From positions 1 through 45,283 of IMG/VR virus record IMGVR_UViG_3300045538_000405: 45,283 bases of DNA. The stretch is one strand, 5' to 3'. The DNA comes from a virus. The notes below the pieces were generated by a model that was given only the letters and a program-made list of their open reading frames with translations, did not search any database and was not told where the DNA came from. The translations under genes were made by a program, and so were the position numbers. The number at the start of each line of letters is the position of its first letter. Positions within the stretch are counted from its first letter, which is position 1. Shown piece after piece: positions 1 to 45,283 of this stretch.

Positions 1-39
1 CTTGCACAAATCAAAGCCGCGTTGAAGAAAGTGGCTTGA
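1..39 (+). CDS. 3' end of an unknown early gene (partial)
   Basis: Only the last 12 codons are visible, reading LAQIKAALKKVA then TGA at 37-39. The stop lies inside the -35 hexamer (TTGACT, 36-41) of the next promoter, as with three other genes in this block, which supports this frame. The fragment is too short for a function. Confidence 0.55.
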   Translation, partial: LAQIKAALKKVA

Positions 40-63
40 CTTTCTATAAAATAGGTCTATACT
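36..63 (+). promoter_or_regulatory. Early sigma70-like promoter P1, leaderless type
   Basis: TTGACT (36-41), 16-nt spacer, TATACT (58-63), then 9 nt to the ATG at 73. Transcription should start about 0-3 nt before the ATG, leaving no room for a ribosome binding site. A 7-bp inverted repeat (26-32 / 39-45) overlaps the -35 box. Confidence 0.85.
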
Positions 64-72
64 GTTTTCACA

Positions 73-267
73 ATGAACGAACAACTTGACCCACAGAACT
101 CCGAACATGAACTCGCTCACGTCTCCTCTGAGGAAATGTGCGACGCCAATGATTCCCGTATGTATCCCGGCGAAGAGAATGAGGCCGGTTGGCCCGGTGA
201 CGGTTCCGGTATGGATGACCTCGCCGACTACAATCAGAACGAGGCGATGGATTATGCCAACGAATAA
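73..267 (+). CDS. Small acidic early protein, unknown function
   Basis: 64 residues, strongly acidic and rich in Asp, Glu, Asn, Gly and Met, with no membrane segment and no recognised domain. The ATG is fixed by the P1 promoter, whose -10 box ends 9 nt upstream. There is no Shine-Dalgarno sequence and little space for one. It is the first gene of a short cluster (73-1023) in which the following genes have no promoter of their own. Small acidic early phage proteins often bind host proteins, but nothing in the sequence shows a target here. Confidence 0.75.
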   Translation: MNEQLDPQNSEHELAHVSSEEMCDANDSRMYPGEENEAGWPGDGSGMDDLADYNQNEAMDYANE

Positions 268-290
268 ACTACCCGACTACGACCATATAT

Positions 291-398
291 ATGACAGTGG
301 AAATCGTTAACGAAATTGACTGGTCAATGCATTATCAAGGTGGAAAGTGTCCTGATTGCGGTGAGGAAATCCCTAAACACGTCAAGGTCCGAGTTTAA
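291..398 (+). CDS. 35-residue CxxC zinc-knuckle-like protein
   Basis: Starts MTVEIVNEIDW and contains CPDCGEE, a single CxxC pair of the type seen in tiny zinc ribbons, with a His near the C-terminus (KHVKV). One CxxC plus the His might hold a metal, or two chains might share one. It lies 23 nt after the stop of the acidic protein and 5 nt before the next start. No Shine-Dalgarno sequence is visible. The coding call rests on the recognisable CPDCGEE motif and the tight fit between neighbours. The function is unknown. Confidence 0.55.
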   Translation: MTVEIVNEIDWSMHYQGGKCPDCGEEIPKHVKVRV

Positions 399-403
399 GA
401 TTT

Positions 404-586
404 ATGAAAGCAACCATTACCCTACAACCGGCCGAGGTTTACGAAATTATCCGCAACCATCTCATGGCAAACACGGATCTGCGGATTCAGGCGGCGGTCG
501 CCCAAGTGTCATGTGAACGGGACGAGCTACCGACCTTCGAGGGGATCTCGTGTGTGGTTGAACTTCCTTTAAGGAAAATTGGATGA
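404..586 (+). CDS. Small unknown early protein
   Basis: 60 residues, MKATITLQPAEVYEIIRNHL at the N-terminus and VVELPLRKIG at the end. It looks like a small globular helix/strand protein without membrane segments. Its stop overlaps the next ATG (583), which suggests translational coupling. I do not recognise the family. It most likely shares the P1 transcript. Confidence 0.65.
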   Translation: MKATITLQPAEVYEIIRNHLMANTDLRIQAAVAQVSCERDELPTFEGISCVVELPLRKIG

Positions 587-720
587 GAACACTGGAACGA
601 AACATTAGGCCCATATCCTTCATAATTTTCATGACGTGCCTCGGGTACGCATTCAATATGCCCATGGGATTCTTTGTGACGGCCGTAGGCATCATTGCAT
701 TTAGCACGTTCGCTGATTGA
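583..720 (+). CDS. Small hydrophobic membrane protein
   Basis: 45 residues, starting MRTLERNIRPISFIIFMTCL, with a basic N-terminus and one or two hydrophobic stretches (about residues 10-26 and 30-43). A Shine-Dalgarno sequence AAGGA (571-575) lies 7 nt before the ATG, and the start overlaps the end of the previous gene. It is probably inserted in the inner membrane. Function unknown; an early superinfection-exclusion or host-takeover role is possible but not shown. Confidence 0.65.
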   Translation: MRTLERNIRPISFIIFMTCLGYAFNMPMGFFVTAVGIIAFSTFAD

Positions 721-721
721 T

Positions 722-877
722 ATGAAACTAACTGAACCATCAGACCAAGACATTGACTTTCAGGAACAGAAGATCAACGACGAGGCACTGATTAACTTCG
801 CAAAGGCCGTAATCGTGGCGTGTGAGATTGTTGCGATTGTCGGTGGTATTGTCATGTGGATTTCAATAACCCATTGA
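722..877 (+). CDS. Small protein with one C-terminal membrane segment
   Basis: 51 residues. The soluble acidic first half (KLTEPSDQDIDFQEQKIND) is followed by a strong hydrophobic segment (about residues 30-48, VIVACEIVAIVGGIVMW). The ATG lies one nucleotide after the stop of the preceding membrane protein. Two adjacent small membrane proteins may act together. The 3' end overlaps the next gene by 22 nt. Function unknown. Confidence 0.65.
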   Translation: MKLTEPSDQDIDFQEQKINDEALINFAKAVIVACEIVAIVGGIVMWISITH

Positions 878-1023
878 AGGCGGAACTGCATAACCTGATT
901 GACCGGGTTAACAAGCTGGATTATGCGGCGTATGATAAGTTGGAAGCGGCTCGTACCAATCTCCGATGTGTGTATAAGCGGATCAACGAGTTGAAGAACA
1001 AGTCTCGTAAAGAAAAGGCTTGA
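856..1023 (+). CDS. Small helical/coiled-coil protein, GTG start
   Basis: 55 residues, VDFNNPLKAELHNLIDRVNK at the N-terminus, then a basic helical tail ending NKSRKEKA. The heptad-like pattern (LHNLIDRVNKLD..YDKLEAARTNL) suggests a coiled coil. The frame has no ATG at a sensible position. The GTG at 856-858 is embedded in the ATGTGG of the upstream gene. The stop TGA (1021-1023) lies inside the next promoter's -35 box (1020-1025). Function unknown. Confidence 0.6.
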   Translation: MDFNNPLKAELHNLIDRVNKLDYAAYDKLEAARTNLRCVYKRINELKNKSRKEKA

Positions 1024-1047
1024 ATTCTGTTAAAATAAGTCCATACT
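1020..1047 (+). promoter_or_regulatory. Early promoter P2, leaderless type
   Basis: TTGAAT (1020-1025), 16-nt spacer, CATACT (1042-1047), 8 nt to the ATG at 1056. A weaker match at both hexamers than P1. The -35 box contains the stop codon of the upstream gene. Confidence 0.7.
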
Positions 1048-1055
1048 TATCCCAC

Positions 1056-1223
1056 ATGAAAAACAACACTGTGACGGTGGTGATGGAATTCAAGACTCAG
1101 GCCCGCGGTTCTGAGAAGGTGGTTGTGAAGGGCGTCGTCCGTTCGGATGCCGCCATCAACGCGGTCATGGAGATGGAAGCCCGTAAGCGCAATGCCACGC
1201 CGGTTTCGATTTTCTTCTTTTAA
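1056..1223 (+). CDS. Small unknown early protein
   Basis: 55 residues, MKNNTVTVVMEFKTQARGSE at the N-terminus and an Ile-Phe-Phe-Phe end. The pattern looks like a beta strand, a helix (SDAAINAVMEMEARKRN) and a last strand. A longer reading would start at a TTG at 1020, but that lies within the promoter, so the ATG at 1056 is chosen. Family not recognised. Confidence 0.7.
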   Translation: MKNNTVTVVMEFKTQARGSEKVVVKGVVRSDAAINAVMEMEARKRNATPVSIFFF

Positions 1224-1227
1224 TTCC

Positions 1228-1255
1228 TTGACGCATGATAATAACCAGATACACT
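1228..1255 (+). promoter_or_regulatory. Early promoter P3, leaderless type
   Basis: TTGACG (1228-1233), 16-nt spacer, TACACT (1250-1255), 9 nt to the ATG at 1265. The stretch AACCAGATACACTG recurs at P9 and P10. Confidence 0.8.
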
Positions 1256-1264
1256 GTCCCCACA

Positions 1265-1432
1265 ATGAAAGACGTACAGAAACCCAAACGTCATATCGCT
1301 GAACAGTTCAACTTTGACTTCATCGGACCAACTACAGTTGACCTCTCACCGGAAGCAGTCCAGAAACGTCGGGAAGAAGCCCAACGTGAGGCGGTGAGGA
1401 AGGCAGCGAACTGGTCGCCCGAAAGTCATTGA
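1265..1432 (+). CDS. Small basic unknown early protein
   Basis: 55 residues, starting MKDVQKPKRHIAEQFNFDF. A charged C-terminal helix (SPEAVQKRREEAQREAVRK) is probably amphipathic and could form a coiled coil or bind nucleic acid. The start is set by the promoter spacing; an upstream in-frame ATG (1235) falls within the promoter spacer. The stop TGA (1430-1432) lies inside the -35 box of the next promoter. Function unknown. Confidence 0.7.
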   Translation: MKDVQKPKRHIAEQFNFDFIGPTTVDLSPEAVQKRREEAQREAVRKAANWSPESH

Positions 1433-1456
1433 CTTTCTATATCTCCCAGATACACT
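1429..1456 (+). promoter_or_regulatory. Early promoter P4, leaderless type
   Basis: TTGACT (1429-1434), 16-nt spacer, TACACT (1451-1456), 7 nt to the ATG at 1464. A near-perfect palindrome (1421-1437, 8-bp arms, 1-nt centre) spans the -35 box. Confidence 0.8.
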
Positions 1457-1463
1457 ATCCCAC

Positions 1464-1808
1464 ATGAAGAAACAAACCATCACTGACCTCACCTTCGTTA
1501 AGAAACCTTCTCCGCCGCCCGTGGGGATTGTATTGACCGCCGCCCTCCAGGACGAAATTCCACCCAATCCTAATGCTGCAAGTCGACCGGAGTTCGGCGT
1601 CATTGACGGTGGCACCATCGGTGGCACCATTATAGCTAACACGAAGACTGGATATGACATGTACCTAGAAAACGCAGACTCCATCACTCGTGTAGCCAGG
1701 CTGGTCAAATATGACCGACTGGGAGACTTCGGGCAAGACGTCATCATAGTGGATGGGGTTCTTTTCCTTGGTCGGTGGAACGACGGGGTTGTGGTGAAAC
1801 AACGATAA
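1464..1808 (+). CDS. Unknown early protein, 114 residues
   Basis: Starts MKKQTITDLTFVKKPSPPPV. A Pro-rich N-terminal third is followed by a Gly/Ile-rich stretch (FGVIDGGTIGGTIIANTK) and a C-terminal part that looks beta-rich (QDVIIVDGVLFLGRWNDGVV). No known domain recognised and no membrane segment. It is followed directly by an 11-bp inverted repeat (1813-1847) that could end its transcript. Confidence 0.75.
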   Translation: MKKQTITDLTFVKKPSPPPVGIVLTAALQDEIPPNPNAASRPEFGVIDGGTIGGTIIANTKTGYDMYLENADSITRVARLVKYDRLGDFGQDVIIVDGVLFLGRWNDGVVVKQR

Positions 1809-1812
1809 TAAC

Positions 1813-1847
1813 AGAAAGTCAAGTCTTCACGGGAGGCTTGACTTTCT
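1813..1847 (+). repeat. 11-bp perfect inverted repeat overlapping promoter P5
   Basis: Arm 1813-1823 (AGAAAGTCAAG) is the exact reverse complement of arm 1837-1847 (CTTGACTTTCT), with a 13-nt loop. The right arm contains the -35 box of P5, so it may act as a terminator for the upstream gene, as an operator, or be an inverted promoter remnant. It has no U-tract typical of a classical terminator. Confidence 0.7.
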
Positions 1848-1865
1848 ATAAATCTAAGGTATTCT
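1838..1865 (+). promoter_or_regulatory. Early promoter P5, leaderless type
   Basis: TTGACT (1838-1843), 16-nt spacer, TATTCT (1860-1865), 6 nt to the ATG at 1872. Confidence 0.8.
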
Positions 1866-1871
1866 CTACCC

Positions 1872-2246
1872 ATGTTACAGATATCCCTCCTCGACTCCAA
1901 ACTCGTCAAATTCACCACCTCCGAACTCAAATTCCTCGGATTCTTCGCGGCCGGTTCCGAAGTTATGGTCGAGGATGGTAAGTGGTGGTGTGAGGATCTC
2001 AACGTCGAGATTCTCAAGACCAAAGACGCGACCGTCGTGGTTAGGTATCTCTCCGACAGTGGGTTATCTGTGATGTATGAGGGAACCGACGGAGATCTCA
2101 CCGATGTAATCCATCACTGTGTTCACACACTTCACTTCTTCGACGTTCCTACCGACGAGGAGGCCACGGAACAACTTGACGCGGTGTATAACGTGTTCCG
2201 TGACGTGAAGGTTCCGGCCCCTCACTACATTGTAACCGGTAAATAA
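1872..2246 (+). CDS. Unknown early protein, 124 residues
   Basis: Starts MLQISLLDSKLVKFTTSELK. The first half looks beta-rich and the C-terminal half is helical (DEEATEQLDAVYNVFRDVK). It contains several Trp and Cys (DGKWWCEDLN) but no recognisable catalytic motif. The start codon is 6 nt after the P5 -10 box and there is no Shine-Dalgarno sequence. Function unknown; it stands alone as a promoter-gene cassette. Confidence 0.75.
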   Translation: MLQISLLDSKLVKFTTSELKFLGFFAAGSEVMVEDGKWWCEDLNVEILKTKDATVVVRYLSDSGLSVMYEGTDGDLTDVIHHCVHTLHFFDVPTDEEATEQLDAVYNVFRDVKVPAPHYIVTGK

Positions 2247-2261
2247 TATACCGACGAAGGC

Positions 2262-2289
2262 TTGACTTTCTATAAAATACGTCTATACT
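2262..2289 (+). promoter_or_regulatory. Early promoter P6, leaderless type
   Basis: TTGACT (2262-2267), 16-nt spacer, TATACT (2284-2289), 9 nt to the ATG at 2299. Nearly identical to P1 over the whole region from GGCTTGAC to the start codon. Confidence 0.85.
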
Positions 2290-2298
2290 GTTCCCACA

Positions 2299-2472
2299 AT
2301 GAACACCGAAAACAACTACACCATCGCCATCTCCGATAAAATTCAGAACGACATCCTCGCCTGTGTGGATGGATTCATGGAGACTATGGACGGGCCACCG
2401 AACATGGACCTGGACGCGATGCGGTCAGCTCTCTGTCAGATTATCGTTGACAACCGCAAGAATAGCCTTTAA
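2299..2472 (+). CDS. Small unknown early protein
   Basis: 57 residues, MNTENNYTIAISDKIQNDIL at the N-terminus and IIVDNRKNSL at the end. It looks helical and soluble, and mildly acidic. The ATG sits 9 nt after the P6 -10 box, exactly as in the first cassette. Function unknown. Confidence 0.7.
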   Translation: MNTENNYTIAISDKIQNDILACVDGFMETMDGPPNMDLDAMRSALCQIIVDNRKNSL

Positions 2473-2492
2473 GACAATCCTCTCCAAGAGGC

Positions 2493-2520
2493 TTGACATT
2501 CTATAAATAAGCGGTATTCT
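2493..2520 (+). promoter_or_regulatory. Early promoter P7, leaderless type
   Basis: TTGACA (2493-2498), 16-nt spacer, TATTCT (2515-2520), 6 nt to the ATG at 2527. A short hairpin (CCTCT 2479-2483 / AGAGG 2487-2491) lies immediately upstream. Confidence 0.85.
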
Positions 2521-2526
2521 CTCACC

Positions 2527-2823
2527 ATGACTGCAAGAGAACGTCGGTTAAATTGGATGGAACGGCGGCAGATTAAGAAACAGCTGGCCGCCAAGCACGT
2601 GGACGTCGATGAACCGTTTTACATCGTAAGCGACTATGGTTACGAGGATTGTGGGTATCAAGGACCGTATACCTACAATGAAGTCTGTAAGGAATGGAAA
2701 GCACTCCGCGGCCGGGACGCCGATTATTATGACTTCGTCGCTCGTGATGGAATGCACTACATCACCCAGGAGAGCTGGAAACTGAAGCAGATAGATGACC
2801 GTAGCCGAAGTGAATGGCGATGA
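2527..2823 (+). CDS. Unknown early protein, 98 residues
   Basis: A very basic N-terminus (MTARERRLNWMERRQIKKQL) is followed by a Tyr/Asp-rich centre (YIVSDYGYEDCGYQGPYTYN) and a Lys/Arg C-terminus. The basic head could bind nucleic acid or RNA polymerase, but this is a guess from composition only. The start is set by the P7 spacing. Family not recognised. Confidence 0.75.
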   Translation: MTARERRLNWMERRQIKKQLAAKHVDVDEPFYIVSDYGYEDCGYQGPYTYNEVCKEWKALRGRDADYYDFVARDGMHYITQESWKLKQIDDRSRSEWR

Positions 2824-2827
2824 AGGC

Positions 2828-2853
2828 TTGACTTCCTGCAATTACTCTATAAT
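2828..2853 (+). promoter_or_regulatory. Early promoter P8, leaderless type
   Basis: TTGACT (2828-2833) with TATAAT at 2848-2853 (14-nt spacer) or TAATAT at 2850-2855 (16-nt spacer). The ATG is at 2863, so the mRNA again starts at or very close to the start codon. Confidence 0.7.
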
Positions 2854-2862
2854 ATCTCCCAC

Positions 2863-3102
2863 ATGAACTGTGAACTTGACTCCGCCACCCTCACGAAGAT
2901 GGGATTCACCAAGACTCCTTCGCTGGTCAAATCAGACAAGGACGCTCCCGGCGTGATCAGCCCATCCATCGGTTCACTCCTACTCTGCTACCACAAGGTC
3001 TATGGCTTGACCCTCGGTTACTGGGCCGGCCACGAAGCTGCCTTCATCCTCCCCCACGTCAAGGGATATAACTGGGCCACCCATTGGAAATACCACGGTT
3101 GA
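2863..3102 (+). CDS. Unknown early protein, 79 residues
   Basis: Starts MNCELDSATLTKMGFTKTPS and ends with an aromatic, His-rich tail (HVKGYNWATHWKYHG). The pattern suggests a small mixed alpha/beta fold. No membrane segment and no known motif. The start is set by the P8 promoter. Confidence 0.75.
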   Translation: MNCELDSATLTKMGFTKTPSLVKSDKDAPGVISPSIGSLLLCYHKVYGLTLGYWAGHEAAFILPHVKGYNWATHWKYHG

Positions 3103-3115
3103 TCGTAGGTAGGGC

Positions 3116-3145
3116 TTGACATTGTATAAGATAACCAGATACACT
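3116..3145 (+). promoter_or_regulatory. Early promoter P9, leaderless type
   Basis: TTGACA (3116-3121), 18-nt spacer, TACACT (3140-3145), 9 nt to the ATG at 3155. The stretch from ATAACCAG to the ATG is almost identical to P3. Confidence 0.8.
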
Positions 3146-3154
3146 GTTCCCACA

Positions 3155-3325
3155 ATGAAGCACGAGCTGAACAAGGAACTGTACAAGATAAAGAGCCGGA
3201 TCAAACACATCCGGTCATTCACATCCTACGGCCAGACCCTGAGCGGTTCATACGTCAAAGACCAGATTGAAATCAGTAAGCTAACGGCCCGCATGAAAGA
3301 AATTCTTTCCTTATTGAAGGCTTGA
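3155..3325 (+). CDS. Small basic helical early protein
   Basis: 56 residues, MKHELNKELYKIKSRIKHIR at the N-terminus, Lys/Ile/Leu-rich throughout and probably two long helices (residues 2-20 and 32-55). A TTG at 3116 could extend the frame but lies in the promoter. The stop TGA (3323-3325) is embedded in the next -35 box. Function unknown; possibly DNA- or RNA-binding by charge. Confidence 0.7.
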   Translation: MKHELNKELYKIKSRIKHIRSFTSYGQTLSGSYVKDQIEISKLTARMKEILSLLKA

Positions 3326-3349
3326 CATTCTATAACAACCAGATACACT
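3322..3349 (+). promoter_or_regulatory. Early promoter P10, last of the array, with no clear gene behind it
   Basis: TTGACA (3322-3327), 16-nt spacer, TACACT (3344-3349), then the same GTTCCCACA context as the other cassettes. The start codon position holds TTG (3359-3361) instead of ATG and opens only a 34-codon frame. Transcription would run into the hairpin cluster at 3408-3500. Confidence 0.75.
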
Positions 3350-3358
3350 GTTCCCACA

Positions 3359-3637
3359 TTGACCACCCTACCCACACCCCACCCGCTACCTGTCGAAATG
3401 CAGGGTTCCCACCCCAGTAAGGGGGGGTGGGACCGTCATTTTGACGGGGGTCCTTCTGAATAGGGGAGTACCCCCCTATGTAGGGTCGCCGAGGTTGGCG
3501 CAACACACACGGCAAAAATTTCGCTGGGCATTTTCTTTCGGCAAAAGCGTGTTTTCCTCGTTTTCCCTACCTGTGTTTTCATTCATTTGGTCGGTTTCTC
3601 GAAAAAACACCGGGGAAAAAATTTTCTTGGGGAAAAA
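3359..3637 (+). other. Gene-free GC-rich region with four consecutive hairpins
   Basis: No convincing gene. Hairpins: 3408-3431 (CCCACCCC / GGGGTGGG), 3433-3447 (CCGTCA / TGACGG, 3-nt loop), 3461-3478 (TAGGGG / CCCCTA) and 3487-3500 (CGCC / GGCG). After 3510 the sequence is T/A-rich with runs such as GGCAAAAATTTCG. Possible roles are a structured early RNA driven by P10, a transcription barrier, or a replication/packaging site. The sequence does not decide between them. Confidence 0.6.
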
Positions 3638-3922
3638 TCAGTGGTTATTATTATTGCTATTGATAGTGTCTTGTTGGGTTATAACTCCGCTGGGAGATAC
3701 GATCATCGATATATTGATGAATTCTGCAGGCAATGGTTCCTTATAGTCTACGTTCAGTATTCTTGTTACGGGGTCATAGGAGGAGGAAACTTCGGTGGCA
3801 CCCCAATTGGTAATGATTTTAGTCACTGATGATGAGAGTCTTTCAATTTCGTCTGGTTGAAGGGCACGTCCGATATATGGCATGATTGTGGTTGGTGGTA
3901 GGTTCATATACGGCTGTATCAT
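3638..3922 (-). CDS. Lone minus-strand ORF, unknown protein
   Basis: 94 residues, starting MIQPYMNLPPTTIMPYIGRA. The composition is protein-like (SSSVTKIITNWGATEVSSSY) and it ends in an Asn-run (NSNNNNH). It is the only minus-strand candidate in the first 14 kb. No Shine-Dalgarno or recognised promoter lies upstream. A second ATG (3907) is an alternative start. It could be a small virion-related protein or a remnant. Plus-strand frames across it are Ser/Leu-rich and look non-coding, which favours this strand. Confidence 0.5.
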   Translation of the reverse strand: MIQPYMNLPPTTIMPYIGRALQPDEIERLSSSVTKIITNWGATEVSSSYDPVTRILNVDYKEPLPAEFINISMIVSPSGVITQQDTINSNNNNH

Positions 3923-4102
3923 ATATGAGGTAAGTTTTATTGTCTATATCCTATATTCACGGTTTATCGGTTGCAGCGTATATGTTTGACCGCCGGCGTT
4001 TCATGGCGTCGGGAGCAGGGCGTGTTATAAGAAAAATGACGGATGTGATTTTCCCAAGTGTTTTATGGAGTCCATCTCTAATTATAATGTGATATACATT
4101 CT

Positions 4103-5851
4103 ATGAAACGACCTTACGACTCTTTGACTCCGGTTCTAATGAAAGGACTTCTATTGGAATCTCCGGATACTCTTATTATTAGAGATCCTTCGGACCCAAC
4201 GGGGAAAAAGAGACGATATGTTAGTTACCTCAGCCAAGGTGCGACGGCATGCACCGCCATTATTTATGATGATCCGTTGGAAAACACCGCGGATAATTTC
4301 ATGGGCATGGTCAAAAATGGCGAGACATTTCCCATCGTTGAATTATGGGATCCGGTCAAAAATGACACTGCACGGGCATCATTGGAATGGTTTTCGGGAA
4401 TGTATGAGGACGGTCAGGTAGGCCACCGTAATTTGGAAGAGGCAATTGACCGTGCTCTGATAAAAATATATGGTCGTGAAAATAGCGTCGATCACTTCGA
4501 CGGCGAGGGAATAAGAGTTCGTATATTTAACGTCGATAGTCTCTACTATTTTACGTTTTGGACCGCGACTCGTGATAGATACGCTAAGTATTTTCCCGTG
4601 TTTTTGAAGATTGTCAAAGCAGCTGGTATGGATCCAACCAAGATGCTATGGGAATGCAATACGGGCGATCTTGAGATGGAATATGAAGATCGACTCAAAA
4701 ACATGACTTGGGAAGAAATCCAATCATTTGCTAAACCAGAGAAACCTCAAGATACGGGTGCCGCAACGTCGGTTGGGGAAGTGCCTGCTGTAACGGGCGC
4801 TCCGCCGGAAGAAATCAAGGCAGTGGAATCCGAACTCAAGAAGAAGATTAAAGAACTTCAAGCTAAACAGTCTGAATTGGAGGCAGACAGTCACGTTAAA
4901 GGTGCTACATGGTCGGAATCTGATAGAAATCGGTATAAATTGACCATGTTGAATCTTGACGCGGAGATTAAAGCCTTGGTTGCAGCGGATAAGGCAGGAG
5001 AAACCGACGTATCGAAGGTCATAATTAAGACCATCGATAGCCTCGAAGGTCAGAACGGTGACGTCGTGCCGGCGGATATTCTATATGCTGAGCTGGAGCG
5101 TAAGTTATCCAAGTATGGAACCTCAGCGGTCGCTATTATTAGAAATCTTAGGGACCGGGGTATTGACATAAAGAAGGCCCTCCGTGAGATTCAATCCAAA
5201 CACGGCAACAACATGTCTTCTACACAACTAATGGAATCGTTGGGTGGTTATTTAAAAGAATCCGAGTCGTCCGTGGAGGTTTTCAGCGGCAACGTCATCG
5301 ATAAGGTGAGTCACATGAATTCGGTGGATGATTTCCTAAAATTATTCATCGGCCATAAATTGGAGACATTGATGGATAAGTTGAGTTTGTCACGACTTTA
5401 CGTGATGAACAAATTCGACGGTATGTTAGGTGATGATCCACAACAAAAAATGGTGATGTTGTTGGATTGTTCGTTAGCATTTATCAATTTTAGACAATTG
5501 GATCCGCTTAGGAAACACGTCGACACTGTTGATGCTGAAGAACGGAAGAATCCTAAGTATCAAAAACACCACGCCGAAAAGATGGCGCTGTTAAGGTCAA
5601 AATTCGCGGCTCAACGAGCCGGTGACGAATCTCTCGCTAGAAAACTGTCTGCAAAATACATGGATATGGAGGATTTTCCTACCTCATATCAAAAAAACAT
5701 GAAAGATATGGATGCGAAACGTGAACTTATCTGGTCGACCCCACTATCCGAAGCAGAAGTTTTGCCACAGCCAACGGATTCTACCAATGATAAGAAGCGA
5801 TATCAGGAAGCCCAACGGGCATTTGAGAAATTAAAACGCGGAACAGAATAA
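4103..5851 (+). CDS. Large unknown phage protein with charged coiled coil
   Basis: 582 residues. The N-terminal 210 residues look globular (MKRPYDSLTPVLMKGLLLES; LYYFTFWTATRDRYAKYFPV). A Pro/Ala linker (about 215-240) leads to a Lys/Glu-rich coiled coil (about 243-270), then a long helical region. I recognise no enzyme motif. A TATAAT-like element at 4083-4088 lies 14 nt before the ATG. It stands just before the 5872 gene and may belong with it. Possibly structural (internal head or scaffold), inferred only from length and helicity. Confidence 0.8.
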   Translation: MKRPYDSLTPVLMKGLLLESPDTLIIRDPSDPTGKKRRYVSYLSQGATACTAIIYDDPLENTADNFMGMVKNGETFPIVELWDPVKNDTARASLEWFSGMYEDGQVGHRNLEEAIDRALIKIYGRENSVDHFDGEGIRVRIFNVDSLYYFTFWTATRDRYAKYFPVFLKIVKAAGMDPTKMLWECNTGDLEMEYEDRLKNMTWEEIQSFAKPEKPQDTGAATSVGEVPAVTGAPPEEIKAVESELKKKIKELQAKQSELEADSHVKGATWSESDRNRYKLTMLNLDAEIKALVAADKAGETDVSKVIIKTIDSLEGQNGDVVPADILYAELERKLSKYGTSAVAIIRNLRDRGIDIKKALREIQSKHGNNMSSTQLMESLGGYLKESESSVEVFSGNVIDKVSHMNSVDDFLKLFIGHKLETLMDKLSLSRLYVMNKFDGMLGDDPQQKMVMLLDCSLAFINFRQLDPLRKHVDTVDAEERKNPKYQKHHAEKMALLRSKFAAQRAGDESLARKLSAKYMDMEDFPTSYQKNMKDMDAKRELIWSTPLSEAEVLPQPTDSTNDKKRYQEAQRAFEKLKRGTE

Positions 5852-5857
5852 CTCGTC

Positions 5858-5865
5858 TATTTATT
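5858..5865 (+). promoter_or_regulatory. Late-promoter-like motif TATTTATT
   Basis: Six nt before the ATG at 5872, and one of about a dozen TAYTTATW motifs placed this way in front of structural genes. Confidence 0.55.
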
Positions 5866-5871
5866 AAACAT

Positions 5872-7143
5872 ATGCAACTGAAACGTGAATATCTTAAGCA
5901 AATCATCAAGTCAATTATCCGAGAATCAATTGAAAGCGAACCAGTATACGTAGAATATAAGTCTCAGATGAGAGACGAAGTGCCATTTACGATGGACGGC
6001 AAAAAGTTTGAGTATGTATGGGCAAAATACCCAGGTGGCAAGACGGATATCGGTGTATATGCCTTCTCGGGTGACGTTGTATATAGTTACAAACAGTTCC
6101 GTAAGATGTTTAATATCAACGAAAATGAACCCGCAGGCGGCAAAAATAAAATCAGAACGTATTACCAAGTGGATACCTACGATCTCTCGCGGACAAGTCG
6201 TGACCCAGATGCAGAACGTGAGGATGTATACCAGGTCAAAAAGATAACCTCCGACGTTCAAGGGGATGAATATGACGAAGTTGTAGTCGGTGAGTATGAA
6301 ACCAGAGAAGAAGCTGAACGTGTGTGTTATAAGGCCAATCTCTCAATTGGAAGAGTCCCCAAGTCACCGACGGTTCCGGTAACTCCGACGCAGCCCGTGG
6401 CCAAGCTCTCGGAAACCGAAAATAAAATCAGAACGTATTACCAAGTGGATACTTATGACCTCTCACGGACGAGCCGGGATCCTGATGCAGAACGTGAGGA
6501 TGTATATCAAGTTAAAAAAATAACGTCCGATGTCCAGGGAGACGAATACGAGGAAGTCGTGGTTGGTGAATATGAAACCAGAGAAGAAGCTGAACGTGTG
6601 TGTAACGCAGCAAACATCTCCATCGGTAGAGTTCCAAAAGTAAAATCTCCCCAAGTAGCTCCAGCAGCCGCACAACTTTCGGAGAACTATAAAGAAACTT
6701 TTAGCAAGAGAATATCAGGAACCGTTGGAGTCGATGGTGCGGAATATGATTATTCCGCCGTGGTGACTGTCAATGTTGTAACCACACGACAAGCTCATGG
6801 TGAAGACTATTCCGAGATTGATACAGAGGGAGCTGATATACAAATCGAAGCAATTGTTCCGGAACCAGATAAGATGGTTGCTTCCAAGGTAGACGAGGCA
6901 ATTTATGACGACGTCCACGGTAGAAATATGTGGGATTTTGTAAATGAATCGGATATGGTAAAGGAAACAACTGATACAAATCCCGTCAAAGCCGCGAAAG
7001 ACTGGATTCTCGATTGCGCGGTTAATCCAGAAGACGAGGAGAATATAACGCACTGGCTATCTACCGCAACGGATGAACAAGTTAAAAAATACGTCAATCG
7101 GACATTTGATGGTGGTTGGAATGGGTTTCTTAATACGCTCTGA
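5872..7143 (+). CDS. Unknown protein with internal tandem duplication
   Basis: 423 residues. It begins MQLKREYLKQIIKSIIRESI, a motif (LKxIIxESI) that also opens the protein at 23144. Residues about 91-163 and 183-255 are near-identical copies (YYQVDTYDLSRTSRDPDAER ... YETREEAERVC) joined by a Pro-rich linker. The C-terminal 165 residues look beta-rich then helical, and very acidic. The start follows a TATTTATT motif by 6 nt. No Shine-Dalgarno is present. Function unknown; a virion or scaffold role is inferred from the start motif and the late promoter. Confidence 0.85.
   Translation: MQLKREYLKQIIKSIIRESIESEPVYVEYKSQMRDEVPFTMDGKKFEYVWAKYPGGKTDIGVYAFSGDVVYSYKQFRKMFNINENEPAGGKNKIRTYYQVDTYDLSRTSRDPDAEREDVYQVKKITSDVQGDEYDEVVVGEYETREEAERVCYKANLSIGRVPKSPTVPVTPTQPVAKLSETENKIRTYYQVDTYDLSRTSRDPDAEREDVYQVKKITSDVQGDEYEEVVVGEYETREEAERVCNAANISIGRVPKVKSPQVAPAAAQLSENYKETFSKRISGTVGVDGAEYDYSAVVTVNVVTTRQAHGEDYSEIDTEGADIQIEAIVPEPDKMVASKVDEAIYDDVHGRNMWDFVNESDMVKETTDTNPVKAAKDWILDCAVNPEDEENITHWLSTATDEQVKKYVNRTFDGGWNGFLNTL
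6143..6360 (+). repeat. Intragenic tandem duplication, copy 1
   Basis: About 218 nt, repeated at 6419-6636 (offset 276 nt, 92 codons). Proteins are nearly identical while many third positions differ. Both ends (AAAATAAAATCAGAACG and the stretch around GAAGAAGCTGAACG) are still identical at DNA level. Confidence 0.9.
6419..6636 (+). repeat. Intragenic tandem duplication, copy 2
   Basis: Second copy of the 6143-6360 unit. One conservative change (Asp to Glu) falls within the conserved core, and a few more lie at the C-terminal edge. Confidence 0.9.
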
Positions 7144-7150
7144 ATTGAAC

Positions 7151-7178
7151 TTGACTTTCTATTTATAGGTGTTAGGAT
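7151..7178 (+). promoter_or_regulatory. Early-type promoter of the tmRNA gene
   Basis: TTGACT (7151-7156), 16-nt spacer, TAGGAT (7173-7178). The sequence TTGACTTTCTAT is shared with the small-gene cassettes. Initiation near 7185 would give a precursor with a short 5' leader, to be trimmed at 7202 (by RNase P in known tmRNAs). Confidence 0.65.
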
Positions 7179-7201
7179 TGGATTGTTCTTTGAATACTAT
7201 T

Positions 7202-7584
7202 GGGGCCATACTGGTTTCGAGGCGGTGTAAACGAAATCTAAGGCACGTAGAGGATGATGGTCGGCCTCTTAAAAAAACTATCAAAAAATAAACGCTAATA
7301 ACGTAATCGCATACGACTTCACACCAGAAGGTGTCGAGGCCGAATACGCCGTAGCCTAATTAGGCTGCCCGTGATACAGATTGACGCACGATATTTCTGT
7401 ATCACGTTATATATCGAGCTAGACAAACCATTTGATTTGGTTGGTATGTCGAAATAACTCAAATCTAAGGAAACGGAACTTTCGAGTTTTAGTATCAGTT
7501 TCACGAAAAAACAAAAACTATAAACGTGTAGTCTTGGGTTGAGTAAATATCGTCCACGCGGGTTCAACTCCCGCTGGCTCCACC
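7202..7584 (+). ncRNA. ssrA: Transfer-messenger RNA (tmRNA), phage-encoded
   Basis: Complete one-piece tmRNA. The acceptor stem GGGGCCA (7202-7208) pairs with TGGCTCC (7575-7581) and has a G-U wobble at the third pair, the alanine-tRNA identity element. The T-arm is GCGGG-TTCAACT-CCCGC (7558-7574) and the discriminator is A7582. CCA is not encoded (CCC follows), so it must be added. The D-like CTGGTTTCGA matches tmRNAs. PK1 is visible: AGAGG/CCTCT with GATGGT/ACTATC, followed by an A-rich stretch before the resume codon, in good agreement with the E. coli arrangement. The tag frame (7294-7359) starts ANNVIAYDF and ends EAEYAVA, then TAA in a GCCTAATTAGGC hairpin. A long hairpin (GTGATACAG/CTGTATCAC) and pseudoknot-like pairings follow. 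Function in known systems: rescue of stalled ribosomes and tagging of the nascent protein for proteolysis, with SmpB. No smpB is seen here. Confidence 0.95.
7294..7359 (+). other. tmRNA tag-peptide reading frame
   Basis: Resume codon GCT at 7294, stop TAA at 7357-7359, 21 residues. The resume position is set by alignment to the E. coli context (A-run, then four to five nt, then the Ala codon). The tag is longer than the roughly 10-residue E. coli tag and ends in Ala-Val-Ala rather than the usual Leu/Val-Ala-Ala. Confidence 0.85.
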
Positions 7585-7946
7585 CGTAAAGTTACCTGTG
7601 ATGAACTATAAGTTATCCGTCATATATCATATACGGATATTCACGCGAAACAGTAAGTTATTAAGATTAACCGAATTACCGTGATAGACCGCTACCTTGA
7701 ATGTGTAGCTTTGTATTGGACGAGAATTCCCTTGGTCAAAACACTTTATTTTCCAAACAAAGATCTTCCAATTCCATCTCGGAAAAAAATCAGTCGGTGT
7801 TTATATTCCCCATATAACAAAGACCCTGTGAGAAATCTTTTAGTTATTCTGATTATACATACCGTGTGATAATAGATATGTATGACCCGTTGAACAAATC
7901 CATGTTGTTGTGAAGTGTTCATAGTTAATATAAATATACAAATATC
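7585..7946 (+). other. Region between tmRNA and next gene, no supported gene
   Basis: A frame at 7681-7869 opens with GTG but has no start signal and an unconvincing composition. An inverted repeat ATCCGT / ACGGAT (about 7615-7640) lies after the tmRNA and could help end its transcript. No tRNA could be folded by eye. The sequence is A/T-rich towards the end, where a TATAAATA motif appears. Confidence 0.6.
7929..7936 (+). promoter_or_regulatory. T4-type late promoter motif TATAAATA
   Basis: An exact match to the T4 late promoter consensus, 10 nt before the ATG at 7947. Confidence 0.6.
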
Positions 7947-8249
7947 ATGAGTAAACATAAAAAACCCAATAGTAAATTTTTCAAATGTTCGTGTTACTCA
8001 CATGTACTTGAGGTGGAACATGATACGGAGATAAAATCATATAACCTTGCTATTTGGCATTACGGTCACAATGGAGATGCCCCGCTTTCTTTCAGAGAAC
8101 GTCTTCGTTGGGCCTGGAAATTACTTACAACGGGTAGTTTATGGGCCGACTCGATTATGCTTTCGTATGAGAGCAAGGACGAACTCATTGAATTCCTGAA
8201 AAAGGAAGGTGAGGAAGTGACGACGGAAAAACACATATTACATGGGTGA
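7947..8249 (+). CDS. Conserved phage hypothetical protein
   Basis: 100 residues, starting MSKHKKPNSKFFKCSCYSHV. The pattern of an N-terminal CSCYSH, a central LAIWHYG, then FRERLRWAWKLLTTG and a C-terminal DELIEFLKK is one I associate with small conserved proteins of large tailed phages, with no known function. The two Cys and a His could bind metal. Preceded by a T4-like TATAAATA. Confidence 0.8.
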   Translation: MSKHKKPNSKFFKCSCYSHVLEVEHDTEIKSYNLAIWHYGHNGDAPLSFRERLRWAWKLLTTGSLWADSIMLSYESKDELIEFLKKEGEEVTTEKHILHG

Positions 8250-8289
8250 TTTTTATCTCAGTTTATTGAACGTAGTCTGTGTTTGTTGA

Positions 8290-8297
8290 TACTTATT
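8290..8297 (+). promoter_or_regulatory. Late-promoter-like motif TACTTATT
   Basis: Ten nt before the ATG at 8308. Confidence 0.5.
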
Positions 8298-8307
8298 AAG
8301 AGTTACT

Positions 8308-8610
8308 ATGGCACTAACCCATAAACCTCTTATTCTACCATCGGACGATGGGAAGCTTAAAGCGTTCATATTAAACCAAAAGGTAAAGTTGATGGAACAA
8401 GTTATAGATTCCATTGAATATGCATTGGAAAACCGATTGGATATTATAGAGGTCTTCTCCTTCGCTGGTTCGGATTTCACAGTCACACTTAACCGAGAAT
8501 GTTTTTTGGAAAACGTGGAGAACATTTATAAATTCTACGTGGCGGGTGAAAAATACGAACTCTGTAATAGGGTCAAGCGAATCAATCTTAGGCTACTGAA
8601 AAAAATATGA
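8308..8610 (+). CDS. Small conserved phage protein next to phoH
   Basis: 100 residues: MALTHKPLILPSDDGKLKAF, a helix (KLMEQVIDSIEYALENRL), then FSFAGSDFTVTLNRECFLEN. This looks like a small alpha/beta protein of a type I have seen beside PhoH in T4-like phages, without known role. The end overlaps the phoH start by 4 nt (ATGA), so the two are probably co-translated. Confidence 0.75.
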   Translation: MALTHKPLILPSDDGKLKAFILNQKVKLMEQVIDSIEYALENRLDIIEVFSFAGSDFTVTLNRECFLENVENIYKFYVAGEKYELCNRVKRINLRLLKKI

Positions 8611-9344
8611 AAAACAAATCACGCAGTAGGAAAGCAGACACAAGTCCAGTGATACCTCAGAAAAGCAAGATAAAGACTGGGTTGACAATACTGGAAAAAC
8701 AAGTTCTGACTGATAAACAAAAGGAATTCTTGTCGTTGGCCGAAAATAGAGATGTGAAGATGATTTTCGTCTCCGGCCCAGCAGGAACATCCAAGACATA
8801 TCTGTCGGTACTGGCGTCACTTCGACTCATGAATGAACGTAGAGTCAGTGACCTTCTTTATATCAGAAGCGCAGTCGAAAGCAGCGACAGTAGACTGGGT
8901 TATTTGCCAGGAGAGAGCGGAGATAAAATGGCACCATATCTCGCTCCGTTGTTGGACAAATTGGATGAATTGTTACCTCGATGTGAGACAAATCAACTTC
9001 AATTGGAAGGTAGAATTTCAACCGTTCCCGTAGGGTTCCTCCGTGGGTTGAATTGGAACGCCAAGTCAATCGTAGCAGACGAGGCACAGAACATGACTCA
9101 TAAAGAACTCCTCACTTTGATAACAAGAACGGGGGAATTCAGTAAAATCTTCGTATTGGGTGACATTGACCAAACCGACATAGGTGCAAAAAGTGGATTC
9201 AAGAAAATGTTTGATACGTTCAATGACACCGACAGTAGAGAGAACGGAATCTACACTTTTGAGTTCACTGAAGATGATATTGTCAGATCAAAATTGGTCA
9301 AGTTCATTATCAAGAAAATAAAAAACCTATCCAAAACTGGTTAA
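8607..9344 (+). CDS. phoH: PhoH-like P-loop ATPase
   Basis: 245 residues. Walker A GPAGTSKT (57-64), Walker B IVADEAQN (155-162) and the GDIDQTD segment (about 185-191) are the PhoH-family signature. The basic N-terminal 25 residues are probably a flexible tail. PhoH domains are SF1-like NTPases, and some are linked to RNA metabolism. They are frequent in phages of marine bacteria and their phage role is not settled. The ATG overlaps the previous gene's stop. Length is normal for a phage PhoH with the core domain only. Confidence 0.95.
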   Translation: MKNKSRSRKADTSPVIPQKSKIKTGLTILEKQVLTDKQKEFLSLAENRDVKMIFVSGPAGTSKTYLSVLASLRLMNERRVSDLLYIRSAVESSDSRLGYLPGESGDKMAPYLAPLLDKLDELLPRCETNQLQLEGRISTVPVGFLRGLNWNAKSIVADEAQNMTHKELLTLITRTGEFSKIFVLGDIDQTDIGAKSGFKKMFDTFNDTDSRENGIYTFEFTEDDIVRSKLVKFIIKKIKNLSKTG

Positions 9345-9351
9345 GATTTCG

Positions 9352-9359
9352 TACTTATG
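9352..9359 (+). promoter_or_regulatory. Late-promoter-like motif TACTTATG
   Basis: Thirteen nt before the ATG at 9373, the weakest and most distant member of the series. Confidence 0.35.
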
Positions 9360-9372
9360 GGTATAAGAAGCG

Positions 9373-10641
9373 ATGCCAAATAACCAGCTCCATACTTTAA
9401 CGACGCATACGTCTCTGGATTCCAGAGATTTGTTGGTCGTTGTAGATAGAAGTGAATTAACCACTCATAAAATAGAAGTGGGGGAGATCTCGGATGCGTT
9501 GGATGGAACAATTTTTCTATCATCTAGTTATTCTCTCACAAGCTCGTTTACGATCCAACCAGAGAGGCCAATTTCGACGAGTTTTGCATACTATGCGAAT
9601 TCCGCCAGCTTTTCATCTAACCTAAGCGGTTCTAATGTGATAGCGGCAGGAAGCAGTTTTGCTCACCTTTCGATGTGGGCGAACGCTGTAAGTGATTTCA
9701 TACAAGTCACCGCTAGTTCGGATTATATTGACATCTATGGAATAGGGAATTCGGGCGGACAGTTGAGATTCGTCACCCAATCAAATTTCGTGAATTCATA
9801 TTTAATCCGGCCGATATCTCATCGAGACGTGATGGGTTCTCAAATTCTAAATCCAACTATTGGCAGCGTAACTTACTATGGATTGCCCGCTGGAAGTTAT
9901 GGGTTTGAAATCTCTTTGTTGGATTATCCAGGAAAGATACTAACCTTCTTCGGTGATATCTCCTTTGCTTCCCCGGTTACAACTACGTATTCTCTGATAC
10001 ACTACTTCGAGTCGGGTGGAGTTTATAACGCGAGTGGGTCAGGTGTCTTCTCCATAACTTCGAGCTACTCCGACACCGCTGACATCTCGGAGAATAGCAA
10101 AGATTCCCACTGGGCATCAAGTTCGGTGGTGACATCAGCAACCAGCCGAATCAGCACCACTGCTATAAGTGCATCCAGAACAACATCATCTCTTTTTTCT
10201 CAACGGAGTAACATCTCCAATTTCTCATCAAATGGGCCTATTCCGGGAATGATTCTTTTATACGCTGGGATTCAAATAACTGGTTCCGAGAACTGGCTGT
10301 CATGTAATGGATCGACATACGACATAGCGGCAAATTCTGCGTTGAGTGCGTCGATAGGTTCTAAGTTCTCTCAATCGGCTTTACCGTTAGTACCGAACGT
10401 TCTTCCTAATATATCTTCCAACGTTGAATCCGGTTCCGGACCATTCAATGAAAGATTTTATATATCGGAAACGACCTTGGGACACCCAACCAACAATCAA
10501 ATAAGTCAGTCGTATGGAGTTAATGCAGGTGGATCCGGTTCAGCTGAGTCTTTTACCGGTTCTTATGCTTCTGGGTCGGTATACGGAACGGAAATCACAG
10601 GCTGGGAACCCCGTGCATTTTATTATAACATCAAACGGTGA
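9373..10641 (+). CDS. Tail fibre protein with tail-collar-like C-terminal region
   Basis: 422 residues. The N-terminal part (SLDSRDLLVVVDRSELTTHK) resembles the attachment region of repeat-type phage fibres. The middle is Ser/Thr/Ala-rich (SSYSLTSSFT; FAYYANSASFSS), the repeat type SYxxTASxA common in phage fibres. The C-terminal part has PGMILLYAG ... WLSCNGSTYD ... IGSKFSQ, matching the pattern of the phage tail-collar domain (PF07484). It likely binds the host surface from the virion tail. It is a paralogue of the next gene. Ser/Thr density makes it a conceivable substrate for the glycosyltransferases downstream. Confidence 0.88.
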   Translation: MPNNQLHTLTTHTSLDSRDLLVVVDRSELTTHKIEVGEISDALDGTIFLSSSYSLTSSFTIQPERPISTSFAYYANSASFSSNLSGSNVIAAGSSFAHLSMWANAVSDFIQVTASSDYIDIYGIGNSGGQLRFVTQSNFVNSYLIRPISHRDVMGSQILNPTIGSVTYYGLPAGSYGFEISLLDYPGKILTFFGDISFASPVTTTYSLIHYFESGGVYNASGSGVFSITSSYSDTADISENSKDSHWASSSVVTSATSRISTTAISASRTTSSLFSQRSNISNFSSNGPIPGMILLYAGIQITGSENWLSCNGSTYDIAANSALSASIGSKFSQSALPLVPNVLPNISSNVESGSGPFNERFYISETTLGHPTNNQISQSYGVNAGGSGSAESFTGSYASGSVYGTEITGWEPRAFYYNIKR

Positions 10642-10650
10642 ATAATCCAC

Positions 10651-10658
10651 TACTTATT
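10651..10658 (+). promoter_or_regulatory. Late-promoter-like motif TACTTATT
   Basis: Nine nt before the ATG at 10668. Confidence 0.5.
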
Positions 10659-10667
10659 TAGAGAATC

Positions 10668-12131
10668 ATGGCACACAAGAGAATTTCAGAATTGTCCAGT
10701 TTAGACGGTGCACTTGCATCGGAAGACTTATTTTTGGTCCAAGATATATCCCCAATTTCGGAATCAAAAAACGTAAGTTGGGCATATCTATCTAGTATAA
10801 TCGCTGCTTCCGCTTCTGTAGATTCCGCGAGCTATTCGATCACCTCGTCTTTTTCACATCAGGTCAACAGCGCCAGTTGGTCCTCATCGAGTATATCTAC
10901 GAGTTACGCGTTGGCTGGTTCCGGAAGTGGAATTTTTGCATGGACGAGTAGTTACGCATTCACATCATCCTTTGCACATTCTGCCAGTTTTGCTAGTGGA
11001 AGTGGAGTATTTGCCCACAGCAGCAGTTATGCGCTCATTAGCAGTTACTCTCTACAGTCATCCGGTTCTATATCAGCGTCATATTCAATATCGGCTAGCT
11101 ATGCGTCCGGAAGTGGAGTATTTGCCCACAGCAGCAGTTATGCTTTAAGCGCTAGTCACGCTCTTACTTCCAGTAACTCACTGTACTCTTCAAATGGAAT
11201 TGAGACTGGATACATGGTTCTTTACGCTGGATTGGAGACGTCTACGATAGAATCCACGGGAGAATATTTGCCATGTGATGGTAGGGATGTATTTGTAAAT
11301 CGATATCAAAATCTTTACAACGTAATAGGTGGGAAGTTCGGATATTATCCCGAACTTAGAATATCCGCGTCCAAAGACATCTTCGCCCAACCAATTGAAC
11401 TTCACATAGACCACGATGACGTTAATATTTACGGATATTCTTTGAGTACAGGCGTGATTGGGTTTCAAACCGGAAGCGGAGGAACATTTCGGGGAGTATT
11501 TACAATAACTTCCACCAAAGCGGGATTGACGGGGTCAACTCAGTTGCTCAGACCAAACAATCCCACGGTAGCATTCACAGGGCTTGGTGCAGCGACTTAT
11601 AATTTCATAATAACAGAGGTTAATACGAATAGCAGTTCGATATTTCCCGTAGATATTAATTTGAGAGGGACTAACACAACAAGTTCACTGACCGCTGGAA
11701 ATATTCCCGCGATAAGTTTTTGGGGTGATTCAAACGTGGCATATAATTCCAAGTTTTATGTCACGGATTTACAAACGGACCAAACCAGTGAAGGAACTCT
11801 GAATCAGACTTCCCCCGCTTCACCTATCACTCGGCTGCCCGCTACCATATTGGTTACCACCGCCACAAATTTCACGTGCAGCGTATCACGTCATAGTGGA
11901 TCTTATCATAACATACAAACCGCAAGATTGAGACAATCCTCACAGATTCTCACATTGCCTGTGGAAAACAATCCATTCGACGGAGCAGCGGGAACGTTCT
12001 CCGCTTCTTTCTTTATACCAAGCGTTAACAATTCGACCGGCAGTGTTCCGGAAAATATGGTACCTAGAAATGCACAGATAACAGAATCGGGTGTTTATCC
12101 ATATGCTTTCAGATATTTGATAAAAACGTAA
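10668..12131 (+). CDS. Tail fibre protein, Ser/Ala repeat and collar-like
   Basis: 487 residues. The N-terminus (MAHKRISELSSLDGALASED) is the classic opening of repeat-type phage fibres. Residues about 45-175 are Ser/Ala/Tyr repeats (SYALTSS-type), including an exactly repeated 35-nt segment. Then GYMVLYAGLE ... YLPCDGRDV ... VIGGKFG follows the tail-collar pattern. The C-terminal 250 residues look beta-rich and probably form the receptor-binding tip. It shares its architecture with the gene upstream. Expression is probably late, from the TACTTATT motif. Confidence 0.88.
   Translation: MAHKRISELSSLDGALASEDLFLVQDISPISESKNVSWAYLSSIIAASASVDSASYSITSSFSHQVNSASWSSSSISTSYALAGSGSGIFAWTSSYAFTSSFAHSASFASGSGVFAHSSSYALISSYSLQSSGSISASYSISASYASGSGVFAHSSSYALSASHALTSSNSLYSSNGIETGYMVLYAGLETSTIESTGEYLPCDGRDVFVNRYQNLYNVIGGKFGYYPELRISASKDIFAQPIELHIDHDDVNIYGYSLSTGVIGFQTGSGGTFRGVFTITSTKAGLTGSTQLLRPNNPTVAFTGLGAATYNFIITEVNTNSSSIFPVDINLRGTNTTSSLTAGNIPAISFWGDSNVAYNSKFYVTDLQTDQTSEGTLNQTSPASPITRLPATILVTTATNFTCSVSRHSGSYHNIQTARLRQSSQILTLPVENNPFDGAAGTFSASFFIPSVNNSTGSVPENMVPRNAQITESGVYPYAFRYLIKT
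10998..11032 (+). repeat. 35-nt exact direct repeat in fibre gene, copy 1
   Basis: Begins GGAAGTGGAGTATTTGCCC and recurs at 11109-11143, 111 nt (37 codons) away. It encodes GSGVFAHSSSYA. Confidence 0.9.
11109..11143 (+). repeat. 35-nt exact direct repeat in fibre gene, copy 2
   Basis: Identical to 10998-11032, a recent duplication or a recombination hot spot within the fibre. Confidence 0.9.
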
Positions 12132-12138
12132 ATTTGAT

Positions 12139-12840
12139 ATGGTTACATTTAAAAGGTGGTTGATAAAAGCTATCAGAGAAAATTGTTGTCTATTGAAAAT
12201 TCGACGTGGAAATTGTGATTACTCCATTCCATACGAAAGACCAGTTGACGATTCCTTCTTCGATGATAATCGGGATACACTGTCGTTGCAAAATCTAGTA
12301 TCCAATGACAAAGATGTGATTTCTCTATCCGATGTATTTAACGTGGAGATCTATTCTATGAATCAATATGAGATTTCCAGGAAGTCAATGTCGGAACACA
12401 TTGAGAACAAATATTCGCCCATTTTATCCCACAAATTTCAAAACCTTACACGAGAAATCGTTTTAAAATTAATGTTTTTGGATGGAATTACATTGAATTA
12501 TTTGAAAATAATGGATTTCATGGAATATCGAGAACCGGAGGATTTTTCCAAGGTAAAGTTCATTGGAACACGAGATGAAACTATAGAAGATTGCATCGTC
12601 GCTCGCAAAAACTTCTCGTTGATAGTAAATAAACGAATGGAGACGGTGATGAAAGACATGATTTCCGCGTTGGGAATTGAGGGGAGTGCTGACATACGAC
12701 TTGATATAGAGAAAAACGTATCCGAATTCATAACTGGTTTGCCATCCGTCCCAATCAGAAAGCTACAGGACGTCTGGCCGACGTTGTTGAATCCATCTCC
12801 GTATTATTTCCTCCCTAACATCGTTAATCAAGACGGATGA
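12139..12840 (+). CDS. Unknown protein at the head of the modification island
   Basis: 233 residues, starting MVTFKRWLIKAIRENCCLLK, largely helical, with short Tyr/Pro-rich segments at the end (LLNPSPYYFLPNIVNQDG). No glycosyltransferase or methyltransferase motif is evident. It follows the fibre gene by 7 nt and overlaps the sialyltransferase-like gene (ATGA), so it probably belongs to the fibre/modification operon. Function unknown. Confidence 0.75.
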   Translation: MVTFKRWLIKAIRENCCLLKIRRGNCDYSIPYERPVDDSFFDDNRDTLSLQNLVSNDKDVISLSDVFNVEIYSMNQYEISRKSMSEHIENKYSPILSHKFQNLTREIVLKLMFLDGITLNYLKIMDFMEYREPEDFSKVKFIGTRDETIEDCIVARKNFSLIVNKRMETVMKDMISALGIEGSADIRLDIEKNVSEFITGLPSVPIRKLQDVWPTLLNPSPYYFLPNIVNQDG

Positions 12841-13436
12841 AACGAATCGTTTTAGTTGGGAATGGATGTGGAGTCCTTGAAAAAGAAAAAGGAAACGAGA
12901 TAGATGCATTTGATGGCGTCATTCGACTAGGAACATATAAAATCGAAGGATTTGAGAAGTATGTCGGTGAAAAAACAGATTTTTGCATCACAGCTCATTG
13001 GAAACTTGACTTGGATAGATTAAAGACCACCAAGACATTTATCACCTTCCCCGTGTTTAGTAGCTATTATGATGAACCGACTATAGATAGGATACGAGGT
13101 GAGATAATGAGTTCTATAACCGACGAACAGCGTTTGAATATCATGTATTTTATGACTCGTGCCGATGCTCTTTCCATTGTAGAATCATACAAAGAACTTG
13201 GAAACGTTGGGATCGATTTGAGTGGAATAAACCCGAGTCTCGGTTACCGAGCACTACGAATTGTTTTGAATCATTTCTCCGGTTGTGAAATTTACACTTA
13301 CGGATTTGATTTTTTCAAAACTGGCTGGTATTGGAAGGAATCGCACAACCGAAACATAAAAAACCGACACCCATATAGTTACGAACGCGTTATTCATTCA
13401 CTGTTGGTTAAAAGCGGAAGAATAAAGGAGTTGTGA
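12837..13436 (+). CDS. Sialyltransferase-like glycosyltransferase (GT29 type)
   Basis: 199 residues. The N-terminal VLVGNGCGVLEKEKGNEID plus FDGVIRLG (residues 4-32) matches the sialyl motif L pattern (VGNS...G..ID..D.VIR.N). GINPSLGYRALRI...EIYTYGFDFF (129-160) matches motif S. HPYSYE (178-183) matches the motif VS pattern HxxxxE. Motif VS His is the catalytic base in known GT29 enzymes, which transfer sialic acid from CMP-sialic acid to glycans. The length is short for the family, and no membrane anchor is present, so the enzyme is probably cytosolic. Donor and acceptor are unknown. It overlaps both neighbours (ATGA; GTGA). Confidence 0.78.
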   Translation: MKRIVLVGNGCGVLEKEKGNEIDAFDGVIRLGTYKIEGFEKYVGEKTDFCITAHWKLDLDRLKTTKTFITFPVFSSYYDEPTIDRIRGEIMSSITDEQRLNIMYFMTRADALSIVESYKELGNVGIDLSGINPSLGYRALRIVLNHFSGCEIYTYGFDFFKTGWYWKESHNRNIKNRHPYSYERVIHSLLVKSGRIKEL

Positions 13437-14380
13437 GAAAATTAGTGTCAGTTAAAAACACAGGTTTGAGTGGAAACATAATCAAGTTTCTGATAACAAG
13501 TAATTTTTGTGAACGAAATGGACTTCACCTAATTTTTCCGTGTGATGGGAATACGTCGAAGATTATTTCGAGATTCAGTCACATAGACTTCGATAGGATA
13601 AGTTTCGTTGAATATTCCCCGGAACATAAGATTCTTTTCAACGAGAAGGTAAAAAGAGACACCGGTGATTTATATCCAATGATATACGGTGAATATATTA
13701 GAAAAACTTACTTTCCCGAAGAAACAGTTGATTTTGAGTATTTTTCAGGTAATGAAAATGGAATCATGACCGTTGATTGGTCGCGCTGTAATACAAATAC
13801 AATACTGTTTGATTATAACGACGGTGTGGTTGGTTATAGAAAGTCGTTGTCTGAACTTAATAAGAAAATCAAGTTCGATGGAATAGACAGTCCGTCGTAT
13901 ACACACCGAGAACCGAAATCGGATGTCTTTTCCTTTAATTTGAAAACAACCACTGATGTTAGGTTCGACGAAGAACTTCTTTATTGGACGGAGGTTTTGA
14001 CTCAATTCAAATCCGATTATGGAGGGCAAATGTTCTTTGTCTCGGGAAACAAAAAGATGAAGCGTGAAATGTGCCATCGATTTGAAGTACCGTTCTTGGA
14101 TTTTGAGTCAGAAAACAAGTTCTCCCATCGGGAGGGGGGTGAATTGCAAAGAGGTTCATCGACGAGCGTGATGATCGACCTCCAAAATTGTGTTAATACA
14201 AATTTCGTTTCTCTGGAACGACTTGTAATGGAATACGGCGTTACGTTTTTTAAACCAAAGGAGCTGTTTAAATCGGGAAAAGCGGAAAAGTTTGACTTGC
14301 TAGTTGAATTCTTTAAAGAAAATCACGTATTGTCAACGGAGTGTTCACCTATGGTTATTTCCGTTGGAAATGTTACATAG
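13433..14380 (+). CDS. GT-B / fucosyltransferase-like protein, paralogue 1
   Basis: 315 residues, GTG start (13433) overlapping the TGA of the upstream gene. The opening VSVKNTGLSGNIIKFLITSN then HLIFPCDG resembles the N-terminal Rossmann region of fucosyltransferase-like GT-B enzymes. The C-terminal half FFVSGNKKMKREMCHRF ... FSHREGGE ... VMIDLQNCVNTNFVS matches the sequence pattern of the gene at 15507 (VFISGCQEMKTYFCKKY ... YHREKGD ... LNDIYSCAGSNFVT). The two are clear paralogues. Activity is inferred from pattern only. The last 58 nt overlap the convergent oxygenase gene. Confidence 0.65.
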   Translation: MRKLVSVKNTGLSGNIIKFLITSNFCERNGLHLIFPCDGNTSKIISRFSHIDFDRISFVEYSPEHKILFNEKVKRDTGDLYPMIYGEYIRKTYFPEETVDFEYFSGNENGIMTVDWSRCNTNTILFDYNDGVVGYRKSLSELNKKIKFDGIDSPSYTHREPKSDVFSFNLKTTTDVRFDEELLYWTEVLTQFKSDYGGQMFFVSGNKKMKREMCHRFEVPFLDFESENKFSHREGGELQRGSSTSVMIDLQNCVNTNFVSLERLVMEYGVTFFKPKELFKSGKAEKFDLLVEFFKENHVLSTECSPMVISVGNVT

Positions 14381-14961
14381 TTGACCATTATCATTTTCCT
14401 ATGAGTTGAAATTTGTTTCTTTTCAAGACCATGCCACGTATCGTCTCCGGGATAAAAGAAATATCCAGTGTTGTCTATGAACGGCACTGTCTTTGAAAGC
14501 ACCAAGTTAGCGTCGTATAAGTCGGTTCCAATGGACTCGTCTTCTCCACAGTCGTTTACAAAAACCAACATACTCATGAATTTTTCTTGGATGTCTCGGT
14601 GGGGTTCCAGCCAAGATTCCCCCGTGTCTTTTATCACCTCTATCCTAAGATATTCAGGTATTATTTTAGTAGAATATGACTGGAACATTTCCGTCACTGA
14701 CTTGTTACAAAAGAAGTTCCTCAATTTCATAAAGAGGGGGTATTTCTTACACATATCGTTATCCACGAATACCCTCGTCTTGCTACTCGTTCTCGTCTTT
14801 GTTAAGACATTTCCACCCGGACCGTGGAAATCCATAGATTTATATTGAACAAGTTCGTCCCCGTCAAAGAAATTTTCAAATGAATAATGACGGAACGGAG
14901 TTCTATGTTCACGGATGGAGTTAAATCTCATTAGAAGAATTATATCCCAATACAAATTCAC
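14323..14961 (-). CDS. 2-oxoglutarate/Fe(II)-dependent oxygenase
   Basis: Up to 212 residues on the minus strand. Iron ligands fit the facial triad: H121 and D123 in PHRDIQEK, H177 in TWHGLEKK, with R188 (THRKMIMVNY) as the 2-oxoglutarate anchor. This pattern is typical of prolyl-hydroxylase-like oxygenases, which hydroxylate proteins or small molecules. GTG at 14961 overlaps the upstream stop (TGA 14960-14958), supporting coupling. ATG at 14931 (residue 11) is an alternative start. It is convergent with the plus-strand gene ending at 14380, overlapping it by 58 nt. The substrate is unknown; a virion protein or a sugar is possible. Confidence 0.85.
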   Translation of the reverse strand: MNLYWDIILLMRFNSIREHRTPFRHYSFENFFDGDELVQYKSMDFHGPGGNVLTKTRTSSKTRVFVDNDMCKKYPLFMKLRNFFCNKSVTEMFQSYSTKIIPEYLRIEVIKDTGESWLEPHRDIQEKFMSMLVFVNDCGEDESIGTDLYDANLVLSKTVPFIDNTGYFFYPGDDTWHGLEKKQISTHRKMIMVNYVTFPTEITIGEHSVDNT

Positions 14962-15536
14962 TTCAACATATTATAACAGTCTATTATGTTAGTTACTTTC
15001 TGTTTCCTAGTCAGATTCGATTTTAGTGTTGGAAAGTCGTCAATCATATCGATAAATTTCAAATCCATGCCACCGATCCTTTCCTTTTCTATCAAGAGGT
15101 AGAACACGGGAGACATCTTATTCATTTTGTTACATACCAAAAGTGTATTGCGACCATCCTCGGAACATTTCTTAAAAACATCACTTCGTCTTAATTGTTT
15201 TATTCGTAACTGATCGCGTATTTCTTTGAAAAGAGACGTGCCCTTTACTATATTTTTAGTTTTGTCAATCAGCAAATCGGTATCAAATACCAACGTCAAT
15301 TCTATACCAGAATCCAATATGAATTTAGACAACGGTTCGTCTCTTAGTATGTCTTTATCGATATATTCAGTGCAAACTATGATTTTTTTAATATGATTTT
15401 CGGTCAATATGTGAAGGTTGTCCCGTTTGAACAGAAACTCTTTATGGACGAGAAAAATATTGTCTTTTACGTGGATCATGTGTAGTATGCCATATATATC
15501 AAAGGAATGTTTTTTCATAACACATCTCAGGATCAT
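14958..15536 (-). CDS. Unknown minus-strand protein in the modification island
   Basis: 192 residues if started at 15536, or from MKKHSFDIYG at 15518. The sequence has a Rossmann-like look in parts (HIKKIIVCTEYIDKDIL; IELTLVFDTDLLIDKTKNI; NTLLVCNKMNKMSPVFYLL). I do not recognise the family. The gene is co-directional with the oxygenase and overlaps its start, so the two probably form one two-gene unit, inverted relative to its neighbours. Its 5' end overlaps that of the divergent gene at 15507. Confidence 0.75.
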   Translation of the reverse strand: MILRCVMKKHSFDIYGILHMIHVKDNIFLVHKEFLFKRDNLHILTENHIKKIIVCTEYIDKDILRDEPLSKFILDSGIELTLVFDTDLLIDKTKNIVKGTSLFKEIRDQLRIKQLRRSDVFKKCSEDGRNTLLVCNKMNKMSPVFYLLIEKERIGGMDLKFIDMIDDFPTLKSNLTRKQKVTNIIDCYNMLK

Positions 15537-16424
15537 TTTGGGGTCACCACTAACTTGATGAATCTATTGAAGAGTTATCTCGTGTGCAAGAAGCTCGGAT
15601 TGAATTTGGTTATGTACAATGACTCACTGATAGGCCTCGTTTGTGAGAGCGACGTAAACATTCAGTTAAATGGAAATTTTTTTAAAGGAGTTTCTGTTGA
15701 TTTTTTCCGCTCGTTGAAAAAAAATCCTGATATGTTGAAGAGGTTTGTTTTGGAAATCCATAAATCCTGGAACACGGGAAGAAGATGTGAATACATCTCA
15801 TCGGTCGAGAACTTCCTTCCGAATGGAGAGGAGATTGACTATCTCTTTTATTACGAATGGTTTCCTAAAATTGGTTTGGTGGATTCATCTAAATTTGAAT
15901 TGAAGTTAAAAATAGACGAACCGACAAGGAATCTCTTCCGCAAAGACGCGGCAGTGTTCCACGTTAAGAATAAGAGTTTGTTAAATGTTTCCACGGATAT
16001 TGAGATAACCGACTTTGTGATTTCCAGATACATAAAAGAGTTCAATCCGCCGTCTGTGGTTTTTATAAGCGGGTGTCAGGAAATGAAAACTTACTTTTGT
16101 AAAAAATACGGAGTTTTGGATGAACCACACGTTCACTATCGTCCCTTGTATCATAGGGAAAAGGGAGACATGGCTAGTGTATTGAATGACATTTACTCCT
16201 GCGCTGGTTCTAATTTTGTGACTAACGATTTTCTTCACCAGCGGTATTATCACGAGATAAAAGATAAATACGTAAAAATTCCGAGTGAGTTATGCTTCTA
16301 TAACTCTATGAATTACAGAAAACATATTTTTGACCAGAAATATCATATGAGTAATTATTTTGACTTGTTCGTGGTTTTACAGAAGGAATTTGGTTTCATA
16401 AGGAATATACATGATAGCAAGTGA
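15507..16424 (+). CDS. GT-B / fucosyltransferase-like protein, paralogue 2
   Basis: 305 residues from ATG 15507; ATG 15558 (MNLLKSYLVCKKLGL) is an alternative. The N-terminal SYLVCKKLGLNLVMYND and the C-terminal VVFISGCQEMKTYFCKKYGV ... YHREKGDMASVLNDIYSC align with the protein at 13433. The pattern (T/S-D-like segment, then a helix with D-x-x-x-C/L, then S/N-F-V) is that of fucosyltransferase-type GT-B enzymes. This is a family-level inference. The paralogues flank the inverted oxygenase pair. The gene overlaps the radical SAM gene by 14 nt. Confidence 0.65.
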   Translation: MFFHNTSQDHFGVTTNLMNLLKSYLVCKKLGLNLVMYNDSLIGLVCESDVNIQLNGNFFKGVSVDFFRSLKKNPDMLKRFVLEIHKSWNTGRRCEYISSVENFLPNGEEIDYLFYYEWFPKIGLVDSSKFELKLKIDEPTRNLFRKDAAVFHVKNKSLLNVSTDIEITDFVISRYIKEFNPPSVVFISGCQEMKTYFCKKYGVLDEPHVHYRPLYHREKGDMASVLNDIYSCAGSNFVTNDFLHQRYYHEIKDKYVKIPSELCFYNSMNYRKHIFDQKYHMSNYFDLFVVLQKEFGFIRNIHDSK

Positions 16425-17262
16425 TAAAAACGACGTGATACAACTCCGCAAATCTCAACTATCGGACATCAGTACACGGATGGATACGTTACAAAGCATC
16501 ACGGTCAATCCGACGGAACTATGTAACCGAAAATGTGGGTTCTGTCCACGTAACGATAGCAAAGTGTATCCAAATCAAAATCTACACATCTCCGAACAGA
16601 CAGTGTCTAAGTTATCAGAACAACTGTCGATCAACGGTTTCGTGAATAGATTGGGTTGGTCTGGAAACGGAGAGCCGTTATTAACAAATGATTTTTTGAA
16701 ACTTGTTAGATTGGTATCTTCCCAAAATCCAAGGTTGGCATCTCATGAAATAAACACAAACGGAGATTTGCTCACCGATAGATTGGTGTCGGAGATTTAC
16801 GCATCTGGGATCAACCACATAATAGTGAGTGTGTATGATGGACGGGAAAGTTTAGACAAGTTCTCGGAGATGTTTAGTAAATATAACGTTCATAGTTACA
16901 CGTTGAGAATTTCTTTTAATACCGTAGACCCCGTTGGCTTTACCAACCGCTCCGGTATGGTGGATGTTAACCGAGACAAGATAAAAGAGTTCAAGAACAA
17001 CAAGTGTTTTCTTCCTTTTTACAAACTCGTAGTTGATTGGAACGGCGACATACTCGTGTGCTGTGAAGACTGGGGAAGAAAGAGCAAGAGTTCTCTCAAC
17101 ATCAACACTCACTCTCTTGAAGAAATATGGTTCTCGGAGAAATTGAACGGATACCGTGACAGGCTTCGTTTTGGCGACAGATCGTTATCACCGTGCAATG
17201 CATGTAATATTCACGGTGAGAAAGTCGGTTCCGAACTTGTAGATAAATTTTATGAAAAGTGA
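16411..17262 (+). CDS. Radical SAM protein with SPASM-like C-terminal cluster site
   Basis: 283 residues. CNRKCGFC (C38, C42, C45) is the CxxxCxxC that binds the radical SAM [4Fe-4S] cluster, and SGNGEPLL (84-91) fits the GGEP SAM-binding motif. The C-terminal part holds C199, CC217-218 and C262xxC265, a SPASM/twitch-like extra cluster region (VDWNGDILVCCEDW). SPASM proteins typically modify peptides or sugars by radical chemistry. AAGGA (16400-16404) lies 6 nt before the ATG. Neighbours point to a sugar or protein modification. Substrate unknown. Confidence 0.9.
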   Translation: MIASDKNDVIQLRKSQLSDISTRMDTLQSITVNPTELCNRKCGFCPRNDSKVYPNQNLHISEQTVSKLSEQLSINGFVNRLGWSGNGEPLLTNDFLKLVRLVSSQNPRLASHEINTNGDLLTDRLVSEIYASGINHIIVSVYDGRESLDKFSEMFSKYNVHSYTLRISFNTVDPVGFTNRSGMVDVNRDKIKEFKNNKCFLPFYKLVVDWNGDILVCCEDWGRKSKSSLNINTHSLEEIWFSEKLNGYRDRLRFGDRSLSPCNACNIHGEKVGSELVDKFYEK

Positions 17263-17962
17263 TGTAAAAATATTTGTGGGACTCGACTCCGAACATCGAA
17301 TTGCTTATGATGTGTGCAAGTTTAGCATAGAGAGAAACACAAAAACCGTATTTGATATACAGCCGATAAATCGATATACGGTGGGGGAATACAGTCGAGT
17401 TACTGACAAGACGGAGTCGACTGATTTTTCTTTTGCAAGATTTTTCGTTCCACATGAATCGAAGTTTGAAGGCATCTCCGTTTTCATGGATGGTGACTTT
17501 CTATTTTTGAAAGACATCGATGGTCTGTTGGAGTTTTATGATGACCGTTACGCGGTGATGTGCTGCAAACACACATACGTCCCAATATCTCCTTCCAAAA
17601 TGAACGGAAAAATACAAACGACGTTTCCTAGAAAAAACTGGAGCAGTCTGATGTTATTCAATAACGCCCACCCTAAAATAAAGACACTTAACCCGTTGAC
17701 TATAAACAACCAATCGGGAGCGTTCCTCCATCAGTTTAAATACTTAGATGATGACGAGATAGGTTCAATTCCGATTCAGTGGAACTGGTTAGTTGGTTGG
17801 AACACCGACGCGGATGGAGAACCTAATGCTCTCCATTACACCGAAGGAGGTCCCTGGTTACCGAATCACAAATATAACGGTTATGATTCGACATTTCATA
17901 TTTATAGGGAAGAATATGAACGTAATGCAAAGAGAGAAATCTACACAGGAGTTGATCGATAA
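17252..17962 (+). CDS. GT8-like glycosyltransferase
   Basis: 236 residues. KIFVGLDSEHRIAYDVCKFS at the start is the nucleotide-binding strand of GT-A/GT8 enzymes. The DxD motif is MDGDFLF (D80-D82), which holds Mn and the UDP-sugar. H195 in LHYTEGGPW fits the C-terminal metal-binding His. Proteins of this kind occur in many large phages, with unknown targets. The gene overlaps the radical SAM gene by 11 nt. No membrane segment is present. Retaining GT8-type transfer from a UDP-sugar is expected; donor and acceptor are not known. Confidence 0.85.
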   Translation: MKSDVKIFVGLDSEHRIAYDVCKFSIERNTKTVFDIQPINRYTVGEYSRVTDKTESTDFSFARFFVPHESKFEGISVFMDGDFLFLKDIDGLLEFYDDRYAVMCCKHTYVPISPSKMNGKIQTTFPRKNWSSLMLFNNAHPKIKTLNPLTINNQSGAFLHQFKYLDDDEIGSIPIQWNWLVGWNTDADGEPNALHYTEGGPWLPNHKYNGYDSTFHIYREEYERNAKREIYTGVDR

Positions 17963-18089
17963 TCTCGAATCGATCATGAAGATCACATATCCACTAGCGG
18001 CTGCGGGCGACCAACTTCATGCTAAAATCAACTCTCTTACTCACGGATCGCTTAAATTGATAAAATTATTGGAAGCAGATGGTGATTAA
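17916..18089 (+). CDS. Small unknown protein overlapping the GT8-like gene
   Basis: 57 residues starting MNVMQREKSTQELIDNLESI, helical. Start chosen at 17916 because AGGGA (17906-17910) lies 5 nt upstream; ATG 17925 is an alternative. It overlaps the upstream gene's last 47 nt. The amphipathic C-terminal helix (DQLHAKINSLTHGSLKLIKL) suggests a helical bundle or oligomer. Function unknown. Confidence 0.6.
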   Translation: MNVMQREKSTQELIDNLESIMKITYPLAAAGDQLHAKINSLTHGSLKLIKLLEADGD

Positions 18090-18095
18090 AACATA

Positions 18096-18123
18096 TTGTC
18101 GTTATCCGAACACAGTGTATATT
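18096..18123 (+). promoter_or_regulatory. Early-type promoter before the HD-domain gene
   Basis: TTGTCG (18096-18101), 16-nt spacer, TATATT (18118-18123), 6 nt to the ATG at 18130. The geometry is the same as in the small-gene cassettes, with one mismatch in the conserved TTGAC core. Confidence 0.5.
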
Positions 18124-18129
18124 TGGTGA

Positions 18130-18798
18130 ATGATAGATTATACAGAGTCGGATTTGCAAGAACGTTACGATACATTTATAGCCCTTCTTGAGAAGACTTT
18201 CACGGGCGAACGACTCGAACGACTGAAGAAGTTATATGGTGAGGATGCTTATGGTATTCGACTTGTGTCCGCACCGGCCAGCGCTAAAGCCCACTTCCAT
18301 AATGCTTACGTAGGTGGTTACATTGACCACATAATGAACGTTTACAAAGCATCTATCGGAACCAAAAAGTTATGGGCTGCAATGGGTGCTACTATAGACT
18401 TCACGGATGAAGAAATGATTTTCTCCGCCCTTCACCATGATTTAGGAAAGCTCGGTGACCTCAAACAAGGAGAATATTATCTCCCACAGACCAGTGACTG
18501 GCACACAAAAAACCGAGGAGAATTGTTTAAATTCAACTCCGACCTTCAATATATGGATGTCACGGATAGAGCGCTCTTCATCCTCCAGCAACATCAGATA
18601 ACTTGTACGTGGAAAGAGACGCTTGCCATTAAACTATCGGATGGACTTTACCACGAGGCTGCTTCTTCATATCTGAAGAGTTATAATCCGGATAATGAGT
18701 TGAAAACCAACCTTCCAAGAGTAATTCACGCAGCTGACTACCTTGCTTGTAGATCGGAATATGACCTTTGGAAACGAGAGAACTCCAAGTCAGTATAA
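18130..18798 (+). CDS. HD-domain phosphohydrolase-like protein
   Basis: 222 residues. Conserved positions: H67 (YIDHIMNVY), the HD pair H103-D104 (SALHHDLGKLGD), H155 (QQHQI) and D171 (LSDGLYHEA), which together fit the metal-binding site of HD-domain phosphohydrolases. Such enzymes hydrolyse nucleotides or cyclic/alarmone-type molecules. In phages they may adjust nucleotide pools or remove a host signal such as (p)ppGpp, but nothing here shows the substrate. Its own early-type promoter suggests early expression. Confidence 0.85.
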   Translation: MIDYTESDLQERYDTFIALLEKTFTGERLERLKKLYGEDAYGIRLVSAPASAKAHFHNAYVGGYIDHIMNVYKASIGTKKLWAAMGATIDFTDEEMIFSALHHDLGKLGDLKQGEYYLPQTSDWHTKNRGELFKFNSDLQYMDVTDRALFILQQHQITCTWKETLAIKLSDGLYHEAASSYLKSYNPDNELKTNLPRVIHAADYLACRSEYDLWKRENSKSV

Positions 18799-18854
18799 TT
18801 ACCCTAAAAAAGTAGTAAAATTCCCCAAATTTGCATCTATGTATTAAGTTACAG

Positions 18855-19793
18855 ATGCACTTATTTACATTCAGTCGACTCGTAGCGTTAACTGCGCTTT
18901 TTATAGCCTCTTGCGCCGCATACTTCTCCGTCTTGGGTATATCAATGTTGTTCTCAGGATCTGCTAATGCAGCGATGATAATGGCAATTTCACTAGAAAT
19001 TGGTAAATTAGTATCGACTAGCTTCTTGTTCAAATATTGGTCCACAACCAAGACCTTCCTGAAGGTATACCTTACCATAAGTGTATTCGTGTTGATGTTC
19101 ATCACGTCGCTTGGTATATTCGGTTATCTCACCTCCTCATACCAACGTTCTTCGTTGGATGACAAACTTACTTCCGAGAGAATCGTGTCAATGGAGGAGA
19201 AAAAGACATCATTGGTTAAGAAGGTGGAGTTATCCAAGGCCAGGATATCAAATATAAATGACCTACGAGCTTCACAGGAGCGAAGACTGAGTGAGTCGAT
19301 GACAAACGTCCTCGTGGCCAGAAATCCAATCCAATTACAAGAATTACAATCTCAGACTATAGAGTTAATTTCTAAGAGCGAACAGAACATAGACGTTGAG
19401 AATAAAAAAATAGATGCCACTTATAGCGAAATAGACGTTGTGAATAAGTCTATATCCGATACAAAGGTGCTATCCATGGGAAAAAATGACATAATAACTT
19501 TCAAATTTGTCGCGGAAGAATCCGGCGTTGACATGAATAAAGTTGTAAAATGGTTCATCGTGACAATAATAACAGTGTTTGACCCACTGGCTATTTGTCT
19601 TCTGCTTGCTTATAACACGACGCAATTTGACGAAAAAAAAAAAATAACTGTCAATGAAACGGTCACATCTCCACGTGGTCCGGATGTGGCGAATAATATA
19701 ACGGAAAAAGAGTTGACAATTAAATCCATTAGAGATACTGTTACATCGAAACGCAGACGACACGATTGCTTTGGAAGACTATTTAAGAATTAA
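18855..19793 (+). CDS. Multi-pass membrane protein with coiled coil
   Basis: 313 residues from ATG 18855; a TTG at 18831 could add 8 residues. Three N-terminal hydrophobic segments (about residues 8-35, 38-55, 68-92), a long charged coiled coil (about 95-200) and a fourth hydrophobic segment (about 220-245, VTIITVFDPLAICLLLAY), then a Lys/Arg-rich tail. The topology suggests anchoring in the inner membrane with a coiled-coil domain on one side. No lysis signature is recognised. Function unknown; a membrane-complex or superinfection role is possible. Confidence 0.85.
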   Translation: MHLFTFSRLVALTALFIASCAAYFSVLGISMLFSGSANAAMIMAISLEIGKLVSTSFLFKYWSTTKTFLKVYLTISVFVLMFITSLGIFGYLTSSYQRSSLDDKLTSERIVSMEEKKTSLVKKVELSKARISNINDLRASQERRLSESMTNVLVARNPIQLQELQSQTIELISKSEQNIDVENKKIDATYSEIDVVNKSISDTKVLSMGKNDIITFKFVAEESGVDMNKVVKWFIVTIITVFDPLAICLLLAYNTTQFDEKKKITVNETVTSPRGPDVANNITEKELTIKSIRDTVTSKRRRHDCFGRLFKN

Positions 19794-19834
19794 AACGTTC
19801 GTTTTTTAGAAATCTTTGATATGTAATTCATATT

Positions 19835-19966
19835 ATGAATGACACTGACATTGACGAGATCCTAAGATTACTAAGAGTTGGTATTAAAAACACTGACTGG
19901 GATAGTATAACCGAAGCAATGGAATACTTGGAAGAGTTTTCCGAAACAGACGAAGAAGAAACATGA
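19835..19966 (+). CDS. Small acidic protein upstream of the late sigma genes
   Basis: 43 residues, starting MNDTDIDEILRLLRVGIKN and ending FSETDEEET, very acidic and helical. The stop overlaps the start of the next gene (ATGA). Its position before the gp55-like gene might suggest a relative of the late co-activator gp33, but it is much shorter than T4 gp33 and no clear similarity is visible. Function unknown. Confidence 0.65.
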   Translation: MNDTDIDEILRLLRVGIKNTDWDSITEAMEYLEEFSETDEEET

Positions 19967-20304
19967 TATTGTATATACTAAGTGGATTATTGGTGGTTTC
20001 TATACTAGCAAACGTGGTGTTGGGTCGGGCTTTTATAGTAGCATCATATAGGATAGGAGTTTACGAGGAGTGGATTTTGGAATTTCAGAAAAACGTAAAG
20101 GACACCTTTCGCCAACTTAGACATGTAGATGAAAGAGAAATCTTCGAAAAGGACGACGAGGTTGGTTTTGTGTTTTCAAATATCGTTTCAATAATAGACG
20201 ATCTAAAAGAAAAAACCTATGCCGAAACTAAAGAAGAACAAAAAGAAAATCAAGAGTTCCACCAAAAAAGAGAAGACCGTTCAATCGGCCGCTTCTCTCA
20301 CTAA
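19963..20304 (+). CDS. Small N-terminally membrane-anchored protein
   Basis: 113 residues. A hydrophobic N-terminal helix (residues 2-22, LYILSGLLVVSILANVVLG) is followed by a soluble helical part with FEKDDEVGFVFSNIVSIIDD, a pattern I have seen in small proteins of other large phages near the late sigma gene. The C-terminal 28 residues are encoded by DNA also used, in another frame, by the sigma gene (20219-20304). Function unknown. Confidence 0.75.
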   Translation: MILYILSGLLVVSILANVVLGRAFIVASYRIGVYEEWILEFQKNVKDTFRQLRHVDEREIFEKDDEVGFVFSNIVSIIDDLKEKTYAETKEEQKENQEFHQKREDRSIGRFSH

Positions 20305-21091
20305 ACCAACCAAGCCACCTGCGAGAAAAAGAATCGCAGCGAATGTATCCGTAAACCCCAAATCGGCACAGGGAATCAACGTCACGGAGCCGGAACCAGT
20401 TAAGGTAAAAAAACCTTCGGTGGAAAAAATGTATTTCACAAAGGATACAGAAGACGCCATCATCCGTTTCAATAAAGAAGAAGTATCTGAGGTAAGGAAT
20501 CATATCTACGAGACGGAGATACAGAGATCTTTTGAAAAATTGGTAGAAAACGTGTTCAACACCTTCAAATTCAGCTATTTTGACACCGGTCCGCTCGAAG
20601 TTCAGAAGGAAACCTTATCACACCTCGTAGCGAATATCCACAAATTCGAGGAAGGTAAAGGAAAAGCGTTCTCATACTTCAGTATAGTTGCAAAAAACTA
20701 CTTGATTTTCAATAATAACTCAAATTATAAAAGATACAATCAACAGGTAGACATAAACGAGGATCCGGATTCTAATTCAGTGAGACTCCAATCAACTGAC
20801 AATTATCAGAAGGAAAAGGAGAATGCTGAGTTCATTGAGATGATGGTGAAATTTTGGGATGCTAACATACGAAAAATATTTCCTAAACAGAGAGATCTGA
20901 AGATAGCGGAGGCGGTGGTTGAATTGTTCCGAAACAGCGATAGGTTGGATTATTTCAACAAGAAAGCTCTATATCTTTACATACGAGAAATTTCATCGTG
21001 CAAAACCCAGCAGATTACAAAGATAATTAATAGAATGAAAGAATATCAACAAAAAATCACAAAAAAGTATGTTGAAGAGGGTGTCATCTAG
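20219..21091 (+). CDS. 55: Late transcription sigma factor, gp55-like
   Basis: 290 residues. The core from about residue 75 (TEDAIIRFNKEEVSEVRNHI ... FEKLVENVFNTFKFSYF ... KGKAFSYFSIVAKNYLI) matches the late sigma factor gp55 family of T4-like phages, which directs RNA polymerase to late promoters with the sliding clamp. A Lys-rich N-terminal extension (about 70 residues) is unusual. ATG 20429 (MYFTKDTED) would give a 220-residue protein nearer T4 gp55 (185 residues). The 20219 start would overlap the previous gene by 86 nt. Its target is probably the TAYTTATW motif. Confidence 0.9.
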   Translation: MPKLKKNKKKIKSSTKKEKTVQSAASLTKPTKPPARKRIAANVSVNPKSAQGINVTEPEPVKVKKPSVEKMYFTKDTEDAIIRFNKEEVSEVRNHIYETEIQRSFEKLVENVFNTFKFSYFDTGPLEVQKETLSHLVANIHKFEEGKGKAFSYFSIVAKNYLIFNNNSNYKRYNQQVDINEDPDSNSVRLQSTDNYQKEKENAEFIEMMVKFWDANIRKIFPKQRDLKIAEAVVELFRNSDRLDYFNKKALYLYIREISSCKTQQITKIINRMKEYQQKITKKYVEEGVI

Positions 21092-21126
21092 TTAGAAATA
21101 GACTCAGAAAGTCCTCTAAATGTTGA

Positions 21127-21134
21127 TACTTATT
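21127..21134 (+). promoter_or_regulatory. Late-promoter-like motif TACTTATT
   Basis: Four nt before the ATG at 21139. Confidence 0.55.
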
Positions 21135-21138
21135 AGAT

Positions 21139-21522
21139 ATGGAACTACATGAATTTGAGATATACAAAGGCAAATCATTCGCTGCGTTGTGTAAGGAAAT
21201 AGTTGTTAACCAGAACGAGAAGAAGGATCAGTTAGACATTCTTGTCAGTGAATTACGTAGCCTTATAAAAGGCGTGAATGATGCTATAGTAGTAGTTCCT
21301 CTTATAAAAGATTATCTGGACGTGGGCGTGAGGAATGACGATCAGCTGGTAAAACTAGCTGCTATTATCCAAAGAATATTATCAAAACAAAACGAGGGGT
21401 CGGAGGACGGTACGGGTTCATTTCAAATAACCGAAGAAGAACGCAAGGAACTTCTAAAGGAAGTCGAGAGTCTCAAGAAATCTTCGCCAGTAACCCCTAC
21501 ATCTGAGAAGGATTTGCAATGA
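21139..21522 (+). CDS. Unknown protein at the start of the baseplate module
   Basis: 127 residues, MELHEFEIYKGKSFAALCKE at the N-terminus, helical, with a Lys/Glu-rich C-terminal coiled-coil-like end (EEERKELLKEVESLKKSS). The stop overlaps the ATG of the OB-fold hub gene by 4 nt. It is presumably a small structural or assembly protein, but no family is recognised. Confidence 0.75.
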   Translation: MELHEFEIYKGKSFAALCKEIVVNQNEKKDQLDILVSELRSLIKGVNDAIVVVPLIKDYLDVGVRNDDQLVKLAAIIQRILSKQNEGSEDGTGSFQITEEERKELLKEVESLKKSSPVTPTSEKDLQ

Positions 21523-23114
21523 GTTATTCTATAGACCACTCTATATTCGACAGATCGACTGATGATGTAAACATACTATCGACGAAACAAGACCATAGGA
21601 TAATACAGAGCGGCAGAAGCATAATCCAATATGAGCCGGCTATAGTATTGGACATAGTATTGGATGATTCACATCCCATGTTTAAACGGGGATTGGGCAA
21701 TATCCTCTCTCCACTTGAATATCCAGTGGATTTTCGTGGAATGTCCGCTAACGAAACCGACCGGGATTACTCTCTGATAGGAGCGGCTCTCGTGAGACTG
21801 TGTTACTCCCACGTTAAATTTGAGAAGGAGAGTTTGATATGGGCTATTCCATTGGATTCGAGCATGGCGGTCATACCGGTGCTGAACGAAATCGTTCATG
21901 TAGTTAAGATATTCGATAAGTATTATTACACCAACCGAGTCAATACCAAGAATGGATGTAACACCTCAGCAGATTTTAGATACGAGCAGACCTATGGTAA
22001 AAAAGTAGGAAATCGTTCTTATGCAACCGTTAAGTTACATGGTCCGATTTCTCGATTCGATTCTTATTCTGAAAATTCACCGGGCGGTTTCAATGGAATA
22101 TTGGGAAATTACTTTTGGTTTAACAAAAACATAAGAAATCTCCGACGATTTGAGGGAGATACCGTAGTGGAGGGAAGGTTTGGTCAGAGCATAAGAATGG
22201 GTGCCTATGACGATAAACGTCAGAATGATCAGGGAATCCACAGTAACTATGTGAGTGGAGATGATACATTTGGCGGTGGCAATCCGATGATTCTCATACG
22301 AAACCGACAACGTCCGATATCGCAAATATCGGCGCAATCCATCCATCCTCTATTAAATACAATTCCCGAAATAACCGGTTCTATAGCAGAGAAGAACGTG
22401 TGTGGATATGTACTGGAAGACATTAACCACGATGGTTCTTCCATTCACATGACGAGTGGGAAAACCGAATCCACCTTTAAAAGTACTTGTTACAAGCGAT
22501 GTTTCTCCGAAACTGTCACCGAGGAACAACCGAGATTCAGTCCAAAATCATCCACTTCTTTTAAAATTCCAAAGTTTGATGGGGATCAGATAATAATAAA
22601 CAGCGACCGACTTATTCTCTCATCTAGGTTCGGCGAGACACTCCATTTCTCAAAAAAACGGTATTCTATAGTGACCGACAATGAGTTTACAGTGGATTCT
22701 CACCAACCGATTGTTCTCACGACAAACAGTAAAACCGTGATAAACTCTCCTGCTATATACTTGGGAGAATACGACATCACATCGGAACCAGCATTGCTCG
22801 GACAGACCACCATTAACTGGCTTTATGATTTATGTGAATGGATATTGGCGCATACCCATTACTACAATCACTCTCACCCCAATGCCGGTGGAGCGTCTCC
22901 GAACACCACCCAATTACCGGTTCAGTTACAGAAACTAAAGGATTTACGAGACAAGCTACATACACTGATGAGTCGACGTGTGTTTCTTACTGGTGGTGGG
23001 TATGCTCAAGGTGCTGACGGCGGTGTTATACAAGACGGAACCCCGCCGGTGTCAATCAATACTTCCACGGGCGTCGGTGTGCCCGGTGGATGGTCGGGAA
23101 AAAATAGAAGATAA
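21519..23114 (+). CDS. Baseplate hub/spike-type protein
   Basis: 531 residues. The N-terminal part (IGAALVRLCYSHVKFEKESL, then IPLDSSMAVIPVLNEIVHVV) has the look of the OB-fold domain of phage baseplate hub and spike proteins (T4 gp5 type). Late in the protein, HTHYYNHSHPNAGG (about residue 444 on) is a His-rich segment like those that bind metal near spike tips, followed by a helix (VQLQKLKDLRDKLHTLM) and a Gly-rich C-terminus. It probably forms the tail-tube-proximal spike. A lysozyme domain is not visible. AAGGA lies 6 nt before the ATG. Confidence 0.7.
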   Translation: MSYSIDHSIFDRSTDDVNILSTKQDHRIIQSGRSIIQYEPAIVLDIVLDDSHPMFKRGLGNILSPLEYPVDFRGMSANETDRDYSLIGAALVRLCYSHVKFEKESLIWAIPLDSSMAVIPVLNEIVHVVKIFDKYYYTNRVNTKNGCNTSADFRYEQTYGKKVGNRSYATVKLHGPISRFDSYSENSPGGFNGILGNYFWFNKNIRNLRRFEGDTVVEGRFGQSIRMGAYDDKRQNDQGIHSNYVSGDDTFGGGNPMILIRNRQRPISQISAQSIHPLLNTIPEITGSIAEKNVCGYVLEDINHDGSSIHMTSGKTESTFKSTCYKRCFSETVTEEQPRFSPKSSTSFKIPKFDGDQIIINSDRLILSSRFGETLHFSKKRYSIVTDNEFTVDSHQPIVLTTNSKTVINSPAIYLGEYDITSEPALLGQTTINWLYDLCEWILAHTHYYNHSHPNAGGASPNTTQLPVQLQKLKDLRDKLHTLMSRRVFLTGGGYAQGADGGVIQDGTPPVSINTSTGVGVPGGWSGKNRR

Positions 23115-23130
23115 AGACAAGTTTTACAAA

Positions 23131-23138
23131 TATTTATA
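23131..23138 (+). promoter_or_regulatory. Late-promoter-like motif TATTTATA
   Basis: Five nt before the ATG at 23144. Confidence 0.6.
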
Positions 23139-23143
23139 CCAAT

Positions 23144-23575
23144 ATGAACAAAGACGAATTCAAAAAGATCATATCAGAGTCGATAGAAGACAAACTAAGG
23201 GAAATATTACCCTCTGTGTTAGATGAATATTTTACCGGAACACGAGTATCGAAGCCGACGGCTATAACCGAAGGAGCCCGTCGACAGACAAACGTGGTGC
23301 CCACTGCACAGAGGACGTCACCGTCACCGGCAGCTGCTCCAAAGAAGCAATATGTAAAGAATTCGGTTTTAAATGATATACTAAACGAGACTGTGATAAA
23401 ATCGATACCGGGTGGACCAAGTGTGGCAGGCGGACCCATGCCCGCGTTTTCTGAAAACACCGGTCCTTCTATAATGGACAATATAGACGCTGTCCCAGCA
23501 TCTGTGGCTGGTGCCCTCACGAGAGACTATAGTCAGTTATTGAAAATGTCAGCGGCTAAATCATCGAAAAGATGA
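23144..23575 (+). CDS. Unknown protein in the baseplate operon
   Basis: 143 residues, starting MNKDEFKKIISESIEDKLRE. The opening helix resembles that of the protein at 5872 (LKQIIKSIIRESIE). Then comes a low-complexity Pro/Ala/Ser linker and a short C-terminal segment. It is placed before gp25 and overlaps it by 4 nt. Function unknown; possibly a tail-assembly adaptor. Confidence 0.75.
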   Translation: MNKDEFKKIISESIEDKLREILPSVLDEYFTGTRVSKPTAITEGARRQTNVVPTAQRTSPSPAAAPKKQYVKNSVLNDILNETVIKSIPGGPSVAGGPMPAFSENTGPSIMDNIDAVPASVAGALTRDYSQLLKMSAAKSSKR

Positions 23576-23991
23576 GATCTAACATTACATCCTCAAAGTA
23601 CCCAATAGGATTATCCGTTCCATTTGTCAACGGTTCATCGGGATATTTCCAGCAGACGTTCGATACCAATGAACAGATAAAGAACAATCTCACAAATTTT
23701 CTGAAAACCAAGCGTGGGGAGAGACGGATGATGCCCGAATTTGGTACTCAACTCTACACTCTTTTGTTTGAACAACGGACGGATAACTTGTCCGAGATAT
23801 TGAAGTCGATGATATCCGAGGAAATCCGATACTGGCTGCCAGAGGTTAAAATATTGGGAATAGACATTATTGACACCGAAAACCCAGAGGGAGATGATAA
23901 TTATAAAATGAGAGTGTCGATAAAATTTAGTGTAAATTCCACTAATGACGTCGATGTTCTTGTATTTGACTTGGAAAATGTAAAGATATAA
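23572..23991 (+). CDS. 25: Baseplate wedge protein gp25-like
   Basis: 139 residues. SSGYFQQTFDTNEQIKNNLT and KTKRGERRMMPEFGTQLYTL are the diagnostic pattern of gp25/W-like baseplate wedge proteins, which share a lysozyme-like fold and connect the sheath to the wedge. The EPR-like conserved position reads MPEFGT here. Length is typical. The ATG overlaps the previous stop; the next gene starts 1 nt after the stop. Confidence 0.92.
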   Translation: MRSNITSSKYPIGLSVPFVNGSSGYFQQTFDTNEQIKNNLTNFLKTKRGERRMMPEFGTQLYTLLFEQRTDNLSEILKSMISEEIRYWLPEVKILGIDIIDTENPEGDDNYKMRVSIKFSVNSTNDVDVLVFDLENVKI

Positions 23992-23992
23992 T

Positions 23993-25957
23993 ATGGCAAC
24001 GACCTTGGATAAAAATTTCAAACCACAATCTAGGGAGATCCGTTATCTCGGGAAAGACTTCGACGCGTTAAAGTCTGGGTTAATAGAATTCGCTAAACAT
24101 TACTACCCAAGAACTTACAAGGATTTCAATGATTCTTCTCCGGGAATGATGTTCATCGACATGGCATCATACGTAGGAGATGTTCTGTCATTTTACATAG
24201 ATTATCAGTTCAAAGAAGGATTGATGAATTTCGCGGAAGAACGGAAGAACGTGATTAACTTGGTGAAGTTTCTTGGATATTCACCGAAACCAAGTCGGCC
24301 GGCTACAACCACACTTGATTTATTTCAGATAATACCATCCAAACGAAATGAAGACGGTTCGTTCGAGCCGGATACTAGATATGCGCTCATAATAAGAGAG
24401 GGCATGGAAGTAGCATCGTCTAACCGAGTTACATTCATTACAACGGAAACGGTGAATTTTTCATTGAAGAGTGAACTTTATCCGAGGGTAGATGAGGTGT
24501 TTTCGAGGAATACATCGGGGGAACCGGAATTCTACCTCATAAAAAAATCGGTCAAAGCATATTCCGGAAAATCGGTGATAAGGACATTTCAGATAGATGG
24601 ACAGACGCCGAATCTGAGGGTGGAGCTCGCGGAAGACAATATCATCAAAATCATAAGCGTAAAAGATTCCGATAACAACAGTTGGTATCAAGTGGATTAT
24701 CTCGCTCAAGATCTCATTCAGTTGCCGGTGGAAAATAACAGATTCAATTTTGAAACTTTCTCAAACTTCAATTCCACCGTCCCTAATATCATAAGATTTC
24801 TCAGAACAAATCGTAGGTTTATAACGGAGGTGGATGAAAACAATAAAACTTACCTGCAATTTGGTTCTTCAACTGACAGTCTGGAAGAAGAAATTTTAGT
24901 ACCAAATTCAGAAATGTTGGGAGTTGGATTCTCCAACGTCAGTAGATATAATCTGACTCTTGACCCTACTATTTTTGTAAAATCAAATTCATACGGTTCA
25001 TCTCCATTTAACACGACTCTTACCGTTAAGTATGTCTATGGAGGCGGCATCGAGTCGAATTCCAATGTGAATGATATTTCCACCGTGACGAAAGTCGAGT
25101 TTGATGACGCTGAGGAATATCTGCCGTCGGAGGAAAACTTAGTAAATACCATAAAAAGCAGTCTACGGGTGACGAATCCCATTCCGGCCACCGGTGGTTC
25201 TTCATCGGAAACCATTTCGGAGATAAAACAGAACGCGATGTTAAATTTTGCTGCCCAAGATAGAGTGGTAACGAAAGAAGACTATGTGGCCCGTGTATTA
25301 AGCATGCCGGCTGAATATGGAAGGATAGCTAAGGCGTTCGTTACCACGGAATCGGACCTGGCCACTAACAATACTTCGACGGTGAACGGTCTTTTGGACG
25401 AAAATCATAATATAATCGTTGATGAAAAAAACGCGGGATTTAGAAAAATGAGTTTAGATGGCGTGAACCCATTTGGCGTGAACCTCTATGTGTTGACATA
25501 TGACGATGACAAAAAGTTGACTCCTGTGAACGAGGCGTTGGTTTATAACTTGAGGAAATACGTCTCGAAGTATCGAATGATTTCCGACAGAGTTAACATT
25601 ATAGATGGATTTGTCATAAACATTGGAGTGGAATTTACCATCCTCACATATTCTACATTCAACAAGAAAGAGGTTCTTGCGAATTGTATATCGTCCGTTA
25701 AAGATTTCTTTGATATAGAGTCGTGGCAATTCTCACAGCCTATAAACATAGGGCAGCTGGAACTTGAGATAGCTAAGATAGAGGGAGTTCAGTCAGTATC
25801 CGACCTAAAGATAACAAATAACGTAGGTGGGAATTATTCTCTGTGTGAATATAACATAGAGGCAGCCACTCGCCATAAAATAGTGTATCCTCCTATTGAT
25901 CCGTCTATATTTGAACTGAAATATCCCGATGTAGACATCCGAGCCAAAGTTCTTTGA
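23993..25957 (+). CDS. 6: Baseplate wedge protein gp6-like
   Basis: 654 residues, about the size of T4 gp6 (660). The N-terminus MATTLDKNFKPQSREIRYLG, then FAKHYYPRTYKDFNDSSPGM and FIDMASYVGDVLSFYIDYQF is strongly diagnostic of the gp6/J-like family. The middle and C-terminal part includes the J-like segment AAQDRVVTKEDYVARVLSMP. In T4, gp6 dimers form the inner ring of the baseplate wedges and bind gp25. Adjacent gp25 fits this. The protein is complete. Confidence 0.95.
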   Translation: MATTLDKNFKPQSREIRYLGKDFDALKSGLIEFAKHYYPRTYKDFNDSSPGMMFIDMASYVGDVLSFYIDYQFKEGLMNFAEERKNVINLVKFLGYSPKPSRPATTTLDLFQIIPSKRNEDGSFEPDTRYALIIREGMEVASSNRVTFITTETVNFSLKSELYPRVDEVFSRNTSGEPEFYLIKKSVKAYSGKSVIRTFQIDGQTPNLRVELAEDNIIKIISVKDSDNNSWYQVDYLAQDLIQLPVENNRFNFETFSNFNSTVPNIIRFLRTNRRFITEVDENNKTYLQFGSSTDSLEEEILVPNSEMLGVGFSNVSRYNLTLDPTIFVKSNSYGSSPFNTTLTVKYVYGGGIESNSNVNDISTVTKVEFDDAEEYLPSEENLVNTIKSSLRVTNPIPATGGSSSETISEIKQNAMLNFAAQDRVVTKEDYVARVLSMPAEYGRIAKAFVTTESDLATNNTSTVNGLLDENHNIIVDEKNAGFRKMSLDGVNPFGVNLYVLTYDDDKKLTPVNEALVYNLRKYVSKYRMISDRVNIIDGFVINIGVEFTILTYSTFNKKEVLANCISSVKDFFDIESWQFSQPINIGQLELEIAKIEGVQSVSDLKITNNVGGNYSLCEYNIEAATRHKIVYPPIDPSIFELKYPDVDIRAKVL

Positions 25958-25958
25958 T

Positions 25959-26246
25959 ATGCACAAGTTCGTTTACCCCTCATCTGATGCATATCTGACA
26001 AATCATCCGGACTATCGAACGAAAAATTTCGGTAGGGACGAAATATTGGAAATTTCCTCCGAGATGTTTTCCATAAAAACTTACATGATAACATCGTCAG
26101 TAAGGGAAGCAGTCACTAATTTTGTAGGACTTAGTCTGTTAAGGTTCACTGGAGAATTAACGGGTTCACTGACAGGATCCGCATCGGATATTTCCGGCAG
26201 CATAATTGGTTGTGGATTGGTTTTGCCAGAAGAGGATGATTGTTGA
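25959..26246 (+). CDS. Small virion-type protein, paralogue of next two genes
   Basis: 95 residues, starting MHKFVYPSSDAYLTNHPDYR, then NFGRDEILEI and LSLLRFTGELTGSLTG. This order (DxYL ... NFG ... L.I ... LLRF) follows the first strands of the DNRLRE-type beta domain in phage and bacterial surface proteins. The C-terminus carries GS repeats. The next gene starts MHHFVFSQKDSFVY, so the two are tandem relatives. Probably a structural component; function unknown. Confidence 0.7.
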   Translation: MHKFVYPSSDAYLTNHPDYRTKNFGRDEILEISSEMFSIKTYMITSSVREAVTNFVGLSLLRFTGELTGSLTGSASDISGSIIGCGLVLPEEDDC

Positions 26247-26247
26247 T

Positions 26248-26637
26248 ATGCACCATTTTGTATTTTCTCAAAAAGATTCATTTGTCTACAGCGAAGAAGT
26301 CGCTCGTAAGCGGAATTTTGGACTTGATAAGTTCGTTGAAGTTGGATGTGTAAACAAGTTATCACGTACACATAGAACGACTTCATTTTTGCCGATAGAG
26401 TCGTCTGATGAATTGGTGAATCGTTATGTTGTAGACTTTCACGGTTCTTTCACAGGAAGCATGAGCTGCGGTTCCAGTGGAAGCGTGAGTGGGTCTTTGA
26501 ACTGTAACGGGTATTTATCTCCGGGTGGGATATGTGCTCCGTTAGGGGTCGTGGATGAATTTGGGAATCTGTTAATCGAAGATGATGGCGAATTGATAAG
26601 ACTCACTTTCGACTCGGATTTCTTCGTTTTCCCATAA
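26248..26637 (+). CDS. Second DNRLRE-like small virion protein
   Basis: 129 residues from ATG 26248, 1 nt after the previous stop. MHHFVFSQKDSFVYSEEVAR, NFGLDKFVEV, then a Gly/Ser repeat stretch (FHGSFTGSMSCGSSGSVSGS). A related but divergent copy of the previous gene. The repeats resemble those in the protein at 26667 (SGTLNGNFSGSACGYTGSL). Function unknown. Confidence 0.7.
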   Translation: MHHFVFSQKDSFVYSEEVARKRNFGLDKFVEVGCVNKLSRTHRTTSFLPIESSDELVNRYVVDFHGSFTGSMSCGSSGSVSGSLNCNGYLSPGGICAPLGVVDEFGNLLIEDDGELIRLTFDSDFFVFP

Positions 26638-26654
26638 ATTGAATAACTGTTTTA

Positions 26655-26662
26655 TACTTATA
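26655..26662 (+). promoter_or_regulatory. Late-promoter-like motif TACTTATA
   Basis: Four nt before the ATG at 26667. Confidence 0.5.
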
Positions 26663-26666
26663 CGAT

Positions 26667-27911
26667 ATGCCACTATCCTTTACAGTAGATAATTTCACTG
26701 GAATAACCGGAAGCAGCTGTGTGTCAGGTACACTCAACGGTAACTTCAGTGGTTCTGCTTGTGGATACACAGGAAGTCTTTCTAGTTTCACAGGTGTTCT
26801 TTCCGGATACATTTCGGGATCGTATTATGTGACGGTAAATCGTTATGTAAACGAGTATAAAAACTACATAAAGAGGTCGTTGTTGAAGTTCGATCTATCC
26901 GAGATAAGTCGTTCCATAGCCACCGGAGACATTTCTTCGCCCAAATTCACTCTCAACATGAGAGTGGTGGAATCCAGAGAACTACCAATCGATTATAGTA
27001 TTTACGCATTTCCGATAAGTCACAGTTGGGCAATGGGAACCGGTCTTTATGCTAACGAGGGGTCTACCGATGGGGTGAGTTGGTTATACAAAAATTCACA
27101 AAATACATCAAGCACATGGTATCCAAACATTGACGCTGATCTCAATGTGACCGGAACAAATTATCTAATAACCGAAAGCGTGTCTTCGTTTCAAAGAGGC
27201 GGCGGTGTGTGGTATTACGGTGCACCACCTAGTTGTTCTAATAACGTAAGTGTAAGCCTCTGTTCAGCGGTATCCGGTGCAAGTTATGTATGCTCACAGT
27301 CTTTCAGTTACGCTTCCGCTGACATATCAATGGATATAACGAGGATTTGTAGTGCTTGGATTTGTGGATGTATCCCAAATGAGGGGTTGATACTCCTCAC
27401 ATCCGAAGAACTCAATCCAAGTGCATCGATGAACTTGAAGTTTTTCAGCCGAGAAACCAACACCATCTATTCTCCATTTATAGATGTAAAGTGGCCGGAT
27501 GCCACCATCGACACATCAAGCGTAGCTCCTGTAACATCTAGCCTAGGTGTAAGCGTTTCTATTAAAGGGATTAGGTCGGAATACAAGAGTGGAAACAAGG
27601 TGAGATTTACAGTTTTTGCTAGAGAAACAAATCCGCTTCGGAAATTCGTATCAGCACAGACAAACTATCTTACTCCTAAGTATCTGCCATCAAGTAGCTT
27701 CTATTCTATAAAAGACAATGAAAGCGAGGAAGTTGTGATAGGTTTTGATGACTACACTAGACTAAGTTGTGACGCAAACGGAAACTACTTCATGTTGGAT
27801 ACCACTGGACTGCCGCAAGAAAGATACTACAGAATTCTTGTAAAATCTGAGTTCGGTGACGGTTCTATTCAGATATTCGATAGTAAGAGCATATTCAAGA
27901 TATCTAGGTAA
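26667..27911 (+). CDS. DNRLRE-type structural protein
   Basis: 414 residues. Gly/Ser-rich N-terminal repeats (residues about 8-52) precede a DNRLRE-like domain (KRSLLKFDLSEI ... SPKFTLNMRVVES ... HSWAMGTGLYANEG ... GVSWLYK), a beta-sandwich seen in many surface proteins. The C-terminal 130 residues (VSVSIKGIRSEYKSGNKVRF) look like a second beta domain. It likely forms part of the baseplate or a tail appendage. It follows two short paralogues and has its own late-type motif. Confidence 0.75.
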   Translation: MPLSFTVDNFTGITGSSCVSGTLNGNFSGSACGYTGSLSSFTGVLSGYISGSYYVTVNRYVNEYKNYIKRSLLKFDLSEISRSIATGDISSPKFTLNMRVVESRELPIDYSIYAFPISHSWAMGTGLYANEGSTDGVSWLYKNSQNTSSTWYPNIDADLNVTGTNYLITESVSSFQRGGGVWYYGAPPSCSNNVSVSLCSAVSGASYVCSQSFSYASADISMDITRICSAWICGCIPNEGLILLTSEELNPSASMNLKFFSRETNTIYSPFIDVKWPDATIDTSSVAPVTSSLGVSVSIKGIRSEYKSGNKVRFTVFARETNPLRKFVSAQTNYLTPKYLPSSSFYSIKDNESEEVVIGFDDYTRLSCDANGNYFMLDTTGLPQERYYRILVKSEFGDGSIQIFDSKSIFKISR

Positions 27912-27912
27912 T

Positions 27913-28365
27913 ATGATAGACATAAGCAAGTTTAACCGCGAGATAACTGACTTTAGGAACGGTGTATTGTTATATGAATACAGCTTCAATCCAGTAGGAA
28001 ATCTGTTTTTTAAGTCGGAAAATGGGGATTTCAATCAATCATTTTTAAAGATACCCGTGGATAATTTCGAATACGACGTGAAGAAAATAGGTGAATTGTA
28101 TAACCTAAAATTTGAAGAATTCTCTGAAGCTACAGCTGTGGTGACAAAGGATCCGAATATATCTTCACTTGAAAGGACTGTGGAGGAACTCGAAAACAAG
28201 CTCGCAGCCGCATCGAATTCATCGGACGTCGATAAACTTTCGTCGGAAATACTTGCTAGTAAGGATCTCATAATTCAATTGAGAATTTCAGCAGGAGAGG
28301 GGTCCTCCGCTGACGATTTTTACGATGAGTTTCCATATTTTCCCAAAAAAGATTCGTCGAATTAA
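27913..28365 (+). CDS. Unknown baseplate-operon protein
   Basis: 150 residues from ATG 27913, one nt after the upstream stop. MIDISKFNREITDFRNGVLL starts a mixed alpha/beta head; a coiled-coil segment (residues about 66-105, LERTVEELENKLAAASN) and an acidic C-terminus follow. No family recognised. A small trimerising or adaptor role in the baseplate is conceivable. Confidence 0.75.
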   Translation: MIDISKFNREITDFRNGVLLYEYSFNPVGNLFFKSENGDFNQSFLKIPVDNFEYDVKKIGELYNLKFEEFSEATAVVTKDPNISSLERTVEELENKLAAASNSSDVDKLSSEILASKDLIIQLRISAGEGSSADDFYDEFPYFPKKDSSN

Positions 28366-28378
28366 GCTTCCTTGGGTA

Positions 28379-28386
28379 TAATTATT
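28379..28386 (+). promoter_or_regulatory. Late-promoter-like motif TAATTATT
   Basis: Five nt before the ATG at 28392, with one mismatch to the series consensus. Confidence 0.4.
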
Positions 28387-28391
28387 AACAT

Positions 28392-31300
28392 ATGCCCGTG
28401 TTCCATTTTATAGACGAACCGAAAAACGGAATTAATGATGTTGGATACCTAAATAAAAAGGAACATTCGTTATTCTTCGTTTCATCGAGCACAGAACTGT
28501 CGTTCGGTAACTCAAACAAAGACGTTTTGGAGGTGGGTATTTATAATTTACAGAAAGAAATCAGTTCTTTCACCACAATCACGAGCTCACATGTGAGCAC
28601 ACCGAAGATTTATTCTTATGAAGATATAGACGGAAATAAATTTGACGACGTCTATTCTCCACCGAAAAACACAGCAATACAAGACGGTAAAAAGAATCTG
28701 TTGTTCCCAATATCAGAACTTATACCAGTTGGGTCAGTCACTTCTAACACAGTTTATCTATCCGTAAATCCAGTTTCAAATTTGTTTTCATATGAAAAAC
28801 CGCTGATTGTAAAGGAGATAAGCAACTCGAAGAAAGAAATAAAATTGATCCGGTCATTTAAGACCGAATCGGTTTTAAACACATCAGTAGTTAAATTTTC
28901 TGATAAAATCGGTGTTACAATAGATGGAAAAAAAGAAGTAAAGCTTAAATCCGGAACGACGCACACGTTACAATTTTCCGGCGACGTCAAGAAACTTCGC
29001 TTCAGTAAGACGAGGGGCGGAACATTTAATGGGTCGGTAGAATACCTCAGTAACATCATCTACAGACCGACGTTAAACGAAATTATATTGGACGCGACGG
29101 AAGAATTTCCTAAGATACTCTACGTTTACAATGTAGATTCTGATGGGTCGGACGCGTTAATAAATCTCACCGAAACCGTAACTCAATTGGATTTCAAACT
29201 CAATACAGAGTTTATGGCCTTGGGCGACGACTCTTTTATATTCAGAGAACTACACGATGAAGTTTCGTATGGAGTAAATTCGGTAAATCTTGTTGATGTG
29301 TATAATTCAACAAAATCCGCTTTTTCGGAAAACATATCGGTTTTAAAAAACCTCCTATCTTTTAGAGACGACAATGATGTATTGAAGTTATTATCTTCTA
29401 TCTATCATGGAGACACTTTATTCGATGAATATCTCGGAAAATATGTAAAATTACTCGGTGTAAAGGATTACATAGAAAATCACATAAAGTTTAACTACGA
29501 ATTCGTAGGAAACTTCACATCCTTTAAGATGGACGTGGCGAGAATAACCAAAGCAACGTGTTCATCTGGGGTTCTATTCTACAATCCAAACGCTGATAGA
29601 TTGCCAGGTAAAAAGAATGATTATTCCTCAGCGATGACATATCTCGTTTCACTGATAGACTCTACGTTAAACCGAGTTTTGTCGGATGTGGAGTTTGCTT
29701 ACAAGAACAAATACAAATCTCCATTGAAATGTGCTCTTAACTTCGGCGGAGGAAATCTCTCTCCGATTTTAACATCGAAATTGAAGGACGGTGTTGAATA
29801 CTGGGTGAAGTTGAAGGAACCCATCTCCACGGGAATAACAGTTGGCGACAAGTGTTCCGTCTGTAACATTTCCATTCGACCATTCTTTCAAATAGTGACG
29901 ATTGGGACGACTTCTGTAGACAAGGTCATCAAATTGACGTCGCCGAATTTTTCACTTAGTCTAAACGAACCATCCAACCGAACCACGTCGACGAAGTATT
30001 ATAATACCGAACAACTATCAATCGAAAGAGATTCTGATAATAAGATAAAGGTAAATAAAAAGTTGTTAGATTTGAACGTCGACTATACGGATTTCAACAA
30101 ATTCGTGGTATTTTCTTCTGCAAATATACGGGTTAAAATTTTCAAAAATAAGGCACGTAAGATAACAGAATTAAACGAAGAAATAGCGGAATTGATGACA
30201 GTTGATTCGGGAAGCACAGTTATAGCAGATAGGTTGAGTGTCTACGATAGGCTGGTAAATGCTAAAACGGAGATAGACGCCATCGTTGGGAGTTTCGATG
30301 GTTACGAGGCATATCTACACAAATCAGGAAATGTCATATACGACACTTCCTTGGAAATCTTTGTTGATTCATCTGGTTCATCCGAATCTTCGTCGTTTTT
30401 ATCAACGTTGGAAGATGACTCGATTGAGTATGATAAGAATAATAGAGATTCGTTGTTGAACAACAGTCCCGAATACATCTACGAGAACGTTGAGAATGAT
30501 GATTATCTAAAGTTCCTAAGCATGATAGGACATCACTTTGATAACATATACCTTCACATTTCTAATATAGGAATTTACAAAGAAGTCGGTCATGACATCG
30601 AGTCGGGCATGACGGGGAAGATGGTCAGTTATGTTCTCAATAGTTTCGGATTTAAAATTCCTCCCGGAATGTCCGGACTAATAGAATCATCGGATACGGT
30701 TGAAAATTATCTCTCGTCGGTGGAACAGACCGGACTCACTAACAACATCTCGGTGGACGAAAAGACCAAAACAATCTGGAAAAGAATGTTATTGAATTTG
30801 CCATCTATATACAAATCAAAGGGCACGGAAGAATGTATTAGACAGATATTTTCAATTTACGGAATACCAAATAACCTGATAATATTAAAGGAATTTGGTG
30901 GCGGATACACAAACCACGAAATCAGTTCGTCTTATCTATCGGATGAAAAAGAATATTTATTAGAATATACCGGAGAAGACGAGGAGTTCGTTAGGATAAC
31001 GGGTTCAAATGTTCCGTACAAATCGGTTGATTTTAAACTTTTCGTAGATCCTACAAATTACACGTCGTCTCGTGTTATAGTACCGCTCCACGATAAATTC
31101 GATTCCGCCGACGGGCACATATATTCACTCGGTTTCGTGAAGGTTTCAAACACACTGGGCCGATTTTATTTTACGATTCAAAATCTATCATCTTCATTTA
31201 CCACACTCACCGAACCCTTACATCTTTTCTCAGATGAACCGATGAGTGTGATGTTACGGAAGAATCCTATAGACGCTAAGTTCGGAGTTGCCCAAAGTGC

Positions 31301-32957
31301 GTCTTGGGTTCCTGTGAAATATGACGTTTCCATTTTCCGTTCTTCTGCTGGTGGGAAAAATGTTGATTCGACCACCTCATTTTATCTGAGCGGTTCGTTG
31401 AACGATTCATTTGATGATGTAAGTGGATCTATAACATTCGGTAATATAAATACCTCGTATTCTGAAATAATAAGTGAAGTATCCGAAACCATAGAGGCAC
31501 AGGATTCTTCATTCGACTTTTTAAAAGAAGACTCCGTCAGTTTTCCACAGGAAAGTTTACCGAATTACTCACTTGATAGATTGCGGGGGTGTATGGATAG
31601 GTTTGTTCTTCAATCCACGCCACTGAGAGATTCTGATTTTAGACTACGTGGGTTGAATATAAACAGTTACTATCAAGGACAGCCGTCTTCGAGTTACGAT
31701 GATATTTTGTTCAGATTTAATCTTGGAATTCCCGAAGACTTTTCATCAGCGTCTCTGTCGGAAAACGGACACGTCGTTTCAAACTTCAATTACATTCACT
31801 CCGAGTCGGTAGCTATACTATACAATTTTTCAGGAAGCAACATCACTTCAAGTCTAACGACCGCTAGTTGTGTCACGAGTTCCTTTTCACACTTCCCACA
31901 TCAAACAAGAGAGTTTAATGTCACCAACGAATACATGACCCAACATGTAGGACCGGGTCGAATTGAAAATCGAAAGGTGAACTATATCTCAACGGACATG
32001 TTGGATTCTTCATTGTCACCTGAAAAATCATTGACTTATAAAAACAAGTCAAATCAATATTCTGACTCCAATAGGATAGGCATATTTGTGTCACCTATCC
32101 ACGAAAGAAATAAAGACATATTGAATTTCTTCGGTGATTATGATATTATTTCCGCAGTATCAAGCCCGAATGATAAATTTGGAAAACGGTATCTAAAACT
32201 CGAAGAGTTTCGTAGAAATTACTATAAGACAAATGCTGTTTCGAAGATACTCTTCAACGAACTGTTTTCGATATACAAAATATTCATCGACAAGAGTTTA
32301 TTTGAAACTCTCAAATCCGTAATACCGGCTAGAAACAAAACTTACGCGGGAATATTGGTAGAATCTACGATATTAGAAAGAAGCCGCGTCGAACAGAAGC
32401 CCGTTGGAATTTTCTTAAACACTGTATTGGACGGTTCCATTGACCTTAGAGGCATACCCGGTACATCCGATATACCTACGTCATTTACGTCTAGTATAGA
32501 CCTACGGTATATAACTAACGACAATGAATCGTATTCCGATTCTTCGTTTTCTGGCTTATCTACGTTCAAGGATAGGGCAAGTGAATACGAAACTAACGTG
32601 TTTCTCGGAGAAAACGGTTATGTTGAGTATGAGGGTGAAATTTACTCGGCGTATAAGAAGAGATACACAAAATCAAAAAGTTCGGTTGGAAACACAACAC
32701 GGAGACATTTTTATACCATGGAATTGTTGTTGAGTGGCAGCGCCACCCAACTTCCGTCCAATTATACGGCCATGACATCTACAACAATGTTCCGTCATAT
32801 AAGTAAGAAAAGATTGCCGATGAGGAAAACTCACGGAAAATCATATCAAACAGAAAACACCACTATCAGCGGCGGCGGTTTGGTAGATAGAAGCCCTGTA
32901 ATACGAATAAGCACGGGCCAGAACCTTACAAATGGCAATTTGGGAGTGCGTTCTTAA
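28392..32957 (+). CDS. Large baseplate structural protein, tail protein I-like
   Basis: 1521 residues, the longest protein in the window. Residues about 797-840 (RMLLNLPSIYKSKGTEECIR ... FSIYGIPNNLIILKEFGGG) carry the KGTEE...YGIP...L..KE.GG pattern found in phage tail protein I-like baseplate components. The regions before and after are long, beta-rich and Ser/Asp-rich. The N-terminus MPVFHFIDEPKNGINDVGYL is unremarkable. A wedge component comparable to T4 gp7/gp10 in position is likely, but no direct homology to these is claimed. Confidence 0.8.
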   Translation: MPVFHFIDEPKNGINDVGYLNKKEHSLFFVSSSTELSFGNSNKDVLEVGIYNLQKEISSFTTITSSHVSTPKIYSYEDIDGNKFDDVYSPPKNTAIQDGKKNLLFPISELIPVGSVTSNTVYLSVNPVSNLFSYEKPLIVKEISNSKKEIKLIRSFKTESVLNTSVVKFSDKIGVTIDGKKEVKLKSGTTHTLQFSGDVKKLRFSKTRGGTFNGSVEYLSNIIYRPTLNEIILDATEEFPKILYVYNVDSDGSDALINLTETVTQLDFKLNTEFMALGDDSFIFRELHDEVSYGVNSVNLVDVYNSTKSAFSENISVLKNLLSFRDDNDVLKLLSSIYHGDTLFDEYLGKYVKLLGVKDYIENHIKFNYEFVGNFTSFKMDVARITKATCSSGVLFYNPNADRLPGKKNDYSSAMTYLVSLIDSTLNRVLSDVEFAYKNKYKSPLKCALNFGGGNLSPILTSKLKDGVEYWVKLKEPISTGITVGDKCSVCNISIRPFFQIVTIGTTSVDKVIKLTSPNFSLSLNEPSNRTTSTKYYNTEQLSIERDSDNKIKVNKKLLDLNVDYTDFNKFVVFSSANIRVKIFKNKARKITELNEEIAELMTVDSGSTVIADRLSVYDRLVNAKTEIDAIVGSFDGYEAYLHKSGNVIYDTSLEIFVDSSGSSESSSFLSTLEDDSIEYDKNNRDSLLNNSPEYIYENVENDDYLKFLSMIGHHFDNIYLHISNIGIYKEVGHDIESGMTGKMVSYVLNSFGFKIPPGMSGLIESSDTVENYLSSVEQTGLTNNISVDEKTKTIWKRMLLNLPSIYKSKGTEECIRQIFSIYGIPNNLIILKEFGGGYTNHEISSSYLSDEKEYLLEYTGEDEEFVRITGSNVPYKSVDFKLFVDPTNYTSSRVIVPLHDKFDSADGHIYSLGFVKVSNTLGRFYFTIQNLSSSFTTLTEPLHLFSDEPMSVMLRKNPIDAKFGVAQSASWVPVKYDVSIFRSSAGGKNVDSTTSFYLSGSLNDSFDDVSGSITFGNINTSYSEIISEVSETIEAQDSSFDFLKEDSVSFPQESLPNYSLDRLRGCMDRFVLQSTPLRDSDFRLRGLNINSYYQGQPSSSYDDILFRFNLGIPEDFSSASLSENGHVVSNFNYIHSESVAILYNFSGSNITSSLTTASCVTSSFSHFPHQTREFNVTNEYMTQHVGPGRIENRKVNYISTDMLDSSLSPEKSLTYKNKSNQYSDSNRIGIFVSPIHERNKDILNFFGDYDIISAVSSPNDKFGKRYLKLEEFRRNYYKTNAVSKILFNELFSIYKIFIDKSLFETLKSVIPARNKTYAGILVESTILERSRVEQKPVGIFLNTVLDGSIDLRGIPGTSDIPTSFTSSIDLRYITNDNESYSDSSFSGLSTFKDRASEYETNVFLGENGYVEYEGEIYSAYKKRYTKSKSSVGNTTRRHFYTMELLLSGSATQLPSNYTAMTSTTMFRHISKKRLPMRKTHGKSYQTENTTISGGGLVDRSPVIRISTGQNLTNGNLGVRS

Positions 32958-32985
32958 AATAAAATCGAAAATCTAAACTTCAAAC

Positions 32986-32993
32986 TATTTATT
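32986..32993 (+). promoter_or_regulatory. Late-promoter-like motif TATTTATT
   Basis: Eight nt before the ATG at 33002. Confidence 0.55.
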
Positions 32994-33001
32994 AGAAGAT
33001 T

Positions 33002-33637
33002 ATGGCATATTTAGACAATAAATCAATCGTAGTTGACGCAGTTCTAACAAAAAAAGGTAGGGAATTGTTAGCAAAAAACGGCAGCCTAAAGATAACTTCA
33101 TTTGCTCTTGCCGATGACGAGATTGATTATGGTCTGTTCAACGCTGACGGTGAAACTGAGGATTTGAAGGAGATTGCATTGGTAAATACACCAATCTTCG
33201 AACCGAACTCCGACGAGACACAGGTTATGAAGTATAAACTCGTTACGTTAGAACAGGGTTCCACTTTCATACCAACTGTCTCCATAGCGCAAGAATCGAT
33301 TTCTGTTCTATCAACGTATGGCGGCAGAATAGTAGTGTCACCGACCACCACTCCTTCTAGTTACAATGCAAATGGTGGATACACGGCTATTTTAGGAAAT
33401 AGCAAGGTCGGTAATTTGGTAGTTACAGTGGAATCGCCGATTTCTTCGTCACCGGGAACCACCGCCACGTTCGGTGGAGATAGAGCGGTGGATAGTTCCA
33501 TTTATGCCGTTGGACTTGAGTTCGCATTCATACCGTCATCGGCTCTGAACAGAACCACTACTACGACATTGACTATTATCGGAAACGAAAGCGGCGGCGG
33601 AGTAAGCATTCCGATTACAGTTACGGTAACGACATAA
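33002..33637 (+). CDS. Conserved phage structural protein
   Basis: 211 residues. MAYLDNKSIVVDAVLTKKGR ... ITSFALADDEIDYGLFNADG is an opening I have seen in structural proteins of large aquatic phages, next to baseplate/tail genes. The C-terminal half is Thr/Ser-rich and beta-type (NRTTTTTLTIIGNESGGG). The next gene starts 4 nt after the stop. Exact role in the virion unknown. Confidence 0.8.
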   Translation: MAYLDNKSIVVDAVLTKKGRELLAKNGSLKITSFALADDEIDYGLFNADGETEDLKEIALVNTPIFEPNSDETQVMKYKLVTLEQGSTFIPTVSIAQESISVLSTYGGRIVVSPTTTPSSYNANGGYTAILGNSKVGNLVVTVESPISSSPGTTATFGGDRAVDSSIYAVGLEFAFIPSSALNRTTTTTLTIIGNESGGGVSIPITVTVTT

Positions 33638-33641
33638 TCCT

Positions 33642-34733
33642 ATGGCAAATAACTTCAAAATATATCAAACCTTTGATAAGGGAGATGTAATCTCCGGTAA
33701 AAATAATACCATATCTTCCGGTTTCTTTCCCGGAAACTCGGTTACGTTTCTACAGTCTTTGCTGAGAACTGATTCTGATCAGAAACAGTTAACCGGCTCC
33801 AATGGAGCATATGACATTCTCAATGGATTGTATTACACAAATGTTTATAACGGGTCTACTTCCGACAAACAACTGTTGTTTTCCATTTCATATGGAGATT
33901 TTGATGGTGGGGGTGTGAAGACGGGTTCTCTGTTTCAAAACACTAAAGCGATTTATTCACAATTTGCAAATGTGTTACTGGGCATCGCAGACGAAGATGG
34001 AAAGTTCAGTTTCAAAACAGGTAGTGCATCTTCAAATACATACGTCACGAGTTCACATGTCTATGTAATAGCATTTTCATCCGATTTGATGAACGATCAG
34101 ATTGACAAGGGCCAATGGAACATCTCGCTGGCGGGACCGACCGGCAGTTCCACCCTTCACATGATAGATGAAACCCCATTATTGACGTCGGCTGAAAAGA
34201 AAGAGCAACGACTTGTATATCAAATTGTACCAGGTAGTTTCAACGTTGATTCCGGAGTAACCGTAGCAACATCTGATTATCGAGGATTGGGATTGTTTTA
34301 TCCGAAGAATGGAATAATGGTTTTAAATGCTGATGTCGTGAAGTCGTTGAGCGGAGTTAATCATGACACTGGATCACGATCATCGTTCCACGTCGACAAC
34401 AGCGTAAGATTATACAATGCTATGGTGGCGGTAAGTAACCGAAACATGAGGGTGAGAAAGTCGGAGATAATTCCATCTACTCACTACTTCGTTCGCGTTA
34501 AGAACCAGGATTTCAACTTCTCCAATAACCCATCTTTCGTATACCCGGAAAGTGTATCGGGTAGTTTGAAGGGAGAGATAATTGCTTCTCTAATAGACGA
34601 ACCGAAAACTTACGTCACAACCGTTGGTCTTTACAATGATGTCAATGAGTTGATAGCTGTCGCCAAGTTAAGTCAGCCGACTCGCAAAGACTTTGTATCG
34701 GAGCTGAATATTAGAATTAGACTGGACTTTTAA
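33642..34733 (+). CDS. Tail structural protein with shared C-terminal module
   Basis: 363 residues. A beta-rich N-terminal two thirds (MANNFKIYQTFDKGDVISGK; GSLFQNTKAIYSQF; GLGLFYPKNGIMVLNADVV). The last 90 residues (FNFSNNPSFVYPES ... TYVTTVGLYNDVNELIAVAK ... IRIRLDF) recur in the protein ending at 37806. Its stop is followed by an 8-bp inverted repeat and a late-type motif. Probably a virion protein; exact role unknown. Confidence 0.8.
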   Translation: MANNFKIYQTFDKGDVISGKNNTISSGFFPGNSVTFLQSLLRTDSDQKQLTGSNGAYDILNGLYYTNVYNGSTSDKQLLFSISYGDFDGGGVKTGSLFQNTKAIYSQFANVLLGIADEDGKFSFKTGSASSNTYVTSSHVYVIAFSSDLMNDQIDKGQWNISLAGPTGSSTLHMIDETPLLTSAEKKEQRLVYQIVPGSFNVDSGVTVATSDYRGLGLFYPKNGIMVLNADVVKSLSGVNHDTGSRSSFHVDNSVRLYNAMVAVSNRNMRVRKSEIIPSTHYFVRVKNQDFNFSNNPSFVYPESVSGSLKGEIIASLIDEPKTYVTTVGLYNDVNELIAVAKLSQPTRKDFVSELNIRIRLDF

Positions 34734-34742
34734 GTCATCTAC

Positions 34743-34776
34743 GTCACTTACCGATCAATAAAAGAGAATAAGTGAC
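34743..34776 (+). terminator. Stem-loop between two tail genes
   Basis: GTCACTTA (34743-34750) pairs perfectly with TAAGTGAC (34769-34776), 18-nt loop. No U-tract, so it may be an mRNA-end stabiliser or processing site rather than a classical terminator. Confidence 0.45.
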
Positions 34777-34785
34777 TCCTGTCTA

Positions 34786-34793
34786 TATTTATA
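34786..34793 (+). promoter_or_regulatory. Late-promoter-like motif TATTTATA
   Basis: Four nt before the ATG at 34798. The 15-nt string TATTTATAGAGCATG is identical at 42875-42889. Confidence 0.65.
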
Positions 34794-34797
34794 GAGC

Positions 34798-37700
34798 ATG
34801 ATAAAGAGTCTAAGCAAGGAAGACATTTCCGCTACACCGTTCGTCGTATCGAAACGATGGCAGACTCCCGGTACAACGTTGAATGTTTTGTTGACGGATA
34901 CCAACTACACCACATCTTCCACCGGAGACAACTTGCCGGTGGGTATAAACTACACGGATTTCTCGACGGGAATCCAATATCCATGTTTCACATCGGGGTC
35001 TTTTAACTACTATGACAAGTCGTTCGAGGAAACGAGTGAAAGCATACGGAACTACCCAAATCCATCGGATTTTTATACAACAACGTCTGTGGCCCCGATC
35101 AGAAACGACGATTTTAACTTGTTATTAGAAGAAGACGACGATAGATTCGTAAAAATAGAAACAGGCATTAAGATAGAAAAATACATCCGCTTCCTGCCCG
35201 TGTCAGAATCCAAGAATGTAAACGGAACCTACAAGAGACTCGTTTACGATCAAATTAAGAACTCGTATTACAGTGATACTAAGGATCCCACAAAATTGCT
35301 TGGGTTGGAGAACATCGACCTATTTCTGGACAAAAGTAACAGGTCAATAGGAGATCAAATTAAAGTCGCCACCTTACCACAGGCCTATTACGGAGATGCG
35401 ATTCAGAAAGGGACTGTTCGGGTGATGGACGATTCTCAAGAACAATCGATAACTTTCGTTGATGATGGAAATGGGAATGTGATAACAAGCGGAAGCGTCT
35501 TTGGGAAAATAATTAAGGACGAGATTCACTCATCGTCATTGTTCCCGAATCTGGGATACTCCGTGTCAACGAGCGAATTTTACACGGTAATTGGTGCTCC
35601 ATCATTCCGTTCGAATGAAACAAAAACGGGGAGCATAGATGTATACAAACACGAGAGACTCGTGTCGGATAAATTTATTCACGATAAAACGATTTTTCTA
35701 GTGACAGAATCGCTCAGTCACATCGGTAACATAACCAGTATTTCTCAATCGGATTTTGGAAAAGCGGTGGATTGTCACGGTAACTTGATGGCCGCATCTT
35801 GCACGGAACTTAGATATGGATTGGGGGGTGCTCCTGGAACATCAAGTGCATTCGTATCAATCTATAACCTAGAGACATCCTCGCTGCGACCGGTTCAAAT
35901 AATATCACATGCACTGAGTTCGAGTGAGCAATCCAGATCATTTGGACACTGCGTTTCACTGAACGATGATTATTTGGTGGTCGGTTCTCCATTTTCATCA
36001 ACCGATGGGAAACGTGGAACGGTGTATCTTTACAAAAGTGGATCCAGTGGATATCAATACGAGACGTTTTTAACTGGAAGCGAGTCATCCGATGTTTATT
36101 TCGGTGCTAGTTTAGAGATCGACCACAATTTCAACAGGATTGTGGTTGGAAATGGAAGTCTCAACAATACATCCTCCAAAGTTTACTTATTTGAATCATC
36201 CAGCGCCGGGTGGTCAGAAACAAAGAAGTTCTCTCCGACGAAGGGAAATGAAGACCTCTTTTTTCTACCAATTGTTCCATATTTTAATCAGAACAATACA
36301 ATGGATGGGTTTGGAAATTCGGTATCCATCTACTGTTCATCCTCAAATGACGTAAAAATTGCTGTAGGAGCGCCCTATGACCGTAACATAAAAGAATACT
36401 CCGGATCTCTCTGTATGAGGAACGGCGCCGTCTATGTGTTTGAGAAACATCACTGTTACTTGAATGGATCAACTGGTTCACATTGGTCGGAGGAACGGTT
36501 ATTAGGTGATTACGATAACTTCCACTCGAACAGATTCGGTCATTGTGTAAGCATTTTTGACAATACGTTAGCAATATCTTCTCCAAAATACATATCAGAA
36601 TACACATCTTCTTATATAAAGGAAACTCTTAAAAACAGTCCGATAGATCAGGAATTCCAAGATCATGATTACAATGGAATGTTGTATGTATATACATCAT
36701 CGGCAAGTGAAACTTGGGACGTGTTGGTTAAATATAAACCAAAGAAATCTAACAACCGTCCGTATGGATTTTTTGCTAACGACGTGGAGATTTACGAAAA
36801 CAACCTAGTCACGGGCGACCCACTTCCTTTATTAGACAACTCATTGGATTCTATAGATTATACATTTTCAAATCAAAATGTGTCTCGAAGCTTCAATGGT
36901 GGATTCCACATATTCGATACGAGGGATCTCTACTTGAAACATCACGTTGGTAACGTATTCTATCGGACAGGAACTATAATTTTTACAAGCGAATTAAACA
37001 CGTTTCAGTCGGTGTTCGAAAACGGATTCAATCTCGTACCAACCTATGATATAGAATATAAGAGTTTAGAGAAATTCTACGAAAAAGAAATAATTTGTAC
37101 TGTGAATCCCGGTGAATTTAATTTCTCGACCAATCCGACTGCATGTGAAATTTCATCGTCAGAATTGGATCTCAACTCAAATGGGAGATTTGACTTCGTG
37201 GATTGTGATTTAATTTTACGATCTATCTTTAAAAGACACAATGGTAGAGAGACATGGTGGGAGATTTTTAATTTCGAAGATCCTCATACGGAACGTGATG
37301 TGTCAGATTCAAGCGTTTTCAAGTATCATGTTTCATCTTCATTTGAAAACAAAACACACGTATCCTTGATACAAACCACTGTCTCCAATGAAATCTACGA
37401 GAAAGTAACTGATGATTTGTTCCCATCTTTGGACATAAACAACGACGGTAAAACGGATGAGTTGGATATTAAAATACTTTGGAGATTTTTTACAGGAGGG
37501 CTTACGCCAAACGAGTGTTCATTTAACGTAAATTCGAAGACGTTTTCATCTGACCGCAAAACGTATGACGAGACGCTGAGATATCTCTATGAATTGACGG
37601 GCAAGGGTCGTCCGAGAGCCATAAAGTCGGAATTCCTACATGACGCTAGCATAGATTCTTTCACTACCGGATCAAATCTCTCTCCCTATGTGACTTCGAT

Positions 37701-37806
37701 AGGATTGTACAATGGACTTGATTTAATCGCCGTGGCTAAGCTCGGAACTCCGATAAAAAATCAAGGTTATTTTCCTCTCAACTTTATTGTTCGATTCGAC
37801 ATTTAA
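34798..37806 (+). CDS. FG-GAP-like propeller tail protein with dockerin-like loops
   Basis: 1002 residues. Residues about 310-640 carry repeats such as FGKAVDCHGNLMAASC, FGHCVSLNDDYLVVGSPF, GFGNSVSIYC..VKIAVGAPYD and FGHCVSIFDNTLAISSPK, the FG-GAP/integrin-propeller pattern. Two Ca-binding-loop motifs follow: DLNSNGRFDFVD (from residue 791) and DINNDGKTDELD (from residue 879), each leading into a short helix (LILRSIF; IKILWRFF) as in type I dockerin repeats. The C-terminal YVTSIGLYNGLDLIAVAKLG repeats the module of the upstream gene. Probably a tail or fibre appendage; a Ca-dependent protein or glycan contact is suggested. Confidence 0.82.
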   Translation: MIKSLSKEDISATPFVVSKRWQTPGTTLNVLLTDTNYTTSSTGDNLPVGINYTDFSTGIQYPCFTSGSFNYYDKSFEETSESIRNYPNPSDFYTTTSVAPIRNDDFNLLLEEDDDRFVKIETGIKIEKYIRFLPVSESKNVNGTYKRLVYDQIKNSYYSDTKDPTKLLGLENIDLFLDKSNRSIGDQIKVATLPQAYYGDAIQKGTVRVMDDSQEQSITFVDDGNGNVITSGSVFGKIIKDEIHSSSLFPNLGYSVSTSEFYTVIGAPSFRSNETKTGSIDVYKHERLVSDKFIHDKTIFLVTESLSHIGNITSISQSDFGKAVDCHGNLMAASCTELRYGLGGAPGTSSAFVSIYNLETSSLRPVQIISHALSSSEQSRSFGHCVSLNDDYLVVGSPFSSTDGKRGTVYLYKSGSSGYQYETFLTGSESSDVYFGASLEIDHNFNRIVVGNGSLNNTSSKVYLFESSSAGWSETKKFSPTKGNEDLFFLPIVPYFNQNNTMDGFGNSVSIYCSSSNDVKIAVGAPYDRNIKEYSGSLCMRNGAVYVFEKHHCYLNGSTGSHWSEERLLGDYDNFHSNRFGHCVSIFDNTLAISSPKYISEYTSSYIKETLKNSPIDQEFQDHDYNGMLYVYTSSASETWDVLVKYKPKKSNNRPYGFFANDVEIYENNLVTGDPLPLLDNSLDSIDYTFSNQNVSRSFNGGFHIFDTRDLYLKHHVGNVFYRTGTIIFTSELNTFQSVFENGFNLVPTYDIEYKSLEKFYEKEIICTVNPGEFNFSTNPTACEISSSELDLNSNGRFDFVDCDLILRSIFKRHNGRETWWEIFNFEDPHTERDVSDSSVFKYHVSSSFENKTHVSLIQTTVSNEIYEKVTDDLFPSLDINNDGKTDELDIKILWRFFTGGLTPNECSFNVNSKTFSSDRKTYDETLRYLYELTGKGRPRAIKSEFLHDASIDSFTTGSNLSPYVTSIGLYNGLDLIAVAKLGTPIKNQGYFPLNFIVRFDI

Positions 37807-37810
37807 CATA

Positions 37811-37818
37811 TATTTATA
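37811..37818 (+). promoter_or_regulatory. Late-promoter-like motif TATTTATA
   Basis: Three nt before the ATG at 37822. Confidence 0.6.
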
Positions 37819-37821
37819 TAC

Positions 37822-38049
37822 ATGGCAGAACAAATCGAAAGAAAATCATTAGTCACCACGCTTGAGAGCCGATATAACAATGGGCACGTGGGCGGCGCCT
37901 TTGATGCCAAGTCAGCTGGAAGAGACTACGGTGATTTTTCAGAAAACAGTTTTGCTGATGGTTTCACCCGTGGTGGAAAAAACACGAATTTCCCAAAGAA
38001 AGAATCGATTTTCCTAAAGGGACACTCCACCGAAAAATATAAAGGTTAA
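37822..38049 (+). CDS. Small unknown virion-region protein
   Basis: 75 residues, MAEQIERKSLVTTLESRYNN, then a Gly/Asp/Phe-rich stretch (GDFSENSFADGFTRGGKNTN) and a basic end. Probably poorly structured. Its own late-type motif suggests late expression. Function unknown. Confidence 0.7.
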   Translation: MAEQIERKSLVTTLESRYNNGHVGGAFDAKSAGRDYGDFSENSFADGFTRGGKNTNFPKKESIFLKGHSTEKYKG

Positions 38050-38075
38050 CTGTCAAGTTAAATCTATGTATCTAC

Positions 38076-38579
38076 ATGATATGTGGACTTGACGCTTCGA
38101 CGACTACAATAGGATGGGCATTTGCAGAGGGAAATGTTATCCTCGACGCGGGCTTCGTAGACATAAAAGACTGTTCTACACACAAAGAAAAATCTTTCAA
38201 ATTAATAGAATTTCTACGTTCACATCCCCTTCTCCCCAAGACTGACGGGTTTCATTTGGAGGCCGCATTAAACGGATTCGCAGGTGGGTTCACCTCCCAG
38301 CAGGTGATAATAAAACTGTCTCGTTTTAACGCCGTTTTCGAGTATATAATAACCGAGGAACTCGGAAAACCAGTTGAACTGTGGAATGTCAATACTGCTA
38401 GAAAGCGTGTGTTGGGAAAATGTCGAGAGAAGGGTATAAAATCAAAGGTATTCGTCGAAGCCAACCTTTCACTTCTTCATGACATCCATAAATTCGACGT
38501 TGTGAATAAGAAGGGAACACCCGATAAAAGAAATAGCGATACATATGATGCTATGGTATTGGCACTGGCTTCACTTTAA
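38076..38579 (+). CDS. RuvC-like Holliday junction resolvase
   Basis: 167 residues. GLDASTTTIGWAF (residue 4 on, D6), HLEAALNGF (E62) and the C-terminal DTYDAMVLALASL (D155, D158) form the acidic RNase H-fold site of RuvC-type resolvases. Such phage enzymes cut branched DNA before packaging or during recombination. It stands first in a run with primase, gp47 and gp46 genes. Length is normal for the family. A putative -10-like TATGTA lies 5 nt before the ATG. Confidence 0.88.
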   Translation: MICGLDASTTTIGWAFAEGNVILDAGFVDIKDCSTHKEKSFKLIEFLRSHPLLPKTDGFHLEAALNGFAGGFTSQQVIIKLSRFNAVFEYIITEELGKPVELWNVNTARKRVLGKCREKGIKSKVFVEANLSLLHDIHKFDVVNKKGTPDKRNSDTYDAMVLALASL

Positions 38580-38623
38580 TATATGTTGAAACTCGTCGGA
38601 GTCGTTGGTAGATTGTAGAGTGA

Positions 38624-39595
38624 ATGTCACTGGAAGAAAAGATTTCACTTCTAAATAAGGTTCTGAATCAAAAGGCTAGGATCCGAAAAGGAACTGACGC
38701 GGTGTATTTCTGTCCAAAATGTAAACACCACAAAAGAAAACTTGAAATCAATCTAACCACGGGAAAATATAACTGTTGGGTGTGTAGCTTCTCCGGTCTA
38801 AATCTCACCACTCTACTCAGGAAACTAGATGCTCCGAGGAAATACTATTCTCTATTAAACGGACCCGTAGTCAGAACGGCGCCGATACACCCAATCGAGT
38901 CGATACGGATCGAATTCAATGAGCCGGAAAAAGAAATTGAAACTGTGTCTCTTCCAGATGAATATCGACCGTTGCATATTTTCAACAACACATCTGAATA
39001 CAAAGACGCTGTTGGTTACTTGATAAAAAGACGTGTAACAAAAAGTGACATATTACGTTACCGGATTGGATATTGTTCGAGTGGGTTTTATAAACACCGT
39101 ATCATAATACCATCTCACAGCCGAGACGGTAGTCTGAATTTCTTCGTCGGAAGAAGTTATTACAATTCACCGTTGAAGTATAGTAACTCGGAGACATCCA
39201 AGGATGTGATAGGATTCGACTCGGCTGTCGATTTCAAACAGGAACTTACATTGGTGGAAGGAGTATTCGACGCATTAGCTGTTAGGTATAATTGTATTCC
39301 TCTGTTTGGAAACAATTTGTCCCGTAAGTTAAAGTCCGAACTGATTTCCACGTCACCGCCAGTTGTAAACGTATTGTTGGATTCCGACGCTTTTACGTCA
39401 GCGATTAGAATTGTAGAATTTCTGATGAAGAATAATATACCGACTAGACTTATAAATATTGGTAAAAAGGATCCATCCGTGATAGGATTCGAAGAGACGT
39501 GGAAAATAATCAAACAGTCTGATATTTTAGATTTTGAATCCATGGTGGCTATGAAAATGAGATTAAATTATGAATGTAAAGAACTTGAATTGTGA
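38624..39595 (+). CDS. DNA primase, zinc finger plus TOPRIM
   Basis: 323 residues. An N-terminal zinc-binding site, C30xxC33 and C51xxC54 (FCPKCKHH ... NCWVCSF), like the CHC2-type finger of DnaG-like primases. TOPRIM features: LVEGVFDALAV (Glu of the metal site) and NVLLDSDAF (DxD). It makes RNA primers for lagging-strand synthesis. T4 gp61 is the functional counterpart. No helicase domain is present. The last 26 nt overlap the gp47-like gene. Confidence 0.88.
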   Translation: MSLEEKISLLNKVLNQKARIRKGTDAVYFCPKCKHHKRKLEINLTTGKYNCWVCSFSGLNLTTLLRKLDAPRKYYSLLNGPVVRTAPIHPIESIRIEFNEPEKEIETVSLPDEYRPLHIFNNTSEYKDAVGYLIKRRVTKSDILRYRIGYCSSGFYKHRIIIPSHSRDGSLNFFVGRSYYNSPLKYSNSETSKDVIGFDSAVDFKQELTLVEGVFDALAVRYNCIPLFGNNLSRKLKSELISTSPPVVNVLLDSDAFTSAIRIVEFLMKNNIPTRLINIGKKDPSVIGFEETWKIIKQSDILDFESMVAMKMRLNYECKELEL

Positions 39596-40301
39596 TATTT
39601 CCGAATTCGCGGGTGTATTGCACGTCGCTGACATTCATATCCGACTCACCAAACGACACGATGAATACAGGTCGGTGTTTGACCGGCTTTATAAGGATAT
39701 AACAATGACTCCTCAAAATACGTGTGTTGCTGTATTGGGAGACTTGTTTCATTCAAAGTCAGACCTGAGTCCGGAGTGTGTGAGTTTAGCGGGCGATTTC
39801 TTACGTCGACTAGCTGACCTAAGACCTACTATTCTAATCGCCGGAAACCACGACGCTACTCTTGCTAATAAAAATAGAATGGATAGTTTGAGTCCGGTAG
39901 TTGATGCACTTAACCATGAAAATTTATTCTATCTCAAAGACACTGGTCTATATATTCTAGGTGACATTCTATTTAACCATATGTCAGTGTTTGATGGGCC
40001 GGATAGTTATATAAAGGCATGTGACATACCCAAAATTTACAGACACCGAACAAGATACTTGGTTGGACTGTTTCATGGACCAGTTGATAAGGCAATGACC
40101 GACGTTGGATATGAGGTAAGCAACAGAAGTATTACTCAGGACTTATTTGATGGACACGATATTGTGCTTCTCGGTGACATTCATAAATATCAGGTTTTGA
40201 ATTACCCCGAGATTTTCGTCAACGAAAACGAGATCGACGATTATATGAATAGCGGTGAATATGAGATTCTCGGTGAAATTGATCTAAATGAAAACGTATA
40301 A
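39570..40301 (+). CDS. 47: gp47-like Mre11-family nuclease, catalytic domain only
   Basis: 243 residues with all phosphoesterase motifs: D21-x-H23 (VADIHIRL), D58 (LGDLFHS), GNHD (92-95), H169 (LFHGPVD) and GDIH (202-205). It is the nuclease partner of gp46 in recombination and DNA-end processing. It stops right after an acidic stretch (NENEIDDYMNSGEYEILGEI), before the capping part that normally follows (YPGS...QQNHGE). That part lies at the start of the next gene in another frame, with a 14-nt overlap. Start ATG 39570 lies within the primase gene. Confidence 0.9.
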   Translation: MNVKNLNCDISEFAGVLHVADIHIRLTKRHDEYRSVFDRLYKDITMTPQNTCVAVLGDLFHSKSDLSPECVSLAGDFLRRLADLRPTILIAGNHDATLANKNRMDSLSPVVDALNHENLFYLKDTGLYILGDILFNHMSVFDGPDSYIKACDIPKIYRHRTRYLVGLFHGPVDKAMTDVGYEVSNRSITQDLFDGHDIVLLGDIHKYQVLNYPEIFVNENEIDDYMNSGEYEILGEIDLNENV

Positions 40302-42870
40302 AATAAGGAAGAAGTCTCCAATAATTGTATATCCAGGTTCATGTATTCAACAGAATCATGGAGAAGGTGTAGATGGTCACGGATATGTCATATGGAATCT
40401 CAAGACAAAAGCATATCGCCATCTGGACATAGGAAATGAATGTGGATTCTTTACTATAGACATAAATAAAGGAGTGTTGGTGACGGATATAAGTAACTTG
40501 CCGTCGAAAGTCAGACTACGAGTTCGTTGTCTGGAATCAGTAGCTACGGAAGTGAAAGAAGTGGTAGCCAGTATACGAAAAATTTCAGAGATAATTGAAA
40601 TTACATATGTGAGGGTCGATGCCGAACACGTGTCCACACCAAGTTCAATTGGAATAAAAGATTTAAACCTCACCGATCTGGACACAGTGGAATACCAAAA
40701 CGAGTTGATAAGTCAGTTTTTGAAGAAAAAAATTGTCGATGGAACCATGACGGATGAGATGTTGGCTTCTATTTTCAAAATTAACGAGATATACAATCAA
40801 CAAGTAGACCGAGAAAAGGTAGTCCGAAATATCAGATGGAAGCCGAAGATGTTCGAGTTCAGCAACATGTTCAGTTACGGTGAGGACAATACGATTGATT
40901 TTTCGAAGATGAAAGATGTTGTTGGAATCTTCGCTCAGAACGCTAGTGGAAAATCATCCATACTATCTGCTCTTAGCTTCTGTATATTCGATAAATGTGA
41001 CAGAGCTTTTAAAGCGACGCATATATTAAACTCGCAGAAAATGTCTTTCCGTTGCAAGTTCAATTTTGAGATAAATGGTGTGGATTTCTACATAGAGAGA
41101 ATAGGAAAGTCAGATAAGAAAGGAAATGTAAAAGTCGATGTTAAATTTTGGAAGGAAGTGGATGGCAAAGTAACCGAATTAAACGGTGAAGCCAGACGAA
41201 GTACGAACGATATGATACGGAGTTATCTAGGCACTTACGATGACTTCGTTCTTACCGTTTTGTCAGTTCAGAACAATAGATCGGGAAATTTCGTTGACAT
41301 GGGTCAGACGGAGAGGAAGGATTTACTCTCTCAATTCATGGGATTGAATATCTTCGATGAACTCTACCAACCAGCGTTGGAGAAACTTAAAGAGATGGAA
41401 GCTGAGATTAAAACTTATGTAAAATATGACACGACGGACGATGTAGATGAAATATCCAGAAAATTGAAAGTGGCCAATGAACAATCTGAGTTGGAGACTG
41501 TGGAGTGTTCCGCGTTGGTCATCGAACGGGATAGGTTGAACGCACAGATAATATCGATTACGGAGGGAATAGTTAAATTTACCGAAGAAATTTCCACTGA
41601 CATAGTCGCTCTTAGGTCAGCGGAATCTAAGTTGGTGAATTCTCTTGAGAACCATGAGATCTTAAAAAAGAAACTCGAATCGGAACTATCCGATATGAAA
41701 TCGGAACAAGATGATCTAAAAGACGGTTTGAAAAAATTCATTGAATCTGGAATAGAAAAACAATTCTCGGATGTCACTGCGCTCGATGCGGCTCGGTTGT
41801 CAAAGAAACACGAAATAGATAAGAAAAAAATATTCGTTACATCGAAGTTGGAGAAACTTTCCAAATTAGAGGAACATGAGTATGATCCCGAATGCAAGTT
41901 CTGCGTCAACAATGAATTCGTAAAAGACGCATTGGATGCAAAATCGACCATAGGTAAGGATAAAATAGACGCCGAGGCACTGTTGAAGGAATATGCTGTG
42001 ATAGAGAAGGGATTGGTAGATGCACCCAAGATAAAATTAGAATATTCAATATACAAGTCTCTGCCCGGTAAAATATCGGAATTGGACAAAAGAATATTCA
42101 ATTCAAATAGAGAACAATTGGTTTTACAGAATAAAGTGACGGTTGATACGAATTCCCTCAAAGACACAAGGGTTATGATAGACCGTTATCATAAACAAGA
42201 AGAATCGATAAAAAATAATTTAAAAATCGAGGAAGATAGAAAAGAGTTGGTTACTCAATTGAACTCAACGGTTCGTAAAATTTCCGATAAAACATCGTCC
42301 ATAAATGAAATTAACGTAAAGAAAGGTAAATTGGCATACGAGAAGGAGATTAAAGAATCTCTGGTCGCAAAAGTCAAATCATTAGAGTCGGGGGTCGTCG
42401 CATATCGACACTACGTCATGGCGGTATCACGAGATGGAATTCCATTCGATTTGATATCACAAGCAGTGCCTATTATAGAAAAGGAAGTTAACACTATATT
42501 GAGTCAGATAACGGAGTTTGGTATCAACATACTGGTAGACGGAAAGAACGTCCTTACTAACATCGTTTACAGTGATCGTTCATGGCCACTGGAAATGTCC
42601 AGTGGACTTGAGAGGTTCCTGACTTCCTTGGTTCTGAGGTCAGCTCTGATAAATATCTCAAATCTCCCACGACCGAACTTTATGGCCATTGACGAGGGAT
42701 TTGGGTGTGCTGATTCTGATAACCTGGCATCTATGAACGCATTGTTTTCTATATTAAAGACGCAATTCGATTTCATGTTCATAATAAGTCACTTGGATTC
42801 GATGAAGGACATGGTTGACAATACAATAGAGATTAAAAAGGAGAATGGATTCTCTAAAATAACAATGTGA
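40288..42870 (+). CDS. 46: gp46-like Rad50-family ATPase with N-terminal gp47 cap segment
   Basis: 860 residues. Residues 1-~175 (KKSPIIVYPGSCIQQNHGEG ... GYVIWNL) match the C-terminal capping part of gp47, and are thus fused to the ATPase. The Rad50/SbcC part starts at about 185: Walker A GIFAQNASGKSS (213-224), a long coiled coil, zinc hook C536xxC539 (PECKFCV), signature SSGLERF and Walker B FMAIDEGFG near the C-terminus. With gp47 it forms the MR complex. An in-frame TAA lies directly before ATG 40288, so the ORF is a separate start or reached by a +1 slip in the 14-nt overlap. Confidence 0.9.
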   Translation: MKTYKIRKKSPIIVYPGSCIQQNHGEGVDGHGYVIWNLKTKAYRHLDIGNECGFFTIDINKGVLVTDISNLPSKVRLRVRCLESVATEVKEVVASIRKISEIIEITYVRVDAEHVSTPSSIGIKDLNLTDLDTVEYQNELISQFLKKKIVDGTMTDEMLASIFKINEIYNQQVDREKVVRNIRWKPKMFEFSNMFSYGEDNTIDFSKMKDVVGIFAQNASGKSSILSALSFCIFDKCDRAFKATHILNSQKMSFRCKFNFEINGVDFYIERIGKSDKKGNVKVDVKFWKEVDGKVTELNGEARRSTNDMIRSYLGTYDDFVLTVLSVQNNRSGNFVDMGQTERKDLLSQFMGLNIFDELYQPALEKLKEMEAEIKTYVKYDTTDDVDEISRKLKVANEQSELETVECSALVIERDRLNAQIISITEGIVKFTEEISTDIVALRSAESKLVNSLENHEILKKKLESELSDMKSEQDDLKDGLKKFIESGIEKQFSDVTALDAARLSKKHEIDKKKIFVTSKLEKLSKLEEHEYDPECKFCVNNEFVKDALDAKSTIGKDKIDAEALLKEYAVIEKGLVDAPKIKLEYSIYKSLPGKISELDKRIFNSNREQLVLQNKVTVDTNSLKDTRVMIDRYHKQEESIKNNLKIEEDRKELVTQLNSTVRKISDKTSSINEINVKKGKLAYEKEIKESLVAKVKSLESGVVAYRHYVMAVSRDGIPFDLISQAVPIIEKEVNTILSQITEFGINILVDGKNVLTNIVYSDRSWPLEMSSGLERFLTSLVLRSALINISNLPRPNFMAIDEGFGCADSDNLASMNALFSILKTQFDFMFIISHLDSMKDMVDNTIEIKKENGFSKITM

Positions 42871-42874
42871 CACC

Positions 42875-42882
42875 TATTTATA
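42875..42882 (+). promoter_or_regulatory. Late-promoter-like motif TATTTATA
   Basis: Four nt before the ATG at 42887, in the same 15-nt context as at 34786. Confidence 0.65.
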
Positions 42883-42886
42883 GAGC

Positions 42887-45283
42887 ATGCATCGTGGTGC
42901 CTATAGTAAACGAAAGGTAAACTTGGTAAATGCGGATGTGGATATCGTGGATCCGTCTTACAGATCGACCTACTTCGTCCTGTCCGAATTGAATTCCACA
43001 TTTACAGCTGGAAAAAATTATTTCACTATAAATGGATCTCCTCTCTTAAAAAAGAACAGTCCAATCTCTCTTGAGATATTAGATTCATCAGGAACTCCAG
43101 TATACTATGAGACGGGCCGGGCGGGATATTTTTCTCGATTGGATTCCACTGACATTATAGTTTCCGCGCACGTAATGGATGATACCGCTGATGGATTCGG
43201 TTCGCTTACGTTGGTTGGAACGACCTCGGACAATAAATCCGTAAAATGGACATCCGTCATAAAAATAAACCCGACGTTGGATAACGACAGTCGTGTAATT
43301 TTTATCAAAAATCCAACTTTAAATACAAGTGAATTTCTTTCGTTTGTATTGAATGAAACGTGGACATCTGAAATACAGAATATTTTAACTACCTCGGGGA
43401 GTTTCACCACCGTTTCTCATTTACCATCGGTATACACTGACATAAAATCGGTAGATCTCAGAAAATCAGAAATAGATTATCGACTAAAGTCGACGACAGA
43501 TGATGGTTCCGCCCTAGTGCCATTCACCGAACAGAATGCGGATACTAAAATGGTTTTGCACATCCGTCGCATTTCGTATCTTGACAACGGTACTCTACGA
43601 ACCGCGGATATCAACACGACACAATCCGTATCAGTTGAGTCGGTTCTAAATGACACTGAGATTAAATTGGCAGAACCGATTTTGTATACGGCCAACGGCG
43701 TCACTCAGATTGTTCCGGTTGTATTAGGCGATTACATACAGACTTTTAATGGGACTGCTTATATAACATCATCCGGTCTTATTCAAGGTGGAAACCCCGA
43801 TGGCGATCCAGATCCTAATGTTTTTCTATTCAAACCAGTAGGATCCACGTCAGCATTTTTAAAAGAATCGTTTTTGGATATAACCTACCGTAACCTCAAA
43901 ACTTTAACGGGAAAGATACACCGACATAAAGTTTATCGTAGAAGTTTAAACAAAGCGTCGGAGTTTGAGTGTGTTTCGGACGAACCTTTGTTTGAAACGG
44001 AGACGGTGTTCGATAGTTCTACTGCAAACAGAACATTCTCCAGAATAGGAAAGTTCTTCAATCAAGATCACACCGATAGATATTTCCATACAAGTTCCGT
44101 TGATATGAATCTATCACAGAGTTCATCGGATGTATTGAATTCCGCTTTACTCACGCCGGGGAGTGAAAATGAAGATGGGTCGAAATATGTAATAATAAAA
44201 AACGATACATCTCTCGTAACATACTCTTCCTCACAAGAAACATACGTAAATTATAACGAAGAACAGTCGTTAATAAAAAGCGGTTCGGCATATGATTCAA
44301 ATTTCATTCAACTGTTCAATGGATCGGATTACCTAATGTCAGCTGATTTGGAAATTGCCAAATTAAATTCGACGAAGGAAGCCAAGTTGGTGTTTTACCT
44401 CACCGGTTCATATAATACATCCTCACAACAATCTTATTATGAGGAGGGAATGGGAATCAAACTTCACGAATACGTTTTGCCAATAGGAAAGTCAAGTGGA
44501 AAGTTTAGTGGAAAACATGACGGAAAAATTCTAAATTTTACACAAGACTGTTGGGGAACTCTCAAGATAGTTCCGATAAATATACTCACGGTCAGAATGA
44601 GCAACTTATCGCTTAAATCTTATGCTGAGTTTGGCTTCTCCCCCGATGTTTTCTCAACTAGAATTGTCTTTCCAGTAACAATAAAGAACGAACAATTCGA
44701 AATAAAATCAGAGTTTTTCGATGTAAATAGCAGATCTGTTTATTCTGGACTCAGAGGAGTGGTCAGTATAGATAGGAATGGAGAGACGTTATTCAAAAAC
44801 ATAACCAATTATCTAGTAACCGATTCTGAGACTATACGTTCTGTAATATCTTCTGGATCTCTGTCCGTGTCATCGTCTAGGGTAGAGGGTGGTTTGGGTT
44901 TTCAATCGGATGGAAATCGCGCCGCGATAACTGCTGTTGAGAGTTTCGTTGTTATGAGCGGGAGCGCATTTGACAGTGACCCATTCTTCGTGGCCGAACG
45001 TCAGTCTACGTCCAACAAGACATATGTAAAAGTAAGTGGAAGTTTTAAACTAACTGGCTCTTTTTACATAAAGGGCACGGATGAACGGATGTATGGGACG
45101 GCTAGTCAAGCTGATAGTTCCAGTTACGCTCACAAAGCAAGTAGTTCGTTGTCTTCAAGCGGAGCGAACAACGCGATGTCATCCAGTTGGTCGATAAGTT
45201 CGAGTTATGCTTACAAAGCAAGCAGTTCGTTGTCTTCAAGCGGAGCGAACAGCGCGATGTCATCTAGTTGGTCAATAAGTTCA
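42887..45283 (+). CDS. Large fibre-type virion protein (3' end outside window)
   Basis: Open for 799 codons to the window edge without a stop. MHRGAYSKRKVNLVNADVDI starts a long beta-rich part; Ser/Thr/Asn are abundant. The end carries Ser/Ala repeats (SQADSSSYAHKASSSLSS; SSSWSISSSYAYKASSSLSS), the same repeat type as in the two fibres at 9373 and 10668, in 81-nt units. Probably a distal fibre or appendage expressed late from TATTTATA. The C-terminal tip is not visible. Confidence 0.85.
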   Translation, partial: MHRGAYSKRKVNLVNADVDIVDPSYRSTYFVLSELNSTFTAGKNYFTINGSPLLKKNSPISLEILDSSGTPVYYETGRAGYFSRLDSTDIIVSAHVMDDTADGFGSLTLVGTTSDNKSVKWTSVIKINPTLDNDSRVIFIKNPTLNTSEFLSFVLNETWTSEIQNILTTSGSFTTVSHLPSVYTDIKSVDLRKSEIDYRLKSTTDDGSALVPFTEQNADTKMVLHIRRISYLDNGTLRTADINTTQSVSVESVLNDTEIKLAEPILYTANGVTQIVPVVLGDYIQTFNGTAYITSSGLIQGGNPDGDPDPNVFLFKPVGSTSAFLKESFLDITYRNLKTLTGKIHRHKVYRRSLNKASEFECVSDEPLFETETVFDSSTANRTFSRIGKFFNQDHTDRYFHTSSVDMNLSQSSSDVLNSALLTPGSENEDGSKYVIIKNDTSLVTYSSSQETYVNYNEEQSLIKSGSAYDSNFIQLFNGSDYLMSADLEIAKLNSTKEAKLVFYLTGSYNTSSQQSYYEEGMGIKLHEYVLPIGKSSGKFSGKHDGKILNFTQDCWGTLKIVPINILTVRMSNLSLKSYAEFGFSPDVFSTRIVFPVTIKNEQFEIKSEFFDVNSRSVYSGLRGVVSIDRNGETLFKNITNYLVTDSETIRSVISSGSLSVSSSRVEGGLGFQSDGNRAAITAVESFVVMSGSAFDSDPFFVAERQSTSNKTYVKVSGSFKLTGSFYIKGTDERMYGTASQADSSSYAHKASSSLSSSGANNAMSSSWSISSSYAYKASSSLSSSGANSAMSSSWSISS
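45122..45283 (+). repeat. Tandem 81-nt repeats in the fibre gene
   Basis: Unit 1 45122-45202 and unit 2 45203-45283, 27 codons each, only a few third-position and Asn/Ser differences. The window ends exactly at the end of unit 2, so more copies may follow. Confidence 0.9.

Follow-up and report, generated by a model that had tools for sequence, protein, structure and literature searches.

A one-piece tmRNA gene with a boxA-like leader and a long tag in a T4-related phage contig

Introduction

tmRNA genes have been listed in the mycobacteriophages Bxz1 and Wildcat and their relatives and in Bacillus phage G (PMC4131195), and in Wildcat the tmRNA is the most highly expressed lytic gene (PMC7474061). 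Among 18,146 phage genomes, 402 (about 2%) contain a tmRNA, and methylophage Melnitz carries a two-piece form with a glutamine riboswitch (PMC9004378). Some huge phages encode tmRNA together with SmpB (PMC7162821), and a tmRNA has been reported for phage Calle, a relative of Cellulophaga phage phi38:1 in the Callevirus group (PMC8776804). The DS6A RNA, which consists of the tRNA-like domain only, has been proposed as a blocker of host tmRNA (PMC4131195, PMC11915505). The commonest tmRNA tag length is 10 (PMC11915505), and the boxA of rRNA operons is the NusB–S10 site in antitermination (PMC10931766).

Phage tmRNAs are already known, and the gene described here adds another. It lies in IMG/VR record IMGVR_UViG_3300045538_000405, analyzed over its whole length of 45,283 bases (hereafter, the window). 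With the bacterial one-piece tmRNA (RF00023, ssrA), it shares all structural parts, the G3–U70 pair, the alanine resume codon, and a small-hydrophobic tag ending, and its boxA-like leader recurs ahead of some Bacteroidota ssrA copies. It differs from the bacterial form in being phage-encoded, in standing behind a phage early promoter, in its 21-residue rather than 9–10-residue tag, and in a sequence that is not close to any bacterial copy found. The mycobacteriophage and phage G tmRNAs are likewise one-piece RNAs of tailed phages, with different hosts. Melnitz is, like the window phage, T4-like with its tmRNA behind an early promoter; the window gene, however, is one-piece, has a boxA-like leader, and shows no riboswitch upstream at the Rfam threshold. 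Unlike the DS6A type, it retains a full mRNA-like domain and a constrained tag. The boxA of rRNA operons resembles the leader in placing GTTCTTTGA ahead of a long structured untranslated RNA (PMC10931766), whereas the leader stands before a tmRNA gene; the likeness is one of sequence.

The phage, its relatives, and the locus

The contig, which is probably a fragment of a phage genome, comes from a T4-related phage with a contractile tail. Its genes encode PhoH, baseplate wedge proteins, an SbcC-like subunit, a DnaG-type primase domain, and a metallophosphoesterase, and a 103-kb relative (G010) carries a T4-type terminase and portal along with a gp23-type capsid. In capsid comparisons, Microcystis phage Mel-JY01 (53%) and Flavobacterium phage immuto (52%) come closest among named phages, followed by Rhodothermus phage RM378 (37%). 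A search with a baseplate protein recovered 45 viral relatives, nine of which carry the same tmRNA gene, and in the window phage genes lie on both sides of it, marking it as phage-encoded rather than a captured host fragment. The gene is present in all 10 clade records found to span the locus, while the close relatives without it apparently stop short of the locus, judging by coordinates. An earlier sequence-only reading of this DNA had called phage tmRNAs rare, which holds for phages at large, as the count from PMC9004378 given above indicates, but not within this clade. The more remote relatives, at about 50% identity or below, yielded no tmRNA above the cut-off; two of them instead carry arrays of tRNA genes, with 38 tRNAs in G019 and 17 in the portion of G039 that was read. 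The G019 array (L085, L086; about 55,400–69,830) lies beyond phoH, on the same side of it as the tmRNA in the window's clade.

When genome collections were scanned with the baseplate protein, five distant contigs emerged; two bear the label Flavobacteriales/Flavobacteriaceae and one Winogradskyella, labels that are suggestive only as a clue to the host. Taken together, the relatives and the leader make Bacteroidota, in the broad GTDB sense, a reasonable guess. The relative G010 also encodes a DUF1552 (HXXSHH) protein (L078:1723-3090). This family goes with Planctomycetota, Verrucomicrobiota, and Myxococcota, and the protein is possibly a host clue at odds with the Bacteroidota guess. Elsewhere in the window, the region between phoH and an HD-like gene (9373–17962) contains fibre-like ORFs that are repetitive and Ser/Ala-rich, and it encodes a radical-SAM/SPASM protein at 16411–17262; this block is variable, since the spacing between the tmRNA and baseplate genes varies among relatives.

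A complete tmRNA with covarying structure

ARAGORN called a single gene at 7202–7584 (+), a one-piece tmRNA with the tag ANNVIAYDFTPEGVEAEYAVA*. The Rfam RF00023 model matched 7202–7585 over its full length (1–374) with 133.2 bits against a gathering score of 47 (E 4.6e-52), and no other Rfam family exceeded its threshold in the window. The sequence-only reading had proposed a complete tmRNA gene here: its coordinates are exact to the base, with ARAGORN and Rfam agreeing on the gene, the covariance search that it suggested scores far above threshold, and structure prediction recovers an alanine-acceptor fold that covaries. The RNA folds at -114.6 kcal/mol, compared with -91.4 +/- 5.3 for shuffled sequences (z -4.4). 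A PreQ1 riboswitch match was rejected as it is sub-threshold and overlaps PK1. The segment 3' of the gene (7585–7946) is partly alignable among close relatives and has no Rfam match.

Every part that had been named from the letters was found: the acceptor stem with its third-pair G–U, the T-arm, the D-like loop (TGGTTTCGA), PK1, the A-rich pre-resume region (AAAAAATAAAC, followed by GCT), the tag, and the stop hairpin (Table 1). Of the CCA end, CC is encoded and the final A is not. An RNAalifold consensus of eight aligned clade sequences comprises 92 pairs, 35 of which show compensatory double changes; these fall in the acceptor stem, P2, PK1 stem A, the stop hairpin, the PK2-position hairpin, and the T-arm. 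Both PK1 stems are present, and the long P2 helix covaries along with PK1 stem A. The PK3-position hairpin is absent from the clade consensus structure and hence weaker than the other elements. Within the acceptor stem, the third pair (G3–U70) is G–U in 8/8 sequences, while pairs 4 to 7 covary among GGGGCCA, GGGGATG, and GGGCCCG forms. Such covariation around a fixed G3–U70 is strong evidence for a functional RNA predicted, from its charging determinants, to accept alanine. The window RNA belongs to the tmRNA family by each feature of sequence and structure examined.

Table 1. Features of the tmRNA locus in the window
Feature	Position	Strand	Basis or remark
Early-type promoter, TTGACT - 16 - TAGGAT; extended -35 TTGACTTTCTAT at 7151-7162	7151-7178	+	Recurrent motif
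boxA-like leader GTTCTTTGAAT	7185-7195	+	6 nt before mature 5' end; invariant in 10/10 clade members
Acceptor stem, 5' strand GGGGCCA	7202-7208	+	Pairs with 7575-7581; G3 is the alanine determinant
PK1: stem A AGAGG/CCTCT, stem B GATGGT/ACTATC	7249-7282	+	Sequence, mapped structure; stem A covaries
Tag reading frame: resume GCT, ANNVIAYDFTPEGVEAEYAVA, then TAA	7294-7359	+	ARAGORN; codon changes L047/L055
Tag-stop-codon hairpin GTAGCCTA/TAGGCTGC	7351-7368	+	Compensatory changes in 3/8 pairs
PK2-position hairpin GTGATACAG/CTGTATCAC	7371-7405	+	Compensatory changes in several pairs
PK3-position hairpin GACAAACCA/TGGTATGTC	7422-7450	+	Single-sequence fold, mapped on alignment
T-arm GCGGG-TTCAACT-CCCGC	7558-7574	+	Rfam alignment; covarying pairs
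Acceptor stem, 3' strand TGGCTCC, with A73 and encoded CC	7575-7584	+	Sequence, alignment

An early-type promoter and a boxA-like leader

The -35 element of the tmRNA promoter belongs to a motif, TTGACWTTCTAT, which with up to one mismatch occurs in 11 copies in the window against 0.73 expected; eight + strand copies are followed 16 or 18 nt on by a -10-like hexamer. Within the first 3.4 kb, six other copies precede small ORFs, 34–39 nt from their start codons, and the tmRNA copy stands 34 nt ahead of the leader, which lies six bases beyond the promoter. The element had been read as an early-type promoter, and its recurrence ahead of small early-region ORFs bears this out, with a -10 (TAGGAT, 7173–7178) that is weaker than those of the other copies. 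A candidate T4 late promoter, TATAAATA, at 7160–7167 was discarded because it lies on the opposite strand and is directed away from the tmRNA gene. In the region 36–3360, the early-type promoters leave about 8–12 nt from the -10 to the ATG, so that early messages would be nearly leaderless.

The leader is identical in 10/10 clade members though its flanks and, in one group (L050), the promoter differ, and the copy ahead of the tmRNA is the only exact one in the window. The sequence-only reading had mentioned neither this leader nor the unusual tag length. The leader matches the rRNA-operon boxA of Bacteroidota, the presumed host group. Of 396 Bacteroidota genomes, 27 have its core, GTTCTTTGA, no more than 14 nt ahead of a tmRNA-like 5' end, and none has the reversed pattern; in another phylum, 1 of 61 genomes has the core so placed. 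Among 30 Bacteroidota tmRNAs sampled independently of the leader, seven have the exact leader within 40 nt and three a one-mismatch version; control windows farther upstream of the same genes never contained it exactly and held eight of nine bases twice, at the same locus. A 16S gene was found in seven of 22 leader-bearing Bacteroidota genomes, and in five of these seven GTTCTTTGA occurs downstream of 16S at the position of the 16S–23S spacer, with one of the five also having it 83 nt before 16S.

The association extends across viral records, where at least 120 stretches match the pattern of leader plus tmRNA start. Fifty viral records were then hand-picked, most for a tmRNA-like 5' end (a selection that yields no rate); RF00023 matched in 49 at E up to 1e-8, and in 47 above the cut-off. 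A scrambled control pattern, over the complete viral scan, gave 51 stretches with five ARAGORN tmRNAs, four of them enterobacterial; the boxA pattern gave a tmRNA at 25 of 80 loci among the matches listed. A leader-blind scan for viral tmRNA starts found at least eight of nine leader bases within 30 nt in 18 of 75 cases and in 1 of 365 control windows, a fraction that is indicative only, since some of the 5' end is prescribed by the scan pattern itself and some starts are unconfirmed as tmRNA. The bacterial and viral control windows, the reversed pattern, and the scrambled-pattern scan rule out a chance A/T-rich sequence. By sequence matching, then, a boxA-like leader stands ahead of many viral tmRNA genes and of a minority of those in Bacteroidota. 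In the open-access literature we found no paper that connects boxA with tmRNA, and the tmRNA leader appears to be undescribed there.

A long tag apparently conserved as protein

The tag frame opens at a GCT resume codon, closes at a TAA inside the stop hairpin, and encodes 21 residues ending in AVA. The clade's tags (A[NK]NVIAYDFTPEGVEAEYAVA, AKNVIAYDFTPEGVEAELAVA, AKNVIAYDFTPEGVEVEVAA, and AKNVIAYDFIPVEEEVLVVA) have 20–21 residues and end in AVA, VAA, or VVA, compared with 9–10 residues and LAA or MAA ends in Bacteroidota. Between L047 and L055 the tag shows five synonymous codon changes and one nonsynonymous change (dN 0.043, dS 0.441), giving a dN/dS of about 0.1 for a single pair with six differing codons. 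Small as these numbers are, coming from one pair, they support selection on the clade's tag as a protein. Synonymous sites are also conserved in the front half of the tag, where a short hairpin is predicted; RNA constraint may therefore act on that part.

Long tags extend beyond this clade. ARAGORN gave 26 distinct tags for leader-bearing viral tmRNAs, with those of the clade counted in; 21 of them have 15–26 residues, whereas 30 of 31 Bacteroidota tags have 9–10 (p about 1e-6, kinship ignored). Ten viral contigs (L189, L201, L219, L256, L398, L406, L409, L410, L420, and L428) have a common tag of 31–35 residues, of the form AEDNTSDLLAEAEYIFNNADEFLGG..EEEYLLAA with the core LLAEAEYIFNNAD, whose length ARAGORN undercalls in several members. 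Judged by a dN/dS of about 0.1–0.3 in seven equal-length pairs with dS below 2, this family is under purifying selection. We found no paper describing long phage tmRNA tags in the open-access literature, where these long conserved tags appear to be undescribed.

A proposed mode of action through host partners

The sequence-only reading had suggested a search for smpB elsewhere in the phage genome. No SmpB (PF01668) was found in the window record and 20 related records, in which positive controls worked, nor in 47 other viral records, most picked for a tmRNA-like 5' end, all of these records being possibly incomplete. Given this result in partial records, the phage presumably uses the SmpB of its host, which is the likely partner of the phage tmRNA. 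Trans-translation with host SmpB is the best explanation of the window tmRNA, and we consider it probable that the gene is a functional phage tmRNA working through host partners.

Early in infection, the promoter would start an RNA at or just before GTTCTTTGAAT. Host NusB–S10 would bind the leader RNA and let RNA polymerase cross a long, untranslated, structured gene without Rho termination, just as happens on rRNA operons. Charging and the steps after it are established tmRNA biology, carried over here to the phage RNA. With its determinants intact and no SmpB found, the RNA would be matured by host RNase P and CCA-adding enzyme, charged by host AlaRS via G3–U70, and brought to stalled ribosomes by host SmpB and EF-Tu. 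It would then add alanine and the encoded tag, releasing the ribosome, and the tagged peptides would contain VIAYDFTPEGVEAEYAVA. Since the AVA end is close to the LAA, MAA, and MVA ends of Bacteroidota tags, degradation of the tagged fragments by a host ClpP-type protease is most likely; the conserved front half of the tag may determine which adaptor is used or how fast degradation proceeds. The phage would probably gain from additional ribosome rescue during mRNA cleavage. The sequence-only reading had raised reprogrammed ribosome rescue or a phage-specific degron, and either may apply.

Alternative explanations

We regard it as likely that the leader is a boxA, recognized by its resemblance to the NusB–S10 site of rRNA antitermination. 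A rival, to which we assign a lesser though real chance, is that the conserved GTTCTTTGAAT is part of the promoter or the initially transcribed sequence. The start predicted from the -10 falls at about 7185, at the leader itself, so that the RNA would begin with boxA, an unusual arrangement, and GTTC occurs at the same point in several early promoters. However, GTTCTTTGAAT stays fixed while the promoter changes in the L050 group, and the motif precedes Bacteroidota and unrelated viral tmRNA genes as well as occurring in the rRNA spacers of the same leader-bearing bacteria, all of which favor boxA.

The remaining alternatives concern the RNA. It would be scarcely credible as a passive host copy without phage function, left by integration or by misassembly of a bacterial contig: integration often occurs at tmRNA genes and viral contigs do hold host copies (for instance, with the enterobacterial tag ANDENYALAA), yet this gene is clade-wide, its sequences diverge while compensating, it has a phage promoter in front, and it sits in a T4-like phage with no close bacterial match. 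When the phage tmRNA was compared by blastn with 396 Bacteroidota genomes, only 28–31-nt matches in two genomes emerged, and a phage collection searched with the window tmRNA gave no match. Covariation and clade-wide presence largely refute this reading. The RNA might instead act as a decoy, sequestering host SmpB or sitting on stalled ribosomes and thereby blocking host tmRNA. This would fit the failure to find SmpB with the gene and has a precedent in the DS6A-like RNA, which inhibits tmRNA in E. coli (PMC4131195, PMC11915505); we think it very unlikely, since the clade preserves PK1, the stop hairpin, and the tag through compensatory changes and the tag frame is under constraint, although a decoy could do without all three. 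Somewhat less improbable, though still doubtful, is a working tmRNA whose long tag is not mainly a degron and instead shields proteins, moves them, or labels them in some other way for the phage. The clade's tag length and endings, set against those of Bacteroidota, point in this direction, as does the 31–35-residue family, conserved as protein beyond what a C-terminal degron needs; against it, the tags still end in small hydrophobic residues, as bacterial degrons do. Rescue and tagging through host partners accordingly remains our preferred account of the window tmRNA.

Implications and further viral tmRNA genes

We hold it evenly balanced whether there is a broad class of phage tmRNAs that combines a host-type boxA leader for rRNA-style antitermination with tags of 15–35 residues selected for some role beyond that of a minimal degron. 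If so, tmRNA, both bacterial and phage, would join the few genes known to be under boxA control. The leader, present before some Bacteroidota and many viral tmRNA genes, suggests a possible link between ribosome rescue and rRNA antitermination, and long selected tags predict that phages tag proteins for more than disposal. For the role of phage tmRNAs in infection, the window's clade is especially clear-cut. Its tmRNA is conserved, covaries, and is phage-controlled; the tag is constrained and unlike bacterial ones, and no SmpB was found in the partial records.

A cultured representative exists in Cellulophaga phage phi38:1 (L369, NC_021796.1), where we found a tmRNA at 26803–27164 (-) with 87.6 bits, unannotated in the record. 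ARAGORN gives its tag 22 residues; by our own reading from an in-frame GGA, it would have 30. Like the window phage, this Bacteroidota phage has a one-piece tmRNA with a long tag; it differs in not being T4-like, in being without a boxA-like leader, and in having another tag. Since phi38:1 is in culture and its tmRNA has a long tag, the question of the tag can be approached experimentally with it. Finally, the 484-kb uncultured phage LR756508.1 contains a full-length tmRNA match at 92434–92880 (L105) and a second, 112-nt match above threshold at 414804–414915 (L107), which looks like a tRNA-like-domain-only RNA, as in DS6A.
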